From Alphaproteobacteria bacterium (GTDB lineage: Bacteria; Pseudomonadota; Alphaproteobacteria; Sphingomonadales; Emcibacteraceae): 64,000 bases of DNA. The stretch spans positions 1 through 64,000 of the forward strand of contig JAUIDN010000005.1 in NCBI GenBank assembly GCA_030428615.1. The letters run 5' to 3'. Below are positions 1 to 64,000 of the stretch, piece by piece. The notes beneath the pieces are model-generated. The model searched no databases. It saw only the letters and a program-made list of their open reading frames with translations, and had not been told where the DNA came from. The position numbers and the translations under genes are program-made. How positions within the stretch are numbered: the first letter of the stretch is position 1; every line of letters begins with the position of its first letter.

Positions 1-239
1 CTGTTCTGCGCTATAATAAATCCTCGTTCTGTATGCCATATCAATCACTCCCTCTATGCCTATATTAGAGTAAAGTGTTGCGTTGACCACTTGAGATCAC
101 CGTCGAAAGCGGTCGTTCAATTTTATAAAAATTAGCGCATTTTTGATGTATTTGGTGCCCGGCTGGTACCCCACAAACAACGTGAAAGCTAAAAACACAT
201 TTGGTAGTTATATTTAGAACCGGAGAAACACTCATGATT
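1..239. other. Intergenic, no gene recognised
   Basis: No coding frame in this stretch looks real. A partial inverted match to the tRNA 3' end (TGGTGCCCGG, near 153-162) and a short repeat element at 102-117 are the only structure seen. It lies immediately left of a tRNA-Phe 3' half, so it is probably island-junction sequence. The open frame on the minus strand across 65-280 is an antisense reading of the tRNA fragment, not a gene. Confidence 0.5.
102..117 (+). repeat. Short direct repeat, copy 1
   Basis: GTCGAAAGCGGTCGTT at 102-117 recurs as GTCGAAAGCAGTCGTT at 2307-2322, 15 of 16 bases identical. Both copies lie in non-coding DNA of the accessory stretch. It may be a remnant of a dispersed element; the function is unknown. 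Confidence 0.45.
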
Positions 240-279
240 AATCCGCGTGTCGGTGGTTCAAATCCGCCCCCGGGCACCA
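240..279 (+). pseudogene. tRNA-Phe 3' half (att-like remnant)
   Basis: From AATCCGCGTG through the encoded CCA this matches the 3' half of alphaproteobacterial tRNA-Phe: the 3' side of the anticodon stem, the variable loop, a T arm (GGTGG-TTCAAAT-CCGCC, five pairs with one G-T), the 3' acceptor strand CCCGGGC, discriminator A and CCA. The expected 5' half (GCCCGGG acceptor, D arm, GAA anticodon) is not present upstream. A tRNA 3' half standing alone is the usual scar of site-specific integration into a tRNA gene. The final 17 bases recur at 4904-4920, which makes 280-4903 a candidate inserted segment. The assignment to Phe is from memory of family sequences. Confidence 0.7.
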
Positions 280-437
280 CTTATTTCCCTTACATATCAA
301 TCTGTTAATAGATTTATTCTGCTTAATATTTTTTTACGAATTTCACCCGGGGCATCACTGGGGCAACAAAATGGGAATTTTCAACCAAACATGAATACGA
401 TATTTGCTTTTCTAAGGTATTATTCCAAACGACAATT

Positions 438-1187
438 CTAATTTGATGTTTCAAAATCGATCTTGAACTCAGCATCTGAAACTTTGGATATTTTCAAACC
501 ACCAATGCTTGTAATAGAGGGTGGAGTTCCTCCCTGAATATCCATAATTGACAAATTTCCTTGAAATTCGCCGACTTCCATATCTTGACTTGCAATATAG
601 GCTTTAATAGCGCCTTCCAATTCTTTTGATTTTTTTATGGGCAGTATTTTTGAGAAACTAAATCCAAATGAAACGCACCCATCCTTTATTTGTACAGCAT
701 ACATCTGAGTAATACCTTGGTTTTGCAATGCTAAAATGAATTCTTTAGATAAAGGATCGAAATTGTGATAGAGAACTTTAAGGTTTACGCTATCAAAATC
801 ACTGTCATTATCATTTATAGGTTCAATTAAAACAAGTTTCTTTCCCTTGGCAGTTTTCGGCTTATCCTGATGGTGAAAAGAGTTATAGGGAAATCGAACA
901 TCCAGAATTTGTTGAATTTCGTTTTTACCTAACGGATTACGCTCCCATCTTGCAATGTGACGTCCTTTTTTAGGAGCCATATTTTTATTCTTCAATTCAT
1001 CATATTTAGGCTTCAAGAATGAAATCTGACAAATACCAGATTCATGTAGACTTAATTTCAACCAATTTATTGTACCGTAACCACCTAAATATATATCGTC
1101 TTTATTCTTATTACACCATATGCGCCACTTTTCAGAATACTTTCCCTTCCAAGGACCTATAGCAAATCTAAATACGTTTGAATTCAT
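438..1187 (-). CDS. Hypothetical protein, 249 aa
   Basis: Not assigned to a functional family. The protein is soluble in appearance, without signal peptide or membrane segment. The N-terminus (residues about 5-55) has the pattern RFAIGPWKGKYSEKWRIW..NKDDIYLG...LKLSLHESGICQ, which resembles a widely distributed uncharacterised protein type beginning with a similar WRIW/SLH.SG motif. The C-terminal half is rich in lysine and hydrophobic beta-like segments. It starts at an ATG and stands alone in the accessory stretch next to the tRNA-Phe fragment, so horizontal acquisition is likely. No catalytic motif is visible. Confidence 0.7.
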   Translation of the reverse strand: MNSNVFRFAIGPWKGKYSEKWRIWCNKNKDDIYLGGYGTINWLKLSLHESGICQISFLKPKYDELKNKNMAPKKGRHIARWERNPLGKNEIQQILDVRFPYNSFHHQDKPKTAKGKKLVLIEPINDNDSDFDSVNLKVLYHNFDPLSKEFILALQNQGITQMYAVQIKDGCVSFGFSFSKILPIKKSKELEGAIKAYIASQDMEVGEFQGNLSIMDIQGGTPPSITSIGGLKISKVSDAEFKIDFETSN

Positions 1188-1625
1188 TTTCAGTCATCTA
1201 GCAAATTTGGTTTTTTTTCTAAACAATCTCTAGCCCATGGCTGCAATACAAAGGGAAAGCCAGTATAATGTGCTGAAAGGCTGGAAGCCCTTAGAATTAT
1301 TTTTTTATTTCTAGAGCACAGAATACGCCGTCATTTACATCTCCAATTTGAGATTCTTGATTTTCAAGAATATATGGCCTTAGGAACCGCTTTTCATCCG
1401 CTGATAAGTTCTATAAAGACAGTTATCAAAGAAACCTAAATCGTTGCATTCAAGGAGGCAATCCATCTGATGTTCGAGTGGGGTTGTTTTTAAAAAGATA
1501 ACAATTCAATTCCTTCTCAATGAAATCCCGCAGGATTTCCTCCCCGATTGCATATTCAAGCTTGTAAAGGTTATTACGAAGAATATTGAAAATACTATTT
1601 TTAGGGTGTTCGTAAAATTATTCCT
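1188..1625. other. Gene-poor AT-rich spacer
   Basis: No intact gene is seen. One minus-strand remnant frame lies at 1450-1617. The rest is AT-rich sequence without repeats or recognisable RNA structure. Confidence 0.45.
1450..1617 (-). pseudogene. Possible gene remnant, about 55 codons
   Basis: On the minus strand, an open frame bounded by a stop on each side reads FYEHPKNSIFNILRNNLYKLEYAI... and ends in ...TSDGLPP-stop. The composition is protein-like (amphipathic, Leu/Glu/Lys rich) but there is no start codon near its beginning and no neighbour continues it. It could be the C-terminus of a decayed accessory gene. I do not recognise the family; chance remains possible. Confidence 0.25.
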
Positions 1626-2192
1626 TTAACATTCAGGTACTATTTCATTTGGCAAATGAATGGGGTCATAAGTGCCAAGCTTGTTTTCTTTTATATATCG
1701 GATGAGAGACGGAAAATAAATGATGATAAATATGGATTGAATAAAGACCATTGGCATTAATTCATGGGTCAAAAAGAAATAACCTGCAATAATCAACACC
1801 ACCAATAAAATAAAAACTGTGACTATGGATGCAATATATCCTATGGAGCTAATGCCTTTATTAAATTGTACTTTTGGATTTGCTTCGAAGATTTTTTTAT
1901 GAAGAGCTTTTACAAAAGGGATATAAGTTTCATTATTCTCCTGAAAATCTCCGAAACCTTTGTAACTGGTGTTACTAATATCAATGTTTATCCCATTGCG
2001 ACTAATAATGCGCAAAAGATACCTGTTTGACTGCACTCTTGAGGGATTAAATCGCCCTTCTATACGAACAATATCAGAATAATTTAATTTTATCTCTGGG
2101 CTATCCACATCATTCCAGATAAGTGCATTGTCGGTAGTCCGATAGGTCCGTTCTTTTGTCAAAAATGAAAGCCTATGGGTATATGTCACCAT
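1626..2192 (-). CDS. Hypothetical membrane protein, 188 aa
   Basis: The N-terminal 110 residues look like a soluble PH-like or immunity-type beta domain (MVTYTHRLSFLTKERTYRTT, YSDIVRIEGRF...). Two hydrophobic segments follow at about residues 118-140 and 146-165, then a short charged tail ending PEC. The layout of a cytoplasmic beta domain plus two C-terminal helices fits a small inner-membrane protein of unknown role. It lies alone in the accessory stretch with no operon partner, and it is AT-rich like its neighbours. Confidence 0.6.
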   Translation of the reverse strand: MVTYTHRLSFLTKERTYRTTDNALIWNDVDSPEIKLNYSDIVRIEGRFNPSRVQSNRYLLRIISRNGINIDISNTSYKGFGDFQENNETYIPFVKALHKKIFEANPKVQFNKGISSIGYIASIVTVFILLVVLIIAGYFFLTHELMPMVFIQSIFIIIYFPSLIRYIKENKLGTYDPIHLPNEIVPEC

Positions 2193-2306
2193 TTCAAATA
2201 CTCAATCCATACCAACAGAAAAATTGAAGTTATCTCCCGGTAATTACCTCTTTAGATTAGTACTATCGTTGCTTAAATTCAAATGCAAGAATGAATGCAC
2301 GTTTGG

Positions 2307-2322
2307 GTCGAAAGCAGTCGTT
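2307..2322 (+). repeat. Short direct repeat, copy 2
   Basis: GTCGAAAGCAGTCGTT, one base different from the copy at 102-117. It lies just 3' of the LysR gene that ends at 2342. Confidence 0.4.
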
Positions 2323-2341
2323 AGACCTAATGGATCGCTGC

Positions 2342-3301
2342 TTACTTTGCAAAGAGTTCAGCATTCTCGTTGTAGAGCATTTGTTTCTCTTGTTTAATTT
2401 CCGCTGCTCGTTCTTTAAAGAGTGAGCGTAACCATTTGTTGCCTGCATCCATTTTCGTACGTTGGTCACTTAACAATGAAAACTTTACGTCAGGGATTGA
2501 GAGGGGTGGATTAAACAGTTTTAGATCATAACCTTCCGCAAAATCGTAAAGTGCTCCTTCTCCGATGGTCACGATTAAATCTGTGTCGCTTATGATTTTA
2601 GGTACAACAAGGGAATGAGGTACTGTTGAAAGTACATTTCTCTTTAGTCCTATTTTCTCCAATTCTATGTCGACCTGGCCCGAGGTAGTGCTATCACGAG
2701 CAACATGTAGATGTGGATATGACAGATATGTCTCAAGATTGATTGATTTATCCAATATCGGGTTGTTTTTATCAACAGCACAAACAAATTTCTCAGTAAA
2801 AATTTCTTCAGAGCTAATGCCATCAGGAACATTAGCAGGATTGCCAATTATTGCACAGTCGATTTGCCCCGTACGCAAAAGGTCAAACACATTTTCTTCG
2901 CTCACGTGAAATCCATTTAACGTTGCTTTTGGTGCAAGATTCCTAAATCTTTCAATTATCGATGGCAGAAACAAGTATGAAGTTGCGTCATAGACGCCAA
3001 CATTAAAGGTTCGCCCAGTTTGATCAGGTATAAACTCAATATGGCTATCTAAAACACCTTGTATATCTGCTAGAGCAGATGAAATTGGTGCTGATAATTC
3101 CAGTGCGAGCGGTGTAGGTCCCATACCGCCGGATGTTCTGATAAAGAGATCGTCCTTGAATATTGCCCTAAGTTTACGCAATGAATGACTAACTGCCGAC
3201 TGCGTACGACCAATTCTCTGCGCCGCCAGAGAAACCTGCTTTTCCTGCATAATCGCATCAAAAACAAGAAGTAAATTCAAATCCAGATTTCGTAAATTCA
3301 T
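2342..3301 (-). CDS. LysR-family transcriptional regulator
   Basis: 319 aa. The N-terminal winged helix-turn-helix (residues about 4-65: LDLNLLLVFDAIMQEKQVSLAAQ...RTQSAVSHSLRKLR) is the LysR DNA-binding domain, and the rest is the periplasmic-binding-protein-like effector domain. The opening RNLDLNLLLVFDAIM places it near the NodD/LinR/NahR branch. It is divergently transcribed from the Tat-signal PLP enzyme at 3433, with a 131-bp AT-rich intergenic region, so it most likely controls that gene in response to a small molecule. The C-terminal tail (ERAAEIKQEKQMLYNENAELFAK) is longer than usual. The effector is not predictable. Confidence 0.85.
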   Translation of the reverse strand: MNLRNLDLNLLLVFDAIMQEKQVSLAAQRIGRTQSAVSHSLRKLRAIFKDDLFIRTSGGMGPTPLALELSAPISSALADIQGVLDSHIEFIPDQTGRTFNVGVYDATSYLFLPSIIERFRNLAPKATLNGFHVSEENVFDLLRTGQIDCAIIGNPANVPDGISSEEIFTEKFVCAVDKNNPILDKSINLETYLSYPHLHVARDSTTSGQVDIELEKIGLKRNVLSTVPHSLVVPKIISDTDLIVTIGEGALYDFAEGYDLKLFNPPLSIPDVKFSLLSDQRTKMDAGNKWLRSLFKERAAEIKQEKQMLYNENAELFAK

Positions 3302-3432
3302 ATGACATTATAATATGCATAAAATTCATATTCAATATGATAACTATCAATTTTACTAATATCTTGATCGGCAATATAATTTGGTTATCTAAAATATCAG
3401 CCACAACGAATGCGAACTAATTGGAAAATATT

Positions 3433-4767
3433 ATGACTTCAACAAATAGACGGGATTTTATGAAATTAGCTAGTGTAGCATCAACCGGACTTATACTCGC
3501 TGGCGCAGACGGTAGTATCGTAAATGCTCAGCAAACGGGCAGTCCGTTTGATGTTATTCACGACCGCCGGGGAACAAACTCCATCAAATGGGATTTTAAT
3601 TATCAGGATGGCATCCCACATGAAGTTGATCACAATTCTGAAGTTGCTCATGAAGAAGAAGAAGGGTTAGAAAAAAAACCACTTCCCTTGTCACTATCAG
3701 ATATGGAGTTTCAAACAGCACCCGCTATCATTGAGGCTATGCAAGAAAGAGTTAAGCACGGCATTTTTGGTTACACCAAGCCGACAAACTCTTATTATCA
3801 AGCAATTTCCAATTGGATGTCCCGACATTATAACTGGCAAATAGAAAAGAACTGGGTGTTTATAACAGCAGGAGTGATGCCTGCGGTCAATATGGCAATA
3901 CAGGCTTTCACAGAGCCAGGAGACCAGGTCATTATTCAAACTCCAGTTTTCCATCCATTTGGCCAGTCGATTGAAAACAATGATCGTATTGTTTTGCGAA
4001 ACTCGTTGTTGCTTGAGAATGAAAAATATGTAATGGATTTTGAAGACCTTGAGAACAAAGCGTCTGATCCTAAAACTAAGATGATCATATTCTGTAGTCC
4101 GCACAACCCTGTTGGTAGGGTGTGGACCCGCGCAGAATTAACAAGACTTGGAGAAATATGTGTTAAGCACGGTGTATTGATCGTAAGTGATGAAATCCAC
4201 TGCGATCTGGTTTATTCCTGGTCCAAATTTACAACGTTTGCTGATGTCGATGAACGCATCAATGACATATTGGTGGTATGTAATAGTCCGAGTAAATCAT
4301 TTAACCTCCCGGCATTAAAGACGGCCACGACTGTAATTTCCAACCCTAAACTAAGAGAACGGTTCAACGAAATTCCTCTTAGACTTAATGAGCTTTTCAG
4401 TACGAATGTTCTCGGGACTTTAGCTCTACAGACAGCTTATGAACAAGGCGAGCCATGGCTTATTGATCTCAAAAACTATCTTGAAAGCAATTATCTTTAT
4501 TTAAGAGATTATGTGAGCAGTTCAATTCCGGGAATGAGATTGCAAGAGGCAGAAGGACTTTATCTCGTTTGGATCGATTGCCGAGGCCTTGGTTTGGATG
4601 ATGTCGCTCTCAGATCATTATTCGTTGATGATGCAAAAGTATATCCTGAACAGGGGAGTACATATGGGGCCGAAGGTGAAGGATTTGTCAGGTTAAACAT
4701 CGCTTGCCCTCGAAGTGTTCTTGAAGAAGCTCTTGATCGAATTAAAAACGCTGTAGCAAGAATTTGA
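3433..4767 (+). CDS. Tat-signal PLP-dependent aminotransferase / C-S lyase (MalY/PatB type)
   Basis: 444 aa fold-type I PLP enzyme of the class I/II aminotransferase, MalY/PatB cystathionine beta-lyase branch. Visible motifs are FCSPHNPVGR (PLP-contacting Asn225), SDEIHCDLVY (Asp253) and NSPSKSFNLPALK with the Schiff-base lysine K288. The first 33 residues are a twin-arginine signal: NRRDFMK, a hydrophobic stretch ASVASTGLILAGA, and an NAQQ cleavage-like end. Tat export would suit an enzyme that must fold around its cofactor first; family members are normally cytosolic. There is also an unusual acidic insert at about 65-80 (DHNSEVAHEEEEGLEKK). I chose ATG 3433 over the upstream TTG because it starts the Tat signal. 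LysR 2342-3301 is the probable regulator. Substrate unknown. Confidence 0.8.
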   Translation: MTSTNRRDFMKLASVASTGLILAGADGSIVNAQQTGSPFDVIHDRRGTNSIKWDFNYQDGIPHEVDHNSEVAHEEEEGLEKKPLPLSLSDMEFQTAPAIIEAMQERVKHGIFGYTKPTNSYYQAISNWMSRHYNWQIEKNWVFITAGVMPAVNMAIQAFTEPGDQVIIQTPVFHPFGQSIENNDRIVLRNSLLLENEKYVMDFEDLENKASDPKTKMIIFCSPHNPVGRVWTRAELTRLGEICVKHGVLIVSDEIHCDLVYSWSKFTTFADVDERINDILVVCNSPSKSFNLPALKTATTVISNPKLRERFNEIPLRLNELFSTNVLGTLALQTAYEQGEPWLIDLKNYLESNYLYLRDYVSSSIPGMRLQEAEGLYLVWIDCRGLGLDDVALRSLFVDDAKVYPEQGSTYGAEGEGFVRLNIACPRSVLEEALDRIKNAVARI

Positions 4768-4903
4768 GTTGTTTGGGCTAGGGAGTTTAATTACTGCTAA
4801 TGTCAGATCGCGTACATCAAGTGATACAAAATAGCCTCCAACCCTATTTTGCACCACCTATATAATGCATTGATTTTAGTAAATAAAAACTATGAATATC
4901 CGC

Positions 4904-4920
4904 TCCGCCCCCGGGCACCA
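4904..4920 (+). repeat. 17-bp copy of tRNA-Phe 3' end (att-like)
   Basis: TCCGCCCCCGGGCACCA is identical to 263-279, the T-stem/acceptor/CCA end of the tRNA-Phe fragment. The T loop and everything 5' are missing here. With the left copy it brackets a 4.6-kb AT-rich segment, as expected for a direct repeat left by integration at a tRNA 3' end. Confidence 0.6.
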
Positions 4921-4940
4921 TTCATCCTACGTATTATAAT

Positions 4941-5555
4941 TTACTTAACCAAAGACCTTATCTCAGCCGCCATGACCTCCGGTTCTTCAGCATGGCTGAA
5001 ATGTTTCAAAAGTTTGCCGTCCGTACCCATAAAGTATGTATACGCCGTGTGATCAACAATATAACCGGGTTCGTTATCCGTTTTTGCCGCATAAACCCGA
5101 TACTCCGATTTTACGGCTTCAACCTGTTCAACCGTACCCGTCAACCCGACAAGGTCTTTATGAAAAAAACGGATATATTCCGCCATAACGTCAGTCGTGT
5201 CTCTTTCCGGATCAACGCTGATAAAAACGGGGGTAATCTGATTTAGCACGTCCGGCTCCAGCATATTTAATGCATCAGCCATTATCTGCAGGTCCGTAGG
5301 ACATATATCCGGACAATATGTGTACCCGAAATAAACCAGCATATATTTGCCCAGAAAATCTTTCTCCGTTACGGGTTCATTCATGTGATTGACCAGATTG
5401 AAGGGCCCGCCTATCAAGGAACGACTATTTTCGGATGCGGTCGGCGTATCCTCCATCAACAGATAAACGGACCACACACCGATCGCGATTAGAAGTAGGG
5501 TGGCGCTTACAAGTAAGCGCCTTGAATTATTTCCAAATAAATTTAGATTGCTCAT
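4941..5555 (-). CDS. SCO1/SenC/PrrC copper chaperone
   Basis: 204 aa. A single N-terminal membrane anchor (residues about 13-34) is followed by a periplasmic thioredoxin-fold domain with the SCO copper site: C81 and C85 in the CPDICP motif and H169 in IVDHTAYTY. SCO proteins deliver copper to, and reduce the cysteines of, the CuA centre of cytochrome c oxidase subunit II. The start is set at 5555 (MSNLNLFGNN) because the upstream in-frame start only adds a hydrophilic extension. A PCu(A)C partner lies at 6772 and two Cys-rich DUF2946-like genes lie between them, so the cluster looks like a copper-insertion module although it is not one transcript. Confidence 0.9.
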   Translation of the reverse strand: MSNLNLFGNNSRRLLVSATLLLIAIGVWSVYLLMEDTPTASENSRSLIGGPFNLVNHMNEPVTEKDFLGKYMLVYFGYTYCPDICPTDLQIMADALNMLEPDVLNQITPVFISVDPERDTTDVMAEYIRFFHKDLVGLTGTVEQVEAVKSEYRVYAAKTDNEPGYIVDHTAYTYFMGTDGKLLKHFSHAEEPEVMAAEIRSLVK

Positions 5556-5625
5556 TATATTTTCTCTTAACTGGAATTGATAAAAACTGCATCTTTTCAT
5601 TAATGCAGAACAGGATTGTATTCAG

Positions 5626-6069
5626 TTAAAAGTAAGGAGGTGCTCTCATCCCCAATGGCGGGCCGGATATTTTTCCATTAACCGCTATTTCCCGGTAGGG
5701 TATTCTTTTTGGTAATGTTTGTTTGATCGCTTTAATATTGTGTTCAAGATCAAGCGAGAAAGCGCTGTATGCCTGCACGCAAAGGTCACAATGACCGCCG
5801 CCGATATTGTTTTGCGGTATTTCTTTCCCTTCGAGCAGTTGCGCCAGTTCCCGTGCGGCTTCAACAAGTTCTGATGATGTCTGCTCACCGGAAAAACAAA
5901 TAAAAAGTCCAAAATTCTCACCCGCAACTGATGTTGGGCCGACGGCGAATAAACGAAAGCAGAAGCAAACCAGTAAAAAGACTTTAATGGCTGTTTTAAC
6001 GTATATTTTTTTTCCATCGACACAAGGCATGACGAAATTTTTACCACATATTATTTTTAACTCAATCAT
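5626..6069 (-). CDS. Secreted Cys-rich DUF2946-like protein
   Basis: 147 aa. A hydrophobic N-terminal segment (about 26-47: TAIKVFLLVCFCFRLFAVGPTSV) precedes a short exported domain carrying LFICFSG and GGGHCDLCVQAYSAF. The single hydrophobic leader plus ICxxG and CxxC layout is that of DUF2946-type proteins, found beside copper genes and presumed to bind metal in the periplasm. A second member with the same layout is encoded divergently at 6184. The start could also be the internal ATG 13 codons downstream (MPCVDGKK). It lies upstream of sco on the same strand, 70 bp apart, so co-transcription is likely. Molecular function is unproven. Confidence 0.65.
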   Translation of the reverse strand: MIELKIICGKNFVMPCVDGKKIYVKTAIKVFLLVCFCFRLFAVGPTSVAGENFGLFICFSGEQTSSELVEAARELAQLLEGKEIPQNNIGGGHCDLCVQAYSAFSLDLEHNIKAIKQTLPKRIPYREIAVNGKISGPPLGMRAPPYF

Positions 6070-6183
6070 AATCGCTCGCGCCTTTAATCAATTGCCCCCA
6101 ATAGCGCCGCTCACGTCCGATTTACAGTACCGCCAAACGTTTTCATATTGAATAATGACGTTACTTGAGGCATATATTCAGCC

Positions 6184-6624
6184 ATGAGATTGCATTTGAA
6201 GAAAATTGTTAGAAACAAAATATTAAAAGCGGCCGCGCTCATTGCTATCATGCTGAACGCGCTCTTGCCGTTTTATGCAATTTCCTCACTCGCTTCTGTT
6301 CAGGCAGCAGAGAATAATGAATATTCGCTGACCTTTGGTGAAAAAATACTTATTTGCACAGACGGCGGATTTAAATGGGTGACCAAAGAAGAGCTTCAGG
6401 ATATTGACACGACATTCGATTATGGAAGCCATTTAAAATGTCCTTTGTGTTATGTGTTGGCCCACGGTCAATCCAACCTCCTTCCCGCAGATGAACAGGC
6501 TGCAATTTACGTGCCCACTCGCGCAGCAGCCCCAAAGGCAATTTCCAGTTTCGATTTAACAATATCTGAAATTGTTCTGTTGGGACGGTTTTCACGCGCA
6601 CCGCCCGTAATCAGCAAAATATGA
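6184..6624 (+). CDS. Secreted Cys-rich DUF2946-like protein
   Basis: 146 aa. A signal peptide or anchor at residues 15-40 (AAALIAIMLNALLPFYAISSLASVQAAE) is followed by a small domain with ILICTDGG and HLKCPLCYVLAH, the paired single-Cys and CxxC pattern of DUF2946. It is paralogous in layout to 5626-6069 and divergent from it, and it precedes the PCu(A)C gene. A role in periplasmic copper handling is inferred from the motifs and the neighbours. The ATG at 6184 directly precedes the basic N-region of the leader. Confidence 0.65.
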   Translation: MRLHLKKIVRNKILKAAALIAIMLNALLPFYAISSLASVQAAENNEYSLTFGEKILICTDGGFKWVTKEELQDIDTTFDYGSHLKCPLCYVLAHGQSNLLPADEQAAIYVPTRAAAPKAISSFDLTISEIVLLGRFSRAPPVISKI

Positions 6625-6697
6625 ATTTCGCCTCCTTGAAGGCACGAAGCTCAATTCTGTTGACTGAGATAAAGCTTCGAAAATAAAGGTCAAAAAC

Positions 6698-6754
6698 CCC
6701 TACACATCAATCGTAGGGACAAAATAAACATTCAGCGCTAGTAAAATTCTAGCG
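6698..6754 (+). promoter_or_regulatory. Two short hairpins upstream of PCu(A)C
   Basis: Two perfect 6-bp inverted repeats follow each other: CCCTAC...GTAGGG (6698-6718) and CGCTAG...CTAGCG (6736-6754). The second ends 17 bases before the PCu(A)C start. They could be a weak terminator of the preceding gene, an operator, or a 5'-leader structure. No poly-T run follows, so termination is less likely. Confidence 0.35.
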
Positions 6755-6771
6755 ATTACAGTGAGAATAGT

Positions 6772-7206
6772 ATGAAAAAAATACTTATAGTATTAATGAT
6801 CCTTTTATCGTCCCAGTCCGTTTCTTATGCACAGCAAGGAAACATAATCGTTTCAGGAGAATGGGCCCGTCCAATCCTTGTTGCAGGAAGACCCGGCGGC
6901 GCATATCTGAAAATACAAAATAACGGTTCCGACAACGACACGTTGTTGAGCGCGACTTCCCCGATTTCACCACGCGTGGAACTACATGAACACACAATGG
7001 CCGACGGCGTGATGAAAATGCGCCAGGTTATGGGGATCGAAGTGCCCGCGGGTGGTATGGTTGAACTTAAGCCCGGCGGTTACCATATCATGTTGTTTGA
7101 TACGGATAATACATATGGCCCCGGCGATAAAATTGATTTAGAACTCAATTTCAAGAACGCCGGCAAAATCAAAAAGACACTGGAAATACTGGCAAAGCAG
7201 CCATAA
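6772..7206 (+). CDS. PCu(A)C periplasmic copper chaperone
   Basis: 144 aa. A signal peptide (residues 1-20, ending SYAQQ) precedes a DUF461/PCu(A)C beta-barrel domain. The copper site is visible as the spaced His/Met motif: VELHEHTM, then MKMRQVMGI and GGYHIML, which matches the H-M...H-x-M ligand set of the family. PCu(A)C takes Cu(I) in the periplasm and passes it to CuA of cytochrome oxidase, often with SCO; the sco gene is 1.2 kb away. The length is typical. A strong terminator lies 58 bases after the stop codon. Confidence 0.9.
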   Translation: MKKILIVLMILLSSQSVSYAQQGNIIVSGEWARPILVAGRPGGAYLKIQNNGSDNDTLLSATSPISPRVELHEHTMADGVMKMRQVMGIEVPAGGMVELKPGGYHIMLFDTDNTYGPGDKIDLELNFKNAGKIKKTLEILAKQP

Positions 7207-7263
7207 CCATTTAATTTGTCATGGTTAAGGACGAGTGACTCAGTTACCTCTGAAATCAAATAT

Positions 7264-7300
7264 AATAGGCCAGACCGCGTAACTGCACCTGGCCTATTTT
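7264..7300 (+). terminator. Rho-independent terminator after PCu(A)C
   Basis: A 10-bp perfect stem (AATAGGCCAG / CTGGCCTATT) is followed by TTTT. It lies 3' of the PCu(A)C gene, and the 5' A-run could give weak activity in the other direction. Confidence 0.8.
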
Positions 7301-7480
7301 GTATCAGGCACCTACCTTTGGGTATTGCCGCCGGATTATTTACTGATACAATGTCCTGCAGTAACGAATTAATTATCCCCATTATTATCCAGGTGTTGAT
7401 CAATTCGTTCTTAGCTGCGTTATCCGAATATCTAATATTGGCTATTAAGTTGTAAGAAAATACGGTTGTGAGCAAGCCTG

Positions 7481-7897
7481 ATGTTTAAATGGTTAAAATC
7501 AAAAATTTCCAACTTCATTATTATGCATCTGGAAAAGCAGGTATGGCAATATCGGCCATTTACGCTGACAACTGAGAAAATACTTGTTAACCACCTTGAA
7601 CCCGGAGATGTCCTGCTTGTCGAAGGAAATCAGCGCATCAGTTCCATCATAAAATATCTTACGCAATCGACATGGTCTCATGCATGCTTTTATGTAGGGG
7701 ATGCGATCGGCACCAATGAAAAGGGGGAAATGCTCTCGCTGATTGAGGCGAATGCAAAGGGTGGTGTCAATGCAGTACCGCTTAGCAAATATGATCATTT
7801 TAACAGCCGCATTTGCCGCCCAAGCGGGCTACAAAAACATGAAAAAAATGCGGTTGTTCAATACATCGTTTCAAAAATCGGCCTGCAATATGTATGA
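7481..7897 (+). pseudogene. YiiX-type permuted cysteine hydrolase, N-terminal half
   Basis: 138 aa ending early at a TGA. The sequence LEPGDVLLVEGNQRISSIIKYLTQSTWSHACFYVGD holds the entry strand and catalytic His of the permuted NlpC/P60 (YaeF/YiiX, DUF830) fold. In this circularly permuted family the His comes first and the Cys later. The frame ends at ...KIGLQYV-stop, just where homologues continue. The following frame (7894-8262) carries the missing half, displaced by one base: adding one base in the GTATG at 7892-7896 would restore GLQYDMKN. The stop overlaps the next start as ATGA, so separate translation of both halves is possible. Either an inactivating deletion, a sequence error, or a genuinely split enzyme. 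Confidence 0.7.
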
Positions 7898-8262
7898 AAA
7901 ATATTATCGACCTGATGAGGTATCTTTTTCCCTACCCGCCCGTTCCGGTATTTTTCAGAAGGCGGATGCTCGCGCTTGGAAGTGGCGATCCAACCAAGGC
8001 CATTTGTTCAACGTTGATTGCTCAAGCCTTTCAATCCGTAAAATATCCGATTTTACCAACGATAGAACTTCAGAAAATTCAATCCGGTGAAGCAACATTT
8101 CAGGAAAAAGAGATCTACCACATTCGTCATTACAGCTTGTTTACGCCACGGGATTTTGATATCTCCCCATATTTTAAAGTTATAAAACCAACGATAGAGG
8201 CAGGATTTAATTACAAGGAAATATTCTGGGCTGATAACCAGAAAACAGATCGCAATTCCTGA
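7894..8262 (+). pseudogene. YiiX-type permuted cysteine hydrolase, C-terminal half
   Basis: 122 aa starting at an ATG that overlaps the stop of the N-terminal half (ATGA). It carries the catalytic cysteine in AICSTLIAQAFQSV and the typical PILPTIEL/HYSLFTPRDFDISPYF tail of the family. On its own it lacks the catalytic His, which sits in the upstream fragment. It ends 43 bases before the convergent amidohydrolase gene. Confidence 0.65.
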
Positions 8263-8305
8263 CTATGCCCCCATTTGGACAACCTTTAATATCGCCTATA
8301 GCATT

Positions 8306-10036
8306 CTAAAAGTCTCCGGGATCACCATAAACGGGTTTCCCGCCAAACAGCGTAAGTAATACCCTGGTCTCGGAAATTTCAGAGGGTTCAATGTCAAACA
8401 GATTTTGGTCCAGCACAATAAGGTCAGCCAGCTTGCCAACCTCAATAGAGCCTGTTTCATCTTCCTGCTTATTCACGAAAGCAGCATTAATGGTAAAAGC
8501 TTCTATAGCCGACGGAAGACTAATCCGTTCATGCGGCGTAAATTCAGGATATGGCTCGCCAAGCGCGCCAAGCCGGGTAACGGCGGTTTCCATCTGCACA
8601 TAAGGATTGGCCGTTGAAACCGACCAGTCACTGCCAAACGCGACGACGGCGCCCGTCTTTTCGATACTCAGGATCGGATACATCCAACTTGTGCGTTCCT
8701 CGCCAATGGCGGGCACATTCAATTCCATCACATATTCATCCGCGACGGCCCAAAAGGGTTGAAAATTCGCGACCACATCAAGGGCCGCAAAACGGGAGAT
8801 ATCGTCCGGGTGAATGATCTGTAAATGTGAAATATGATGTCGATTTCCAAGTGGACCATTGACGTTTCGCGCATATTCAACCGCGTCAAGGCTTTGTCTG
8901 ATTGCCGCATCCCCAATAGCGTGGAAATGGGCCTGAAAGCCTGCGGCATCCAGTTCTGCAACAGCTTGCTTCAAAAATTCAGGCTCAACCATTGGAATGC
9001 CCTTCGTGCCGCCCCCTTCCAAATAGGGCTCCAGCATGGCAGCGGTATAATTTTCAAGCACACCATCCTGCATTATTTTGACAGTCGTTGCATCAACATG
9101 ACCTTTGGAAAATTCATCTCTCAATTCTATAAAGCCCTGAATTTGCTCTGTGCCTAAATCGCGCTCCCACCATTGCGACGCTACAACATGAAGATCAAGC
9201 TCATTGCGTGCATCCAGGGCCGCATAAGTTTCAAAATCCTGACGCATAACCGAAGCATCCTGTATGGATGTGATGCCATATGAATGAAGCATTTCCATCG
9301 TATGCCGCAGTCCGGCGACCTTCATTTCCAGTGTCGGAGATGGCACATGACCCTCCATCAATGACATAGCACCTTCCTGCAGACTGCCGATCAATTCCCC
9401 GCTAACGGGATCACGGTCAATTATACCGTCTACGGGGTCGGGGGTATCTTTGGTAATGCCCGCGATTTCAAGAGCCCGACTATTTGCCCAGCCGCTGTGC
9501 CCATCGCGCGATGTCAGATACACGGGGCGATCCGGCACCAATTCATCAAGGATAGTCTTGTTTGGCGCACCGCCGGCGCCGAACACCGCCATTGACCATC
9601 CGCCACCGAGAATCCAGCCCATATCCGGGTTGGCATTGGCATATTCAATGATCGCCTCCCTGTAACCATCCAACCCCGCAAGATCGTTGAGATCACAGCT
9701 TAGGGCTTCCACCCCACCCAAAATCGGATGAATATGGCTGTCCTGAAGGGCGGGCAACATCATACGACCATGAAGATCAACCACTGTGGTCTCATCGTCA
9801 ATATGATCGGCAATTTGATCCGTAGCGCCGACATAGCTGATCCGACCACCGGTAATCGCGACGGACTCAGCCCAACTACGATCATCATCGACCGTGTATA
9901 TCCGGCCATTAATGTAAACAGCATCTGCGCTTTCCCTACCCGCAGACGGTGAATTTGACGGATCACATCCAGCAAGCAGCACGATTAGGCTCGCAGCAAT
10001 TAGGGGCCGTTTTATAAATTTATTTGGTTCATACAT
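8306..10036 (-). CDS. Amidohydrolase-3 family lipoprotein (YtcJ-like)
   Basis: 576 aa from the chosen ATG (MYEPNKFIKRP). A type II signal peptide ends in a lipobox LLAGC, so the protein is probably lipid-anchored at the cell envelope. The rest is a metal-dependent amidohydrolase family 3 enzyme: HIHPILGG-like metal motif (residues about 80-90, DSHIHP), FHAIGDAAIRQ with metal His, HISHLQIIHPDD, and the terminal FGSDWSVSTANP with the catalytic Asp. YtcJ-like enzymes hydrolyse amide or N-acyl substrates; the real substrate is unknown. It stands alone and converges on the split YiiX gene. Confidence 0.85.
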   Translation of the reverse strand: MYEPNKFIKRPLIAASLIVLLAGCDPSNSPSAGRESADAVYINGRIYTVDDDRSWAESVAITGGRISYVGATDQIADHIDDETTVVDLHGRMMLPALQDSHIHPILGGVEALSCDLNDLAGLDGYREAIIEYANANPDMGWILGGGWSMAVFGAGGAPNKTILDELVPDRPVYLTSRDGHSGWANSRALEIAGITKDTPDPVDGIIDRDPVSGELIGSLQEGAMSLMEGHVPSPTLEMKVAGLRHTMEMLHSYGITSIQDASVMRQDFETYAALDARNELDLHVVASQWWERDLGTEQIQGFIELRDEFSKGHVDATTVKIMQDGVLENYTAAMLEPYLEGGGTKGIPMVEPEFLKQAVAELDAAGFQAHFHAIGDAAIRQSLDAVEYARNVNGPLGNRHHISHLQIIHPDDISRFAALDVVANFQPFWAVADEYVMELNVPAIGEERTSWMYPILSIEKTGAVVAFGSDWSVSTANPYVQMETAVTRLGALGEPYPEFTPHERISLPSAIEAFTINAAFVNKQEDETGSIEVGKLADLIVLDQNLFDIEPSEISETRVLLTLFGGKPVYGDPGDF

Positions 10037-10172
10037 GTCTTGATTTCCCATTAGATAAGTCAAGCTAGCACTAAACTAATTGGCAAGGCAATAGAGTGAT
10101 GTTGGTGTCTTACTAATGAGTTCTTCAGATCGGGATCTGTCATTAATATAAAAAACTGACCAAATACCTAGT

Positions 10173-10376
10173 CTATGCGATTTTAAGCTCACAGGTAACT
10201 TCATTGCCGATTTCGTTATATTTAACGGAACTGAACCCACCTGCTACGGTCATGGCGATGCCACGACCATGGGGGTCTAATAGTCTTTTGGCATCAAAAT
10301 ACATATATGGGGCTGGATGTACAGGAAGAATAGTGGAATAAATTTGATAATAATCGTCAAAAACTTGCCATACGAA
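10173..10376 (-). pseudogene. Remnant of an anti-sigma-type/SpoIIE-associated ATPase domain
   Basis: A minus-strand frame bounded upstream by an in-frame stop encodes 67 residues, with VWQVFDDYYQIYS, DAKRLLDPHGRGIAM, and KYNEIGNEVTCELKIA-stop. PHGRGI followed by F.SV.Y...GNEV is the G-box and last strands of the HATPase_c fold of RsbW-like kinases that are fused to phosphatases or regulators. The N- and G1-box halves are absent, so this is a C-terminal fragment and most likely a decayed gene. A few ATG codons exist inside, but the product would lack the nucleotide site. Confidence 0.55.
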
Positions 10377-11227
10377 TCATGCAACGCTTTATTTTTAAAT
10401 AATATTTATTAAAAGCTCATTTAAACATATACATAAAATGCATATACTAGATAAACATGTAAATAATATATAGATTTAATGGAAAAATCATTTTATTTTA
10501 ATATTTTACACCACCTATTAGTGTATTAGAATATATTAAATTTATGTTGCAGCTTTAGCATTAAGGGTATTATTGGGCTCATTTTTAAAATACTCCTCTA
10601 TCTACAATGTTTGTTTTTCTTGAATTATTGCACGAACGCTCTCCAGAAACCTTTTCAAAACAATTGTGCACCTTCAACAAATATCGTCAGCATCAGCGGT
10701 TGCCGTTCAGATGATGTGACCGTCCAAAAGTTCTGATAATCTCTAATTTCTACGATGTCGCATATCTCGATCTTCGTCTCCCATCTCCAATCATGATTTT
10801 TTTGGAAGGTTTAGTTCTTATCTTTATTTCTTGTGCCATTACGATGGGATCGAAACCACTCTTAAGCGGACACTTTGTACGATCTCATAAAATTTGACGG
10901 GGAACACGATTTGGTAATGGGAATATTCTAAATAATGCAACAGAATCGGGAGCGAAATTAAGAAAATTGTGGATAACATAATAAATTTGCGTTGGTATTG
11001 AGCACGCAACCACAAACCATTAAACCAGTAAGAGCCAAAATAATTTATTCCATAATATCTGCCTAAGATATTAATTTTAAGAAATAAACTTATAAATTGA
11101 AACTTTAAAAATCCTTGGTGCTCGCAAAAATATAACTATGATGTTAGTATTCGCTTGAACAAAAGATAAGGACTTAATATGCTTCGTAAATATATGTTCA
11201 AAAAAGCATTAGTGTGAGGGAGGAATC
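10377..11227. other. Gene-poor AT-rich spacer upstream of the quorum-sensing locus
   Basis: About 850 bases with no credible coding frame, tRNA, repeat array or terminator. The 10400-10600 and 11000-11150 parts are strongly AT-rich. The last bases before 11228 hold a Shine-Dalgarno-like GGGAGGAATC for the XRE gene. The sequence looks like decayed or regulatory DNA. Confidence 0.5.
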
Positions 11228-11626
11228 ATGGACTCTAAACCAGATCCAATAGACGTACATGTAGGACAGAAAGTACGCTTTAGACGTGTAACAGTAGGTT
11301 TGACACAAACGGAACTCGGTAAAGCGCTCGGGGTTACATTTCAGCAAATACAAAAATACGAACACGGTGCCAATCGCATCGGATCCAGTCGCCTTTATAA
11401 GATATCACAAGTTCTCAGCACCCCTGTCTCTTTCTTCTTTGACGGTATATCAGAAGAAATTGCCGAAAACATCATAGATGAAGCAAAAGAAACCGAAGCA
11501 ACAGCTGATTCAGCCAACATGGTCAAAAAAGAAACCCTAAATCTGATCAGGAATTATTACGGCATTAAAAACGCCAGCGTACGAAAACACCTATATAATC
11601 TTGTGAAATCGATGAACAAAGAATAA
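11228..11626 (+). CDS. XRE-family helix-turn-helix regulator
   Basis: 132 aa. An HTH_3/Cro-C1 domain occupies residues 8-68 (VGQKVRFRRVTVGLTQTELGKALGVTFQQIQKYEHGANRIGSSRLYKISQVL), followed by VSFFFDG and a short acidic linker, then a basic helix (RKHLYNLVKSM). This is the common alphaproteobacterial XRE type, with the FQQIQKYE..NRI signature. A ribosome site GGGAGG lies 5 bases before the ATG. It directly precedes luxR on the same strand (58-bp gap), so it may take part in control of the quorum-sensing genes; that is inference from position. Confidence 0.85.
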   Translation: MDSKPDPIDVHVGQKVRFRRVTVGLTQTELGKALGVTFQQIQKYEHGANRIGSSRLYKISQVLSTPVSFFFDGISEEIAENIIDEAKETEATADSANMVKKETLNLIRNYYGIKNASVRKHLYNLVKSMNKE

Positions 11627-11684
11627 GGCCAGTATTTGTTCGATGATGCTTGACCAACGTTGCCTTCATTATTTAGAATAAAAC

Positions 11685-12473
11685 ATGAGCTATTTGGAAT
11701 TAACACAGTCCTTTATTGAGCAATCCAACCAGACGAAGAACTTGTCTGAGTTAGCGATGTTACTTGATAAGTTTACAAAAAAATTAGGCTGTTCTCATTT
11801 TGTTTGTTTGTCACACGTGAATCCGCTCGAGCCGCCCCCGAATGCAGTAGTTCTAACCAATTACCCACTTGAATGGGCTTTGCACCATAGCGCAAAGAAT
11901 TATCACCGGTACGACCCCATAATGGCGACATGCAAATCGAAATTTCTCCCATTCAGTTGGTCTGATGACGGCTGGCGTTTTATGCTTAACAACAAGCAAA
12001 TGAAAATGATGGGAGAAGCCTCTGAATTTGGTCTCTCCAATGGCTATACTATTCCAATTCATGCGTCGTCTGGTTATCCTGGATCGCTTTCAATTGTATA
12101 CGAAGTAGGGTGCGTTACACCTGAGGCGTTAGCGGCACTCCAACTGCTTGCATATTATGTTTATGAAAAAGCGATCACGATGAAAACTACAAGCCCCTCC
12201 GCGGAATGTTCACGATTGACGGAAAAACAAAGATATGTACTTGAAGAAATTTCCAGAGGAAAAAGTAGCTGGGCTATTTCTAAGAGTATGGGAATATCTA
12301 CCGATGGTGTTAACAAGCACGTTAAAAAAATATTTTCCAAATATGGAGTAGCAACAAGGCAACAAGCAATTGTCCGAGGGCTATTCACAGGTGAGATCAA
12401 TTATTGCGATGTTATTACCCAGAGCACTGCAAAAGATAATTCTCAAGCCGGGTTCGTACACATACAATCATAA
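11685..12473 (+). CDS. LuxR-family autoinducer-binding regulator
   Basis: 262 aa. The N-terminal autoinducer-binding domain is followed by a LuxR HTH (about 190-245: LTEKQRYVLEEISRGKSSWAISKSMGISTDGVNKHVKKIFSKYGV). Placing it on TraR with a constant offset of seven gives W64, D77, P78, W92 and G120 for TraR W57, D70, P71, W85 and G113. TraR Y61 corresponds to H68, a change in the ligand pocket. The tail after residue 245 is longer than usual. luxI lies 108 bp downstream, so this is the cognate receptor of that synthase. The intergenic region holds a 20-bp dyad that could be its binding site. Confidence 0.88.
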   Translation: MSYLELTQSFIEQSNQTKNLSELAMLLDKFTKKLGCSHFVCLSHVNPLEPPPNAVVLTNYPLEWALHHSAKNYHRYDPIMATCKSKFLPFSWSDDGWRFMLNNKQMKMMGEASEFGLSNGYTIPIHASSGYPGSLSIVYEVGCVTPEALAALQLLAYYVYEKAITMKTTSPSAECSRLTEKQRYVLEEISRGKSSWAISKSMGISTDGVNKHVKKIFSKYGVATRQQAIVRGLFTGEINYCDVITQSTAKDNSQAGFVHIQS

Positions 12474-12512
12474 ATATTATTAACCACCATTATTCCCGCC
12501 CTGAGTGATTTG

Positions 12513-12532
12513 AGGTACTCAGGTTGGTACCT
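12513..12532 (+). promoter_or_regulatory. Candidate lux-box dyad upstream of luxI
   Basis: AGGTACTCAGGTTGGTACCT is a 20-bp sequence with perfect 6-bp inverted arms, AGGTAC and GTACCT, the length expected of a LuxR site. A second dyad, CTGAGT...ACTCAG (12501-12522), overlaps it. It lies 49 bases before the luxI start, so it would fit positive autoregulation by the LuxR protein. Binding is inferred, not shown. Confidence 0.5.
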
Positions 12533-12581
12533 TCTCAATTTTATCAACTTATATCATGCTCTGCTTATTAGGAGGTAAGTC

Positions 12582-13208
12582 ATGATTCATTTGATAAACA
12601 AAGAAAATAAACATTTCTATCCTAGTCTCTTAAATAAAATGTTCCTGAACAGGAAAGAGATATTTATAGATAAGCTTGATTGGAATTTAACGGTCACAAA
12701 CGGTGAAGAACGAGACCAGTTCGACACAGACGACACCATTTATCTCATCGTCGTTGATGATGTCACGGGCGCGATCCGCAGTTCACTGAGGCTAAATCCT
12801 ACTAATAAGTCCCACTTAATGTCGGAATTATTCCCTCATCTGTGTGAGGGAGGGGTACCAACAGGTCAGGATATATGGGAAATATCACGGTATTGTTATA
12901 ACCCCGATTTCACAAGAAGGACAGACAGATTGAAAGCCTTAAGTGAGATAATGTGTGGTGTAATGGAAACAGCCCTACTGCATAGCTGGGAAGAACTGAC
13001 TTTCGTTATTGGCACACCATTGATACCTCACTGCATCCGGTGTGGATGGGACATCAGTCCGCTTGGTCTTCCCACAAAAGATAAGGGGCAATCGATATGT
13101 GCCTTCAAGGTGAACGTAACACAACAGGGTCTACGGGCAGTTCGCAATAACGCTTCACTTACCGCACCAGCAATAAGATATATCCCTAAAGAATTAATCG
13201 CAGCATAG
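12582..13208 (+). CDS. Acyl-homoserine-lactone synthase, LuxI family
   Basis: 208 aa. It makes N-acyl-homoserine lactone from S-adenosylmethionine and an acyl-ACP or acyl-CoA. All the hallmark residues of the family are present, close to the numbering of characterised members: R24, F28, W34, D45, D48, R70, E100 and R103 (NRKEIF, LDW, ERDQFD, SLRL, WEISR). A strong ribosome site AGGAGG precedes the ATG by 6 bases. It follows luxR and is followed by a 55-aa frame and a PhyH-like dioxygenase. Which acyl chain is used cannot be read from the sequence. Confidence 0.92.
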   Translation: MIHLINKENKHFYPSLLNKMFLNRKEIFIDKLDWNLTVTNGEERDQFDTDDTIYLIVVDDVTGAIRSSLRLNPTNKSHLMSELFPHLCEGGVPTGQDIWEISRYCYNPDFTRRTDRLKALSEIMCGVMETALLHSWEELTFVIGTPLIPHCIRCGWDISPLGLPTKDKGQSICAFKVNVTQQGLRAVRNNASLTAPAIRYIPKELIAA

Positions 13209-13220
13209 AGGGCAATAGAT

Positions 13221-13388
13221 ATGAATGATGTAAACACACTGTTACTACGAGTGAAATATGCACTGGAATCTCTGGACGCGGAATCAAGACAGGAATTGGT
13301 AAACCATATTGAGCTTTTTGCCGCCGGACGGATATCTTTAAATGACTTTTATATGAAGAGAGACAGCGATGCCAAACGATTTAATTAG
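13221..13388 (+). CDS. Small protein, 55 aa, between luxI and the dioxygenase
   Basis: The frame opens 12 bases after luxI with a GAGGGC ribosome-site-like element and encodes MNDVNTLLLRVKYALESLDAE...LVNHIELFAAGRISLNDFYMKRDSDAKRFN. It looks like a helical charged peptide. Its last seven codons overlap the start of the dioxygenase gene in another frame, so translational coupling is possible. It is too short for the usual cut-off. Amphipathic composition and tight packing argue for a real gene; no family is recognised. Confidence 0.5.
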   Translation: MNDVNTLLLRVKYALESLDAESRQELVNHIELFAAGRISLNDFYMKRDSDAKRFN

Positions 13389-14229
13389 TAAACTGGAAAA
13401 AGATGGTTACCTAGTACTTGAAAACCTGATCAACGAAGAAATGGTGAGCAGATTATCAAGTGAAATGGACGTATGGTTTGACAAGACGCCCGCTTGCCAG
13501 GGCGACTTCTATGGCCAAGGAACAACGACCAGGTTTGGTTCGCTTCTAAGTAAAGCGCCAACAACTCAGGATATCGTTTTACATCCTGAGATTATGCCCT
13601 TGATCGACACGTTTCTCGGCCCAAATTGTGACTGCTACCAGTTAAGCCTGTCACAGGCGGTCCGCATCCATCCCGGGGCTGCCATGCAGCCGGTACACAA
13701 AGATGAACTGATGTGGCCACACCAAAAAGATTGCGAATGGATGATCAACGTTATTTGGGCTATTGACGATTTTAAAGAAGAAAATGGTGCGACACGCTTA
13801 TGGCCTGCTCACACAGATAATGGAGGTGATTTTGAATATAATATGGGGGACTCTGTCGTTGCTGAAATGCCGAAGGGATCAGCACTAATATTCCTTGGCT
13901 CAACACGACATTGCGGCGGTGCGAATATCAGCTTGGCGGGGCGCACCGGCATAATTTTCAGCTATGCTTTAGGATGGCTGAAACAAAACGAAAATCAGTT
14001 CCTTGCATATCCTCCGGAAGTTGCCCGAAACTTTCCAAAGGAAATACAGGATTTGATTGGCTACCGGATACACCGACCAAATCTGGGCGGCTATGAATAT
14101 TATTGCCCGTCCGTGTTGCTTGAAAAAGAAGGTGCCCGTCCGGAAGTACTGCCAGCAGTAGATGCCCTGCAGCCTGAAATACAGGCGATAATAGATGATA
14201 TGAAACGTGAAGACCGATGGGCTTCGTAA
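13369..14229 (+). CDS. Phytanoyl-CoA dioxygenase (PhyH) family protein
   Basis: 286 aa Fe(II)/2-oxoglutarate-dependent oxygenase. The iron triad is visible as H110-x-D112 (PVHKDELMW) and H181 (STRHCGGAN), with R192 (AGRTGI) positioned for 2-oxoglutarate. The domain covers about residues 8-215. Gene pairs luxI-phyH are a recurrent arrangement in alphaproteobacteria, where the oxygenase has been suspected of modifying the signal or making a quorum-controlled metabolite. Here it is in the same transcript direction as luxR, luxI and the 55-aa frame, and ends before a strong terminator. Substrate unknown. Confidence 0.85.
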   Translation: MPNDLISKLEKDGYLVLENLINEEMVSRLSSEMDVWFDKTPACQGDFYGQGTTTRFGSLLSKAPTTQDIVLHPEIMPLIDTFLGPNCDCYQLSLSQAVRIHPGAAMQPVHKDELMWPHQKDCEWMINVIWAIDDFKEENGATRLWPAHTDNGGDFEYNMGDSVVAEMPKGSALIFLGSTRHCGGANISLAGRTGIIFSYALGWLKQNENQFLAYPPEVARNFPKEIQDLIGYRIHRPNLGGYEYYCPSVLLEKEGARPEVLPAVDALQPEIQAIIDDMKREDRWAS

Positions 14230-14261
14230 TATCCTGTAAGTGAGTATTTACGGCAGGTTCT

Positions 14262-14272
14262 GGGGGGGGGGG
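14262..14272 (+). repeat. Homopolymeric G tract (11 G)
   Basis: Eleven consecutive G residues lie between the dioxygenase stop codon and its terminator. Such tracts are prone to slipped-strand mispairing. It is outside any recognised coding frame, so phase variation of a protein is not indicated. Confidence 0.8.
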
Positions 14273-14287
14273 AACCCAAATAAAGGA

Positions 14288-14340
14288 CACAATTGACTTT
14301 CACGGGTAACAATTACCGGATAAGTCAATTGTGTTTTTTT
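14288..14340 (+). terminator. Rho-independent terminator of the luxI operon
   Basis: A perfect 12-bp stem (CACAATTGACTT / AAGTCAATTGTG) encloses a nested small dyad (GGTAA...TTACC) and is followed by seven T. It ends the luxR-luxI-phyH direction and separates it from the convergent SnoaL-like gene. Confidence 0.85.
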
Positions 14341-14393
14341 GCACGAACCTTTGGCTATTTATAAATAGCCAAAAAAAAGCAGTTTCAAAGAGA

Positions 14394-14861
14394 TTACAGT
14401 CCCAGTTCTGTCAATCCCGGATGATCGTCAGGGCGTCTTCCAGTTGGCCAGTGAAATTTCCTGTCTCCATCGTTTATTGGCAGATCATTGATGCTGGCGA
14501 TGCGCAATTCCATCAATCCATTTTCATCGAACTGCCAGTTTTCATTTCCATAGGCTCTATACCATTGCCCCCTATCATCAAGCCATTCATATGCAAATCT
14601 GACCGCAATTCGATTATCGTCATACGTCCACACTTCCTTAATGAGCCTATATTCCAGCTCTTTTGTCCATTTTCGGGTCAAAAAAGTAACGATTTCGGAT
14701 CGTCCGTTTATAAATTCCGCGCGGTTACGCCAGATACTGTTTTCCGTATATGCCAACGCAATTTTTTCCGGATCACGGCTATTCCATGCATCTTCCGCCA
14801 TTCGGGCTTTTTGAGCGGCGGTTTCTTCCGTAAATGGGGGTAATGGGGGACGGCTAGACAT
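14394..14861 (-). CDS. DUF1348 / SnoaL-like protein
   Basis: 155 aa from [13 protein letters not shown]. The sequence [42 protein letters not shown]...[29 protein letters not shown] is characteristic of DUF1348, a small NTF2-fold cone protein. Catalytic role unproven; members often sit near redox or stress genes. The start at 14861 follows a clear AGGAAGG ribosome site; a further upstream ATG is less likely. It is 44 bases downstream of the reductase fusion on the same strand and probably co-transcribed with it and the GST. Confidence 0.8.
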
Positions 14862-14905
14862 AAATATATTTTCCTTCCTGTGGATTATTGTCATGATATG
14901 AGTTG

Positions 14906-16972
14906 TTAAAGATCAAGAATGAGTTCATCCGGGCGCTCAGCCGATATATCCGCCGGTACGGCACAGCAAATCAGCGCTTCATTTTGCCGCACTTCAATTA
15001 GGGGCGGCAACGAATATGCGATATCACCTTCCAGAACTTTTGTTGCACATGTCCCACAACTTCCTGTCCTGCAACCATATGACGGTGTTAGCCCGCTCAT
15101 TTCCGCGAGTTCAAGTAAACTTCTGCTGCCAGGGTCCCATTTGGCTTTAACATTGGACTTTTCGAACAATACATCCCTTACAACCGCTGGTATCTGGTCG
15201 GAGGTTTCCGGATCAACTCTCTCGTTAATTCTTAGCAGTGACGACGGACCAAACGATTCCGCAAATATTTGTTTATCCGATATGTTCAATTCACGTAACC
15301 CATCATAAAGGGACTGCATAAAACCTGACGGGCCACACAGATAAAAATCATAATCATCAAATGGCAGCACAGATTTTAGCAGCTCCATATTGATCCGGTC
15401 TTTATGAAACCTTATGTCGCTTGGATGTTTGTTTAAATCCGATAAAGTCCGGATCAAATGAAACATGCCTCCGGATTTGTAAACGATATTATTGAGTTCA
15501 TCATAAAACGCCAAATCACTTAAATGTCGCACTGCATGAAATAACCAAACGGTTCTTTTCACCTGACTATTTTTATTGTCTGCGAATATTTGTCCGATCA
15601 TTGATATCATCGGTGTAATACCGACACCTCCCGCCAACATCACAATTGGTCGGACCATATCGGATTTGAGCGTGAATGCCCCCTGTGGTGGACGGGCATT
15701 GATTATATCACCTTCTGACAACTGATCATGAAGAAAGCCAGATACTAGTCCTTCACGTTTCACGCTAATACGATATATTCCATCCGTTGGAGCAGACGAC
15801 AATGTGTAAGTGCGGCTCAGCGGTTCATCATACCCTGGCACGTCCAGTCGGATTGGCAGATGTTGACCTGCTTTAAAATTTTTGAGAGGAGTGCGATCAA
15901 CGCTTTCCAGATAGATAGAACGGATGTGATCGCTTTCATTCACTATTTTTATTACCAGATAAGGTTCCCATTGATTGCTCAGGTTGTTTGAAAGCAGCTT
16001 CTTTGTCGCAGCTTCCCATGAACCTGTTGCTGATAACGCAGGCGATTGTTCTTCATAAGCCCATCTTAGTGGTAATGCTTTTTTCCTTTTTACAATTTGC
16101 GTAGGTCGAAATGTCCACAAACGCTCCACACCATCAAATAATATGGCTTTCTCTGAATGTAAAACAATCTCAGCAACCCCCGTCATCTGCATGACATCGC
16201 CTGATTCAAAATTTACAAAAATCAAACCTGCCTTAGAGTTCAGACATATATTTCCGAGGGTGTTGAAAAAATTATTACCCGAAAAATCAGGTATGGTGAG
16301 GATACCGTCATCCCCTACTCGGACAAAACCCGGCTTGCCCCCACGATGAGATACATCAACCTGTCTCTTACCATCAACATCGGCATATGACGCCACAAAA
16401 AATGTGTCTGCATTTGATATGAATCCGGCCGCCTCGGTGTCAACCCTATCCATTACTTGTACTTTTCCCGATGTATAATCATCCGGGTCATCTGCAAAGT
16501 CGAAATGGCGAAGTTGAATATATTTAGGGCAATTGCCCATAGATTGCGCCACATTAATCATAAACCCCCGGCTATCGAAATCTGAAATAATACCGTTCAC
16601 TCTGTTTCGACGCCGCGTGTGCAATTCTATCCCTAACAACCCAATACCTGAATTGTCCGCGAAACCGGGTTTTGCCGGATCCCCTTTTTCTAGATCTACG
16701 TCAATTCTTAATTCAGTGTCTGAAGGAGACGAAATGAAACCCGGGCGACCAACCAGAAGTGTTGCCCAAGCATCATTGTTTTCATCAATCGCACCCGCCA
16801 CAACAAATGGAAGTTGATTAAAGAAGTCCCTATGCTGATCGGGCATGTAGGGCCGAATGACCTTTCGTCCAATTTGCTCCATTTTTTCAACAAGGCCCAC
16901 GCTGGACTGCATTGTTCTTTCGCCGCAATGCCAGGGTGATTTTTCACCTGCTACTTTTACTGAATTATACAT
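14906..16972 (-). CDS. PNPOx-like / FNR / 2Fe-2S ferredoxin fusion flavoprotein
   Basis: 688 aa fusion. Residues about 10-300 form a pyridoxamine-5'-phosphate-oxidase-like FMN split barrel, opening with [11 protein letters not shown] as in family members. Residues about 335-570 are a ferredoxin-NADP reductase module (RTYTLSSAP for [18 protein letters not shown] and LCGPSGFMQ for NAD(P)H). The C-terminus is a plant-type 2Fe-2S domain with [14 protein letters not shown] and LICCAVP giving four cysteines. Electrons from NAD(P)H could thus pass through FAD to the iron-sulfur centre and on to the FMN domain or a partner. The chosen start has a GGAAAG ribosome-site match. The gene lies between a GST and a DUF1348 gene on the same strand, with an upstream divergent LysR. 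Confidence 0.88.
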
Positions 16973-17055
16973 TGTCTTATTCTTTCCGGATGACCACAAA
17001 TCTTCTGGTATCGTCCTAGGGAATATGGACGATACCAGGTCACAAATTTATCCTG

Positions 17056-17679
17056 TTAAGCCGATTTACGTAGCCCAACGTCACTTTTGGGGAATGATAT
17101 AAACCCTTGCAAGTTTTCTATTCTGTGAAGCCATTTTCCAACGTTTGTGTATTGAGATATATCAACATTTCCTTCAGGCGCATTCGCGATGTAGCTATAA
17201 AGTGATATATCTGCAATTGTCACCTGATCTCCTGTTATGAATGGCTTGTCTGAAAGTTCCCGATCAATAATCGTGAGGATCGAATGTGCCCGGTCAATTA
17301 CTTCTTCAGCGTTTAGAGGTGCACCAAAGAGTGTAATGAGGCGCGCCGCAGCCGGACCAAAAGCAATGGGGCCAGCCGCAACCGAAAGCCAGCGTTGAAC
17401 TGCCGCCGCCCTTTCAGGATCATCCGGCAGCCAGTAATCCTTACCGTATTTTTTTGCCAGATAGATTAGGATAGCATTTGAATCAGATATAATCACACCG
17501 CCGTCATCAAGAACAGGTACCTGCCCAAAAGAGTTCATTTTAAGATAAGCTGGCAATTTATGTTCACCTTCCGCCAGTTTGACTTCAATAATCTCAGCAT
17601 CAACATCGAGTAAAGATAAAAATAATTTTGCCCTGTGAGCGTGCCCTGATAATGGGAAATCGTATAATTTAACAGACAT
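17056..17679 (-). CDS. Glutathione S-transferase family protein
   Basis: 207 aa. The N-terminal thioredoxin-like GSH domain (residues 1-75: [51 protein letters not shown]) contains the SNAIL motif that binds the gamma-glutamyl part of glutathione, and the C-terminal helical domain follows ([14 protein letters not shown]). It likely conjugates or reduces an electrophilic substrate. It is the first gene of the minus-strand group with the PNPOx-FNR fusion and DUF1348, and is divergent from the LysR at 17847, 167 bp away, which is the probable regulator. Confidence 0.88.
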
Positions 17680-17846
17680 AATGGTTGTTCCTTTTGTTCA
17701 TTTCTATTTAATTATCAGAGACGCCTTGATCGTATGTTCTATTGTCAAAACATTCTCTATAACTTGCAGGGTTGCATTATCTTTATTTAATAATTAAAAA
17801 CAATATTGTAATAGTGGTAATAACATTCTCATTTTATGGAATAATA

Positions 17847-18761
17847 ATGGATCAATTAGGTGCGATGGAAGTTTTTAAAACGGTTGTTGAAACGGGTAGC
17901 TTTTCGGCAGCTTCCCGCAAGCTTAATATGCCCCTGCCGACAGTCAGCCGGAAGGTCGCTGACCTTGAACAGCTTCTGAATTCCCAACTGATTACAAGAA
18001 CAACCCGCAAAATTTCACTGACCGAAAGCGGAATTAGATATCTGGAAGCTGCAAGGAGAATTCTCGAAGATGTCAACGAAGCAGGCAGAATGGTATCCGA
18101 TGAATATATTCGCCCGACAGGAACCTTAACGATCACGGCACCGATTTTTTTCGGGCGACTACATATTTTACCGATCATAAGGGACTTTATTCGCGCTTAC
18201 CCCGAAGTGAATATCAATCTTCATTTATCCGATCACATTCTGCATCTATTGGAACAAAATATTGATCTTGGGCTTAGAATTGGCCAATTAGGCGATAGTT
18301 CCATGATTGCCAAACCGCTGGGAAAAGTGCGACGTATAATGTGTGCAAGCCCTCAGTATCTGAGCCAGAACAAACATCCACAAACACCTGATGATCTCGC
18401 TAACCACAAATGCATTTTATTTAGTAGTATAGATGCGCAGCCAGAATGGGGGTTCCTTGTCGATGGTAAAATAGAGTATTATTCCTTAAATCCGTCTTTA
18501 ATTGTAAATTCCGCAGAAGCTGCCGTTGAATCGGCAGTGGATCATTTGGGATTAACGCGGGTACTATCGTATCAGGCCGCCCGTTACATAGATGAGGGGA
18601 AACTCGAAAGGGTTCTGGATAGATTTTGTAATGATAAAATTCCGGTAAGCTTCATATATCCACAAAACAGAATGATACCGTTGAAACTACGTGCCTTTAT
18701 CGATTTTGCAACCCCGCTGCTAAAAAATCGGCTTAGATTAATTGACCTTTGTGTAAATTAG
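17847..18761 (+). CDS. LysR-family transcriptional regulator (CrgA/AaeR-like)
   Basis: 304 aa from the ATG before DQLGAMEVFKTVVETGSFSAASRKLNMPLPTVSRKVADLEQLL, a typical LysR winged helix-turn-helix. TRTTRKISLTESG and the effector domain SAPQYL-like CASPQYLSQ..HPQTPDDL place it in the CrgA-like subgroup. An upstream in-frame start would add a hydrophobic run not normal for LysR, so it was not used. It is divergent from the GST gene and probably controls it and the reductase. No terminator was seen before the cobalamin riboswitch about 40 bp downstream. Confidence 0.88.
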   Translation: MDQLGAMEVFKTVVETGSFSAASRKLNMPLPTVSRKVADLEQLLNSQLITRTTRKISLTESGIRYLEAARRILEDVNEAGRMVSDEYIRPTGTLTITAPIFFGRLHILPIIRDFIRAYPEVNINLHLSDHILHLLEQNIDLGLRIGQLGDSSMIAKPLGKVRRIMCASPQYLSQNKHPQTPDDLANHKCILFSSIDAQPEWGFLVDGKIEYYSLNPSLIVNSAEAAVESAVDHLGLTRVLSYQAARYIDEGKLERVLDRFCNDKIPVSFIYPQNRMIPLKLRAFIDFATPLLKNRLRLIDLCVN

Positions 18762-18802
18762 GTTTTCAAAAATAGATCATCAAATAAATTGCTTTTTCAT
18801 TT

Positions 18803-18998
18803 TAGGTGCGATATGGCTTTTCTAGATGGTTCCTTAAGTAACTTCTTAAGGTGAAAAGGGAAAATGGTGCGACCTTATTTGGTCAATTCCGTTACTATGC
18901 CCGTAACTGTAGGTGAAAAGCTTTTATCAAAATACCACTGGGAAACCGGGAAGGATGATTTAAGCGCTTGATTCACAAGTCAGGAGACCTGCCATCAA
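18803..18998 (+). ncRNA. Cobalamin (AdoCbl) riboswitch
   Basis: The conserved blocks occur in order: GGTGC near 18804, AAGGGAA..TGGTGC (18855-18870), AATTCCG, TGCCCGTAACTGTAGG (about 18898-18913), CCACTGGG and CCGGGAAGGATG (about 18934-18957), and the B12 box AGTCAGGAGACCTGCC (about 18978-18993). This is the class I cobalamin aptamer. It precedes btuB by about 145 bases, which would hold the expression platform, and it should repress the uptake operon when B12 is sufficient. Confidence 0.9.
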
Positions 18999-19143
18999 GT
19001 CGCCCATCTGGTGGTCGGGACAACCAAGCAGAACGGAACATCCGTGTTGGCGATAACGTCGCTTACGCGGAGTAGTCAGCTTTTTTCCGACAAACTCCAC
19101 GTATAATTTAGCCGTCCCATAAGGGACATAAGTGGATTTTGTC

Positions 19144-21000
19144 ATGAATAAAATTAAAATACCTATCATCGCGGCCCTGTTCAGTTCAACGGCCTTAACA
19201 ATCACACCCAACCCTTCTTTTTCACAGGAAGTTGAAGAAGACATTATTATCGTAACCGCGAACAGACGCCCGCAACCGTTATCACAAATCGGCAGCAGTG
19301 TATCTGTTATCAGCGGAGACGATATGGAAAGAAACCAACAGTCATTTATACTCGATGCGCTTGAAACTGTACCGGGGTTGGACATTTCGCAAAATGGTTC
19401 TTTCGGGGGAACTGCAACGGTGTCAATCCGCGGCACCGGTAGCAACAATACAGTGCTACTGGTTGATGGCATCCAGCTTAATGATGCGACATCACCGGGG
19501 GGTGCATTTGATTTTTCAATCCTTGATACTTATAACATCGAACGGGTTGAAATATTGCGCGGTCCACAATCCGTGCTTTACGGGTCGGACGCCACAGGCG
19601 GTGTAATCAATGTTATCACAAAAACCGGCGGTGACGGTCTTGGCGGGAAAATATTTGTCGAAGGCGGGTCATTTAATACACAACGCGGCGGAGCAACAAT
19701 CCACGGCGGCGATGATCGGTTTGGTTTTAATCTTTCAGCGAGCGGCATTAACACCGACGGCATTTCCGCGGCAGACGAGAATGATGGCAACACGGAAAAA
19801 GATGGTCTTCGCAGTTACACGGTTTCCGGTAAACTGACCGGGAAGCTTTCGGAAAGTTTTAATATTGTCGCCATTTCGACTTATACTGACAGCCTGGGAC
19901 ATTATGACAACTCGTTTCCCACTCTAAGTGATGGTAGTGGTGTTCATACCACGGATACGGACCAGTATTTTGGCGCCATTCGCGGTAATTTGAATTTGTT
20001 GGACGGCCGCTTCATGAATACGCTCTCCGCCGAATATTCTGAAGTCAACAGAACCCTTATAAGCGATTTTGACCCCTATCTCGCACAGGGAAGAAGAACA
20101 AACTTTGATTATCTTGGTGTGTTTGATCTGGATGACGACTGGACACTTACCGGTGGACTTCAGCACGAAAAAGTCAAGTCACTGGGAGCCACCGACACCA
20201 GTTTTGATATCAGTAGTGTTTTCGGTGAAATAGGATTTACAGGGCTAGATGGCCTGACACTGACCGGTGGCGGCCGCTATGATGATCACGAAACCTTCGG
20301 TGGTGCGACTACATTTCGTGTGACAGGATCATATGAATTTAAAGATACGGGCACCCGCCTGATTGCCAATGTAGGGGAAGGTTTTAAGGCACCCAGTATT
20401 TCACAGCTTACATTTTCCTGCCTGACCTGCGACGGTATTGATGAGGATTTAAAACCGGAACGTTCAATCGGTTATGAATTCGGCGTGCGACAATCACTAA
20501 TGGAAGACCGGATCGCTGTCGGTGTTACATATTTCTATATAAAGGTAGACGACAAAATTACCTATATCTCATTTTCAGATGGTTATACCAACCTTGAAAG
20601 CACAGAATCGAAAGGTGTGGAAATAACGTTGGACGCCGATGTAACAGATAATCTTAGAGCATCCGGCAGCTATACCTATACCGATGCGAAAGATCGCATG
20701 ACAAATGATCAATTGATCCGTGAGCCAAAAAATACTTTCAGTGCATCGATTACATGGACACCGGTAGACAGACTATCCGCAACCGTAAACGTTGTTCATA
20801 ACGGTCGGGAATTGGACATTGACGGCATTTCATTTAATCCGTCCTGGACCCGTGTTGATATACACGCATCATATGAATTAATGGAAGACTTGAGTGTTTA
20901 TGGGCGTGTTGATAACCTGTTTAACAAGGAATACCAGCATATCCCGGGATACGGCACACCGGACCGATCATATTTTGCCGGATTAAGGAAAACTTTCTAA
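19144..21000 (+). CDS. btuB: TonB-dependent vitamin B12 receptor BtuB
   Basis: 618 aa outer-membrane receptor. A signal peptide (MNKIKIPIIAALFSSTALT...FSQEVEED) is followed by the TonB box-like IIIVTANRRPQPLSQIGSSVSVISGDDM, the plug (residues about 40-160, LLVDGIQLNDAT, VEILRGPQSVLYGSDATGGVINVITK) and the 22-strand barrel ending in the aromatic YFAGLRKTF. It imports cobalamin with TonB energy. ATG 19144 was chosen over the upstream GTG because it opens the signal peptide. The riboswitch lies directly upstream. It overlaps the next gene by one base. Confidence 0.95.
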   Translation: MNKIKIPIIAALFSSTALTITPNPSFSQEVEEDIIIVTANRRPQPLSQIGSSVSVISGDDMERNQQSFILDALETVPGLDISQNGSFGGTATVSIRGTGSNNTVLLVDGIQLNDATSPGGAFDFSILDTYNIERVEILRGPQSVLYGSDATGGVINVITKTGGDGLGGKIFVEGGSFNTQRGGATIHGGDDRFGFNLSASGINTDGISAADENDGNTEKDGLRSYTVSGKLTGKLSESFNIVAISTYTDSLGHYDNSFPTLSDGSGVHTTDTDQYFGAIRGNLNLLDGRFMNTLSAEYSEVNRTLISDFDPYLAQGRRTNFDYLGVFDLDDDWTLTGGLQHEKVKSLGATDTSFDISSVFGEIGFTGLDGLTLTGGGRYDDHETFGGATTFRVTGSYEFKDTGTRLIANVGEGFKAPSISQLTFSCLTCDGIDEDLKPERSIGYEFGVRQSLMEDRIAVGVTYFYIKVDDKITYISFSDGYTNLESTESKGVEITLDADVTDNLRASGSYTYTDAKDRMTNDQLIREPKNTFSASITWTPVDRLSATVNVVHNGRELDIDGISFNPSWTRVDIHASYELMEDLSVYGRVDNLFNKEYQHIPGYGTPDRSYFAGLRKTF

Positions 21001-21893
21001 TGACAAAAGGGTGCTGTAGCTTCGTTAAACATTCCCTTTTAATGGCTATGGCATTTATGGGAACGGCCGCCACGCCGTTCCCGTCCTTTTCAGCTGAAGA
21101 CAAATTACCAACGGTTGTTTCGCTTGACTATTGCGCCGATCAATATGTCCTTCTTCTATCGGATAAAAAACAAATCACTGCCGTTTCAGATACCGCAGAA
21201 GATGTGTTTTCATTTTATCGGGATCGTGCCACAGGCATTGCGAAAACAAAAGGCACCATTGAAGAAGTCATTATGTTGAAACCGGACTTCGCCATTCAGA
21301 CATACCGCTTAGCAGCACATATGGAAGAAATGACGTTAAGGTCATCCATTTCACTGATTGAAACAAACTATGGAAGCGATCCAGAAACCGTCTATAAAAA
21401 TATTGAAATGATTGGTGCGGCGTTAGGGCAAAATGAGCGTGCACAAAAATTTATTGCACATTATAAAAAACGCCTGCACGCGCTCGAAATCAAACCGGAA
21501 AGAAAGTTGAAGCTGGCTTACCTAACACCAAGCGGCGTAACGGCAGGGGCTGGAACATCAGTCGATGATATTATCACGATGGCCGGATTTGAAAATTACA
21601 CGGCGGCGCATGGGTTTAACGGATGGGTCAATCTACCGCTTGAAAATTTAATTACCGATCCACCGGATGGCTTTATCATCAGCTTTTTTGAAAGAAATGC
21701 CGTTACCCAATCACGTTGGAGCCTCGGGCGCCATGACCTTCTATCCGACATGATGAATGACATTCCGACCATCAATCTCCCAAGCTCGCATATGTCCTGT
21801 AACGGTCTTTTCCTTGTTGATGCGGCGGAACTCATCAGAAAAGAAGCAGACGCACAGGGAATTATGCAAAAAACACGCGGGGTGGCAAATTGA
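21000..21893 (+). CDS. btuF: Cobalamin ABC transporter substrate-binding protein BtuF-like
   Basis: 297 aa class III periplasmic binding protein. A signal peptide (to about residue 30, PFPSFSAED) is followed by PTVVSLDYCADQYVLLLSDKKQITAVS, LKPDFAIQTYRLA and the typical long connecting helix (GAALGQNERAQKFIAHYKKRLHAL). It captures B12 in the periplasm and hands it to BtuCD. Its ATG overlaps the btuB stop by one base and its stop overlaps btuC by four. It could be a haem or siderophore binder on fold alone, but riboswitch and btuB context supports B12. Confidence 0.88.
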   Translation: MTKGCCSFVKHSLLMAMAFMGTAATPFPSFSAEDKLPTVVSLDYCADQYVLLLSDKKQITAVSDTAEDVFSFYRDRATGIAKTKGTIEEVIMLKPDFAIQTYRLAAHMEEMTLRSSISLIETNYGSDPETVYKNIEMIGAALGQNERAQKFIAHYKKRLHALEIKPERKLKLAYLTPSGVTAGAGTSVDDIITMAGFENYTAAHGFNGWVNLPLENLITDPPDGFIISFFERNAVTQSRWSLGRHDLLSDMMNDIPTINLPSSHMSCNGLFLVDAAELIRKEADAQGIMQKTRGVAN

Positions 21894-22882
21894 ATAAATA
21901 TTTGTTCAGAAATATCCTTCTTGTCCTGGCATTGATCGTCGTGTCAATCGCATCTTTACTTATCGGACGCACAGAAATTGATGTGATAACAGTACTGAAA
22001 GCATTGTTCGGCGTAGCGGATGAACCCATAAACCTGATTATACAGGAACTGCGCCTGCCGCGGGTGCTGCTTGGCATCCTGATTGGGGCGGCCCTTGGTA
22101 TTTCCGGCGCCGCTTTGCAGGGCGTGTTAAGAAACCCTCTCGCCGATCCCGGAGTTATTGGTGTGTCGGCCAGTGCGGCGCTTGGCGCTGTTATTGCCAT
22201 TCATCTTGGTCTTCAATTAATCTGGTCTTTATTTATCCCCCTATTCGCCATGGGCGGCGCGTTAGTCGCGACCTTTATTCTGCTCTATGTTTCCATGCGC
22301 GAGAGCAGCGTTTTAACACTTATTCTCGTCGGGATCGGAATTAGTTCGCTTGCGATGGCGGGAGTTTCCCTGGTTATGAATATTGCACCATCGCCCATGA
22401 GTATTCGTGACATGATAATGTGGATGCTCGGATCCCTTGAAAATAGAACCATGACGGATTTAATGTTGGCCACACCCTTTATCCTTTTTGGATGGATTAT
22501 GATGATTAATGTTGGGCAGGGATTAAACGCGCTGAGTGTTGGTGAAGAAACAGCGCAAACCATGGGTATTAATGTAACCATGTTAAAATTACGCATCGTT
22601 GTGGGTTCAGCCATCAGCGTTGGTGCAGCGGTTGCCGCCTGCGGCAGCATAGGATTTATCGGGCTGGTCGTCCCGCATATGGTTCGCGGAATGATCACCA
22701 ATAACCCGGGTGACGTATTGCTCCCAAGCGCGATTATGGGCGGATTACTGCTTACATTGGCGGATCTGGCAACACGTATTCCCACATCGGGTGCAACACT
22801 ACAGCTTGGCGTCGTAACATCATTAATTGGCGCACCAGCATTCCTGTTCATCGTTTACAATACAAGAAAGAGCATGCGATGA
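21890..22882 (+). CDS. btuC: Cobalamin ABC transporter permease BtuC-like (FecCD family)
   Basis: 330 aa inner-membrane permease with about ten hydrophobic helices. The family motif LRLPRVLLGILIGAALGISGAALQGVLRNPLADPGVIGVSASAALGA is complete, as is CGSIGFIGLVVPHMVR, the coupling-helix region contacting BtuD. The start appears to be TTG at 21890, overlapping the btuF stop by four bases, which suggests coupled translation. The length equals the family norm. Confidence 0.9.
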   Translation: MNKYLFRNILLVLALIVVSIASLLIGRTEIDVITVLKALFGVADEPINLIIQELRLPRVLLGILIGAALGISGAALQGVLRNPLADPGVIGVSASAALGAVIAIHLGLQLIWSLFIPLFAMGGALVATFILLYVSMRESSVLTLILVGIGISSLAMAGVSLVMNIAPSPMSIRDMIMWMLGSLENRTMTDLMLATPFILFGWIMMINVGQGLNALSVGEETAQTMGINVTMLKLRIVVGSAISVGAAVAACGSIGFIGLVVPHMVRGMITNNPGDVLLPSAIMGGLLLTLADLATRIPTSGATLQLGVVTSLIGAPAFLFIVYNTRKSMR

Positions 22883-23661
22883 AATGTCTGAGAGTAGATA
22901 ATTTAAGTCTGGAGCTTGGTGGTTCACTCATCCTGAGCGGTATTTCAGCAACGCTAAACAGAGGCGAAATGGTCGGGCTTATCGGGCCAAATGGCGCCGG
23001 AAAAAGTAGCCTTCTCAGAAGTATTTTAGGGCTCGTGAAAATTAATAACGGTTCCATTATTGTCGATGACACTGATATTAACGCACTCAGTCTAAAGCAA
23101 CGGGCGCGAAAAATGGCCTATGCGGCGCAAGGTGCTCCGGTTTATTGGCCACTCACCGTTGAACATATTATTGGTTTGGGCCGAATGCCCCACTTAAACC
23201 CGTGGCAGAAAATTCGCCCAAGTGATCGCGACATAATTAATGATGCAATGATCAAAACCGATTGCACACATTTGAAAGGACGGTCGGTTATGACGCTATC
23301 TGGCGGGGAAAGAGCCCGCGTCTTACTGGCAAGGGTGTTGGCAACAAAAGCTCCATATGTCATGGCCGATGAGCCCGTCGCAGCACTTGACCCCGCGCAC
23401 CAACTAGGTGTCATGAATATACTTAAGGAATTAGCATCATCAGATTGCGGTGTGCTGGTCGTTATGCATGATTTAAGTTTGGCGGCAAGATATTGTGATC
23501 GCATCATACTTTTAAACGAAGGAAAAATGATCGGACAGGACAAACCGGACATCATGTTAAATGATGACAATCTGGCCGATGTATTTTCTGTCCGCGCTTC
23601 ACGGTGGAAAGATCAGGGCGAAGACTTCATAATCACACGTCAAATTGAAACAGGGATCTAA
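22879..23661 (+). CDS. btuD: Cobalamin ABC transporter ATPase BtuD-like
   Basis: 260 aa ABC ATPase. Walker [13 protein letters not shown]-loop [11 protein letters not shown], signature [16 protein letters not shown] and Walker [16 protein letters not shown], with switch His in VVMHDLS, are all intact. It powers BtuC. The ATG overlaps the btuC stop by four bases, and the stop is one base from cobQ, so this is a tight operon. No fusion or truncation. Confidence 0.92.
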
Positions 23662-23662
23662 A

Positions 23663-25125
23663 ATGACCCTCACTATCATGTTGCAGGGAACTGGTTCAGA
23701 CGTTGGAAAGTCCGTTTTGGTAGCGGGGCTTTGCCGCGCTCTTGTCAGGCGCGGGATGAGGGTCCGGCCATTTAAACCACAAAATATGTCAAACAACGCG
23801 GCCGTCACTGACGACGGTGGTGAAATCGGCAGAGCACAAGCCCTACAGGCAATCGCCTGTAAAACGCCCGCTTCGGTGCATATGAACCCGGTGCTATTAA
23901 AACCCCAAAGCGATGTGGGGGCACAAATAATTGTTCAGGGGAAAATGAAAGGTGCTGCCAACACAACATACTACTGCAAAAATAAACACGAGCTTCTTGC
24001 AAAAGTCGTCGAAAGCTTTGAAATCCTGAAAAAGGAAGCGGATATTATTGTCGTTGAAGGCGCCGGAAGCCCGGCGGAAGTAAACCTTCGCGACCATGAT
24101 ATTGCTAATATGGGGTTTGCGCTTGCCACGCAGACGCCCGTTATACTCATTGGCGATATTGACCGGGGCGGCGTTATTGCGTCAATTGTCGGGACGCATA
24201 CATTGCTTTCCGACGAAGACAGACATTTGATTAAGGGATATATCATAAATAAATTTCGTGGAGACATGAGCCTTTTTGATGATGCCCTTAACACAATAAC
24301 AAACCACACCGGATGGAAGAATATTGGCATCCTACCGTTTATCGAAAGCGCACGAAAACTACCAGCAGAAGATGCAGTTATTCTGGATCACGCGGAAAAA
24401 AACAATCAAAAAAATATCCTGATTGCGGTCCCCATGTTATCGCGGATCGCCAACTTCGATGATATGGATCCGTTAATTTCAGAGCCGGATGTGGAAGTGC
24501 GTTTTATTCCACCGGGTGAAATTATCCCCGCCAATGCTGATCTAGTTATCCTTCCGGGAACGAAAGCGACACGGGCCGATCTGACGTTTTTCAGAAAACA
24601 GGGTTGGGACATTGATCTTGCATCGCATATCCGTCGGGGCGGAACCGTACTTGGTATTTGCGGCGGTTACCAAATGCTCGGCAACAGTGTTTGCGACCCG
24701 GAAGGCATAGAAGGAACCCCGGGAGATGAAGCGGGTCTGGGATACCTGAATGTCAGAACGGTTATGAACGCAGAAAAAAAGTCGCACAGACAAAGGCGCA
24801 CTGCGAATTTCTTGAGTGTGAAACATTCGGTTACGAAATCCACATTGGCAAAACCAAGGGGCCGGATACCGAACGCTCCTTCCTTTCGGGCGACACCAAA
24901 AAATTGGGCGCGGCAACCAAAGACCATAAAGTTACCGGTGTTTACCTGCACGGTTTATTCACGGATGATACTTTCCGGATGAAATACCTGTCACAATTCA
25001 GAAGCGGGACACTTCATAAGACATCATTCGCCGAACAGATTGAAAATGCCCTTGATGAACTGGCGCGAGAGATGGAAAATTTTCTGGATATCGACGCGAT
25101 ATTAAAAATCGCCCGTGGGCACTAA
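23663..25125 (+). CDS. cobQ: Cobyric acid synthase CobQ, with frameshift at A AAA AAG
   Basis: Cobyric acid synthase amidates the b, d, e and g side chains of adenosyl-cobyrinic acid a,c-diamide. [28 protein letters not shown] is the ATP-grasping dethiobiotin-synthase-like N-terminus; [14 protein letters not shown] holds the GATase nucleophilic cysteine. The zero frame then leaves homology after NAEKK (24773-24781) and stops at 24982. The -1 frame from GTC 24781 restores the family sequence ([27 protein letters not shown]...), including the catalytic His of GVYLHGLF, to 25125, giving about 487 aa, normal length. The join sits on A AAA AAG (24775-24781), the classical -1 slippery heptamer used in dnaX, in the correct phase. 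A one-base deletion in the A run or a sequence error would look the same. Confidence 0.85.
24775..24781 (+). other. Slippery heptamer A AAA AAG in cobQ
   Basis: Codons GAA AAA AAG (24773-24781) lie in the zero frame. A -1 slip on this heptamer puts GTC GCA CAG ACA next, the exact reading frame of the conserved CobQ C-terminus. Whether it is programmed slippage or a damaged A run cannot be decided from sequence. Confidence 0.55.
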
Positions 25126-25132
25126 CCCTTCT

Positions 25133-26752
25133 TCACTGCGCCATCAAAACATATATCAGGATAACCAAAAACGAAATTACACCCGCGGCGAGCTTCGCAT
25201 GTTTCCATGGTTTCATATCAATTTTAGCCGGCGGCAGACTGACTTCAGTTCGGGCTTCGGGTTTAAAGTAACTAATCAGCAGCATCAAAGCGACTGTAAG
25301 CAGAAAAACAAGTGCGAGAAAATGCAGAAAATGTATCTGGTCGGTCGTACCGAATAATCCTTTGGCAAACTCCTGTGTCTCGGCTTCAAAGGTTCCCGTC
25401 AAAAGATAAAACAATATCGGTCCTGTGATCAGTCCGACCTTTGCTGATGCGCAAGACACGTGTTTTGTGAAAAAACCCAGAAGAATGACCGCAAGCATCG
25501 GACCAAAAAAGGTCGCGTTTATTTTCTGAAGATAATTATAAAGACTGCCTTCAGTATTGATCATCGGGGCGGCAATCATCGCCGCGAGCGCAAGTATAAT
25601 ACTGCAAATACGCCCCGACCAGACCATCTGACGGCCTGTTGCATCCGTCTTCATAAACACCTGATAGATGCCCTGGCTGAATAATGTTGCGGAGCTGTTT
25701 AACACGCTGTTAAATGTGCTGAGCACCGCTCCCACCATAACAGCGGCAAAAAAACCGATGAGGGGCGCGGGTAAAACCTCCTTCACAAGCATGGGATATG
25801 CCATCATGGAATCTTCCGGTCCCAACTGGTCTCTAAACATATAAAAAGCAATAATACCGGGAAGTACGATCGCCACCGGGCCAAGAAGTTTAAAACAGGC
25901 AGCTATCAAAACCCCCTTCTGGCCTTCCGCCAAATTTTTCGCCCCTAACGCACGTTGAATAATGGATTGATTTGTACACCAGAAGAAAACCTGGTTAACA
26001 ATCATGCCCGTGAACAAAACGCCAAACGGTAAAAACGATCCCGGTTCATCACCGGTGATGTCAAATTTTTCCGGTACACTGGTATATACCGTTTCCAGTC
26101 CGTTCAAGGGGTTTCCATCCCCGGCAAAAACGAGCGCAAGAAGCGGAACAAGTAATCCGACCGCCAGAAAGCCGATACCGTTTATGGTGTCGGAAATGGC
26201 GACCGCCTTCAGACCACCGAATATTGCATATAATGATCCCAACGTACCAACAGACCAGACCATAATCCAAATGGCGGAAGACCTGCCGACACCCAGCATA
26301 CCGGATACATCAAACAGACTTTCAAGCCCCGTCGCGCCAAACAAAAGAACAACCGGTAAAATTGCTACAACATAGGAAAACAGGAATAAAATGGTCGCAA
26401 TAACCCGCGTATCCCGGTCATATCGCTGGGATAAAAATTCCGGTATTGTTGTAAGGCCTCGTCTTAAATATCGTGGCAAAAAGTAAATCGCCGTGAGCAC
26501 CATCGCCAACGCGGCCGTTGTTTCCCATGCCATAACCGCAGCAGTATGGGCGAAGGCATCGGCATTAAGGCCAATCATATGTTCCGTTGATAGGTTCGTA
26601 AGGATAAGTGAGCCAGCGATCACCCAGGCAGTCAGGCTTCTGCCGGCAAGGAAATAATCATCAGATGTATTCATATGATCGTTTCTTGTTTTCAGATAGG
26701 AAATAAGCGCCACAAGCGCCGTAAACCCGATAAATGAAATGATAGCCAGCAT
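25133..26752 (-). CDS. Sodium:solute symporter, SGLT-type
   Basis: 539 aa member of the SSS family with about 14 hydrophobic helices. DDYFLAGRSLTAWVIAGSLILTNLSTEHMIG is the conserved Na2-site first-helix region, followed by FLPRYLRRGLTTIPEFLSQRYD and WCTNQSIIQRALGAKNLAEGQKG. The sequence resembles sugar transporters of the vSGLT group. It is divergent from a glucokinase at 26860 (107 bp), so import of glucose or a related sugar is likely. The ATG start at 26752 matches the usual family start. Confidence 0.85.
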   Translation of the reverse strand: MLAIISFIGFTALVALISYLKTRNDHMNTSDDYFLAGRSLTAWVIAGSLILTNLSTEHMIGLNADAFAHTAAVMAWETTAALAMVLTAIYFLPRYLRRGLTTIPEFLSQRYDRDTRVIATILFLFSYVVAILPVVLLFGATGLESLFDVSGMLGVGRSSAIWIMVWSVGTLGSLYAIFGGLKAVAISDTINGIGFLAVGLLVPLLALVFAGDGNPLNGLETVYTSVPEKFDITGDEPGSFLPFGVLFTGMIVNQVFFWCTNQSIIQRALGAKNLAEGQKGVLIAACFKLLGPVAIVLPGIIAFYMFRDQLGPEDSMMAYPMLVKEVLPAPLIGFFAAVMVGAVLSTFNSVLNSSATLFSQGIYQVFMKTDATGRQMVWSGRICSIILALAAMIAAPMINTEGSLYNYLQKINATFFGPMLAVILLGFFTKHVSCASAKVGLITGPILFYLLTGTFEAETQEFAKGLFGTTDQIHFLHFLALVFLLTVALMLLISYFKPEARTEVSLPPAKIDMKPWKHAKLAAGVISFLVILIYVLMAQ

Positions 26753-26859
26753 ATCCGCCCCTTACTTCTTTTTTTCCGTTATCCCATAGAACAGGATGAT
26801 AGACAATAAGGAAGAGAAATGAGTATAGTCATCCAGTTTATTATCCGGGAAAGTGATGC

Positions 26860-27849
26860 ATGAATAAAAGTATAATTGTTTCTGATGTGGGGGGTACAAA
26901 CGGCCGCTTTGCCATTGCCGAATATTCCGACATGGATCAGAAACCTCAATTGCATTCTATTCAGGTTCTTTCCTGCAAAAAATACCCGTCCTTTTCAGAT
27001 ATGTTGGCCGACTATTTAGATCAGATCACCATCGACATCCCACAAATCGCGCGGTTCGCAGTCGCTGGCGAGATGACATCAAAGCAAGGAAACCTCTGGC
27101 ATTTTAATTGGGATATTCAGGCACGTGATCTTAAAAAACGCTTTGGTTTTAGGCGCGTCAAGCTGATGAATGATTATGAAGCACTGGTTAAGGTCATCCC
27201 TTATCTGACGGATGCAGACCTGCTTACGCTGACACCTTTTAAAAAGGGATTAAAAAAAGCCCCGTACAGCGTTTTTGGGGTTGGTTCCGGATTTGGTGCC
27301 GCCATCGGCATCCCAAGAAAGTCCGGACCAAAAGTTGTCTCCACAGAAATCGGCCATACATCATTTGCGCCGAAAACCGACCTTGAAAAAGACTTGCTTA
27401 ATTACCTGTCAAAAAATATGGATCATATATCCATCGAAACCTTGTTGTCGGGTCCCGGCATCGTCAGATTACATCATTACATAATGCAAAGAGACAACAT
27501 AATAACAGAAGAAAAAACCGCGCCCGAAATCACGCTATCTGCTGAACAAAAAACCGATGATCAGTGTGTAAAAACCGTTAATTTGTTTTTATCGATATTG
27601 GCAAGTGTCGCAGGCGATATCGCGATCGCACAGGGTGCGCGGGCCGGGCTTTATATCGGTGGCGGTATCATTCCAAAAATAACCAATATGATAAACGCTG
27701 ACAGTTTTCTTGAAAAATTCAATGATAAAGGGCCCATGAGGCCATATGCAGAAAAAATACCCGTTCATATTATAACAGCAGATATGCCCGCATTATTGGG
27801 AGCGGCAATTTTAAAAAGAAAAGATAAAGACACCGAAGATTTTTCTTGA
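26860..27849 (+). CDS. glk: Glucokinase, Glk family
   Basis: 329 aa. The phosphate-binding DVGGTNGRFAIAEY at residues 9-22, the catalytic NDYEALVK (Asp near 109), VFGVGSGFGAA and EIGHTSFAP show a bacterial glucokinase (PF02685), which phosphorylates glucose with ATP to glucose-6-phosphate. It is divergent from the SGLT-type symporter, forming a sugar uptake pair. A small gap of 64 bp separates it from the AsnC regulator. It is not a ROK kinase, as the CXCGXXGC zinc motif is absent. Confidence 0.9.
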   Translation: MNKSIIVSDVGGTNGRFAIAEYSDMDQKPQLHSIQVLSCKKYPSFSDMLADYLDQITIDIPQIARFAVAGEMTSKQGNLWHFNWDIQARDLKKRFGFRRVKLMNDYEALVKVIPYLTDADLLTLTPFKKGLKKAPYSVFGVGSGFGAAIGIPRKSGPKVVSTEIGHTSFAPKTDLEKDLLNYLSKNMDHISIETLLSGPGIVRLHHYIMQRDNIITEEKTAPEITLSAEQKTDDQCVKTVNLFLSILASVAGDIAIAQGARAGLYIGGGIIPKITNMINADSFLEKFNDKGPMRPYAEKIPVHIITADMPALLGAAILKRKDKDTEDFS

Positions 27850-27913
27850 CCAATAAGCTGAAAAATAATAATAAATCCTAAAATATTATCATTTATCCGG
27901 ATTTATTATCGAT

Positions 27914-28372
27914 ATGGACAACATAGACAAGAAAATTACCAAGATAATTCAGAAAGATGGACGCGCTTCCAGTGCAGAGATCGCAAAAGCCGTTGGTGTT
28001 TCAGTTTCAACAGCAAATGAACGGGTCAGAAAGCTTTCTTCATCCGGCACGGTTAAGGAGTGGCGCGCCGTTCTTGAACCCAATAAGGTCGGAATAAAAC
28101 TATGCGCCCTTATACTGGTTGACATGACATATGAGGGCGAAGATGAGGCAACATCTATCCTCGCGTCTTATCCCGAAATACAGGAAATTCATCATATCAG
28201 TGGCGCAAGGTCATACATGCTTAAGGTCCGGGTCGCAGATACTGACGCACTCCAGACATTCCTGAAAGAAAAAGTGAAACCAATCAAATCGATCATCCGC
28301 ACAGAATCTTTCATTGTGCTTGATACCGTAAAAGAAACCACAGAAGTAATTATAAACGGGGACCTGAAATGA
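27914..28372 (+). CDS. Lrp/AsnC family transcriptional regulator
   Basis: 152 aa. An N-terminal HTH (MDNIDKKITKIIQKDGRASSAEIAKAVGVSVSTANERVRKL) is followed by an AsnC effector-binding domain (IQEIHHISGARSYMLKVRVADTDALQTFL). It likely senses an amino acid and controls the two following genes, an FAD/NAD(P) protein and a gamma-glutamyltransferase. Its stop overlaps the next start by four bases (ATGA). Effector unknown. Confidence 0.88.
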   Translation: MDNIDKKITKIIQKDGRASSAEIAKAVGVSVSTANERVRKLSSSGTVKEWRAVLEPNKVGIKLCALILVDMTYEGEDEATSILASYPEIQEIHHISGARSYMLKVRVADTDALQTFLKEKVKPIKSIIRTESFIVLDTVKETTEVIINGDLK

Positions 28373-29943
28373 CCACACCAAAACACGTGGCGCTCATTGG
28401 GTGCGGCTTTACCGGCACCAGTGCATTTTATCAACTGGTCGATCAATATCCAATCGAAGAAATCACCATATTTGAATCGACCGGCATTTTCGGCCCTGGT
28501 TATCCGTACCGTGATGATGAGTGTCAGGATTATCTCCTCAATAACACAACGGACACACTTTGTTTAACGCCGGATAACAAACGGGCATTTCTCAATTGGT
28601 TAAGGACAAGGCCGGACCTCGTCCCGGAGGTTGAGGAGCGCGGGAACCTGCCCCGTGTATATTACGGCTATTTTCTGGAAGATGTGTTTAAATCAACAAT
28701 GACAAGCGCGGCGATAAAAAACATAAAAGTTAATCTGGTCGCAGAGGAAGTAACCGAGGTCGCAGAAGATGATAACGGAAAAGTGGCTATCACTTGGAAG
28801 GGTGGACGCACATCAGCCGACAAAGCAATATTGACCATCGGCCACTGCCCGAATAAGGATAACTATCCGAAGCCGGACAAGGGTTCAAAAGCACTTTATT
28901 TTTCAAATCATGTTAATGAAAAATCACTGGATAAAATTCCGATGGATGCTGAAGTCCATATATTAGGGGCATCATTAAGCGCATTTGACGTGGTTGGAAG
29001 GCTTTTTTCCCCGGACACCGGATGCCATTTTGAACGTGACAGTAACGGCCAATTAATATATCTGCCCGGCCCGAACGGGCGACGAGCCATACTTTGTTCA
29101 CGAAGCGGCAGATTAAAAAAAATGAAAAGCCGCAAAATAAAATCCGTCAAACGCGAACATTTTACATTATCCCACCTTTCGTCGCTAAAAATCGGTGAAG
29201 GGATTATGCTTAAAGATGTTGGCGATGCCTTAAAAAAAGACTGCGCCCTAAATGAAGGCAAGATCAATTGGGACGATATCATTGAACCTTACCGGCATTG
29301 CCAAACCGTTGATCAGGTTGATCAAAAAGCCGCCAAAATCCTTGAAAATGATTTAAGCGCCGCAATTGCAAGCGATGAACGAAATATTCTGGTTGATATA
29401 TTTGGTGATGCGGGTATTGAGATTTGGGACATGTTTGCCGCACGCCTTCTGTCACCTGACGAAGAAAAGAAGTTTCGAAGAAAATACGAGACGGCGACCC
29501 TTACATTCGAAGCATCCTGCCCGATTTCCACGGCGGAAAAACTGCTCGCGCTTCACCGCGCCGGTTGCCTTAAGATCATTAAAGGGGTGAGCACCGTCAG
29601 TTTCTCTTCAAATGACGGCGCCTACATTATTAACCATGAATTCGGAAGGGATCACGCCAGTATCCTTGTGAATACCACTGGCAGTGTGGACAGGGACGTC
29701 TTAAGTCCCTATCAACCCACGCTTATAAGAAACATGGCATCAAGCGGCCTTATGTCCCCCTATAAATGTGGCGGTGAAGCGATGTTGGGAACCGATGTTG
29801 ATATGGCGGATTTTCGCGTCACCGGTACAAACAATATTCATTTGGCCAGTATGCTGCTTTGGGGACCCGGTTTTTACACCAGTGGGGCCATTATTATGGC
29901 AACCATTGTTGACCGCATTTTAAAATCACTGTTTAATGAATAA
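28369..29943 (+). CDS. FAD/NAD(P)-binding protein (NAD_binding_9 type)
   Basis: 524 aa. An N-terminal dinucleotide-binding fold HVALIGCGFTGTSAFYQL (GxGxxG) is followed by IFESTGIFGPGYPYRDDECQDYLLNNTTDTLCL, the hallmark of FAD-NAD(P)-binding YdhS-like proteins. The C-terminal half contains VNTTGSVDRDVLSPY and GTDVDMADFRVTGTNNIHLASMLLWGPGFYTSGA. It is probably an oxidoreductase with unknown substrate. It is translationally coupled to the upstream AsnC gene and 16 bases ahead of a gamma-glutamyltransferase, so a role in amino-acid or thiol metabolism is plausible but not proven. Confidence 0.8.
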   Translation: MTTPKHVALIGCGFTGTSAFYQLVDQYPIEEITIFESTGIFGPGYPYRDDECQDYLLNNTTDTLCLTPDNKRAFLNWLRTRPDLVPEVEERGNLPRVYYGYFLEDVFKSTMTSAAIKNIKVNLVAEEVTEVAEDDNGKVAITWKGGRTSADKAILTIGHCPNKDNYPKPDKGSKALYFSNHVNEKSLDKIPMDAEVHILGASLSAFDVVGRLFSPDTGCHFERDSNGQLIYLPGPNGRRAILCSRSGRLKKMKSRKIKSVKREHFTLSHLSSLKIGEGIMLKDVGDALKKDCALNEGKINWDDIIEPYRHCQTVDQVDQKAAKILENDLSAAIASDERNILVDIFGDAGIEIWDMFAARLLSPDEEKKFRRKYETATLTFEASCPISTAEKLLALHRAGCLKIIKGVSTVSFSSNDGAYIINHEFGRDHASILVNTTGSVDRDVLSPYQPTLIRNMASSGLMSPYKCGGEAMLGTDVDMADFRVTGTNNIHLASMLLWGPGFYTSGAIIMATIVDRILKSLFNE

Positions 29944-29959
29944 ATCAGGGAGAAACATT

Positions 29960-31735
29960 ATGGATTTTACAAAAAGATTCTTTTTATTTTTTACACTTTT
30001 TATTATTTCCGCCTGTTCGGAGCAGGACGTCGCGACGAACAATGCGACCGAAGAAGTAAAACCAAAAGCGGTCGGGATCGTAGTTACCGCCAACCCGCTT
30101 GCCACCGAAGCCGGGCTTGAAATATTGCGGGCGGGCGGCAGCGCCATAGATGCCGCAGTCGCCGTTGAAGCCACACTTGGATTGGTTGAGCCACAAAGCT
30201 CCGGCCTCGCAGGTGGCGGATTTCTTGTTCATTATGACGCCGACACAAAAGAAATCGATTTTTATAACGGACGTGAAAAAGCACCGATGGGCGCAACAAA
30301 AAGCCTTTTTCTGGATGAAAATGGAGAACCGATCCCCAGCAGGGAAGCCAAAAATAGCGGGCGGTCCATCGGCGCGCCGGGTGCGGTAGCCCTTTTAAAT
30401 ATGGCACATAAAGATCATGGAAAGCTCGCCTGGCGTACTCTTTTCAATCCGGCTTTAGAATTTTCAGTAAATGGCTTTCCCGTATCCCCGCGCATGCATG
30501 ATTCGATCGTCGCCTATTCTGAATATTTTCACAGAACACCGGAAGAAGGCCCCACCGATCTTTATGAATATTTATTCACTGACGAGGGAGAACCGCTCCC
30601 GATCGGATATTTGTTAAGCAATCCGGAATATGCCGAAAGCCTACGGATTATTGCCAATGATCCGGCAGATTTCTACCGGGGCAAGATCGCCCAAGAAATA
30701 GCAGCAAAAGCGCAAGCCGCGCCAAATGGCGGCACCCTGTCTGTTGAAGATATCGCCAATTATACAGCCGTGAAGCGCGACCCGTATTGCAGCAGATACC
30801 GCAACACAACGCTTTGCGGTTCGGCACTTCCATCATCATGGGTTTCCGTTTCCATGGTCATGAGCCTACTTAATGAAGCGCCGGAATTTTCACCGGAGGG
30901 CGCTGATGATCCGGCAAACTGGACATTGCTTGCGGAAGCACTGCGAATTACATACGCCGACAATAACGAATTTATCGGCGATGATGATTTTGTTGATGTG
31001 CCGATCAAGGGACTGATGAGTGACGCTTACATCAAGGAACGGGCAAAGCTTATTTCACGCGAACGCGCAAACCCGGATATTAAGGCGGGTAACCCATGGG
31101 CTTATCAGGAAGAACCGGCGGCAATGCTTTACGGCAAGGATGCAACCCTTGATGATGTCGGGACAACCCATTTCGTGATTGTTGACGCCGAAGGCAATGC
31201 TGTATCCATGACCGCAACCGTAGAAGGATATTTCGGGTCACTTCGCATGGCGGGTGGTATGATTTTGAATAATCAGCTCACTGATTTTTCATTCAGATAC
31301 GAAGATGAAAACGGCAACCCGATCGCCAACGCCGTGGCGCCGGGCAAACGCCCCCGTTCGTCCATGTCCCCCACCATCGTGCTTGACGAAAATAATGATT
31401 TTCTAATGGCCGTCGGGTCTCCCGGTGGGCGTAACATTATTTCATATGTGGCAAAAACCGTTGTCGGGATCATGCGTTGGGGGCTTTCGCCGCAGGAAGC
31501 CATCGACCTTCCCAATATGGTCGCAAGAACAGAACAGATCCGTATCGAACGTAACCGGGCGAAACCGGAAATCATTCAGGCGCTTCGCGATTTTGGTTAT
31601 AATGTCTATGAATCTGAAGGGGAAATTTCCGGCCTGAGCGCCGTACTTAAATTGCCGGACGGCACATTGCAAGGCGGCGCCGACCCGCGCCGCGAAGGCA
31701 CCGTTGGCATACTGTATGATAACGAAATACAGTAA
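29960..31735 (+). CDS. ggt: Gamma-glutamyltransferase lipoprotein
   Basis: 591 aa. The signal peptide ends in a lipobox-like IISACSEQ, so the protein is likely anchored in the envelope. Family motifs follow: IVVTANPLATEAGLEILRAGGSAIDAAVAVEATLGLVEPQSSGLAGGGF in the large subunit, and the autocleavage/catalytic threonine in DDVGTTHFVIVD, then SPGGRNI at the acceptor site. It cleaves the gamma-glutamyl bond of glutathione or related peptides. ATG 29960 was chosen over the upstream start because it has a GGGAG ribosome site and opens the signal. A strong bidirectional terminator follows. Confidence 0.92.
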   Translation: MDFTKRFFLFFTLFIISACSEQDVATNNATEEVKPKAVGIVVTANPLATEAGLEILRAGGSAIDAAVAVEATLGLVEPQSSGLAGGGFLVHYDADTKEIDFYNGREKAPMGATKSLFLDENGEPIPSREAKNSGRSIGAPGAVALLNMAHKDHGKLAWRTLFNPALEFSVNGFPVSPRMHDSIVAYSEYFHRTPEEGPTDLYEYLFTDEGEPLPIGYLLSNPEYAESLRIIANDPADFYRGKIAQEIAAKAQAAPNGGTLSVEDIANYTAVKRDPYCSRYRNTTLCGSALPSSWVSVSMVMSLLNEAPEFSPEGADDPANWTLLAEALRITYADNNEFIGDDDFVDVPIKGLMSDAYIKERAKLISRERANPDIKAGNPWAYQEEPAAMLYGKDATLDDVGTTHFVIVDAEGNAVSMTATVEGYFGSLRMAGGMILNNQLTDFSFRYEDENGNPIANAVAPGKRPRSSMSPTIVLDENNDFLMAVGSPGGRNIISYVAKTVVGIMRWGLSPQEAIDLPNMVARTEQIRIERNRAKPEIIQALRDFGYNVYESEGEISGLSAVLKLPDGTLQGGADPRREGTVGILYDNEIQ

Positions 31736-31752
31736 ATTTTATAAATCCACTA

Positions 31753-31811
31753 TCCCCGTGCAACCGGCTTATCCATTTTTGTCTAATCCCTTTGCACGGG
31801 GAACTATTTTT
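31753..31811. terminator. Bidirectional terminator between ggt and the NTF2 lipoprotein
   Basis: An 11-bp stem TCCCCGTGCAA / TTGCACGGGGA (31753-31763 and 31792-31802) is followed by ACTATTTTTC on the plus strand. It separates two convergent genes, ggt ending at 31735 and the lipoprotein ending at 31821. Confidence 0.75.
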
Positions 31812-31820
31812 CATTATTCT

Positions 31821-32363
31821 TTAGTTTAACTTCGCAAAATTTGAAAATCCTTCGCCCCTGTCATCGTTCCATGCCATGGATGTAATTTTCCATTCATCAC
31901 CGATTTTCATCAATTGAATGCTGTTGACACCGACGGCAAAGGGTTCGGCGTCACCCGCATCAAAACGGGCTTCATAATAGGAAACCCTATGAGCGATACG
32001 TCCGAAAATTTCAGTTTTTGAATGGATTTCCCGGTCTTCAAGCTGCGTGATCAGCCCGTCTGAAAATTGCCTGTTAAAATGGACTATAAAATCATCGACC
32101 GGAAGCATTAACGGCTCCGGATCGTTGTAATTTATAAGGATGCCGTGATCGATAAACAACGGCTTTAATTTATGCATATTTGGCTCTTCCCCCAGTTTGA
32201 AACTGATGGCGTTGAATAATGCTTCAATGGTTTTTTCGATGGCCTGCTGTTCCATATCCGTTGACGTCATGATGTCTTCCCTATGGTTATTTTGATCACA
32301 CGCCCCCAAAATAGAAATAATCATTATCCCTGAAATAATTTTAATCAAGAAATCGGTATTCAT
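31821..32363 (-). CDS. NTF2-like putative lipoprotein
   Basis: About 180 aa. A signal peptide with lipobox ISILGACDQ is followed by an NTF2/SnoaL-type cone fold (IEKTIEALFNAISFKLGEEPNMHKLKPLFIDHG, VNSIQLMKIGDEWKITSMAWNDD). No catalytic residue is recognised. The start lies in GGAGGAGAGGATGATG; ATG 32363 and 32366 are equally usable. It converges with ggt across a terminator, and tRNA-Arg follows 88 bp upstream. Confidence 0.6.
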   Translation of the reverse strand: MNTDFLIKIISGIMIISILGACDQNNHREDIMTSTDMEQQAIEKTIEALFNAISFKLGEEPNMHKLKPLFIDHGILINYNDPEPLMLPVDDFIVHFNRQFSDGLITQLEDREIHSKTEIFGRIAHRVSYYEARFDAGDAEPFAVGVNSIQLMKIGDEWKITSMAWNDDRGEGFSNFAKLN

Positions 32364-32451
32364 CATCCTCTCCTCCATATTACAGTAAATTCTATCAGAG
32401 TGGATTGATTGCCACAAATCACTATGCTACAAGGTCATTCGCTTTTTGGAT

Positions 32452-32528
32452 GGTCCCGTAGCTCAGGTGGATAGAGCGCAAGATTCCTAATCTTGAGGCC
32501 ACAGGTTCGAATCCTGTCGGGATCACCA
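32452..32528 (+). tRNA. tRNA-Arg (CCT)
   Basis: A 77-nt cloverleaf. The acceptor stem GGTCCCG / CGGGATC pairs with one G-T, the D arm GCTC..GAGC and the T arm CACAGGTTCGAATCCTGTC with GTTCGAATCC are typical, and the anticodon loop TTCCTAA between CAAGA and TCTTG gives anticodon CCT. CCA is encoded. It is on the plus strand between two minus-strand NTF2-like genes. Confidence 0.95.
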
Positions 32529-32545
32529 TTTCATGATCGGATGGG

Positions 32546-33016
32546 CTAACCTTCCTTCGGAAAGCATTTTTCCGGGGTGTGCGTATCAATCAGATAAGCA
32601 ACTTTCCACCCGTCTGCATGTTTTACCAACGTGAACTGATTGACCCCGCAGGAACGAAGCTCGCCGTCTATAGCAATGGTAAAGGGGGCCCAGGCAACTG
32701 CAAGCGGCCCTTCAACATGAATTTCAACATCGAATATCTGCTCATCCGCCTGCCCAGGTTCAAGCGTAGCGACCCATCCAATCCAACCCGCGGAATCCCC
32801 GCGTGTAACCGGTTTATCAAGCGAAATTCTGTCAAGTGATGTATCCGGCAGCAAAAGCATCTTCAGGGTTTCATCATCTCCTGCCCGCATGGCGTCAAAC
32901 ACCTGATCCAGGATCGCCCGAACCTCTGCTTTTTCTTCTGCTGTTCCGGCGGCTTGCGAAATTGTTGCGGCAAACAACATTGCCAATATGATGACCGCTT
33001 GAAGGGCTTTTCTCAT
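32546..33016 (-). CDS. Secreted NTF2/SnoaL-like protein
   Basis: 156 aa. A cleavable-looking signal peptide (MRKALQAVIILAMLFAATISQAAG) precedes an NTF2-like fold (VRAILDQVFDAMRAGDDETLKMLLLPDTSLD, AVAWAPFTIAIDGELRSCGVNQFTLVKHADGWKVAYLIDTHTP). It is the kind of small putative periplasmic lumazine-like NTF2 protein annotated as nuclear transport factor 2 family. Function unknown. It resembles the lipoprotein at 31821 in fold only. It is not part of a clear operon with the RND genes, which lie on the same strand. Confidence 0.75.
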   Translation of the reverse strand: MRKALQAVIILAMLFAATISQAAGTAEEKAEVRAILDQVFDAMRAGDDETLKMLLLPDTSLDRISLDKPVTRGDSAGWIGWVATLEPGQADEQIFDVEIHVEGPLAVAWAPFTIAIDGELRSCGVNQFTLVKHADGWKVAYLIDTHTPEKCFPKEG

Positions 33017-33094
33017 TTGCTTTTTCCTTGTTCAGTTGCTTCTTAAAATCATATTAGCAATCCGATATTTTGACAAGACATATGCGTCAGCCCG

Positions 33095-36000
33095 TCATTC
33101 CCCTATCGCGGGCTCCTGATTTCTGCGTGGGATTGGTTCACGATTTTTATGGAATATTTTCTCAACAGCGATATAGAACATCGGCACAAAGAAAATCGCC
33201 AGGAAGGTCGCCGCGAGCATCCCGCCCATCACCGCAATCCCGATCGCATTCTGACTGCCTGAACCGGCACCGGTTGCTGTTGCAAGCGGCGTTACGCCAA
33301 GCACAAACGCCATGGATGTCATGATAATCGGTCTGAACCGTCGTCTCGCAGCCATAGCTGTGGCCTCCATAAGACTTGCACCGTCTTCGTGCATTTCCTT
33401 GGCGAATTCAACAATCAGGATGGCATTTTTTGACGCAAGTCCGACAGTCGTCAATAGCGCCACCTGAAAATACACATCATTGGCAAGACCGAAGATTTTT
33501 GTCGCGATCACCGCTCCCAAAACGCCCAGAGGCACAACAAGCATCACCGCAAACGGTACCGCCCAGCTTTCGTAAAGCGCGGCAAGACAGAGGAATACCA
33601 CGAGCACCGAAATCGCATAAAGCGCCGGTGCCTGAGCGCCTGTCAAGCGCTCTTCATAAGAAAGACCCGACCATTCGATACCGATCCCTTCCTGCAAGCC
33701 ATCAACAATTTTTTCCATTTCATCCATAGCAACACCAGAACTCACGCCCGGGGCGGGAGAGCCTTGAATATTAATTGACGCAATGCCGTTAAAACGTTCA
33801 AGTTTTGGTGACCCGTATTCCCAACGGATAGTGGAGAAATTATTAAACGGGATCATTTCACCCTGATTATTTCGAACATGCCATTCATAAATATCTTCCG
33901 GCATCATGCGATAATCGGCATCTGCCTGAATATAAACACGTTTAATCCGCCCATTATCAAGAAAATCATTTACGTAACTTGAACCCCACGCAATCTGCAA
34001 CGTGCGGTTAATATCGTCTAGTGACAGGCCGAGCGCTGATGCTTTTTCGCTATCAATGTCAATTTTTAATTGCGGCACATCATTAAGTCCATTGGGGCGC
34101 ACCCCGAAAAGAAGCGGGTTTTGCGCCGCTGCACCAAGAAGTTGATTACGCGCGTTCATAAGAGCTGCATGGCCCAACCCCGCACGGTCAACCAGGTGGA
34201 AATCAAATCCGGAAGCATTGCCAAGCTCCTGAATGGGCGGCGGGAAGAATGTAAATGCCATCGCGTCTTTAACCTGCGACAGCGCACCCATCGCCTGACC
34301 AAAGATCGCAAATACACTTTGATCCGGCCTTTCGCGCAAGGACCAATCTTTAAGTCCAATAAAGCCCATACCATTATTTTGCGCCTGACCAGCAAAGCTA
34401 AAGCCCGTTACAGTAAACAAATGCTCAACATTTTCGGCCTGACCTTCAAGAAAATAATCTTCGATCTCCGCTATACTTTCCAGCGTTCTTTCAGCCGTTG
34501 CACCAGGGGGTGTATTGATTAGCATGAACATGATTCCTTGGTCTTCGTTTGGTAGGAACGATGTTGGCAATGTCGAAAATATATAGATAAGCCCCGCTGC
34601 CAATGCAGAATACACCATAAAGAACCTTGCAATTCTGCGGGCCATATAAGACGTGCTTTTCTGGTAAAAATCACGCACTTTATTGAAATTGCGGTTAAAA
34701 GCACCGAAAAAGCCTGTTTCAGCACGTCTTTGCCCGCCTTCATTTTTAAGAAATGTTGCACAAAGTGATGGCGAAAGTATCAACGCCACAAATACTGATA
34801 ATGTCATCGCGGCGACAATGGTAATCGAAAATTGACGATAAATCACACCCGCCGAACCGCTAAAGAAAGCCATTGGAATAAATACCGTCGAAAGAACGAT
34901 AGCAATACCCACCAATGCACTTGTTATCTGATCCATTGATTTTTTTGTTGCTTCTTTCGGCGACAGGTTTTCTTCGCTCATGATGCGTTCAACATTTTCC
35001 ACCACGACAATCGCATCATCGACCAGAAGACCGATAGCAAGCACCATCGCAAACATCGTGAGGGTGTTTATCGTAAAGCCAAATGCGGATAATACCGCGA
35101 AAGTACCAAGAAGCACGATGGGAACCGCGATCGTCGGAATAAGGGTCGCCCTGATATTCTGAAGAAATAAGAACATGATGATAAACACAAGCCCTACCGC
35201 TTCCAGAAGGGTGATAATCACGGATTCAATGGAAAGTTCAATATAGGGTGCCGTATCATACGGGAATATATATTCAACGCCTTCCGGTAAAAACTCTGCT
35301 AGTTCAGCAACCCTTTCCTTAACGGCTTGGGCAGTTTCAAGCGCATTGGCCCCCGGGGTCAAACTAACGGCAAGCCCCGCAGCAGGCTGACGCTTGTAAC
35401 GTACGATCATTGAATAATTTTCTGTCCCCAGTTCAAGCCGTGCCACATCACGGAGCCTTACCTGCGAGCCATCGGTATTGATCCTTAGAATAATGTTGCC
35501 GAAATCTTCAACCGTTTGCAGACGGGATTGAGCCGTAATTGTTGCATTTAGTTGTTGCCCGGAGAGCGCTGGAAGCGCCCCTACCTGCCCTGCGGAGACA
35601 TCTGTATTCTGCACTCTGACAGCGTTTTGAACCTCAACAGGTGTCAGGTTATAACTAAGAAGCTTTTCCGCATTGAGCCATATTCTCATGGCATGCTGGG
35701 CGCCGAAAACCTGCGTGCTACCTACACCATTTACACGGGAGAGTTGGTCCTGAAAGGTTGAAACTGTAATATCACCGATATCTGATTGGGTAAGACTATC
35801 ATCGCTGGCATAAAGACCAACAACAAGCAGAAAGTTCCTCGTAGCCTTGGCCACCGTCAACCCCAGAGCCTGCACCTCCTGAGGAAGCTGCGTAAGTGCC
35901 CCCTGCGCTTTATTTTGGGTCTGTACCTGTGCAATATCCGGGTCGGCATCAGGTTCAAAAGTAAGCGTAATAATGGATGACCCATCAAGACTGTTTGAAG

Positions 36001-36235
36001 AAAAATAACGCAGTTTATCAATCCCAACCAGACGTTGTTCAATGACCTGCGTCACAGCATTTTCTACCGTTTCGGCGGAAGCCCCAGGATAAAATGCAGT
36101 AATGGAAATAGTCGGCGGCGCCACCTGCGGATATAATTCAATAGGCAACCCGCGGATGGAAAGAACCCCCGCCAACATCACGACGATTGCTATCACCCAC
36201 GCAAAAACGGGTCGTTCAATAAAAAATCGTGCCAT
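33095..36235 (-). CDS. RND efflux pump, inner-membrane transporter (AcrB/MexB type)
   Basis: 1046 aa, typical HAE1 length. The opening MARFFIERPVFAWVIAIVVMLAGVLSIRGLPIELYPQVAPPTISI is characteristic, with the proton-relay aspartates in the fourth helix GLLVDDAIVVVENVERIM, and PNEDQG, GFSFAGQAQNNG (substrate-pocket strands). The protein trimerises and exports drugs or other amphiphiles with the upstream periplasmic adaptor and an outer-membrane TolC-type channel, which is not encoded here. It follows the adaptor gene by 35 bases and is controlled by the TetR at 37585 through the dyad at 37533. Confidence 0.95.
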   Translation of the reverse strand: MARFFIERPVFAWVIAIVVMLAGVLSIRGLPIELYPQVAPPTISITAFYPGASAETVENAVTQVIEQRLVGIDKLRYFSSNSLDGSSIITLTFEPDADPDIAQVQTQNKAQGALTQLPQEVQALGLTVAKATRNFLLVVGLYASDDSLTQSDIGDITVSTFQDQLSRVNGVGSTQVFGAQHAMRIWLNAEKLLSYNLTPVEVQNAVRVQNTDVSAGQVGALPALSGQQLNATITAQSRLQTVEDFGNIILRINTDGSQVRLRDVARLELGTENYSMIVRYKRQPAAGLAVSLTPGANALETAQAVKERVAELAEFLPEGVEYIFPYDTAPYIELSIESVIITLLEAVGLVFIIMFLFLQNIRATLIPTIAVPIVLLGTFAVLSAFGFTINTLTMFAMVLAIGLLVDDAIVVVENVERIMSEENLSPKEATKKSMDQITSALVGIAIVLSTVFIPMAFFSGSAGVIYRQFSITIVAAMTLSVFVALILSPSLCATFLKNEGGQRRAETGFFGAFNRNFNKVRDFYQKSTSYMARRIARFFMVYSALAAGLIYIFSTLPTSFLPNEDQGIMFMLINTPPGATAERTLESIAEIEDYFLEGQAENVEHLFTVTGFSFAGQAQNNGMGFIGLKDWSLRERPDQSVFAIFGQAMGALSQVKDAMAFTFFPPPIQELGNASGFDFHLVDRAGLGHAALMNARNQLLGAAAQNPLLFGVRPNGLNDVPQLKIDIDSEKASALGLSLDDINRTLQIAWGSSYVNDFLDNGRIKRVYIQADADYRMMPEDIYEWHVRNNQGEMIPFNNFSTIRWEYGSPKLERFNGIASINIQGSPAPGVSSGVAMDEMEKIVDGLQEGIGIEWSGLSYEERLTGAQAPALYAISVLVVFLCLAALYESWAVPFAVMLVVPLGVLGAVIATKIFGLANDVYFQVALLTTVGLASKNAILIVEFAKEMHEDGASLMEATAMAARRRFRPIIMTSMAFVLGVTPLATATGAGSGSQNAIGIAVMGGMLAATFLAIFFVPMFYIAVEKIFHKNREPIPRRNQEPAIGE

Positions 36236-36270
36236 AATATTTATCCTAATACGCTGTTATTCCTGTTGCC

Positions 36271-37419
36271 CTAAGGTGCTGGTGACCACGGCGACGGCGA
36301 CACCGTCATACCAGGGCGAATTTTCTGATACCCTTCAATTACAATCGTTTCGCCCGCTTCGATGCCGGACGCAATAATCCATTGATCAGTATAAGCACCA
36401 GCAACTGTGATCGGGCGCGGATTAGCCTGATTGTTTTCGTCCACAGTCCAGACAGTCAATCCACCATCCGGGTTACGAGTTGTCGCACGCTGCGGCACAA
36501 GGACCGCCGACCGTTCTCCCAATTCAATTTTTGCCCGGACAAAAAGGCCCGGAAGCAGTGTTTGATCGGGGTTTGGAACGACCGCGCGAAGACCGACAGA
36601 GCCTGTCGTCTCATCGACGACTACATCCGAAAACTTAAGGGACCCTTTTTCCGGGTGCACTGTCCCCGCACTTGTATCAAGTATAACCTGCACGGGGATA
36701 TCACTTTTCCCAACCATATCCGTTCGAAGCCGCATGGAATTCACACCCGGCTGGCTGATATCCACGTAAACCGGATCAAGCTGGGTTATTAGCGCCAGAC
36801 TTTCAGACTGGTTTGTTGTAACGAGCGCACCTTCCGTTACCGAAGAGCGCCCAATTCGTCCGGAAATTGGCGCATACACGCGCGTATAGCCCAAATTCAC
36901 TTCCGCCACTTCAATGGCAGCTTCCGCAACCGCAATCTCTGCCACTGCCTTATCAAGATCGGCTTTTGCATCATCATATGCCTGACCACTTACGGCGTTG
37001 GTTTTAATAAGTTCTTTGAAGCGGGCTTCCTTTGCCCTGGCCGCCTGCAAATTTGCCTGCGCACTGACAAGGTCTGCCTTCGCGCTGGCAAGAGCCGCTT
37101 TATATGGAACATCATCAATCTGATAGAGAGGCTGGCCCTGTTCAATAACTGACCCCTCCTCAAACAAACGTTTCGTGATAATGCCGTTAACCTGCGGTCT
37201 TATTTCCGCCTGCCGAAATGCAGAGATGCGGCCAGGTAGCGTTTCTTCACGATTTATAATTTCTGTTTTTAATTGATAAACGGAGACGGCGGCGGGCGGC
37301 ATACCACCCATTCCACCTGGTCCTGCTGCACCCATCTGACCCTGCCCTGACATCATATACCAAGCAGCGGCCGCAATAACGCAAACTGCACCAATAATTA
37401 TTATTAGTCGTTGTGACAC
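36271..37419 (-). CDS. RND efflux periplasmic adaptor (AcrA/MexA type)
   Basis: 382 aa membrane fusion protein. An N-terminal segment (LIIIIGAVCVIAAAAWYMMSG) anchors or exports it; a glycine- and methionine-rich linker follows. The biotinyl-lipoyl-like domain (INREETLPGRISAFRQAEIRPQVNGIITKRLFEEGSVIEQGQPLYQID), alpha-hairpin and beta-barrel (GALVTTNQSESLALITQLDPVYVDI) are in order. It links the RND pump to an outer-membrane channel. First gene of the two-gene efflux operon, with the TetR divergent 165 bp away. Confidence 0.92.
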   Translation of the reverse strand: MSQRLIIIIGAVCVIAAAAWYMMSGQGQMGAAGPGGMGGMPPAAVSVYQLKTEIINREETLPGRISAFRQAEIRPQVNGIITKRLFEEGSVIEQGQPLYQIDDVPYKAALASAKADLVSAQANLQAARAKEARFKELIKTNAVSGQAYDDAKADLDKAVAEIAVAEAAIEVAEVNLGYTRVYAPISGRIGRSSVTEGALVTTNQSESLALITQLDPVYVDISQPGVNSMRLRTDMVGKSDIPVQVILDTSAGTVHPEKGSLKFSDVVVDETTGSVGLRAVVPNPDQTLLPGLFVRAKIELGERSAVLVPQRATTRNPDGGLTVWTVDENNQANPRPITVAGAYTDQWIIASGIEAGETIVIEGYQKIRPGMTVSPSPWSPAP

Positions 37420-37532
37420 GATAAATCTCTTTTCTTTTTTTTACGGAACACCCAAACCCAAGCTGATTTTCTTACTTAATATTACCAGTTTAATAAATTT
37501 CTGGACATTGCCAACAATATATTATTATAATT

Positions 37533-37552
37533 TACATACATTCATGTACGTA
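37533..37552. promoter_or_regulatory. TetR/AcrR-type operator in the efflux intergenic region
   Basis: TACATACATTCATGTACGTA is a 20-bp dyad with 9-bp arms and one mismatch. It closely resembles the TACATACATT...ATGTATGTA operator of AcrR and relatives in E. coli. It lies between the divergent adaptor and TetR genes, so it could repress both. Confidence 0.7.
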
Positions 37553-37584
37553 TATTTGTCAATAGTGAATTGTGGGAACAAAGA

Positions 37585-38202
37585 TTGGTCAGACGAACAA
37601 AAGAAGAGGCACAGGAAACAAGAAGCAAAATATTAAACGCTGCCTCAAAGGTATTTTGCGACAAGGGTTATGCAAATTCTTCGCTTGAAGACGTTGCGAA
37701 GGAAGCAAATGTTACTCGTGGCGCTATATATTGGCACTTTAAAAATAAGACGGACATTTTTGAAGCACTTCATGATGAATTGCGCTGCCCGCTTATAAAG
37801 CTTCTGTTAAATGATCTTGAAACCGATCATTATTCGCCGATTGATCAATTACAGGAAAATTGCACCAAGTTTTTAATAGATCTCAGTAAGAATGACCATC
37901 TGCAGCGTGTCCTGACGCTTTTTATGAAAAAAAGCGATTATTCCGGCGAGCTGGAATATTGTAAAAAAATACATACAAAGAATAAATCTGAACAATTGAA
38001 ATTATTTTCAGATTATTTTGACAGGGCAAAACCGGAAAATAAACAATTGCAACACCTGGATTCAGACAGTATGGCACTTTCAATATCATGCTTTATGAAG
38101 GGCATCATCATTGAATTTCTTGACAATCCCACCACAATGAATATTGAAAAACGTGCCCCTCAAATGATGGAAATATTTTTTAGCGGACTTAAACAAAAAT
38201 AA
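37585..38202 (+). CDS. TetR/AcrR-family repressor of the efflux operon
   Basis: 205 aa from a TTG start giving MVRRTKEEAQETRSKILNAASKVFCDKG, the family-typical N-terminus; an in-frame TTG 15 bases upstream is an alternative. Residues 10-55 form the TetR HTH (YANSSLEDVAKEANVTRGAIYWHFKNKTDIF), and the rest is the ligand-binding helical core. It is divergent from the RND adaptor, with an AcrR-like palindrome between them, so it should repress the pump and be released by a pump substrate. It ends 4 bases from the convergent M28 peptidase. Confidence 0.9.
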   Translation: MVRRTKEEAQETRSKILNAASKVFCDKGYANSSLEDVAKEANVTRGAIYWHFKNKTDIFEALHDELRCPLIKLLLNDLETDHYSPIDQLQENCTKFLIDLSKNDHLQRVLTLFMKKSDYSGELEYCKKIHTKNKSEQLKLFSDYFDRAKPENKQLQHLDSDSMALSISCFMKGIIIEFLDNPTTMNIEKRAPQMMEIFFSGLKQK

Positions 38203-38206
38203 TTCA

Positions 38207-39859
38207 TTATGGCTGATAGCCAATTTCTCTCATATGTTTATCACGCAAATATTTAAATTCCTTACCTGCATACCAGTTTGGAAAGACAGTGCTATTGGCA
38301 ATATCCGTACCGATCAGAAACATAGACTTTAGGTCGTCAGTCGCCGCATTAAAATCCATTTCTTCGGAAAACTCATCCGTCACTTTGTGATACCCGTTGG
38401 CATCATAAGCGTCTATTAATGCCTCCATGTCGATATTTTGGTCAACAGGATCGTACCCGCCCGATACAACGATTGACGGAATTCCAACACGATTAAAGCT
38501 GAAATGATCGCCACGATACTCAATGCCCCACTCCGGATGTGGAAAGAAAGTCACCCGCTTTCCCTGCTTGTCGCCAACCGAGCGACGAATAAAGTCATCC
38601 ATTTCACTGTCCCCAAGACCGAGAACCCACACATCCTTTGTTCGGGCATAAATATTCATGGTATCGGTATTAATGGCGGTAACCGTTTTGTTAAGCGGAT
38701 AAATCGGGTTAAGAACGTAATAATATGATCCGAGAAGACCACTTTCCTCTGCCGTTACCCATAAAAATGCAATTGATCGTTCCGGCGCACCGGCCTTCAT
38801 ATGCGCGTTCGCTATTTCGAGAAGCCCCGCTGTGCCAGACGCATTATCACGCGCACCATTATAAATCTGATCCCCTTCAAGGGATGCATCCGTACCCAAA
38901 TGATCCCAGTGTGCCATGTAGAATACAAATTCATCCGGCCTCTTACTACCAGGTATAATGCCAATCACATTATTGGATTTTGAATACTTTACATCAACAT
39001 CAAGATGGACGGAAATGGTGACGCCTAAACTGACACCGTTATACCCTTTTTTTAACGCATTGTCTTTTTCAGAAGTGTAATCATGCCCGGCCATACGAAA
39101 TAACTTCTCCACTGTTCGTTTTGGAATTCTGCCCTGTATTTCAAGGTTTACCGCCGGAATTTTCGCCGGATCAAGACTTAACGCCGAACGGGTGATAATC
39201 CCTTCCATCTGCTCCCACGATGCTGATGTAAAATCCTCATCGTGAATGATAAATGCGGCCTTCGCCCCTTGGCGCACAGCTTCTTCATATTTGTAGGAGG
39301 CGCGAGCGTAATAAGTGACGCCTTTTCCCTGGAATTGATCTACGTTACCACTAAGAAATCCCGGATCCTGATCAAGAATAAGAACGGTTTTTCCTTTTAC
39401 ATCAATGTCTTGATAATCATTCCAACCATATTCCGGCGCGACAGCTCCATATCCGACAAAAACAATTTCGGAATTGGATAAGTCAACGCTGTCTTTCGTT
39501 TGTTTTGTTGTAATGGCTATGTCTGACTTGGAAACCATTGTCTCTAGGCCAATGTTGCTACCGATGGTCACATTACCAGCATGTGCAGTTATTTTTACGA
39601 GATCGACATTTTGAAAATAACTATCCCCATTACCAGGTTTAAGGCCCATCTCCTGTAGTTTTTCTTTTAGAAAACTAATGGTTTTTGCCTCACCGGATGT
39701 GGACGGCGCTCGTCCTTCAAAAAAATCGGATGAAAGAATTCTCACATTTTCCGCCAAACGTATAGAAGAAATATCAATATCCTCCTGCGCATTCACCAGG
39801 CTGATTTCTGCGTAAATCATCAAAATTGACAGTAAAATACTGATCATATTTTCCTTCAT
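38207..39859 (-). CDS. M28-family metallopeptidase, secreted
   Basis: 550 aa. A signal peptide (ISILLSILMIYAEISLVNAQ) is followed by a PA-like insert and a peptidase M28 catalytic domain. The zinc ligands are visible as MAHWDHLG, GARDNASGTAGLLEIA, and AEESGLLGS (catalytic Glu), with later YRGDHFSFNRVGIPSIVVSGG. Members act as aminopeptidases that release amino acids from peptides outside the cytoplasm. It stands alone between two plus-strand genes. Exact specificity is not given by the sequence. Confidence 0.88.
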   Translation of the reverse strand: MKENMISILLSILMIYAEISLVNAQEDIDISSIRLAENVRILSSDFFEGRAPSTSGEAKTISFLKEKLQEMGLKPGNGDSYFQNVDLVKITAHAGNVTIGSNIGLETMVSKSDIAITTKQTKDSVDLSNSEIVFVGYGAVAPEYGWNDYQDIDVKGKTVLILDQDPGFLSGNVDQFQGKGVTYYARASYKYEEAVRQGAKAAFIIHDEDFTSASWEQMEGIITRSALSLDPAKIPAVNLEIQGRIPKRTVEKLFRMAGHDYTSEKDNALKKGYNGVSLGVTISVHLDVDVKYSKSNNVIGIIPGSKRPDEFVFYMAHWDHLGTDASLEGDQIYNGARDNASGTAGLLEIANAHMKAGAPERSIAFLWVTAEESGLLGSYYYVLNPIYPLNKTVTAINTDTMNIYARTKDVWVLGLGDSEMDDFIRRSVGDKQGKRVTFFPHPEWGIEYRGDHFSFNRVGIPSIVVSGGYDPVDQNIDMEALIDAYDANGYHKVTDEFSEEMDFNAATDDLKSMFLIGTDIANSTVFPNWYAGKEFKYLRDKHMREIGYQP

Positions 39860-40052
39860 CTCATTTCCTTATCAACCATCCGAACGGTGTATTTTTTTAT
39901 AACAGATTACAATTGAACCAGTGCATACACACACAAATATTGTGAAAATAACCTACCTTATATCCTTGCCATTCCATATTATAAAAATTAGTTTTTTCAA
40001 AGATTATCGTCTAATCTATTCGCTGTACAAAGATCATAAAGGAATTCAGTCA

Positions 40053-41285
40053 ATGTCTGCTGCACCATCACGTTTTACTTTTTTAAGCAAATCCGGCGAA
40101 AATCTTGATGCCCGGCTTGACATGCCCACGGGCGAGCCGATCGCATATGCCCTGTTTGCGCATTGCTTTACCTGTACAAAGGATATTTTCGCTGCAAACC
40201 GCATTGCAAAAGGGCTCAATGACGACAATATTGCGGTACTCCGTTTCGATTTTACCGGACTTGGCGCGAGTGAAGGCGAATTTGCCAACACAAATTTCTC
40301 ATCCAATGTGGAGGACCTGATTGCCGCGGCGGATACCATGCGTGACAAATTAATGGCCCCCGAAATTATTATCGGGCATTCCCTTGGCGGTGCGGCGGTC
40401 CTCGCTGCTGCAAAAAATATACCTGAATGCAAAGCCGTGGTCACAATAGGTGCACCGTCTGACCCCACCCATGTCATGAACAATTTCAAAAATTCTATCA
40501 AGGAGATTGAAAATGAGGGCGAAGCAGAAGTCCTATTGGTTGGAAGACCTTTTCGAATTCAGAAACAATTTATCGAGGATATTAAAGAGCAGAACCTTAA
40601 AAAAGAAATTAGTGAATTAAAAAAAGCATTGCTTGTATTTCATTCCCCGCTTGACCAAACCGTTGGGATTGAAAATGCAGGGGAAATTTATGATGCGGCA
40701 AAACATCCTAAAAGCTTTATTTCACTTGATGATGCCGACCACCTTTTGAGCAAACGTGAGGATGCCGATTATGTTGCCGATGTTATTGCCGCCTGGGCCA
40801 CACGATATATTACACATAAGGCAGCGACGAAACCAAAAACCCCCAAAGTCGAAAATGACATGGTTGTTGTCACGGAAACAGGGGATGGGAAATTTGCCAA
40901 TGTCGTTGTCACCAAGTCCGGACATATCGTAAGCGCCGATGAACCGGAAGCGATGGGTGGTAATAATACGGGACCGACCCCCTATGATTTTCTTCTGGCC
41001 GCACTCGGTTCCTGCAAATCAATAACAATGCGCATGTACGCCAATCATAAGGGCTTTGATATGGAGCGCGTGGAAGTCCGCCTTTCACATAGCAAAATTC
41101 ATGCGGAGGACTGTGCAAGTTGTGAAACAAAAAAAGGCAAGGTCGATCAAATTCAAACCGATATATCAATTACAGGTGACCTCAGCGCCGAGGAACAGCA
41201 AAGAATATTTGAGATTGCGGAACGCTGCCCCGTCCATAAAACAATAACCGGTGAAGTACTTATTAAATCAGATCTGAAAAACTAA
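40053..41285 (+). CDS. Bifunctional alpha/beta hydrolase - OsmC family protein
   Basis: 410 aa fusion. Residues about 1-255 are an alpha/beta hydrolase (HCFTCTKDIFAANRIAKGL, nucleophile elbow GHSLGG, and DADHLLSK with the catalytic His). Residues about 270-410 are an OsmC/Ohr domain with the two redox cysteines LAALGSCKSITMRMYA and ERCPVHKTI, suited to reducing organic peroxides. The start at 40053 has an AAAGGA ribosome site; upstream starts add an unrelated hydrophobic stretch. It converges with, and its stop overlaps, the TDO-like gene. It probably protects against acyl or organic hydroperoxides. Confidence 0.9.
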   Translation: MSAAPSRFTFLSKSGENLDARLDMPTGEPIAYALFAHCFTCTKDIFAANRIAKGLNDDNIAVLRFDFTGLGASEGEFANTNFSSNVEDLIAAADTMRDKLMAPEIIIGHSLGGAAVLAAAKNIPECKAVVTIGAPSDPTHVMNNFKNSIKEIENEGEAEVLLVGRPFRIQKQFIEDIKEQNLKKEISELKKALLVFHSPLDQTVGIENAGEIYDAAKHPKSFISLDDADHLLSKREDADYVADVIAAWATRYITHKAATKPKTPKVENDMVVVTETGDGKFANVVVTKSGHIVSADEPEAMGGNNTGPTPYDFLLAALGSCKSITMRMYANHKGFDMERVEVRLSHSKIHAEDCASCETKKGKVDQIQTDISITGDLSAEEQQRIFEIAERCPVHKTITGEVLIKSDLKN

Positions 41286-42217
41286 AGTTTTGTCCTGATT
41301 GACCACAGCTCCGGGAAAAAGCGGTGATCCACCGCTTTTTTCAACCATCCAACACCCGCAGAACCACCAGTGCCCGGCTTGAAGCCCAATATTCTTTCGA
41401 CAGAGACAAAATGTCGATGGCGGTACTGCGAAAATATATCGGCAATTTCCGTTAATCCTTCACCAAGCATGTATAAATCGTTGGCCGGTGTCGGGTCAGC
41501 ATATACCCTTAACCAGGCATCTTCGACAGACTTATGGGGTTTGTATTTTTCACTCCAATCACGATCAAGACATTCAGGTGAAACTTCAATTCCACGTCGG
41601 TCCAGCAACCTGATCACATCGTCATAGAGGCTCGGTGAATTAAAGTTTTTAAGAAGTGCAGGAAAAACATGGGATACATTGCTATGGGCATCACACATTT
41701 TTTTATTCTTGTTACCGAGTATGAATTCAATATGCCGATACATGAATGAAAGCTGGCCTGATGCCACATTAAGATAATCCCGAAAACTGTTAAACCCATC
41801 TGTTCTTATGGTCGAAAGAACCTCCCACACATTAACAATCAATTTTAAAATTTTCTTTGCTCTATCCAAAATAACAAAAGCGTTAGGGATATCGTCATCC
41901 CTGATACGCAATTGCAGGTTATAAAGTTCAAAATAAAGTGACTTGAAAAGAAGTTCCTTGGCCTGCCCCATAATAATGAAACACATTTCATCATAACCAC
42001 CCGACCGGGGATGCTGAAGGCTGAGAAGGAGGTCTATGCTTTCATAATCGATATAGGGGTTACTGTTACCCTTGAAATCCGTTATGGGTTCGCCCTCGGT
42101 CTCTATAACCTTCTGCTGACGATCCTTTTCCCCTAACGGATCGACGCGTCGGGGATATGGTGAACCATCTACACCATCAGGATCAACTATTTCCGGTATT
42201 ACGAACTCAAAGCTCAT
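41282..42217 (-). CDS. Tryptophan 2,3-dioxygenase family protein (divergent)
   Basis: 311 aa. LLLSLQHPRSGGYDEMCFIIMGQAKELLFKSLYFEL, GQLSFMYRHIEFILGNKN and YRHRHFVSVERILGFKPGTGGSAGVGWLKKAVDHRFFPELW align with tryptophan 2,3-dioxygenase, including the haem-ligand His in the final motif. TDO opens the indole ring to N-formylkynurenine. The motifs deviate from typical TDO (family text: SGFQS..YR; here GQLSFMYRH), so another indole-like or aryl substrate is possible. ATG 42217 has a GGGGAG site. Last gene of the operon, 12 bases after ACMSD. No kynB, kynurenine 3-monooxygenase or kynU is present. Confidence 0.78.
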   Translation of the reverse strand: MSFEFVIPEIVDPDGVDGSPYPRRVDPLGEKDRQQKVIETEGEPITDFKGNSNPYIDYESIDLLLSLQHPRSGGYDEMCFIIMGQAKELLFKSLYFELYNLQLRIRDDDIPNAFVILDRAKKILKLIVNVWEVLSTIRTDGFNSFRDYLNVASGQLSFMYRHIEFILGNKNKKMCDAHSNVSHVFPALLKNFNSPSLYDDVIRLLDRRGIEVSPECLDRDWSEKYKPHKSVEDAWLRVYADPTPANDLYMLGEGLTEIADIFSQYRHRHFVSVERILGFKPGTGGSAGVGWLKKAVDHRFFPELWSIRTKL

Positions 42218-42229
42218 CAAATTCTCCCC

Positions 42230-43228
42230 TTATACATCAAGATTAAAGAAACGTGCCGCATTAGACCCCAAAATGGAAGCCTTTTGTTTTTCATCCAAAC
42301 CATCATGACCCCGAACAAGCGCCCCCATATCAATTTCACCCAGTGGAAATGGATAATCGGTACCAAACATAATCCGGTCCGCACCGCTGCATTTGACAAG
42401 CAAATCAAGCGCGTCTTCGCTAAACACAGCGCTATCCAGATAAAATCGGTCCGTGTATGAAGATGGCAGATGCGGGCAATCCTTTCGGACAACATCCCTA
42501 TGTTTCCATGCATTATCCACACGCCCCATAAGATAGGCAAAACTGCCACCGCCATGGGCGAAACAAAGATTCAGTTTTCGGGGCAATCTTTCAAACGCGC
42601 CGGATAAAATAAGCGATAAAATTGAAAGCTGCGTTTCCGCCGGCATTGCCACCAGCCACTGCAGCATATATTTGGGCATCCGTTCCGGCGCCATCATATC
42701 CCAAGGGTGAATAAGCACAGGCGCACCAATATCAGCGCAATGCTGAAGGAAAGTGATCAGGCCCTCGTCATCAAGGTTTTTTTCATTGACATGATTTCCT
42801 ATCTGTACGCCAACATGCCCCGAAGCCATTGCCCGACTTGCTTCGCCGCAGGCCAGATCAATGTCCTGCAAAGGCACCTGGCACATGGCTTTCAAGCGGC
42901 CAGTATTGTGAGAGCACATCTCAAGCGCTGTATCATTCATTACTTTAGCGCATTCAAGCGATTGTTGCGGCGGTTTCGAATAGGCAAACAATATTGGCGT
43001 CGCGCATATAATCTGGATATCAACCCCGTGCTTATCCAGTTCTTCAATTCGGCGTGCTGGACTCCAACAGGCATCATAAATTGGCCGGTAATCCCCGCCA
43101 TCAAATGTTATCATTCCGTTTTCGTCAGATATTTTACGAAAGCCCGGCCAGATGCCATCCCCAAACCGTGTTTCCATGTCAGCAATGTTATCCGGATAAA
43201 AATGCGAATGTATATCGATGGTTTTCAT
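42230..43228 (-). CDS. Aminocarboxymuconate-semialdehyde decarboxylase (ACMSD)
   Basis: 332 aa metal-dependent amidohydrolase-fold decarboxylase. The metal site shows DIHSHFYP (two His, residues about 6-8), LIHPWDMM, FAHGGGSFAYLMGR, and GTDYPFPLG with the catalytic Asp. It converts 2-amino-3-carboxymuconate semialdehyde to 2-aminomuconate semialdehyde, the product of HAO being the substrate. Length matches characterised bacterial ACMSD. The ATG at 43228 starts 2 bases after the HAO stop; a TTG further up was not used. Confidence 0.92.
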   Translation of the reverse strand: MKTIDIHSHFYPDNIADMETRFGDGIWPGFRKISDENGMITFDGGDYRPIYDACWSPARRIEELDKHGVDIQIICATPILFAYSKPPQQSLECAKVMNDTALEMCSHNTGRLKAMCQVPLQDIDLACGEASRAMASGHVGVQIGNHVNEKNLDDEGLITFLQHCADIGAPVLIHPWDMMAPERMPKYMLQWLVAMPAETQLSILSLILSGAFERLPRKLNLCFAHGGGSFAYLMGRVDNAWKHRDVVRKDCPHLPSSYTDRFYLDSAVFSEDALDLLVKCSGADRIMFGTDYPFPLGEIDMGALVRGHDGLDEKQKASILGSNAARFFNLDV

Positions 43229-43230
43229 AA

Positions 43231-43785
43231 TTAAAGCTTTACCCAACCTTCAGGCGGCTTGCCTTTGCCCGGATGAACAACACCACAATTTTTACAGGTG
43301 CGTGCATTGATATTCTGATGGAATGCTTCAAAAAGAGGCGGCAGATCGGCAACAATGTCGTTTAATTTAACTTCGACCCTGTGCACGAGATGATTACAGT
43401 CAAAACAGAACCATTCGAACCCGTCAAGCTGATCACTGGCCCTATTCCCTTCAACAACAAGGCCGATGGATTCAGGATCAGGTCGTTGTGGTGAATGGCG
43501 TACATGAGGAGGCAGCATAAAAACCTCCCCTTCGCGGATAACAACATCACTCACCTGATTATCTTCCCATGTTTTTAAAACCATATCGCCTTTTATCTGA
43601 TAGAAAAACTCTTCAACCGGATCATCATGAAAATCAACTCGTGTATTACCCCCGCCGATGACCATGACAATCATGTCGGTTCCTTCAAAGACCATTTTAT
43701 TGGCAACCGGTGGCCGCAATTTATCACGATTATCTTCGATCCATTTATTGAAATTAAATGGTTTCGAGTATTTATAAACGGTCAT
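43231..43785 (-). CDS. 3-hydroxyanthranilate 3,4-dioxygenase
   Basis: 184 aa cupin. The catalytic iron ligands appear as HDDPVEEFFYQIKG (His and Glu) and PPHVRHSP (His). The C-terminal CFDCNHLVHRVEV...CKNCGVVHPG provides four cysteines for the second rubredoxin-like iron seen in bacterial enzymes. It opens the ring of 3-hydroxyanthranilate to 2-amino-3-carboxymuconate semialdehyde. It overlaps the RidA gene by four bases and abuts ACMSD, so the two consecutive steps are co-translated. Confidence 0.95.
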   Translation of the reverse strand: MTVYKYSKPFNFNKWIEDNRDKLRPPVANKMVFEGTDMIVMVIGGGNTRVDFHDDPVEEFFYQIKGDMVLKTWEDNQVSDVVIREGEVFMLPPHVRHSPQRPDPESIGLVVEGNRASDQLDGFEWFCFDCNHLVHRVEVKLNDIVADLPPLFEAFHQNINARTCKNCGVVHPGKGKPPEGWVKL

Positions 43786-44210
43786 TTTTTATTCTCCCGT
43801 AATGGTGCAAAAGCAATGGCCTTCATTTCTATCAGCAGGTTCAGATGCGGAAGTTGTCGAACGGCAACGGTTGTTCGGGTTGGTCCATTTTCCGCTTTAA
43901 AAAAATCGCCGTACACTTCGTTATAGCCTTGAAAATCATCCATGTTTACAAGATATGTTGTGATCTCCGCCAGATCGGTTAGTGTCGCACCGGCGGCTTC
44001 CAGCGTCTTTTCAATATTTAAGATAACAGCACGGGTCTGTTTTCTGATATCAAGGGTTACGCTTCCATCAGGATTTATTGCAACCCCTTCATGGCTGTCA
44101 TCCGAACGGCGCGAACTGGTTCCGGAGATAAAAATAAAATCGCCGACGCGTCTGTAATGTGGATAAGCTCCCAGGGGTTTTGCTTTATCGCCTATTATAA
44201 CATTGCTCAT
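43782..44210 (-). CDS. RidA family protein, probable 2-aminomuconate deaminase
   Basis: 142 aa. YjgF/RidA fold with YPHYRRVGDFIFISGTSSRRSDDSHEG near the start, IEKTLEAAGATLTDLAEITTYLVNMDDFQGYNEVYGDFF and TRTTVAVRQLPHLNLLIEMKAIAFAP, with the family Arg. Near HAO, ACMSD and an aldehyde dehydrogenase it is best read as 2-aminomuconate deaminase giving 4-oxalocrotonate. It follows the aldehyde dehydrogenase by 9 bases. Confidence 0.85.
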   Translation of the reverse strand: MSNVIIGDKAKPLGAYPHYRRVGDFIFISGTSSRRSDDSHEGVAINPDGSVTLDIRKQTRAVILNIEKTLEAAGATLTDLAEITTYLVNMDDFQGYNEVYGDFFKAENGPTRTTVAVRQLPHLNLLIEMKAIAFAPLRENKK

Positions 44211-44219
44211 TTTCGTCCT

Positions 44220-45677
44220 CTAATGTTTCACACAAATGGTCAGCGGCTCCGAATAAAATTCAAGGCTGTGTATGCCACCCTCGCGACCAATTCCAGATAG
44301 TTTTACCCCACCGAACGGCGTGCTAAGATCACGCAGAAACCATTCATTCACCCAGCAAATCCCCACTTCCAACCGACGTGCAATACGGTTCGCTTTATCC
44401 ATATCCGTCGTCCAGATCGCGGCTGCAAGACCGTAAACGCTGTCATTTGCATAGCTTATTACATCCCCTTCACAATCAAATGGTGTGATATGGCAAACCG
44501 GGCCAAATATTTCTTCTTTCATGCATCTCGCATCTTCGGCCAAGCCTGTCCAAATGGTCGGGCGAATAAAGAAACCGTTGTCTCTGCTGTCCCCGAATTC
44601 CGGTACCCCGCCCCCGGTTATGAGAGTGGCGCCTTCCTCAAGTGCTAACGAAAAATAAGCCATGACCTTGTCTCGATGCACTTTGGAAATTAACGGCCCC
44701 ATGTCCGACCCGTCTTCGGGTCTGCCGATTTTGATAGCCTGGGCCTCTTTCTTTAAGGCGTCAACAAAATCATTGAATATTGAGCGTTCGACATAAACCC
44801 TTTCCGAACAAAGGCATACCTGACCACAATTTGAAAAAGCAGACCTGATTGTCCCGGCGACTGCCTTCTCAAAATCCGCATCCGCAAAAATAATGGCCGC
44901 GTTCTTACCGCCAAGTTCAAATGAAACAGGGCGTAAACCAACAGCCGCATTTTTCATAATTGCGACACCCGTACTGCTTTCGCCTGTGAAAGTCACCGCG
45001 TCAACATCCGGATTGGAAACAATAACTTCACCCGCCGATCCCGGTCCAAAGCCATGCACCAGATTAAAAACACCCTTTGGTACACCGACTTTATCCATGA
45101 CTTCTGCAAGTAATGTCGCCGTTGACGGCGTTTCTTCGGATGGCTTTACAACCACCGTATTTCCAGCGGCAAGCGCTGGCGCTACTTTCCAGGTCATCAG
45201 TAGTAGTGGTAAATTCCACGGTGAAATGACAGCAACCACACCGATAGGTTTGTCAACGATATAATTGGTGGCCCCTTTGCCGTCTTTTGTTTCCATATCC
45301 CACGACTTTTCGTCCTGTTTTGTCGCCAGATCGGCAAAGAACCTGAAATTCGCGGCACCGCGCGGAATATCAATATTTTTGACCTGACTGTGTGCTTTTC
45401 CCGTGTCGGCAATCTCGGCTTTTACAAAATCATCAAAACGATTTTCAATTTCATCGGCCACTTTCATAAGCAGGACGCACCTGTCCTTCCTGCTTATTTT
45501 CCCCCACGGTCCTTTAAGGGCTTCTTTCGCAGCTGAAACAGCTTTATCTACGGTTTTTTTATCGGCCTCCGATACCTGACAAACCAGTGTCCCGTCTACG
45601 GGATTGATATTATCAAACAGATTGCTGCCATCAACAAATTCACCCGCAACATAATTTTTTAAAATTCTGCCCGACAC
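44220..45677 (-). CDS. Aldehyde dehydrogenase, probable 2-aminomuconic semialdehyde dehydrogenase
   Basis: 485 aa NAD-dependent aldehyde dehydrogenase. The catalytic cysteine is in FSNCGQVCLCSERVYV, the general base Glu in SFELGGKNAAIIFADADFEK, and NAD contacts in ISPWNLPLLLMTWKVAPALAAGNTVVVKPSEETP. It oxidises 2-aminomuconate semialdehyde to 2-aminomuconate in the 3-hydroxyanthranilate route. It is the first gene of the minus-strand operon, 124 bp from the divergent LysR. A hydroxymuconic-semialdehyde dehydrogenase is a close alternative, but the neighbours fix the pathway. Confidence 0.9.
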   Translation of the reverse strand: MSGRILKNYVAGEFVDGSNLFDNINPVDGTLVCQVSEADKKTVDKAVSAAKEALKGPWGKISRKDRCVLLMKVADEIENRFDDFVKAEIADTGKAHSQVKNIDIPRGAANFRFFADLATKQDEKSWDMETKDGKGATNYIVDKPIGVVAVISPWNLPLLLMTWKVAPALAAGNTVVVKPSEETPSTATLLAEVMDKVGVPKGVFNLVHGFGPGSAGEVIVSNPDVDAVTFTGESSTGVAIMKNAAVGLRPVSFELGGKNAAIIFADADFEKAVAGTIRSAFSNCGQVCLCSERVYVERSIFNDFVDALKKEAQAIKIGRPEDGSDMGPLISKVHRDKVMAYFSLALEEGATLITGGGVPEFGDSRDNGFFIRPTIWTGLAEDARCMKEEIFGPVCHITPFDCEGDVISYANDSVYGLAAAIWTTDMDKANRIARRLEVGICWVNEWFLRDLSTPFGGVKLSGIGREGGIHSLEFYSEPLTICVKH

Positions 45678-45801
45678 GTGTTCCTCCGGTTTTAAATACC
45701 ATCTGACTTTATGATAAATCGCTATAACTATATAATAATAATATTGATCATTGTTATAATCATTTATATATATAACGGATACGTTCAGAGAGATTTATGC
45801 C

Positions 45802-46731
45802 ATGTCATCATCACAATTGGAATATCATCTTTTATATCGCCTGAAGCTTAGACAACTTCGATTGCTCGTTGCTGTCGATCAACACCGCAACATTTTAAAA
45901 GCATCAGAGCAGCTTAATATGGCGCAACCTGCCGCGACAAAAAATATTCGCGATCTCGAAGATCTCCTGCAGGTTTCACTTTTTAACAGATCATCACGGG
46001 GAGTTACACCTACACTTTATGGTGAGGTTGTGATTAAACATGCCAAGCTTATATTAAGTCAAATCAAGCAAACCAGCGAAGAAATAACAACTTTATCACA
46101 AGGCATTACGGGGCATATTAATGTGGGAACCCTTCTGGCAGCGGCGCCAACGCTAATACCACAGAGCATATTAACCCTGAGGAAAGAAAGACCAAATATT
46201 ACGGTCTCCGTGACAGAAGGAACAAATGACAAATTAATGCCTGCGCTTCGAACCGGAGATATTGATCTTGTTATCGGCAGGCTTCCGGAATTTCGCGAAC
46301 GCGAGGGTCTTACCCAACAGGCCCTTTACGATGAACCCATCGTCATTGTTGTGCGAAAAAAACACCCGCTTGCAAAAATTGATAACCCTACCTTCCAGCA
46401 GCTTGCGGACTGCGACTGGATATTACCACCGCCACAAACTTCCCTTCGAAGACAGTTGGAAGCGGAATTCAGAAATGCCGGGCTTGAGCCACCCGTCAAC
46501 AGTATCGAGTCCATATCAATCCTCACAAATTTTAAATTGATATCAGAAACCGATATGATCGCAGCAATGCCGCTTCATGTCGTTTCTCTCAACCCTGCGC
46601 TTACTGCACTATCGGTAGAGCTCAAATCCGCGAGTAGTGCAACCGGTGTGACTTACCGGTCGGGTGAAAATTTATCCCCCGCAGTTGATTATTATATCAA
46701 AATATTGGAAAAAGTTGCCAAACAGTTCTAA
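45802..46731 (+). CDS. LysR-family regulator of the 3-hydroxyanthranilate operon
   Basis: 309 aa. The LysR HTH (LRQLRLLVAVDQHRNILKASEQLNMAQPAATKNIRDLEDLLQVSLFNRSSRGVTPTLYGEV) has the PcaQ/GbpR-like AQPAATK signature, with a substrate-binding domain following. It is divergent from the aldehyde dehydrogenase gene, with 124 AT-rich bases between, and most likely activates the operon in response to a kynurenine or muconate intermediate. The intergenic dyad TATAAC...GTTATA is only weak support. Confidence 0.88.
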   Translation: MSSSQLEYHLLYRLKLRQLRLLVAVDQHRNILKASEQLNMAQPAATKNIRDLEDLLQVSLFNRSSRGVTPTLYGEVVIKHAKLILSQIKQTSEEITTLSQGITGHINVGTLLAAAPTLIPQSILTLRKERPNITVSVTEGTNDKLMPALRTGDIDLVIGRLPEFREREGLTQQALYDEPIVIVVRKKHPLAKIDNPTFQQLADCDWILPPPQTSLRRQLEAEFRNAGLEPPVNSIESISILTNFKLISETDMIAAMPLHVVSLNPALTALSVELKSASSATGVTYRSGENLSPAVDYYIKILEKVAKQF

Positions 46732-46870
46732 TACGTAGTTTAAATTGCAAGGACAACGATAAACCTTTAATCAGCAATTAAAAAAGATTAAAAGGGAACA
46801 TAAACTTCATGAAAAGGCCCAATTTTAGAAGTAATATTTTTCAAGGTAACAACATTGATAAATAATCGTA

Positions 46871-48691
46871 ATGAGTAATTCCTTAAAATATCGACACCGT
46901 AGCCGGGAAAAAGTGCACATCCGGGTCACGTGGATACTTATTCTGGCAGTTTTTTTTGCTTTGCAAAGCAAGACATTCGCTGCCGAAGAAATAACCTATG
47001 ATTTCGATGTTGTTGGCCTTGAACAGGCAGGGTTTGAAAATTTCCGGCAACAGTTCTTAACATCTTCGATATTGATGCGTGAAAAGTCAAAGCCCGTTAT
47101 ATCAATCGCCAATCTCAGAAACAGACTGGATGCTGATACCGAACTGATGCAACAGATTTTGAGAGCGGAAGGTTACTATGACGGCGATATATCCGAACAA
47201 TTCCTGCGTCGTGAAAATCATTTCAATATTTCGCTCACAATTAAACCAGGGCCGCTTTATCATTACGGCGAAATTTCGGTTAATTTTATCGGCGAAAAAC
47301 CGGAAGAAAATATCCAGAATAAAATCACTGACTCAATGAATATTAAGCCCGGCGAACCCGCGAGGGCGGACCCCGTTGTTGCGGCAGAAGCGAATATATT
47401 AAGTAATCTGCCACAATACGGATATCCGTTCGCCAATGACATCGAAAGTGACATCATAATCGATCATAAGACGCAGGTAATGAATGTCACATTTGGTGTT
47501 GAGACTGGCACCCGACGCCACATGGGGCGGGTAAAACTTGAAGGTTTAACGTCAGTAGACCCAAATTTTATTACAAAATTTATTCGCTGGGAGGAAGGCG
47601 ATTATTATGAGCAGCGTTATATTGACCAGCTTCGCAGCCGGATAATAACATCAAACCTGTTTTCCGGTGTTAATATTGAGGTCGAACCCGCTGGCGAAGA
47701 CAGCACAACGATTATTGTCAATCATATTGAAGCCAAACACAGGACCATTGGCACATCAGCCGGATACTCCACAGCAGAAGGCATCGGCGGCGAGGTTTCG
47801 TGGCAACACAGGAATTTTATGGGTGACGGCGAACGGCTTAAGGTAACAGCAAGAGCATCGGAAATAGAGCAATCATTGGCAGGCTTACTGGAAATTCCGC
47901 ACTTTAAGCGACTTGATCAGACGCTTTCATTTGAAGGAGCGGTCAAAAGGCAGGATACAGATGCATTCTTCGCCCATGTAATTGATGCCCGGGCGGGAAT
48001 TGACAGGGTGATTACAGATGACCTCGCGCTACTCGCCAATGTTGAGCTGGAATATAATGATGTCACGGATGCTCTGGGTGAGCGGGATTTCCTTCTTGTT
48101 TCATTACCGTTTGGCTTTCGGTGGGACAGTTCGGATAATCTTCTTGACCCAAATCGTGGATTACGGGCTTCGCTTATTACGGCGCCCGGTTTTGGGGTAG
48201 GTGATGATAGTTTCAAATTCCTGAAAACGGAATTTCGTGCCAGTAGTTATTTTTCATTAACGGAGGCAGAAAATTTCATCCTCGCGCTCAGAACACGCCT
48301 TGGGTCCATCATCGGTGTTGACAATGAAACCCTCTCCGCAACGAAAAGATTTTATTCAGGTGGCGGTGGTTCCATCCGTGGCTATGCTTTCCAGGGGGTT
48401 GGTCCCCTGGCCATCGACGGCAACCCGATTGGTGGTCGTTCAGTGAACGAATTTGCAACTGAGTTAAGATGGAAATTTGAAAATAATTTGGGTTTCGTGA
48501 TTTTTGCCGAAGGCGGCAATGTTTATGAAACAACAACACCAAAATTCAATGACCTGAGATATTCTGCGGGTGTAGGGGCGCGCTATGCAACCGGTTTCGG
48601 TCCCATCCGTTTTGATGTCGCATTGCCGCTGAATAAACGCCCGGGGGATAGCGATTTTCAAATTTACATAAGTTTGGGACAGGCATTTTGA
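46871..48691 (+). CDS. tamA: TamA, outer-membrane translocation and assembly module
   Basis: 606 aa Omp85 protein. After a signal peptide (ILILAVFFALQSKTFAAEE), three POTRA domains (residues about 40-290) lead to a 16-strand barrel with IGTSAGYSTAEGIGGEVSWQHRNFMGDG, RFYSGGGGSIRGYAFQGVGPL (the VRGY/IRGY motif of lid loop L6) and a terminal aromatic GQAF. It acts with TamB in envelope assembly and lipid or autotransporter traffic. Its stop overlaps the tamB start (TGATG). Confidence 0.92.
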   Translation: MSNSLKYRHRSREKVHIRVTWILILAVFFALQSKTFAAEEITYDFDVVGLEQAGFENFRQQFLTSSILMREKSKPVISIANLRNRLDADTELMQQILRAEGYYDGDISEQFLRRENHFNISLTIKPGPLYHYGEISVNFIGEKPEENIQNKITDSMNIKPGEPARADPVVAAEANILSNLPQYGYPFANDIESDIIIDHKTQVMNVTFGVETGTRRHMGRVKLEGLTSVDPNFITKFIRWEEGDYYEQRYIDQLRSRIITSNLFSGVNIEVEPAGEDSTTIIVNHIEAKHRTIGTSAGYSTAEGIGGEVSWQHRNFMGDGERLKVTARASEIEQSLAGLLEIPHFKRLDQTLSFEGAVKRQDTDAFFAHVIDARAGIDRVITDDLALLANVELEYNDVTDALGERDFLLVSLPFGFRWDSSDNLLDPNRGLRASLITAPGFGVGDDSFKFLKTEFRASSYFSLTEAENFILALRTRLGSIIGVDNETLSATKRFYSGGGGSIRGYAFQGVGPLAIDGNPIGGRSVNEFATELRWKFENNLGFVIFAEGGNVYETTTPKFNDLRYSAGVGARYATGFGPIRFDVALPLNKRPGDSDFQIYISLGQAF

Positions 48692-51600
48692 TGGTTAGCC
48701 TGACGAAAAAAATTGCCGCGCTTCAGTGGCGTCGGTTTGGCAAGATCATCGGATCAGCCATCGGAATCCTATTGTTGGTGAGTGCCGGGGCATTCATTTA
48801 TATCGACACTGATGCGGGCCACGAATTTATCGCCGATACAATCAATAGCAGCCTAAAAACACCCGAAAGCGAAGTGCATATCCGCGCAATCAATGGATCC
48901 CTGTTTTCCGATGTTGATATCGCCAATGTAACCCTTTCTGACGAACAGGGTATGTGGCTTGAACTGACCAATATTAAAGCAAGCTGGAAGCCATGGGCGC
49001 TTTTAACTGGTCGCGCCCACATAATCGACCTGAACATCGAGAAACTTGATTTTAAGCGCACACCGTCCACATCTGGTGAACCCACAGAAGATGACGAAGA
49101 TGTTTTTACATTACCCTCCTTACCACTGGATATAGAAATTTCCCGATATTCGGTGTCTGAGATAATAATTGGTGAAACCTTAACCAATATCGCATCCGAA
49201 TTTACGTTGGATGGCGCGCTGAAACTAACAAACGCAGACGGCATGACTGCTAAACTTGATCTGATTAATACAAGCGGGTCGGAAGATGCCGTGCGAGTTG
49301 ATGCCTCCTATCCAAGTGATTGGACAGATTTAAATATCGATATGATCGTAACCGCGCCCGGAGAAGGTTTCTTTTTATCGCTCATCGGACCGGATTTTGA
49401 TAAAGACTTAAATGTCACACTATCCGGACAGGGGCCGATTGATAACTGGTCGGGAGAATTTGATGCCCTGCTTGACAGTCAAAATATTTCACATGCCCGG
49501 ATCACAAGAATTGGTGAAAAATTTTCAATATCCTCTCAGACCGAAATTGCCGATTTTCTACCCGCCGGGTTTGCATCGCTGGGAACTGAGCCGCTATACA
49601 CAGACATCAACATTGAACCTGTAGATAATAATGATTATTCACAATTCAGTATTTCTATAGGTAACAATATTGCAAGAATTGAAGCGGAAGGACCACTTCT
49701 CCCTGACCAGCCGGGGTTCATAAGCCAGTTAAATTTATCCGCAGAACTTTTGAAGGCGGATAAAATTGAACCATTCATATCACCAACATTTGTTGAACCC
49801 CTCACAATAAACGGAATTTTATCAGATATTGCGTCTGATCCTAAATTAATGCTTACATTCGAAAACGCAAAAATAGGCGTTCGAGATCAGGTTGAAGTAG
49901 ACGTAACCACCAATCTTAATGCTTCGTTAGTGGATCAGGTGCTTGGTCTTCATTTGACGGGGAACGTACAGGAAATAAGCGGTAGTGCCGTTCAACCTAT
50001 CTTACCGTTGCTGCTAAGCGGCGTAACGCTCACATTGGACGGAACGTATGATCAAAGGGACGATACCGCCACCCTTGGCAAGTTTGCCGTTGCAAATGAA
50101 TATTTTGAAATCGCGACGAACGGATCATATAATGTAAATTCCGGCGGCAGCGCCGCCCGCATAAACGCTGTTTCCACAGATTTATCGCAAATTGCATCCG
50201 CCATGGGAATGGAGCAGGGTTTATCGGGCACCATCGCGCTCAATATCGATGCCTCAAAACTGGATAGAGCTAATCCTTTAAATGCGGAACTTCTGATCGA
50301 AACCAACAATTTGGCATTCGATAACTTAATAGCAGAAGAAATTTTAGGTGAATCCCCCGCTTTGCGCGGCTCATTTTCCCAATCCCCGGAAGGCGCCGTC
50401 GAGTTGAATAGTCTGTCACTGGAGGCCGATTTTATCTCGATAGACGGTTCCGCTTCACTTTCCGAGCAACAGGTGATTAATGAAAGCGAATTTAATATCT
50501 CCCTAAATGAACTTGAAAATATTGAAAGTATTAGCGGCGCGTCCGTAAGCGGAAACATTGACATTGATGGGGTATTATCGGGCGATATTGCCAGCCCATC
50601 AATCAATTTTGAAACAGGCTTTGACGCACTTGACGTTCAGGGTCTGGAACTGACAAATTTTAGGACAAAGGTCAGTGCTAATAATGTTTTCACAGATATC
50701 ACGGGGGATATTTCCGCCACGGGCCAAAGTAATTTCGGTGATCTGAATGCTGACATTTCACTGATCAAACAGGATGAAAATATCACTGTACCTGATATTC
50801 AGATTTCATTGGGGGCTTATAATGCGACAGGGAATATTTCAATATCACCATCCCACCCCATTGTCGGCAACCTCTCCCTGAAAACAGATGCGGGAGTGCA
50901 GGATAGAGCCGACATTCGCGGTGACATCTCGGCAGACATTACCTTCAGCGACGAAAATAATAACCAGAAACTGAACCTTAACGGCATTATAAATGATCTT
51001 CTTCTCCAACTTGATGAAAGTGACACTCTCGGCCTTAGATCCTTAGAAATTAACGCTGATTTGCTGCTCACCGAAAATGAACCGAAGATCACTATGAGTG
51101 CAAATATGCAGAGCTTAATGCACCCATCGGTTCAGGTCGAACAGGCGAGCGTTCAAATCGATCAAACTACTGGTGGTATTCATTATGGGATTGTTGCCTC
51201 CGGAACAGAGACAATGCCCTACCAGATTGACGTTTCAGGCGATATGAAACCAAATGATAATAATGGTCAGGATATTACAGCGTCCATGGAGGGTTCAATA
51301 GGCGAGACACCCGTCACGTTCAAACATGACGGGGTGATTGAGGTAACGGAAAAATTCGTCTCCCTCCCGCCATTCGTTATTCAGTTGGGAGATGGCCAAC
51401 TGGACGGCACGGTCCAAATGAATGGCGATAATCTGCGTTCAGACATTGTTGCGCATAATGCAGACTTGGAACCACTAAGAACTTTATTTCCCGATATCCC
51501 TCTAACCGGATTGTTAAGCGGTACAATGAACCTTGAAAAAAAAGCAGCCACTCTTAACAATAATATTGACCTTACCCTTTCAAACATAAATTTTGGCGAC

Positions 51601-53064
51601 CAATCAGTAATTGACGATAATGGTGCCGAGATTACAGTAAGAGGTACCATTACCGAAAAACGGTCTGATATTTCAGGGACAGCAACTCTACGTGACATTT
51701 TCAATGCCGACTTCAGCGCAGAAGTTCCATTGACAATTGATCCGCTAACTTTCGAAGCCTCAATTGATGAACTGGCTCCGGTTAAGGGTTTGCTTAATTG
51801 GGATGGTGAAATAACGCAGATTTGGCCCACACTAAAACTTGTCGATCATGATTTAGCGGGAGATATGAAAGCGGAATTCGGCTTAGGCGGATCCGTGGGA
51901 GAACCAGATGTCGACGGAAAAATTTCCCTTGCAAATGGAAGATATGAAAATATGCAAACCGGTTTCGTTGCAAACGACATTGACATGAATGCAACAATAA
52001 TTGATCGGCATCTTACACTGGACCAATTTGGTGCCAACGACGGTGAGAACGGAACGATTAATGCAACTGCCGACATAACCATTGAACCGGATTTGACTTA
52101 TGATGCAAGCATTCAACTTCAAACATCAAATGCCAAACTGGTTCGCCAACCCGAATTAAATATCGTCGCAACATCAATATTGGAATTTCTTAAAAACCAG
52201 AACGAAACTACCCTTAAAGGCGATATCACAATCGATACGGCTGACATCGGCGCAATTGAGCAGAGCAGTGCTGCCGTAACTGTTCTTGACGTTACCGAAA
52301 TAAATTCGGAAGGCGTCCAGATCGAGAAACAAGAAGAAGGAAATAAAATCGGGCCGGTTGATCTTGACCTAAATTTGAATGTACCAGGCAGATTATTTAT
52401 TCGCAGTTTCGGACTTGATTCCGAATGGAAGGCAGACCTTACAGTTACCGGAACATCAGAAGCGCCGATCATTAGTGGCACGGCTTCACAAATTCGCGGG
52501 TTTTTTGAATTTTCCGGCAAAAGATTCAATATTACCCGTGGCACATTTTCCTTCCCCGGTGATGCGAGCAACGACCCGATCATCGAAATTGCCGCTGAAC
52601 ATCAGCTTCCGGATATGGTGGCGAATTTGCGGATTTACGGACGGGCATCAAATCCCCGCCTCGAAATGACATCAACCCCATATCTTCCTGAGAACGAGGT
52701 CATGGCAAGGATTTTATTTGGAACGTCTGTCGAACAGCTTACCGCTATCGAAGCCGTGCAGCTCGCGTCCGCTGTGCATTCATTATCCAACGGTGGTGGT
52801 CAGGGATTATTGGGTGGTATCAGACGTGTTATTGGTGTAGACCGATTATCAATAGATAATGACGCATCGCGCGAATACGGGACAACAATCACAGGCGGCA
52901 AATATCTGGCAGACAATGTTTATGTCGAAGTTTCCACAGCGCCCGCGACCGGGCAAACAGCGACAAGTGTTGAGGTTGGTCTTACACGCAACCTGTCACT
53001 TGTCACGAGACGAACCCTTGACCATGATAACAACCTGTCGATAAAATGGTTCTGGGATTATTAA
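48691..53064 (+). CDS. tamB: TamB, inner-membrane AsmA-like partner of TamA
   Basis: 1457 aa from ATG 48691. One N-terminal membrane helix (FGKIIGSAIGILLLVSAGAFIYI) is followed by a long repetitive beta-strand body and the C-terminal TamB/DUF490 domain (about 1130-1457: RFNITRGTFSFPGDASNDPIIEIAAEHQLPD..ANLRIYGRASNPRLEMTSTPYLPENEVMARILFGTSVEQL). The elongated groove is thought to carry lipids across the periplasm. The length is normal for the family. It is translationally coupled to tamA. Confidence 0.92.
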   Translation: MVSLTKKIAALQWRRFGKIIGSAIGILLLVSAGAFIYIDTDAGHEFIADTINSSLKTPESEVHIRAINGSLFSDVDIANVTLSDEQGMWLELTNIKASWKPWALLTGRAHIIDLNIEKLDFKRTPSTSGEPTEDDEDVFTLPSLPLDIEISRYSVSEIIIGETLTNIASEFTLDGALKLTNADGMTAKLDLINTSGSEDAVRVDASYPSDWTDLNIDMIVTAPGEGFFLSLIGPDFDKDLNVTLSGQGPIDNWSGEFDALLDSQNISHARITRIGEKFSISSQTEIADFLPAGFASLGTEPLYTDINIEPVDNNDYSQFSISIGNNIARIEAEGPLLPDQPGFISQLNLSAELLKADKIEPFISPTFVEPLTINGILSDIASDPKLMLTFENAKIGVRDQVEVDVTTNLNASLVDQVLGLHLTGNVQEISGSAVQPILPLLLSGVTLTLDGTYDQRDDTATLGKFAVANEYFEIATNGSYNVNSGGSAARINAVSTDLSQIASAMGMEQGLSGTIALNIDASKLDRANPLNAELLIETNNLAFDNLIAEEILGESPALRGSFSQSPEGAVELNSLSLEADFISIDGSASLSEQQVINESEFNISLNELENIESISGASVSGNIDIDGVLSGDIASPSINFETGFDALDVQGLELTNFRTKVSANNVFTDITGDISATGQSNFGDLNADISLIKQDENITVPDIQISLGAYNATGNISISPSHPIVGNLSLKTDAGVQDRADIRGDISADITFSDENNNQKLNLNGIINDLLLQLDESDTLGLRSLEINADLLLTENEPKITMSANMQSLMHPSVQVEQASVQIDQTTGGIHYGIVASGTETMPYQIDVSGDMKPNDNNGQDITASMEGSIGETPVTFKHDGVIEVTEKFVSLPPFVIQLGDGQLDGTVQMNGDNLRSDIVAHNADLEPLRTLFPDIPLTGLLSGTMNLEKKAATLNNNIDLTLSNINFGDQSVIDDNGAEITVRGTITEKRSDISGTATLRDIFNADFSAEVPLTIDPLTFEASIDELAPVKGLLNWDGEITQIWPTLKLVDHDLAGDMKAEFGLGGSVGEPDVDGKISLANGRYENMQTGFVANDIDMNATIIDRHLTLDQFGANDGENGTINATADITIEPDLTYDASIQLQTSNAKLVRQPELNIVATSILEFLKNQNETTLKGDITIDTADIGAIEQSSAAVTVLDVTEINSEGVQIEKQEEGNKIGPVDLDLNLNVPGRLFIRSFGLDSEWKADLTVTGTSEAPIISGTASQIRGFFEFSGKRFNITRGTFSFPGDASNDPIIEIAAEHQLPDMVANLRIYGRASNPRLEMTSTPYLPENEVMARILFGTSVEQLTAIEAVQLASAVHSLSNGGGQGLLGGIRRVIGVDRLSIDNDASREYGTTITGGKYLADNVYVEVSTAPATGQTATSVEVGLTRNLSLVTRRTLDHDNNLSIKWFWDY

Positions 53065-53082
53065 GAAATAAAGGAATAAAAA

Positions 53083-54273
53083 GTGTCGAATAAAAAATGG
53101 GACAATATCAAATTAAGCACGAAAGCCGTTTGGGCGGGGGAAGAACACACTTTCTTCGAAGGCGCTGCACAGGTTCCTATTGTTAATAGCGTTTCATACA
53201 ATCATGATGATGTCGATGAATGGTTCGAGGTCGCAACCGGAAAACGGACAGGACATATTTACAGTCGCAACACAAACCCTACTGTTGCCGTTTTTGAGGA
53301 AAAAATGCGCGTACTTGAAGGAGCGGAAGCAGCAACCAGTTTTTCGACAGGTATGGCCGCCATCAGCGGCATATTATTTGCGCTTCTGTCACCAGGCAAG
53401 CGCGTGGTTTCAGTGAAAGATACGTACGGTGGAACCAGTGTCGTGTTTATGGAGCACCTGCCCCGCTTTAATATCGACGTTACTATGTGTGAAACACAAG
53501 ATCAGGACGCAATTGAAGCAGAAGCCTTAAAGGGATGTGATCTTCTTTATCTTGAAACGCCAACCAACCCGACAATGAAAGTTCTCGATCTGAAAAGGTT
53601 AATTGCCGCAGGAAAAAAGGCCGGTGCGGTTGTCGTTGTGGACAATACATTTGCGACACCGATAAATCAGAACCCGCTCGCGCTTGGCGCCGACCTTGTC
53701 GTTCATAGCGCAACAAAATTCATTGGTGGTCATTCGGATGCGCTGGGCGGAATCGTGTGTGGAAGTAAACACCTTATTGATCAACTATACGGTTTTCGGG
53801 AAATTAATGGCGCTACACTGGATGCGAATTCAGCATATCTGCTTCTTCGCGGATTAAAAACCTTAAAACTTCGCATTAATCAACAGAACAGCAATGCGCT
53901 TCAGCTTGCTAATCATTTATACCAGCACCCAAAGGTGGAGCAGGTTTTTTATCCCGGACTTGAAACCGATCCGGGCCATAAAACGGCGACAGAACAAATG
54001 AGCGGCTTTAGCGGGATGCTGAGCTTTTCACTTAAAGGGGGATTTGACGCCGTTCGTAATTTCCTCCCCCAGATAAGATTTGCCCACCGTGCAGCACATC
54101 TTGGTGGTGTTGAAACCATTGTCGGTCCGCCACGAACCACAAGCCATGTCGAATTATCGGAAGAAGGGCGCCGAAAACTGGGCATCCCTGAAACCTTAAT
54201 CCGTTGTTCTGTGGGTATTGAAGATATCGAAGATATTATCGCTGATTTTAATCAGGCCCTCGATAGCATTTAA
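53083..54273 (+). CDS. Cystathionine gamma-synthase family PLP enzyme
   Basis: 396 aa from a GTG start with an AAGGA site. Cys/Met metabolism PLP enzyme with SRNTNPTVAVFEEKMRVLEG, FSTGMAAISGIL, LETPTNPTMKVLDL, VDNTFATPINQNPLALGADLVVHSATKFIGGHSDALGG (PLP lysine in SATK). Members make or break C-gamma bonds of homoserine, methionine or cystathionine, so synthase, lyase and sulfhydrylase roles are all possible. It follows tamB by 18 bases and is separated by 33 bases from a convergent sulfatase-fold gene. Confidence 0.88.
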   Translation: MSNKKWDNIKLSTKAVWAGEEHTFFEGAAQVPIVNSVSYNHDDVDEWFEVATGKRTGHIYSRNTNPTVAVFEEKMRVLEGAEAATSFSTGMAAISGILFALLSPGKRVVSVKDTYGGTSVVFMEHLPRFNIDVTMCETQDQDAIEAEALKGCDLLYLETPTNPTMKVLDLKRLIAAGKKAGAVVVVDNTFATPINQNPLALGADLVVHSATKFIGGHSDALGGIVCGSKHLIDQLYGFREINGATLDANSAYLLLRGLKTLKLRINQQNSNALQLANHLYQHPKVEQVFYPGLETDPGHKTATEQMSGFSGMLSFSLKGGFDAVRNFLPQIRFAHRAAHLGGVETIVGPPRTTSHVELSEEGRRKLGIPETLIRCSVGIEDIEDIIADFNQALDSI

Positions 54274-54306
54274 CGCAAGAGCTTTTCCCTAAAAGCCACA
54301 CTAATG

Positions 54307-55893
54307 TTATTTATAGGCCGGAAGAGGTATCTTTGTCCGGGGTTGCCACTTGTCATCGTTAATGTGAACCATCGGTGTTTTCATTTCGAGCCAAGTTTCG
54401 CCAACCGGTAAAAAACCGTTATTGGCTATTTTTCCCAACAAACTATCCACTGAAAATGTTCCCTCAATATTCATTGGTTCGGGCTGCGCATATTTAATCA
54501 TAAATAAAGTGGAGAAGCTCTTGATAATATCGTCTTCCGACGCCCTGTCTATCCCTTCTATTTCGGGAACGACTTCTGTAATTCTTGAACCGTGGTCCCC
54601 ATGGACAATCATAATGAAATTATCTTTAACAGCTGAATTCTGAAGCGTATGCACCAATTCCACAAGATGCCGAGTTGCACAAAAATTTTGTTCAATATTG
54701 GCGGATTCCCTATGCTCTCTTGTGCCGGTGAAGCGCGAATGATCCGCCCACTTATCATAAGTTTTCAAATCGCAATTTTTATCAAAAATATAAGGACTGT
54801 GTGGAAATATCGCATGGGAAAAATACATTTGACCAGGCCGCGCGTCAGCTAAAGCTTTATTCAGTTGTTCAAGCGTTGAAAGACCATAAGGAGAAATAAG
54901 CTGATGGCGACCCGCTGCCATAATGAGATTAACATCAACGTCATATTTATTTAAAAGAAGTACCGCTTTATCCAACCCCGTAAATAGCATCCGTACCAAC
55001 GGCGAGTTTGATAAAAACGGATAGCCGGCAACCCATGCCTTTTCAAATAAGGTCAGGTTAGCTTGGTCTATATATGCAGGCATTGGGCCCGACCTTAACG
55101 TCGTCTCGCATGTTATTACCGCTGGGTGTTGACAATAGTCTATCCAGTCTGACTGAAAAACCCTGATTTTATACCCCTTATTTTCAAGTAGATCGAAATA
55201 CTTGTTTTCGGTTAACGATATTTCATTCATAAATCCGTTGTTGCCAATATTTTCATTGCCGAAATTTAGAATAATTGGAAGCGAGTTAACTGTTACAGCC
55301 TGCTTGCTATAAGCGCCTTCGAAAACGCTAAACCCATTCTTATTATAAATTTTCCTTAGTTCTTCTTTGGCATCTCTTGTATCAATCGCGTAAGAGCCAA
55401 GCCCCTTTAAACCAATATATTCATCCATTACGAGGTGCAGTATAAAGGGTTCATCACTGGTGTTATGGATTTCTTGTGACGGTGCGTTCCCGGATGCTAA
55501 AAAGAACTTAATCGGTGAGGTGACAAGAATCGAAATTGATAAAACAGCATATATTACGAGCAGCTTATTCTTAGCGGTCATATAAAGAATAAGTAACAAC
55601 AAATACCCCCAAATTGTCTGCCCATAAAGACCTAGGCCGAAAACACCCAGTAAAAAAACCAAAAAGTTCTTAATCGATTGGGGCGAATAGTCATATATGG
55701 CCGCCATCAAAACCGACACAACAAGGAATATCGATATATTTAACAAAATACCGAGCGAAAATAATGGATAATGGTTGAACTGAGTGAAATTTACCAACCC
55801 GGCAAAAATTACGACAAACCCGACCAATGCCGCACCACCCGCTGTGTTACAGAATTTGACCAGATGGCTGACTAACTCGTTTTCTTTATTCAT
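54307..55893 (-). CDS. Membrane sulfatase-fold (alkaline-phosphatase superfamily) protein
   Basis: 528 aa. Four to five N-terminal hydrophobic helices (about residues 15-145) anchor a periplasmic sulfatase-like domain with EPFILHLVMDEYIGLKGLGSYAID, FSHAIFPHSPYIFDKNCD and MIVHGDHGSRITEV (metal His/Asp). The layout is that of LtaS- and phosphoethanolamine-transferase-like enzymes that modify envelope glycans or lipids. The usual catalytic Thr/Cys region around VMDEY does not show a clear nucleophile. It is divergent from a YLDPGTGS small protein and a NoeA-like methyltransferase, with which it seems to form a recurrent module. Confidence 0.75.
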   Translation of the reverse strand: MNKENELVSHLVKFCNTAGGAALVGFVVIFAGLVNFTQFNHYPLFSLGILLNISIFLVVSVLMAAIYDYSPQSIKNFLVFLLGVFGLGLYGQTIWGYLLLLILYMTAKNKLLVIYAVLSISILVTSPIKFFLASGNAPSQEIHNTSDEPFILHLVMDEYIGLKGLGSYAIDTRDAKEELRKIYNKNGFSVFEGAYSKQAVTVNSLPIILNFGNENIGNNGFMNEISLTENKYFDLLENKGYKIRVFQSDWIDYCQHPAVITCETTLRSGPMPAYIDQANLTLFEKAWVAGYPFLSNSPLVRMLFTGLDKAVLLLNKYDVDVNLIMAAGRHQLISPYGLSTLEQLNKALADARPGQMYFSHAIFPHSPYIFDKNCDLKTYDKWADHSRFTGTREHRESANIEQNFCATRHLVELVHTLQNSAVKDNFIMIVHGDHGSRITEVVPEIEGIDRASEDDIIKSFSTLFMIKYAQPEPMNIEGTFSVDSLLGKIANNGFLPVGETWLEMKTPMVHINDDKWQPRTKIPLPAYK

Positions 55894-56009
55894 TTTAACC
55901 CTTTGAATAAAATTTTCGGCTAGTATCAGGCAATAATTTTAATAATTTATTGATAATATCGTGATACCTACAACTTAATTGATCATTACTCAGAAATAAG
56001 GATCGTAAG

Positions 56010-56216
56010 TTGAAGCATTTAACACTTTTAATCGCTATCACAATCGCCTGCACCCAGCCTGCATATGCCTATCTCGATCCGGGAACAGGCAGCATTCTGC
56101 TACAATCCATCATCGGTGGTATCGCTGCCATGATGATGTTTGGGCGAGGCGTCCTCGCCAACGTAAAAGAATATTTTTCCAAAGGAAATGATCCAGACGT
56201 TGAGGATCATGAATGA
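56010..56216 (+). CDS. Small YLDPGTGS-motif membrane protein
   Basis: 68 aa from a TTG start with AAGGATCG upstream. A cleavable signal (MKHLTLLIAITIACTQPAYA) is followed at once by YLDPGTGSILLQSIIGGIAAMMMFGRG and an acidic tail. The YLDPGTGS..LQ pattern is widespread in small proteins found beside sulfatases and glycan enzymes; its role is unknown. The stop overlaps the methyltransferase start by four bases (ATGA), so the two are co-translated. Confidence 0.75.
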   Translation: MKHLTLLIAITIACTQPAYAYLDPGTGSILLQSIIGGIAAMMMFGRGVLANVKEYFSKGNDPDVEDHE

Positions 56217-57604
56217 ATTTACCGCAGTTTGATGCGGGGTCGTTCCGTGATCCCGGTGGTCAGGTTTTCATAAACGACAATAAAGTTTATAGAACCATAA
56301 ACAAACCAAAAGCATTGATTTATGAAAAATGCAAGGAAGCTGGCATCTACGCATGGCTTGAAGAAAAAGGATATCTTCTTCCTCATACCGAAGTCGATAT
56401 TTCTGCATTTTCAAATTTGGGTGAAAATGTAGAATATGTTATTAAACACCCAAAAATAAAGTTTATTTCATACCCCTATGAATGGTCATTCAGAGCACAC
56501 AAAAAAGCAGCTCTCTTGCATCTTGATATGCATATCGATCTGCTGAGTAGAGGGTTCACCCTAATTGATGCGAGCGCCTACAACATCCAGTTTCAGGGTA
56601 CGAAACCCGTTTTTATAGATCACCTGTCTATAGAACCCTATAACGAAGGTGACATATGGACCGGACATCAGCAATTCTGTTCGCAATTTTTAAATCCATT
56701 GTTGCTTTGGTCGCTCGCGGACTTTGCCCCAAATGCTTTATTTCGAGGATCCCTGGAAGGCATCGCAGCTGAAGAAACCGCAAAGATACTGCCTTTTTCA
56801 AAGAAATTATCCTGGACGGTGTTCACCCACGTCATCCTTCAGGCAAAATTGCAAAAAAATGCCCTAAACAGTTCCGCCGCGGAAGGAAAAGCGAAACAAA
56901 CAAAGCTTTCAAAAATGGCCTTTATTGGCATTCTCACAGGACTTAGAAATTATATCAGCAAACTGGAAGGTCCTAATACTAATACAGTTTGGGCAAGTTA
57001 TGAAAACGACAATACCTACACAGATGATGATGCACGCGTAAAGCAGGCGTTTGTTCAGGATATGGTGGAAGGGGTCAAACCTGCCCTACTTTTTGACATT
57101 GGGTGTAACACCGGTAATTATTCCAATGCATCATTGGCAGCAGGGGCCGACCAGGTAATTGGTTTTGATTTTGATCATACTACCCTGGATTTTGCCTTTG
57201 AACGATTTGAAAAGGATGCAAAAAATTTTACGCCTCTTTGGCTGGATGCCGCTAATCCAAGCCCTAATCAGGGGTGGGCGCAAAATGAACGAAAGGGGCT
57301 AACTGAAAGATCGAATGCAGATGCATTGATCGCCTTGGCATTCATTCATCACATTGTAATTGGAAGGAATATTCCCCTTAACATGGCATTGGATTGGCTT
57401 CTTAAGCTGGCCCCCTGCGGTGTTATAGAATTTCCAAGCAAAGAAGATCCCATGGTGCGAAAGTTGCTGAGATTAAGACAGGATATCTTTCCCGACTATA
57501 ACGAAGAAACTTTTCTAAGACTGTTGAAAGAAAAATCAAAAATCATCACGAAAAAGCACCTTAATAACGGAACACGCCTACTGGTTCGGTATAATAATCA
57601 TTAA
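56213..57604 (+). CDS. Class I SAM-dependent methyltransferase, NoeA-like
   Basis: 463 aa. The N-terminus FRDPGGQVFINDNKVYRTINKPKALIYEKCKEAGIYAWLEEKGYLLPHTE matches the front of NoeA-like host-specificity proteins. The SAM site is LLFDIGCNTGNYSNASLAAGADQVIGFDFDHTTLD. NoeA-like enzymes methylate sugars of envelope or nodulation glycans; the substrate here is not known. It is coupled to the YLDPGTGS gene. Its stop codon overlaps that of the convergent thiolase (TTAA), showing tight packing. Confidence 0.78.
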   Translation: MNLPQFDAGSFRDPGGQVFINDNKVYRTINKPKALIYEKCKEAGIYAWLEEKGYLLPHTEVDISAFSNLGENVEYVIKHPKIKFISYPYEWSFRAHKKAALLHLDMHIDLLSRGFTLIDASAYNIQFQGTKPVFIDHLSIEPYNEGDIWTGHQQFCSQFLNPLLLWSLADFAPNALFRGSLEGIAAEETAKILPFSKKLSWTVFTHVILQAKLQKNALNSSAAEGKAKQTKLSKMAFIGILTGLRNYISKLEGPNTNTVWASYENDNTYTDDDARVKQAFVQDMVEGVKPALLFDIGCNTGNYSNASLAAGADQVIGFDFDHTTLDFAFERFEKDAKNFTPLWLDAANPSPNQGWAQNERKGLTERSNADALIALAFIHHIVIGRNIPLNMALDWLLKLAPCGVIEFPSKEDPMVRKLLRLRQDIFPDYNEETFLRLLKEKSKIITKKHLNNGTRLLVRYNNH

Positions 57605-58800
57605 ACCCGTTCTATAATCATGGCAATGCCCTGACCAACACCAACACACATTGTACATAAAGCGCGCTTTTTATTTGTGCGCTCAAGTTGATAAAGGGCA
57701 GTTGTTGCAAGACGAACACCACTCATCCCCAATGGATGACCAAGCGCGATAGCCCCCCCCTGTGGGTTTATGCGTGGGTCATCATCTTCAATCCCCATAG
57801 CCCGCGTGCAGGCAAGAACCTGTGCGGCGAACGCTTCGTTGAGTTCCAGTATATCCATATCATCAAGAGTAAGACCCGCGCGCGCCATCAGCTTTTCTGT
57901 TGCTGGTACTGGTCCTATTCCCATAATTCTTGGTGGCACACCAGCAACGGCCGAACCAATTATCCTTGCCCTCGGTTTCAGACCATGTTTATTTGCTGCC
58001 TCCTCCGACGCGATCAATGTTGCGGCGGCGCCGTCATTGATACCAGATGCGTTCCCGGCAGTGACACTCCCCCCTTCAAAAATCGGCCGAAGAGTTGCCA
58101 TTTTGTCTAACGTTGTTTCCCGCGGATGTTCATCACGATCCACGACGATTGGATCACCTCGGCGCTGTGGCACTGTGACGGCGACTATTTCAGATGCCAT
58201 ATCACCGGAGCTGATCGCCGCGGCTGCTTTTTGCTGGCTCCAGAACGCGAATTTATCCTGATCTTCTCGGCTGATTTTATGCTCATCAGCCAAATTTTCG
58301 GCCGTTTGCGGCATTACATCAGTGCCGTATTCCTTATCGAGTTTTTTATTGATAAAGCGCCAGCCCATCGTTGTATCATAAAGCTCATGTGAACGATCAT
58401 ACGGCGCAGTGCTTTTTCCCATAACAAACGGTGATCGCGACATGCTTTCAACACCACCCGCAATCATTAATTCGCCCTCACCCGCCGCAATCGCATTTGC
58501 CGCGACCCCGATAGCATTAAGGCCGGAACCACACAGGCGGTTTACAGTTGTCGCCGGCACCTCCTGCGGAAGTCCAGATAAAAGCGTGGCCATACGAGCC
58601 ACATTGCGGTTATCTTCGCCGGCCTGGTTCGCACACCCATAAATTAAGTCATCAACGGCGGCCCAGTCGACATTTTTATTACGTTCCATCAAAGCCGCAA
58701 GTGGGATCGCCGCCAAATCATCAGCACGAACAGCCGCCAATCCCCCGCCATAACGACCAACAGGCGTACGGATTGCATCGCAAATAAAAACGTCTTTCAT
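57601..58800 (-). CDS. Thiolase, 3-oxoadipyl-CoA thiolase type
   Basis: 399 aa. Thiolase Cys in VNRLCGSGLNAIGVAANAI, NEAFAAQVLACTRAMG, GGAIALGHPLGMSG (His) and the second Cys in TMCVGVGQGIAMI are all present. The VNRLCGSG and VTAGNASGINDGAA text places it with PcaF/PaaJ, which cleaves 3-oxoadipyl-CoA to succinyl-CoA and acetyl-CoA. It is the last gene of the KamA-like operon, 12 bases after the aminotransferase, so here it should cleave the 3-oxoacyl-CoA produced by the upstream steps. Confidence 0.9.
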   Translation of the reverse strand: MKDVFICDAIRTPVGRYGGGLAAVRADDLAAIPLAALMERNKNVDWAAVDDLIYGCANQAGEDNRNVARMATLLSGLPQEVPATTVNRLCGSGLNAIGVAANAIAAGEGELMIAGGVESMSRSPFVMGKSTAPYDRSHELYDTTMGWRFINKKLDKEYGTDVMPQTAENLADEHKISREDQDKFAFWSQQKAAAAISSGDMASEIVAVTVPQRRGDPIVVDRDEHPRETTLDKMATLRPIFEGGSVTAGNASGINDGAAATLIASEEAANKHGLKPRARIIGSAVAGVPPRIMGIGPVPATEKLMARAGLTLDDMDILELNEAFAAQVLACTRAMGIEDDDPRINPQGGAIALGHPLGMSGVRLATTALYQLERTNKKRALCTMCVGVGQGIAMIIERV

Positions 58801-58812
58801 GGAACTTCTTTC

Positions 58813-60120
58813 TTAAAACTGGTTTTTCATTTTATTCAGACCACCGAGTACTGCTTCAGCCAATCGGTCTATTTCCTTTTCGGTCATAACCGTGGATAAA
58901 ACGCCGGAACAGGTATTGATCATCATAATGCCATCATCAAACAAATGATCAAGAAGCGTTTTGGTCAGCGCCGCTTCGCGCGGTGTTACATACGCATCCC
59001 GGTAGCTCACTGGAGCTTCCGGTTTCATATGGATGCGAAACATCGACCCTGCCCCTGTTACACACGCCGGAACGTCTGCTATTTTTATGGCCTCAGATAT
59101 TGAGTTTCGTGCATAATTCGCCAGTTTGTTAAGCCGCAGCACGGCACTTTGGTCGAACATTTGCATCGATTTCAAACCCGCAGTCATCGTGATTGGGTTC
59201 GCGGAAAATGTACCTGAGTGCGGAAATAATACCTTTTCCGCCAGCGGGTTCATCACGTCCATAACATCGGCCCGTCCCGCAAGCGCACCAACCGGGAAAC
59301 CGCCACCAATCATTTTACCCATAGCGGTCAGATCCGGTGTCACGCCGTCATACCATTCCTGGGCACCGCCATAATTCGAACGGAAGGTGATCACTTCATC
59401 ATAAACCAGAAGAGCATCATTTTTCCGTGTCCAGTTATAAATCGCATTGACGAAATCATCATTGGCCGTAATCAAGCCAACACGGTGCGGCATCACATCA
59501 AGAAGCACACAGGCGATATCATCTGCATTTTGTTCGAGAATTTTAATTGCACGCTCGGGTTCGTTAAAAGGTATGATAACCACGTCTTCGAGGGCTGCTT
59601 TGGGCGTACCGTGGGCGACAGGAACACTTTTCGGATTGTCGGCATCACCCCAATTTTCCGGTTTCGACGTCTGACTTACTTCCGCATAGTCATAAAGACC
59701 GTGATAAGCCCCTTCCGCTTTGGCAATTTTAGCGCGTCCCGTAAACGCCCTCGCCGCCTTAAGGCAGCTCATCACCGCTTCCGTACCGGAATTGACAAAC
59801 CGCATTTTCTCAAAAGAAGCGCTGCGGTTGACAAGATGTTCTGCATATTCAATTTCAACTTCGGTCCCAACTGTAAAAGCTGTCCCCTTTGCCAATTGTT
59901 CGCTAACCGCTGCTACGACCTCTGGGTGAGCATGCCCATGAATGAGCGAACACATATTATTGGCAAAATCAATACGCTTCACGCCTTCGATGTCGGTAAC
60001 GTAACAACCTTCCCCTTTTTCCACATAAAGCGGATGAGGTTTACGAAGGATCGTATTACGGCTGCAGCCGCCTGGCATTACTTTAAGACCGCGTTCATAT
60101 AATTCTGAGCTTTTTGACAT
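58813..60120 (-). CDS. Class III aminotransferase, GSA/beta-aminotransferase-like
   Basis: 435 aa class III PLP enzyme related to glutamate-1-semialdehyde aminomutase and beta-amino acid transaminases. RGLKVMPGGCSRNTILRKPHPLYVEKGEG, RFVNSGTEAVMSCLKAARAFTGR, LLVYDEVITFRSNYGGAQEW (Asp to pyridine N) and DLTAMGKMIGGGFPVGALAGR with the Schiff-base lysine are clear. A haem-type HemL role is unlikely in this operon. The genes around it predict removal of a beta-amino group to give a beta-keto acid. It follows the CoA-transferase B gene by 10 bases. Confidence 0.85.
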   Translation of the reverse strand: MSKSSELYERGLKVMPGGCSRNTILRKPHPLYVEKGEGCYVTDIEGVKRIDFANNMCSLIHGHAHPEVVAAVSEQLAKGTAFTVGTEVEIEYAEHLVNRSASFEKMRFVNSGTEAVMSCLKAARAFTGRAKIAKAEGAYHGLYDYAEVSQTSKPENWGDADNPKSVPVAHGTPKAALEDVVIIPFNEPERAIKILEQNADDIACVLLDVMPHRVGLITANDDFVNAIYNWTRKNDALLVYDEVITFRSNYGGAQEWYDGVTPDLTAMGKMIGGGFPVGALAGRADVMDVMNPLAEKVLFPHSGTFSANPITMTAGLKSMQMFDQSAVLRLNKLANYARNSISEAIKIADVPACVTGAGSMFRIHMKPEAPVSYRDAYVTPREAALTKTLLDHLFDDGIMMINTCSGVLSTVMTEKEIDRLAEAVLGGLNKMKNQF

Positions 60121-60130
60121 TATTTTTCCT

Positions 60131-60781
60131 TTACGCTGCGTTTAATGTGCAGCCGGTTCTTTCCTGAACATAATCAAAATCCACGCCTGGGGCGAGTTCC
60201 ACAAGTTTAAAGCCATCCGGGGTGACATCAACTACCGCAAGATCCGTATAAATGCGGCTTACCACCCCAACGCCTGTGAGGGGAAATGTGCATTTGGACA
60301 CCAGTTTCGGTTCGCCGTTTCTTGTACAATGTTGCGTGATGACATTAATGGTTTTAACACCTGCAACAAGGTCCATGGCGCCACCAACTGCGGGAATCGC
60401 ATCCGGATTTCCTGTTGACCAGTTTGCCAGATCCCCATTTTCCGCCACCTGCATCGCACCAAGAACGCAAATATCAATATGATTACCGCGGATCATTGAA
60501 AAGCTGTCTGCATGATGAAAATAGGCGGCACCAGGTATCGCCGTGACAAGTTTTTTACCAGCATTGATAAGTTCCGGATCTTCTTTTCCCGGCTCCGGGG
60601 CATCGCCCATTCCAAGCAACCCATTTTCTGTATGATAAATTACTTCGCGGCCTTCGGGTACATAACGGACAACTTTTTCCGGTATCCCAATACCAAGGTT
60701 CACATAAGCGCCGTTTGGGATATCCTGTGCAGCACGTTCAGCCATTTGCTCTCGGTTCCAGCCAATTACCTGTTCGTTCAT
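60131..60781 (-). CDS. 3-oxoacid CoA-transferase subunit B
   Basis: 216 aa. The catalytic Glu lies in YHTENGLLGMGDAP, after YVNLGIGIPEKVVRYVPEGREV; the HADSFSMIRGNHIDICVLGAMQVAENGDLANW segment is diagnostic of subunit B of succinyl-CoA:3-oxoacid transferases including PcaJ and ScoB. The ATG overlaps the subunit A stop by four bases, as in other alpha/beta pairs. Together they move CoA from succinyl-CoA to a 3-oxo acid. Confidence 0.92.
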   Translation of the reverse strand: MNEQVIGWNREQMAERAAQDIPNGAYVNLGIGIPEKVVRYVPEGREVIYHTENGLLGMGDAPEPGKEDPELINAGKKLVTAIPGAAYFHHADSFSMIRGNHIDICVLGAMQVAENGDLANWSTGNPDAIPAVGGAMDLVAGVKTINVITQHCTRNGEPKLVSKCTFPLTGVGVVSRIYTDLAVVDVTPDGFKLVELAPGVDFDYVQERTGCTLNAA

Positions 60782-61488
60782 GGGTAAACCTCCTCAGCGG
60801 CGACAAGTTCTGATTCGTGAAGGGGGTTCGCTACTGTCACAACCTGATCAACAAAAATACCTGGTGTGACAACAATTTCAGGATCAATTTCACCCGCGTC
60901 AACATATTCCCTAGTTTGCACGATTGTTGTTTTTCCGGCCATTGCCATAATAGGGGCAAAATTGCGGGCCGTTTTATTATAAATCAGATTTCCGTAGCGA
61001 TCCGCTTTAAGGCATTTGATCAACGAAAAATCGGCGGTAAGGCCGTATTCCAAAACATAATCGCGGCCATTAATATTTCTAACTTCCTTACCTTCCGCAA
61101 GCGGCGTCCCCACAGACGTCGCCGTATAAAAGGCTGGCACTCCCGCACCCCCGGCACGAATACGTTCCGCAAGCGTTCCCTGCGGCACGAGTTCCAGCTC
61201 AATTTCACCTTTTTTATAAAGTTCAGGAAAAACAGTAGAATTTGCTGTACGCGGAAAGGAACAGATCATCTTGGCTACACGCTTGTTTTCTATAAGCGCC
61301 GCCAGACCAACATGACCGGATCCCGTATTATTATTCACCACAGTAAGGTCCTTTGCCCCGTGGTCGATCAGCGCATGAATAAGTTCAATGGGGCTTCCCG
61401 CTTCACCAAACCCGCCGATCATGACGGTGGCGCCATCAAGTATGTTCGCCACCGCGTCATGAACAGAGTTCACTTGTTTATTTATCAT
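60778..61488 (-). CDS. 3-oxoacid CoA-transferase subunit A
   Basis: 236 aa. The subunit A fold with GATVMIGGFGEAGSPIELIHALIDHGAKDLTVVNNNTGSGHVGLAALIENKRVAKMI and GTLAERIRAGGAGVPAFYTATSVGTPLAEGKEVRNINGRDYVLEYGLTADFSLIK is that of PcaI/ScoA. It partners subunit B downstream with a four-base overlap and lies 21 bases after the KamA-like gene. Confidence 0.92.
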   Translation of the reverse strand: MINKQVNSVHDAVANILDGATVMIGGFGEAGSPIELIHALIDHGAKDLTVVNNNTGSGHVGLAALIENKRVAKMICSFPRTANSTVFPELYKKGEIELELVPQGTLAERIRAGGAGVPAFYTATSVGTPLAEGKEVRNINGRDYVLEYGLTADFSLIKCLKADRYGNLIYNKTARNFAPIMAMAGKTTIVQTREYVDAGEIDPEIVVTPGIFVDQVVTVANPLHESELVAAEEVYP

Positions 61489-61509
61489 AAACTGATGTCC
61501 TTATGATGT

Positions 61510-62922
61510 TTAAGCTTTAATACTGAACAATCCTGCTTCATCATAAATAACACGGTCCTTGAAACCGTCAAACCAGATAGCATCGGGGTTACGACCAACA
61601 ATTGCAACCTGACCTTTTTTCGGTGCATCTTCAGCAGAGCGAAGAAGTTTAAAGATCACAACACCATTTTCGCCGCCCTTGACACCTTCCATCGGTTCAT
61701 TGGTTACAGCGACCACTTCTGTCTTACCGTAATAGTGAGTAATGGACAGACGGGCATGCGCTTCAACGCCGGAAAGACCGCGTTGGGATTTATTCAAAAT
61801 ATTCCACGCTTCTTCAATCGGAACGTTAAAGGCTTTATGACCAACAATGTCACGACCACAGAAGAAATAGTGGTTTTCAACTTTGTTGCGACGAAGTTCA
61901 CGTTGCATGATGCGAAGGGCATCGGGGTCATTGTTGATATTCTTGATAATCGGTGCCTGATTATCAACTGTAATGAAACGGCGTTTGCCGAATTCTTTGA
62001 TTGCACGCTCGGTGCTTGGCACCCACTCAAGACCACCGCCGGGCTTGTCGATATAATTACCGTCTTCATCCTTGAGCAAAAATTCATCTGGATGGTTAAA
62101 GTGAATCATAAAACGTAACCGTGTTTCCGGATAAGCTTCATGGAAATCATCAACCATTTTAAAGAAGCTGTCATCAAAACGGTCAGGGAAGAACGCAAGT
62201 TCCTTTGTTCCAAGGCGAATGCTTTCGATACCAGCTTCAGAAAGAGCCGCCCACCAGGAAGCAATTCCCTTGTTGGCCAGAACCATTGGGTCCCCACCGG
62301 ACATCAGTATCTCACGAAGTTTTTCACGACCTGTAACAGGGTGGTGCCCGCCATTTTCTTCAACGATTTTATTATGCTCAACAATATATTCAACAAGCTC
62401 AGGGATTTGCGCAAGCCCTTTGGCCTGAATTGAACCGTCCTCACGGATAATTTCTTTCTTGGCAATAAGTTCTTCACGGTAACAGAAACGACAGTGAGCA
62501 GAACATGTACCAGCAACATAGATCAGGCCAAGTTCATATTTATGAATAAGTCCTTCAACCGGGCTGTAGCTCATTTGCTTGCCGGGGTCTTCAGAACCCG
62601 CAAGGTCAAATGTTTCAGCAGGACTTGCCTTAATCAATGTTTTAATGGGTGCACTGTTGCGCGCACGTTCAAAATAATGACGGGTGATTTTAACCGGCAT
62701 ACGGGCTTCAATGTCTTTATTCGTACCCTTCAATGCTGATATGGCTTCGATTTCTTCCTTACTGTAGAAATCCTTCATATCATCATCTACTTTTCCGTCG
62801 ATGAATTTTTGAAGACCGGCAACGATTTTGCGGTCATATTTTGCATTTTCAACTTTGCTGAGGAAATCTGCTTCGCGCTCAGTTGGCACATGCTTCTTTC
62901 TGATTGGGTTTTGAACATTCAT
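61510..62922 (-). CDS. Radical-SAM KamA-family 2,3-aminomutase, substrate unassigned
   Basis: 470 aa from ATG 62922, preceded at 8 bases by GGAGG; an upstream GTG is less likely. KamA-family enzymes interconvert alpha- and beta-amino acids using SAM, a 4Fe-4S cluster and PLP. The cluster ligands C140, C144 and C147 are in AGTCSAHCRFCYREE. The PLP lysine is K400 in HYYGKTEV. Two aspartates that bind the side-chain amine in lysine 2,3-aminomutase (C. subterminale D293 and D330, 37 and 44 residues spacing to K337) correspond here, with the same spacing, to G356 (in FCGRD) and S393 (in LSITHYYGK). The enzyme is thus probably not a lysine mutase; R357 could bind an acid. The four following genes process a beta-amino acid. 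Annotations as lysine 2,3-aminomutase should be treated as family names. Confidence 0.85.
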   Translation of the reverse strand: MNVQNPIRKKHVPTEREADFLSKVENAKYDRKIVAGLQKFIDGKVDDDMKDFYSKEEIEAISALKGTNKDIEARMPVKITRHYFERARNSAPIKTLIKASPAETFDLAGSEDPGKQMSYSPVEGLIHKYELGLIYVAGTCSAHCRFCYREELIAKKEIIREDGSIQAKGLAQIPELVEYIVEHNKIVEENGGHHPVTGREKLREILMSGGDPMVLANKGIASWWAALSEAGIESIRLGTKELAFFPDRFDDSFFKMVDDFHEAYPETRLRFMIHFNHPDEFLLKDEDGNYIDKPGGGLEWVPSTERAIKEFGKRRFITVDNQAPIIKNINNDPDALRIMQRELRRNKVENHYFFCGRDIVGHKAFNVPIEEAWNILNKSQRGLSGVEAHARLSITHYYGKTEVVAVTNEPMEGVKGGENGVVIFKLLRSAEDAPKKGQVAIVGRNPDAIWFDGFKDRVIYDEAGLFSIKA

Positions 62923-62970
62923 AATTTCGCCCTCCACGGCTATTTTCAAATATGTAGTAAGCTGGTTTCA

Positions 62971-63083
62971 ATTACAAAAGCTCACTTCAATATGTCACTG
63001 TAAACTAAAATTTCTGTTAAATTAAATAAAAATAGCCATATTGACAACTTATTCTTACTCACGTATCTATGAGTTTTTGTAAT
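62971..63083. promoter_or_regulatory. 14-bp inverted repeat pair in the kamA-lysR promoter region
   Basis: ATTACAAAAGCTCA (62971-62984) and TGAGTTTTTGTAAT (63070-63083) are inverted copies with one mismatch, 85 bases apart, flanking the divergent promoters of the KamA-like operon and the LysR gene. Such spaced arms are consistent with LysR tetramer binding or looping. It is not the T-N11-A half-site type in the strict sense. Confidence 0.55.
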
Positions 63084-63097
63084 GAATGAGGCATTAA

Positions 63098-64000
63098 ATG
63101 CTTGGCCAAAGACGTCTTATACCCAGCACCAGCATGCTGATGGCATTTGAAGCGTCTGCCCGAAACGGCAGTTTCACCGGCGCAGCGCAGGAACTAAGCC
63201 TGACACAGGGCGCAATCAGCCGACAGGTAAGCGCGCTTGAGGAGCAGCTCGGCGTCAAATTATTCGAACGCGTTAAAAAATCGATCAAATTAACGGAAGT
63301 TGGTGAAACCTACGCCGATGAAATTGCGGTCGCGCTTCGGACCATACGTAATGCATCCCTTAACGCGGTAAGCGATACGCAGGGTCAGACACTAAACCTG
63401 GCAATTTTGCCGACCTTTGGTATGCGGTGGTTGATGCCGCGCTTTCCGGATTTTATTGAAAAAAACCCGCAAATTACGGTGAATTTCACCAGTAAACTGT
63501 CTCCCTTTGATTTTTCCAATGAAAACCTGCATTCCGCCATACATTTTGGCCATCCTGACTGGCCTAACACGGATGGTACATTTCTCATGAATGAAGAAGC
63601 TGTTCCGGTCGCGGCACCATCACTTATCGGGGATCATATGATTAAGGATGCGACGGAGATCGCCCGCATGCCCCTTCTTCATCTGGAAACACGCCCAAAC
63701 GCCTGGGCCGACTGGTTTAAACAAAACGATATCACACCGCCCGCCAACCGGGGAATGGTTCTTGAACAGTTTTCAATGGTCACGCAGGCCGCCGTTGCCG
63801 GGCTTGGTGTCGCGCTGCTGCCCCATTTTCTGATCAATACGGAACTGGAACGCGGGGAGCTGGAAATATTGTTGGAAACACCACTAAAAAATAGCGCGGG
63901 GTATTATCTGATTACGCCAAAAACACACACATCCTACGCACCTGTCAATGCACTGCGAGATTGGCTGTTGGAGCAAACCAGAGATAAAGAAACCACTGAG
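63098..64000 (+). CDS. LysR-family regulator (GcvA-like), cut by window end
   Basis: At least 301 codons, open to the window edge. The HTH opens with RRLIPSTSMLMAFEASARNGSFTGAAQELSLTQGAISRQVSALEEQLGVKLFERVKKSIKLTEVGETY, a GcvA-like LysR, and the effector domain runs on through MRWLMPRFPDFIEKNP and QAAVAGLGVALLPHFLI. It is divergent from the KamA-like operon and likely its regulator; two inverted-repeat arms lie between them. The natural stop codon is outside the window. Confidence 0.88.
   Translation, partial: MLGQRRLIPSTSMLMAFEASARNGSFTGAAQELSLTQGAISRQVSALEEQLGVKLFERVKKSIKLTEVGETYADEIAVALRTIRNASLNAVSDTQGQTLNLAILPTFGMRWLMPRFPDFIEKNPQITVNFTSKLSPFDFSNENLHSAIHFGHPDWPNTDGTFLMNEEAVPVAAPSLIGDHMIKDATEIARMPLLHLETRPNAWADWFKQNDITPPANRGMVLEQFSMVTQAAVAGLGVALLPHFLINTELERGELEILLETPLKNSAGYYLITPKTHTSYAPVNALRDWLLEQTRDKETTE

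Follow-up and report, generated by a model that had tools for sequence, protein, structure and literature searches.

The window, that is, the whole stretch of 64,000 nucleotides analysed from the genome of a marine alphaproteobacterium of the family Emcibacteraceae (assembly GCA_030428615.1, contig JAUIDN010000005.1), carries a gene for a KamA-like enzyme, here called the mutase (KAM). The gene begins with an ATG at 62922, a start that is kept in relatives, and it is the first gene of an operon with the order KAM-PcaI-PcaJ-AT3-PcaF, AT3 being a class III aminotransferase. All five genes lie on one strand, separated by no more than 21 bases, and the PcaI-like and PcaJ-like genes overlap by 4 bases (Table 1). 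The divergent LysR-family gene partners the mutase gene in most relatives as well. Between the two genes lies a CTCAC-N6-ATGAG dyad, which is conserved, though not always identically, across 15 intergenic regions, those of a second genus among them, and is a candidate for the LysR operator.

Table 1. Features of the mutase locus (positions in the window)
Feature	Position	Strand	Basis
LysR-family regulator, divergent from the mutase gene; the window ends inside the gene	63098..64000	+	
CTCAC-N6-ATGAG dyad between the LysR and mutase genes, putative operator	63058..63073	.	alignment of 15 intergenic regions
KamA-like radical SAM/PLP enzyme, 470 aa, proposed L-2-aminoadipate 2,3-aminomutase	61510..62922	-	sequence, profile, fold
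3-oxoacid (3-oxoadipate) CoA-transferase subunit A, PcaI-like	60778..61488	-	TIGR02429, 348.4 bits, cut-off 128.5
3-oxoacid (3-oxoadipate) CoA-transferase subunit B, PcaJ-like	60131..60781	-	TIGR02428, 300.3 bits, cut-off 243.6
Class III aminotransferase (AT3), proposed beta-amino-acid (3-aminoadipate) transaminase	58813..60120	-	R21 aligns with R36 of 6K8H
3-oxoadipyl-CoA thiolase, PcaF	57601..58800	-	TIGR02430, 679.7 bits, equivalog cut-off 597

Elsewhere in the window, inspection by eye revealed a tryptophan/kynurenine degradation-like cluster on the minus strand (41282-45677), with genes resembling those for tryptophan 2,3-dioxygenase, an amidohydrolase, 3-hydroxyanthranilate dioxygenase, a RidA-like protein and an aldehyde dehydrogenase. 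A TonB receptor gene followed by BtuF-, BtuC- and BtuD-like genes and a CobQ-like gene was noticed in the same way at 19132-24982.

A Pfam search with the mutase protein returned no match. Against the curated profiles it scored 85.7 bits with the KamA family radical SAM proteins (TIGR00238; E 2.7e-24, missing the cut-off of 199.2), 85.7 bits with glutamate 2,3-aminomutase (TIGR04368), far under the cut-off of 650, and 70.9 bits with lysine 2,3-aminomutase (LAM; TIGR03820), where the cut-off is 525.4; its sequence thus places it as a KamA homologue outside the curated TIGR00238 family. The sole solved relative found by sequence was Clostridium subterminale KamA (2a5h; phmmer, E 1.8e-10), and the mutase profile matched a set of lysine-mutase-like sequences in hhalign with an E of 2.5e-41. 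With an AlphaFold model of mediocre quality (mean pLDDT 63.5, used for fold matching only), Foldseek ranked 2a5h first (E 1.7e-9), the following entries lying above 5e-3; the active-site comparison was dropped because the model is too poor at residues 104-160, 163-169, 350-363 and 376-401. Judged from sequence, profile and fold together, the mutase is a remote homologue of KamA.

The catalytic residues of the KamA family were examined in the alignments. The CxxxCxxC motif corresponds to C140/C144/C147, R149 is the equivalent of LAM R134, and K400, which stands in a GK pair, aligns with the KamA PLP lysine K337 in a MAFFT alignment of 32 sequences; in this last region the hhalign profile alignment was unstable. 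C140/C144/C147, R149, R357-D358, R391, S393 and K400 are all invariant over 20 aligned family members, down to 70% identity, in agreement with the initial description of a KamA-like ORF whose cluster cysteines and PLP lysine are intact. Only one cysteine (C355) is present beyond those of the cluster, so the zinc cysteines of KamA are missing. That the protein might be no aminomutase at all, and instead share the KamA fold and catalyse a different radical reaction or none, is suggested by its very low similarity to characterised members, the blank Pfam search and the failure to reach any family cut-off. We regard this as extremely unlikely, as the cluster cysteines, the lysine of the GK pair and R149 are all invariant and the other operon genes imply a beta-amino acid.

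The two aspartates D293 and D330 of KamA hold the side-chain amine of lysine. Counting back from the PLP lysine, the initial annotation had set G356 and S393 at these sites, with the spacing exactly preserved. The first assignment was off by one and is rejected: phmmer, hhalign and the 32-sequence MAFFT alignment all pair LAM D293 with R357 (in phmmer counted from a local alignment with 2a5h that contains no gaps), and the preserved spacing had been an assumption. S393 keeps its place opposite D330 by counting back from the GK lysine in the MAFFT alignment, a match that is less certain because the profile alignment is unstable there and the model has low reliability over residues 376-401. The central claim, that both lysine-specificity aspartates have been lost, therefore stands, with R357 and S393 at the two sites and no other acidic residue placed there by the alignments. 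By sequence, R357 represents a charge reversal at the point where LAM holds the lysine ammonium. A tree separated the mutase family with full support from lysine-mutase-like sequences that keep the aspartates, and R357 is common to three groups, namely the mutase family and two more distant clades; such conservation makes the replacement more than a chance difference. The earlier proposal that the enzyme acts not on lysine but probably on a substrate whose side chain is acidic gains support from sequence and context, the arginine lying at the D293 site itself and not beside it. Taken together, this arginine, the operon partners and the operons of relatives sharpen the proposed substrate to L-2-aminoadipate.

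Several more distant KamA-like proteins came up alongside the family. A longer family (513-547 aa; L069:8646-10277, L070:9032-10675, L071:9174-10715 and L072:9428-11008) occurs in other Alphaproteobacteria, is 34-41% identical to the mutase and has the equivalents of R357 and R391; in L070 and L072 a class I aminotransferase gene adjoins. Another distant KamA-like protein, L026:1330-2640, likewise carries R in place of D293. Its gene is flanked by one for a class III aminotransferase and one whose product resembles an NRPS condensation domain, and the protein may provide a beta-amino acid for a natural product. Its ARDTG motif recurs in KamA-like proteins of Chloroflexi (L116:5374-6696 and L117:4205-5578).

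The genes downstream of the mutase were then considered for what they may do with its product. The adjacency of the PcaI-like gene to the mutase gene is conserved in relatives. The nearest matches of the PcaIJ-type transferases are succinyl-CoA:3-ketoacid transferases, and the family acts broadly on 3-oxoacids. AT3 found its best full-length PDB match in 6K8H (377.7 bits), and its R21 aligned without gaps to the carboxyl-binding Arg of class III beta-amino-acid transaminases. The 6K8H transaminase of S. thermophilus has measured activity on beta-amino acids, and its R36 was proposed to bind the substrate carboxyl (PMC10589169); a carboxyl-binding role has likewise been ascribed to R41 of the beta-transaminase motif (PMC9850050). 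An assignment of AT3 as the glutamate-1-semialdehyde aminomutase HemL was rejected on its TIGR00713 score (328.2 bits against a cut-off of 527.3) and on the presence of R21. For PcaF, the beta-ketoadipyl-CoA thiolase structures 6pca to 6pcd were among the top PDB matches, and a score above the equivalog cut-off implies that its substrate would be a C6 3-oxodicarboxylyl-CoA. The gene content suggests an operon logic in which a beta-amino acid is made, transaminated to a 3-oxo acid, activated and cleaved as 3-oxoadipyl-CoA, and the alpha-amino acid compatible with this logic is 2-aminoadipate.

Two alternatives concern the length and nature of the substrate. If the CoA-transferase and thiolase were generalists, the operon could serve another beta-amino acid derived from some unrecognised acidic or polar alpha-amino acid, a notion to which the breadth of the 3-oxoacid transferase family and the Chloroflexi KAM-AT3 pairs without PcaIJ lend some colour; it is very improbable, given that PcaF exceeds the 3-oxoadipyl-CoA equivalog cut-off and that the linkage to a semialdehyde dehydrogenase described below points to a C6 acid. 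A glutamate 2,3-aminomutase would convert L-glutamate into beta-glutamate, which would either pass through 3-oxoglutarate and its CoA ester to malonyl-CoA and acetyl-CoA or serve as a compatible solute. TIGR04368 is the best curated match, level with the KamA family and above the 70.9 bits for lysine, and an arginine at the D293 site would suit any acidic side chain; the glutamate mutase of C. difficile also has a cationic residue, Lys, at that site, and the two KamA aspartate sites are Lys and Asn in glutamate 2,3-aminomutase. We nevertheless hold this alternative to be unlikely, since the score falls far short of the family cut-off, the thiolase cut-off that was passed is for a C6 and not a C5 substrate, a compatible solute would need neither CoA-transferase nor thiolase, and a glutamate route would leave the 2-aminoadipate semialdehyde dehydrogenase linked in two relatives without a function. 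No true glutamate mutase for comparison came out of Chloroflexi: every TIGR04368 match there scored under the cut-off, and the LAM aspartates are present in the ones inspected.

To see how the locus is distributed, 196 sampled genomes of the order were searched. At a loose threshold, 30 of them gave a mutase match and 25 contained true members; elsewhere in the class the family is rare, and it is also found in two Chloroflexi MAGs (71%). Gene order varies among the relatives and the partners persist. Some have a co-directional operon like that of the window. In another genus the mutase gene faces AT3-PcaJ-PcaI, and in Chloroflexi the mutase-AT3 pair stands alone, without PcaIJ. AT3 is present in 22/25 of the mutase genomes and in 0/171 of the others, a contrast among related species for which a p-value overstates the association. 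The three mutase genomes without this AT3 are G036, G054 and G060; the scattered members in other families (G085, G107 and G151) each possess both genes. In one Chloroflexi genome with the mutase-aminotransferase pair (L082:7305-12005), a PcaF-like thiolase gene (product 53% identical) has a class I aminotransferase gene on one side and a CaiB-like CoA-transferase gene on the other; the cluster is a possible alternative lower pathway.

Two relatives connect the locus with lysine degradation. In G151 (L058), four genes follow in a row: a LysDH-like gene whose product has saccharopine-dehydrogenase domains, an L-piperidine-6-carboxylate (2-aminoadipate semialdehyde) dehydrogenase gene (NF050084, 806.8 bits against a cut-off of 730; alpha-aminoadipic semialdehyde dehydrogenases are among its PDB relatives), the mutase gene (72%) and AT3 (64%). 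In G036 (L172) the mutase gene lies elsewhere, and PcaI-PcaJ directly precede an L-piperidine-6-carboxylate dehydrogenase gene, and their products are 72-73% identical to those of the window. These two independent linkages suggest that both ends of the proposed route are tied to 2-aminoadipate. The same gene set and linkage would also result if a lysine 2,3-aminomutase acted first, its beta-lysine being deaminated and oxidised at the epsilon position to 3-aminoadipate by the LysDH-like protein and an aldehyde dehydrogenase before entering the same lower pathway, and the best characterised relative of the mutase is indeed a lysine mutase. This order of steps appears quite improbable to us, because both ammonium-holding residues are gone, one of them replaced by an invariant Arg, and because the neighbouring dehydrogenase scores above the cut-off for an enzyme acting on an alpha-amino acid semialdehyde.

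The window's genome was searched for the same functions. It contains an L-piperidine-6-carboxylate dehydrogenase (G000:C15:58022-59446; 794.8 bits, cut-off 730), which is not near the mutase operon, a LysDH-like protein that shares 39% identity with its G151 counterpart and has only predicted activity, and a second, more distant CoA-transferase. A targeted search found no HglS, and the glutamate-mutase profile retrieved no further KamA-type protein. Across the order, the piperidine-6-carboxylate dehydrogenase occurs in 18/25 mutase genomes (G054, which has no AT3 of this kind, is among those lacking it) against 72/171 others (p 0.009, a value that ignores kinship and overstates the association); since this enzyme is common across the order, its co-occurrence with the mutase is weak evidence. 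HglS occurs in only 9/196 genomes, which makes its co-occurrence uninformative. The LysDH-like gene, a candidate for the first lysine step, from lysine to 2-aminoadipate semialdehyde, was found in only 5/13 genomes of the genus, which counts against the proposed route.

Based on these data, we propose that the mutase is a radical-SAM/PLP L-2-aminoadipate 2,3-aminomutase whose product is channelled through 3-aminoadipate, 3-oxoadipate and 3-oxoadipyl-CoA to succinyl-CoA and acetyl-CoA, a reading to which we assign a probability of roughly 0.7. The flux would run from lysine, which would supply 2-aminoadipate through 2-aminoadipate semialdehyde. A [4Fe-4S] cluster on C140/C144/C147 would cleave SAM, and the 5'-deoxyadenosyl radical would abstract hydrogen from C3 of L-2-aminoadipate bound as an aldimine with PLP, the internal aldimine being formed with K400. 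R149 would grip the 1-carboxylate as LAM R134 does, and R357 would grip the distal carboxylate, with R391 as a candidate helper. Shift of the nitrogen from C2 to C3 would yield 3-aminoadipate, which AT3 may convert to 3-oxoadipate, PcaIJ to 3-oxoadipyl-CoA, and PcaF to the two end products.

The proposed system shares parts with several known ones. The mutase resembles KamA/AblA (C. subterminale, 2a5h; TIGR03820) in CxxxCxxC, the R134/R149 arginine, PLP lysine K400 and the Foldseek-supported fold, whereas D293→R357, D330→S393, a separate clade and a score of 70.9 bits against a cut-off of 525.4 set it apart. With the glutamate 2,3-aminomutase of C. difficile (TIGR04368) it would have in common a positive charge in the D293 position (Lys in that enzyme) and the logic of an acidic substrate, but the mutase has Arg/Ser and a C6 catabolic operon. 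The CoA-transferase and 3-oxoadipyl-CoA thiolase (PcaIJ, PcaF) are those of the lower beta-ketoadipate pathway, here proposed to be fed with an amino acid by mutase and transaminase and not by aromatic ring cleavage. AT3 keeps as R21 the carboxyl-binding Arg of class III beta-amino-acid transaminases (S. thermophilus 6K8H; Variovorax) and differs in its proposed dicarboxylic substrate. The step of the 2-aminoadipate semialdehyde dehydrogenase is common to lysine degradation by 2-aminoadipate and 2-oxoadipate/glutaryl-CoA or HglS, whereas here 2-aminoadipate would be isomerised and not alpha-transaminated. A search of open-access full texts brought up no description of the enzyme or route. The chemistry and fold are known, and the substrate and the pathway junction are likely new.

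Lysine catabolism is diverse, yet nearly every annotated route leads to glutaryl-CoA (PMC5653290). We lean slightly towards the broader view that the mutase has an undescribed activity within an undescribed lysine route, which reaches the beta-ketoadipate endpoint without 2-oxoadipate or glutaryl-CoA, in presumably oxygen-respiring bacteria, that the mutase-transaminase pair has passed between Alphaproteobacteria and Chloroflexi, and that the wider R357 clade comprises mutases for acidic amino acids. If true, the route would provide a short end of lysine degradation via 3-oxoadipate to succinyl-CoA and acetyl-CoA and an enzymatic route to beta-aminoadipate. It would also add one more substrate to those of the radical-SAM aminomutases, and the replacement of Asp by Arg at the D293 site would give a sequence rule for re-annotating distant homologues of lysine 2,3-aminomutase.
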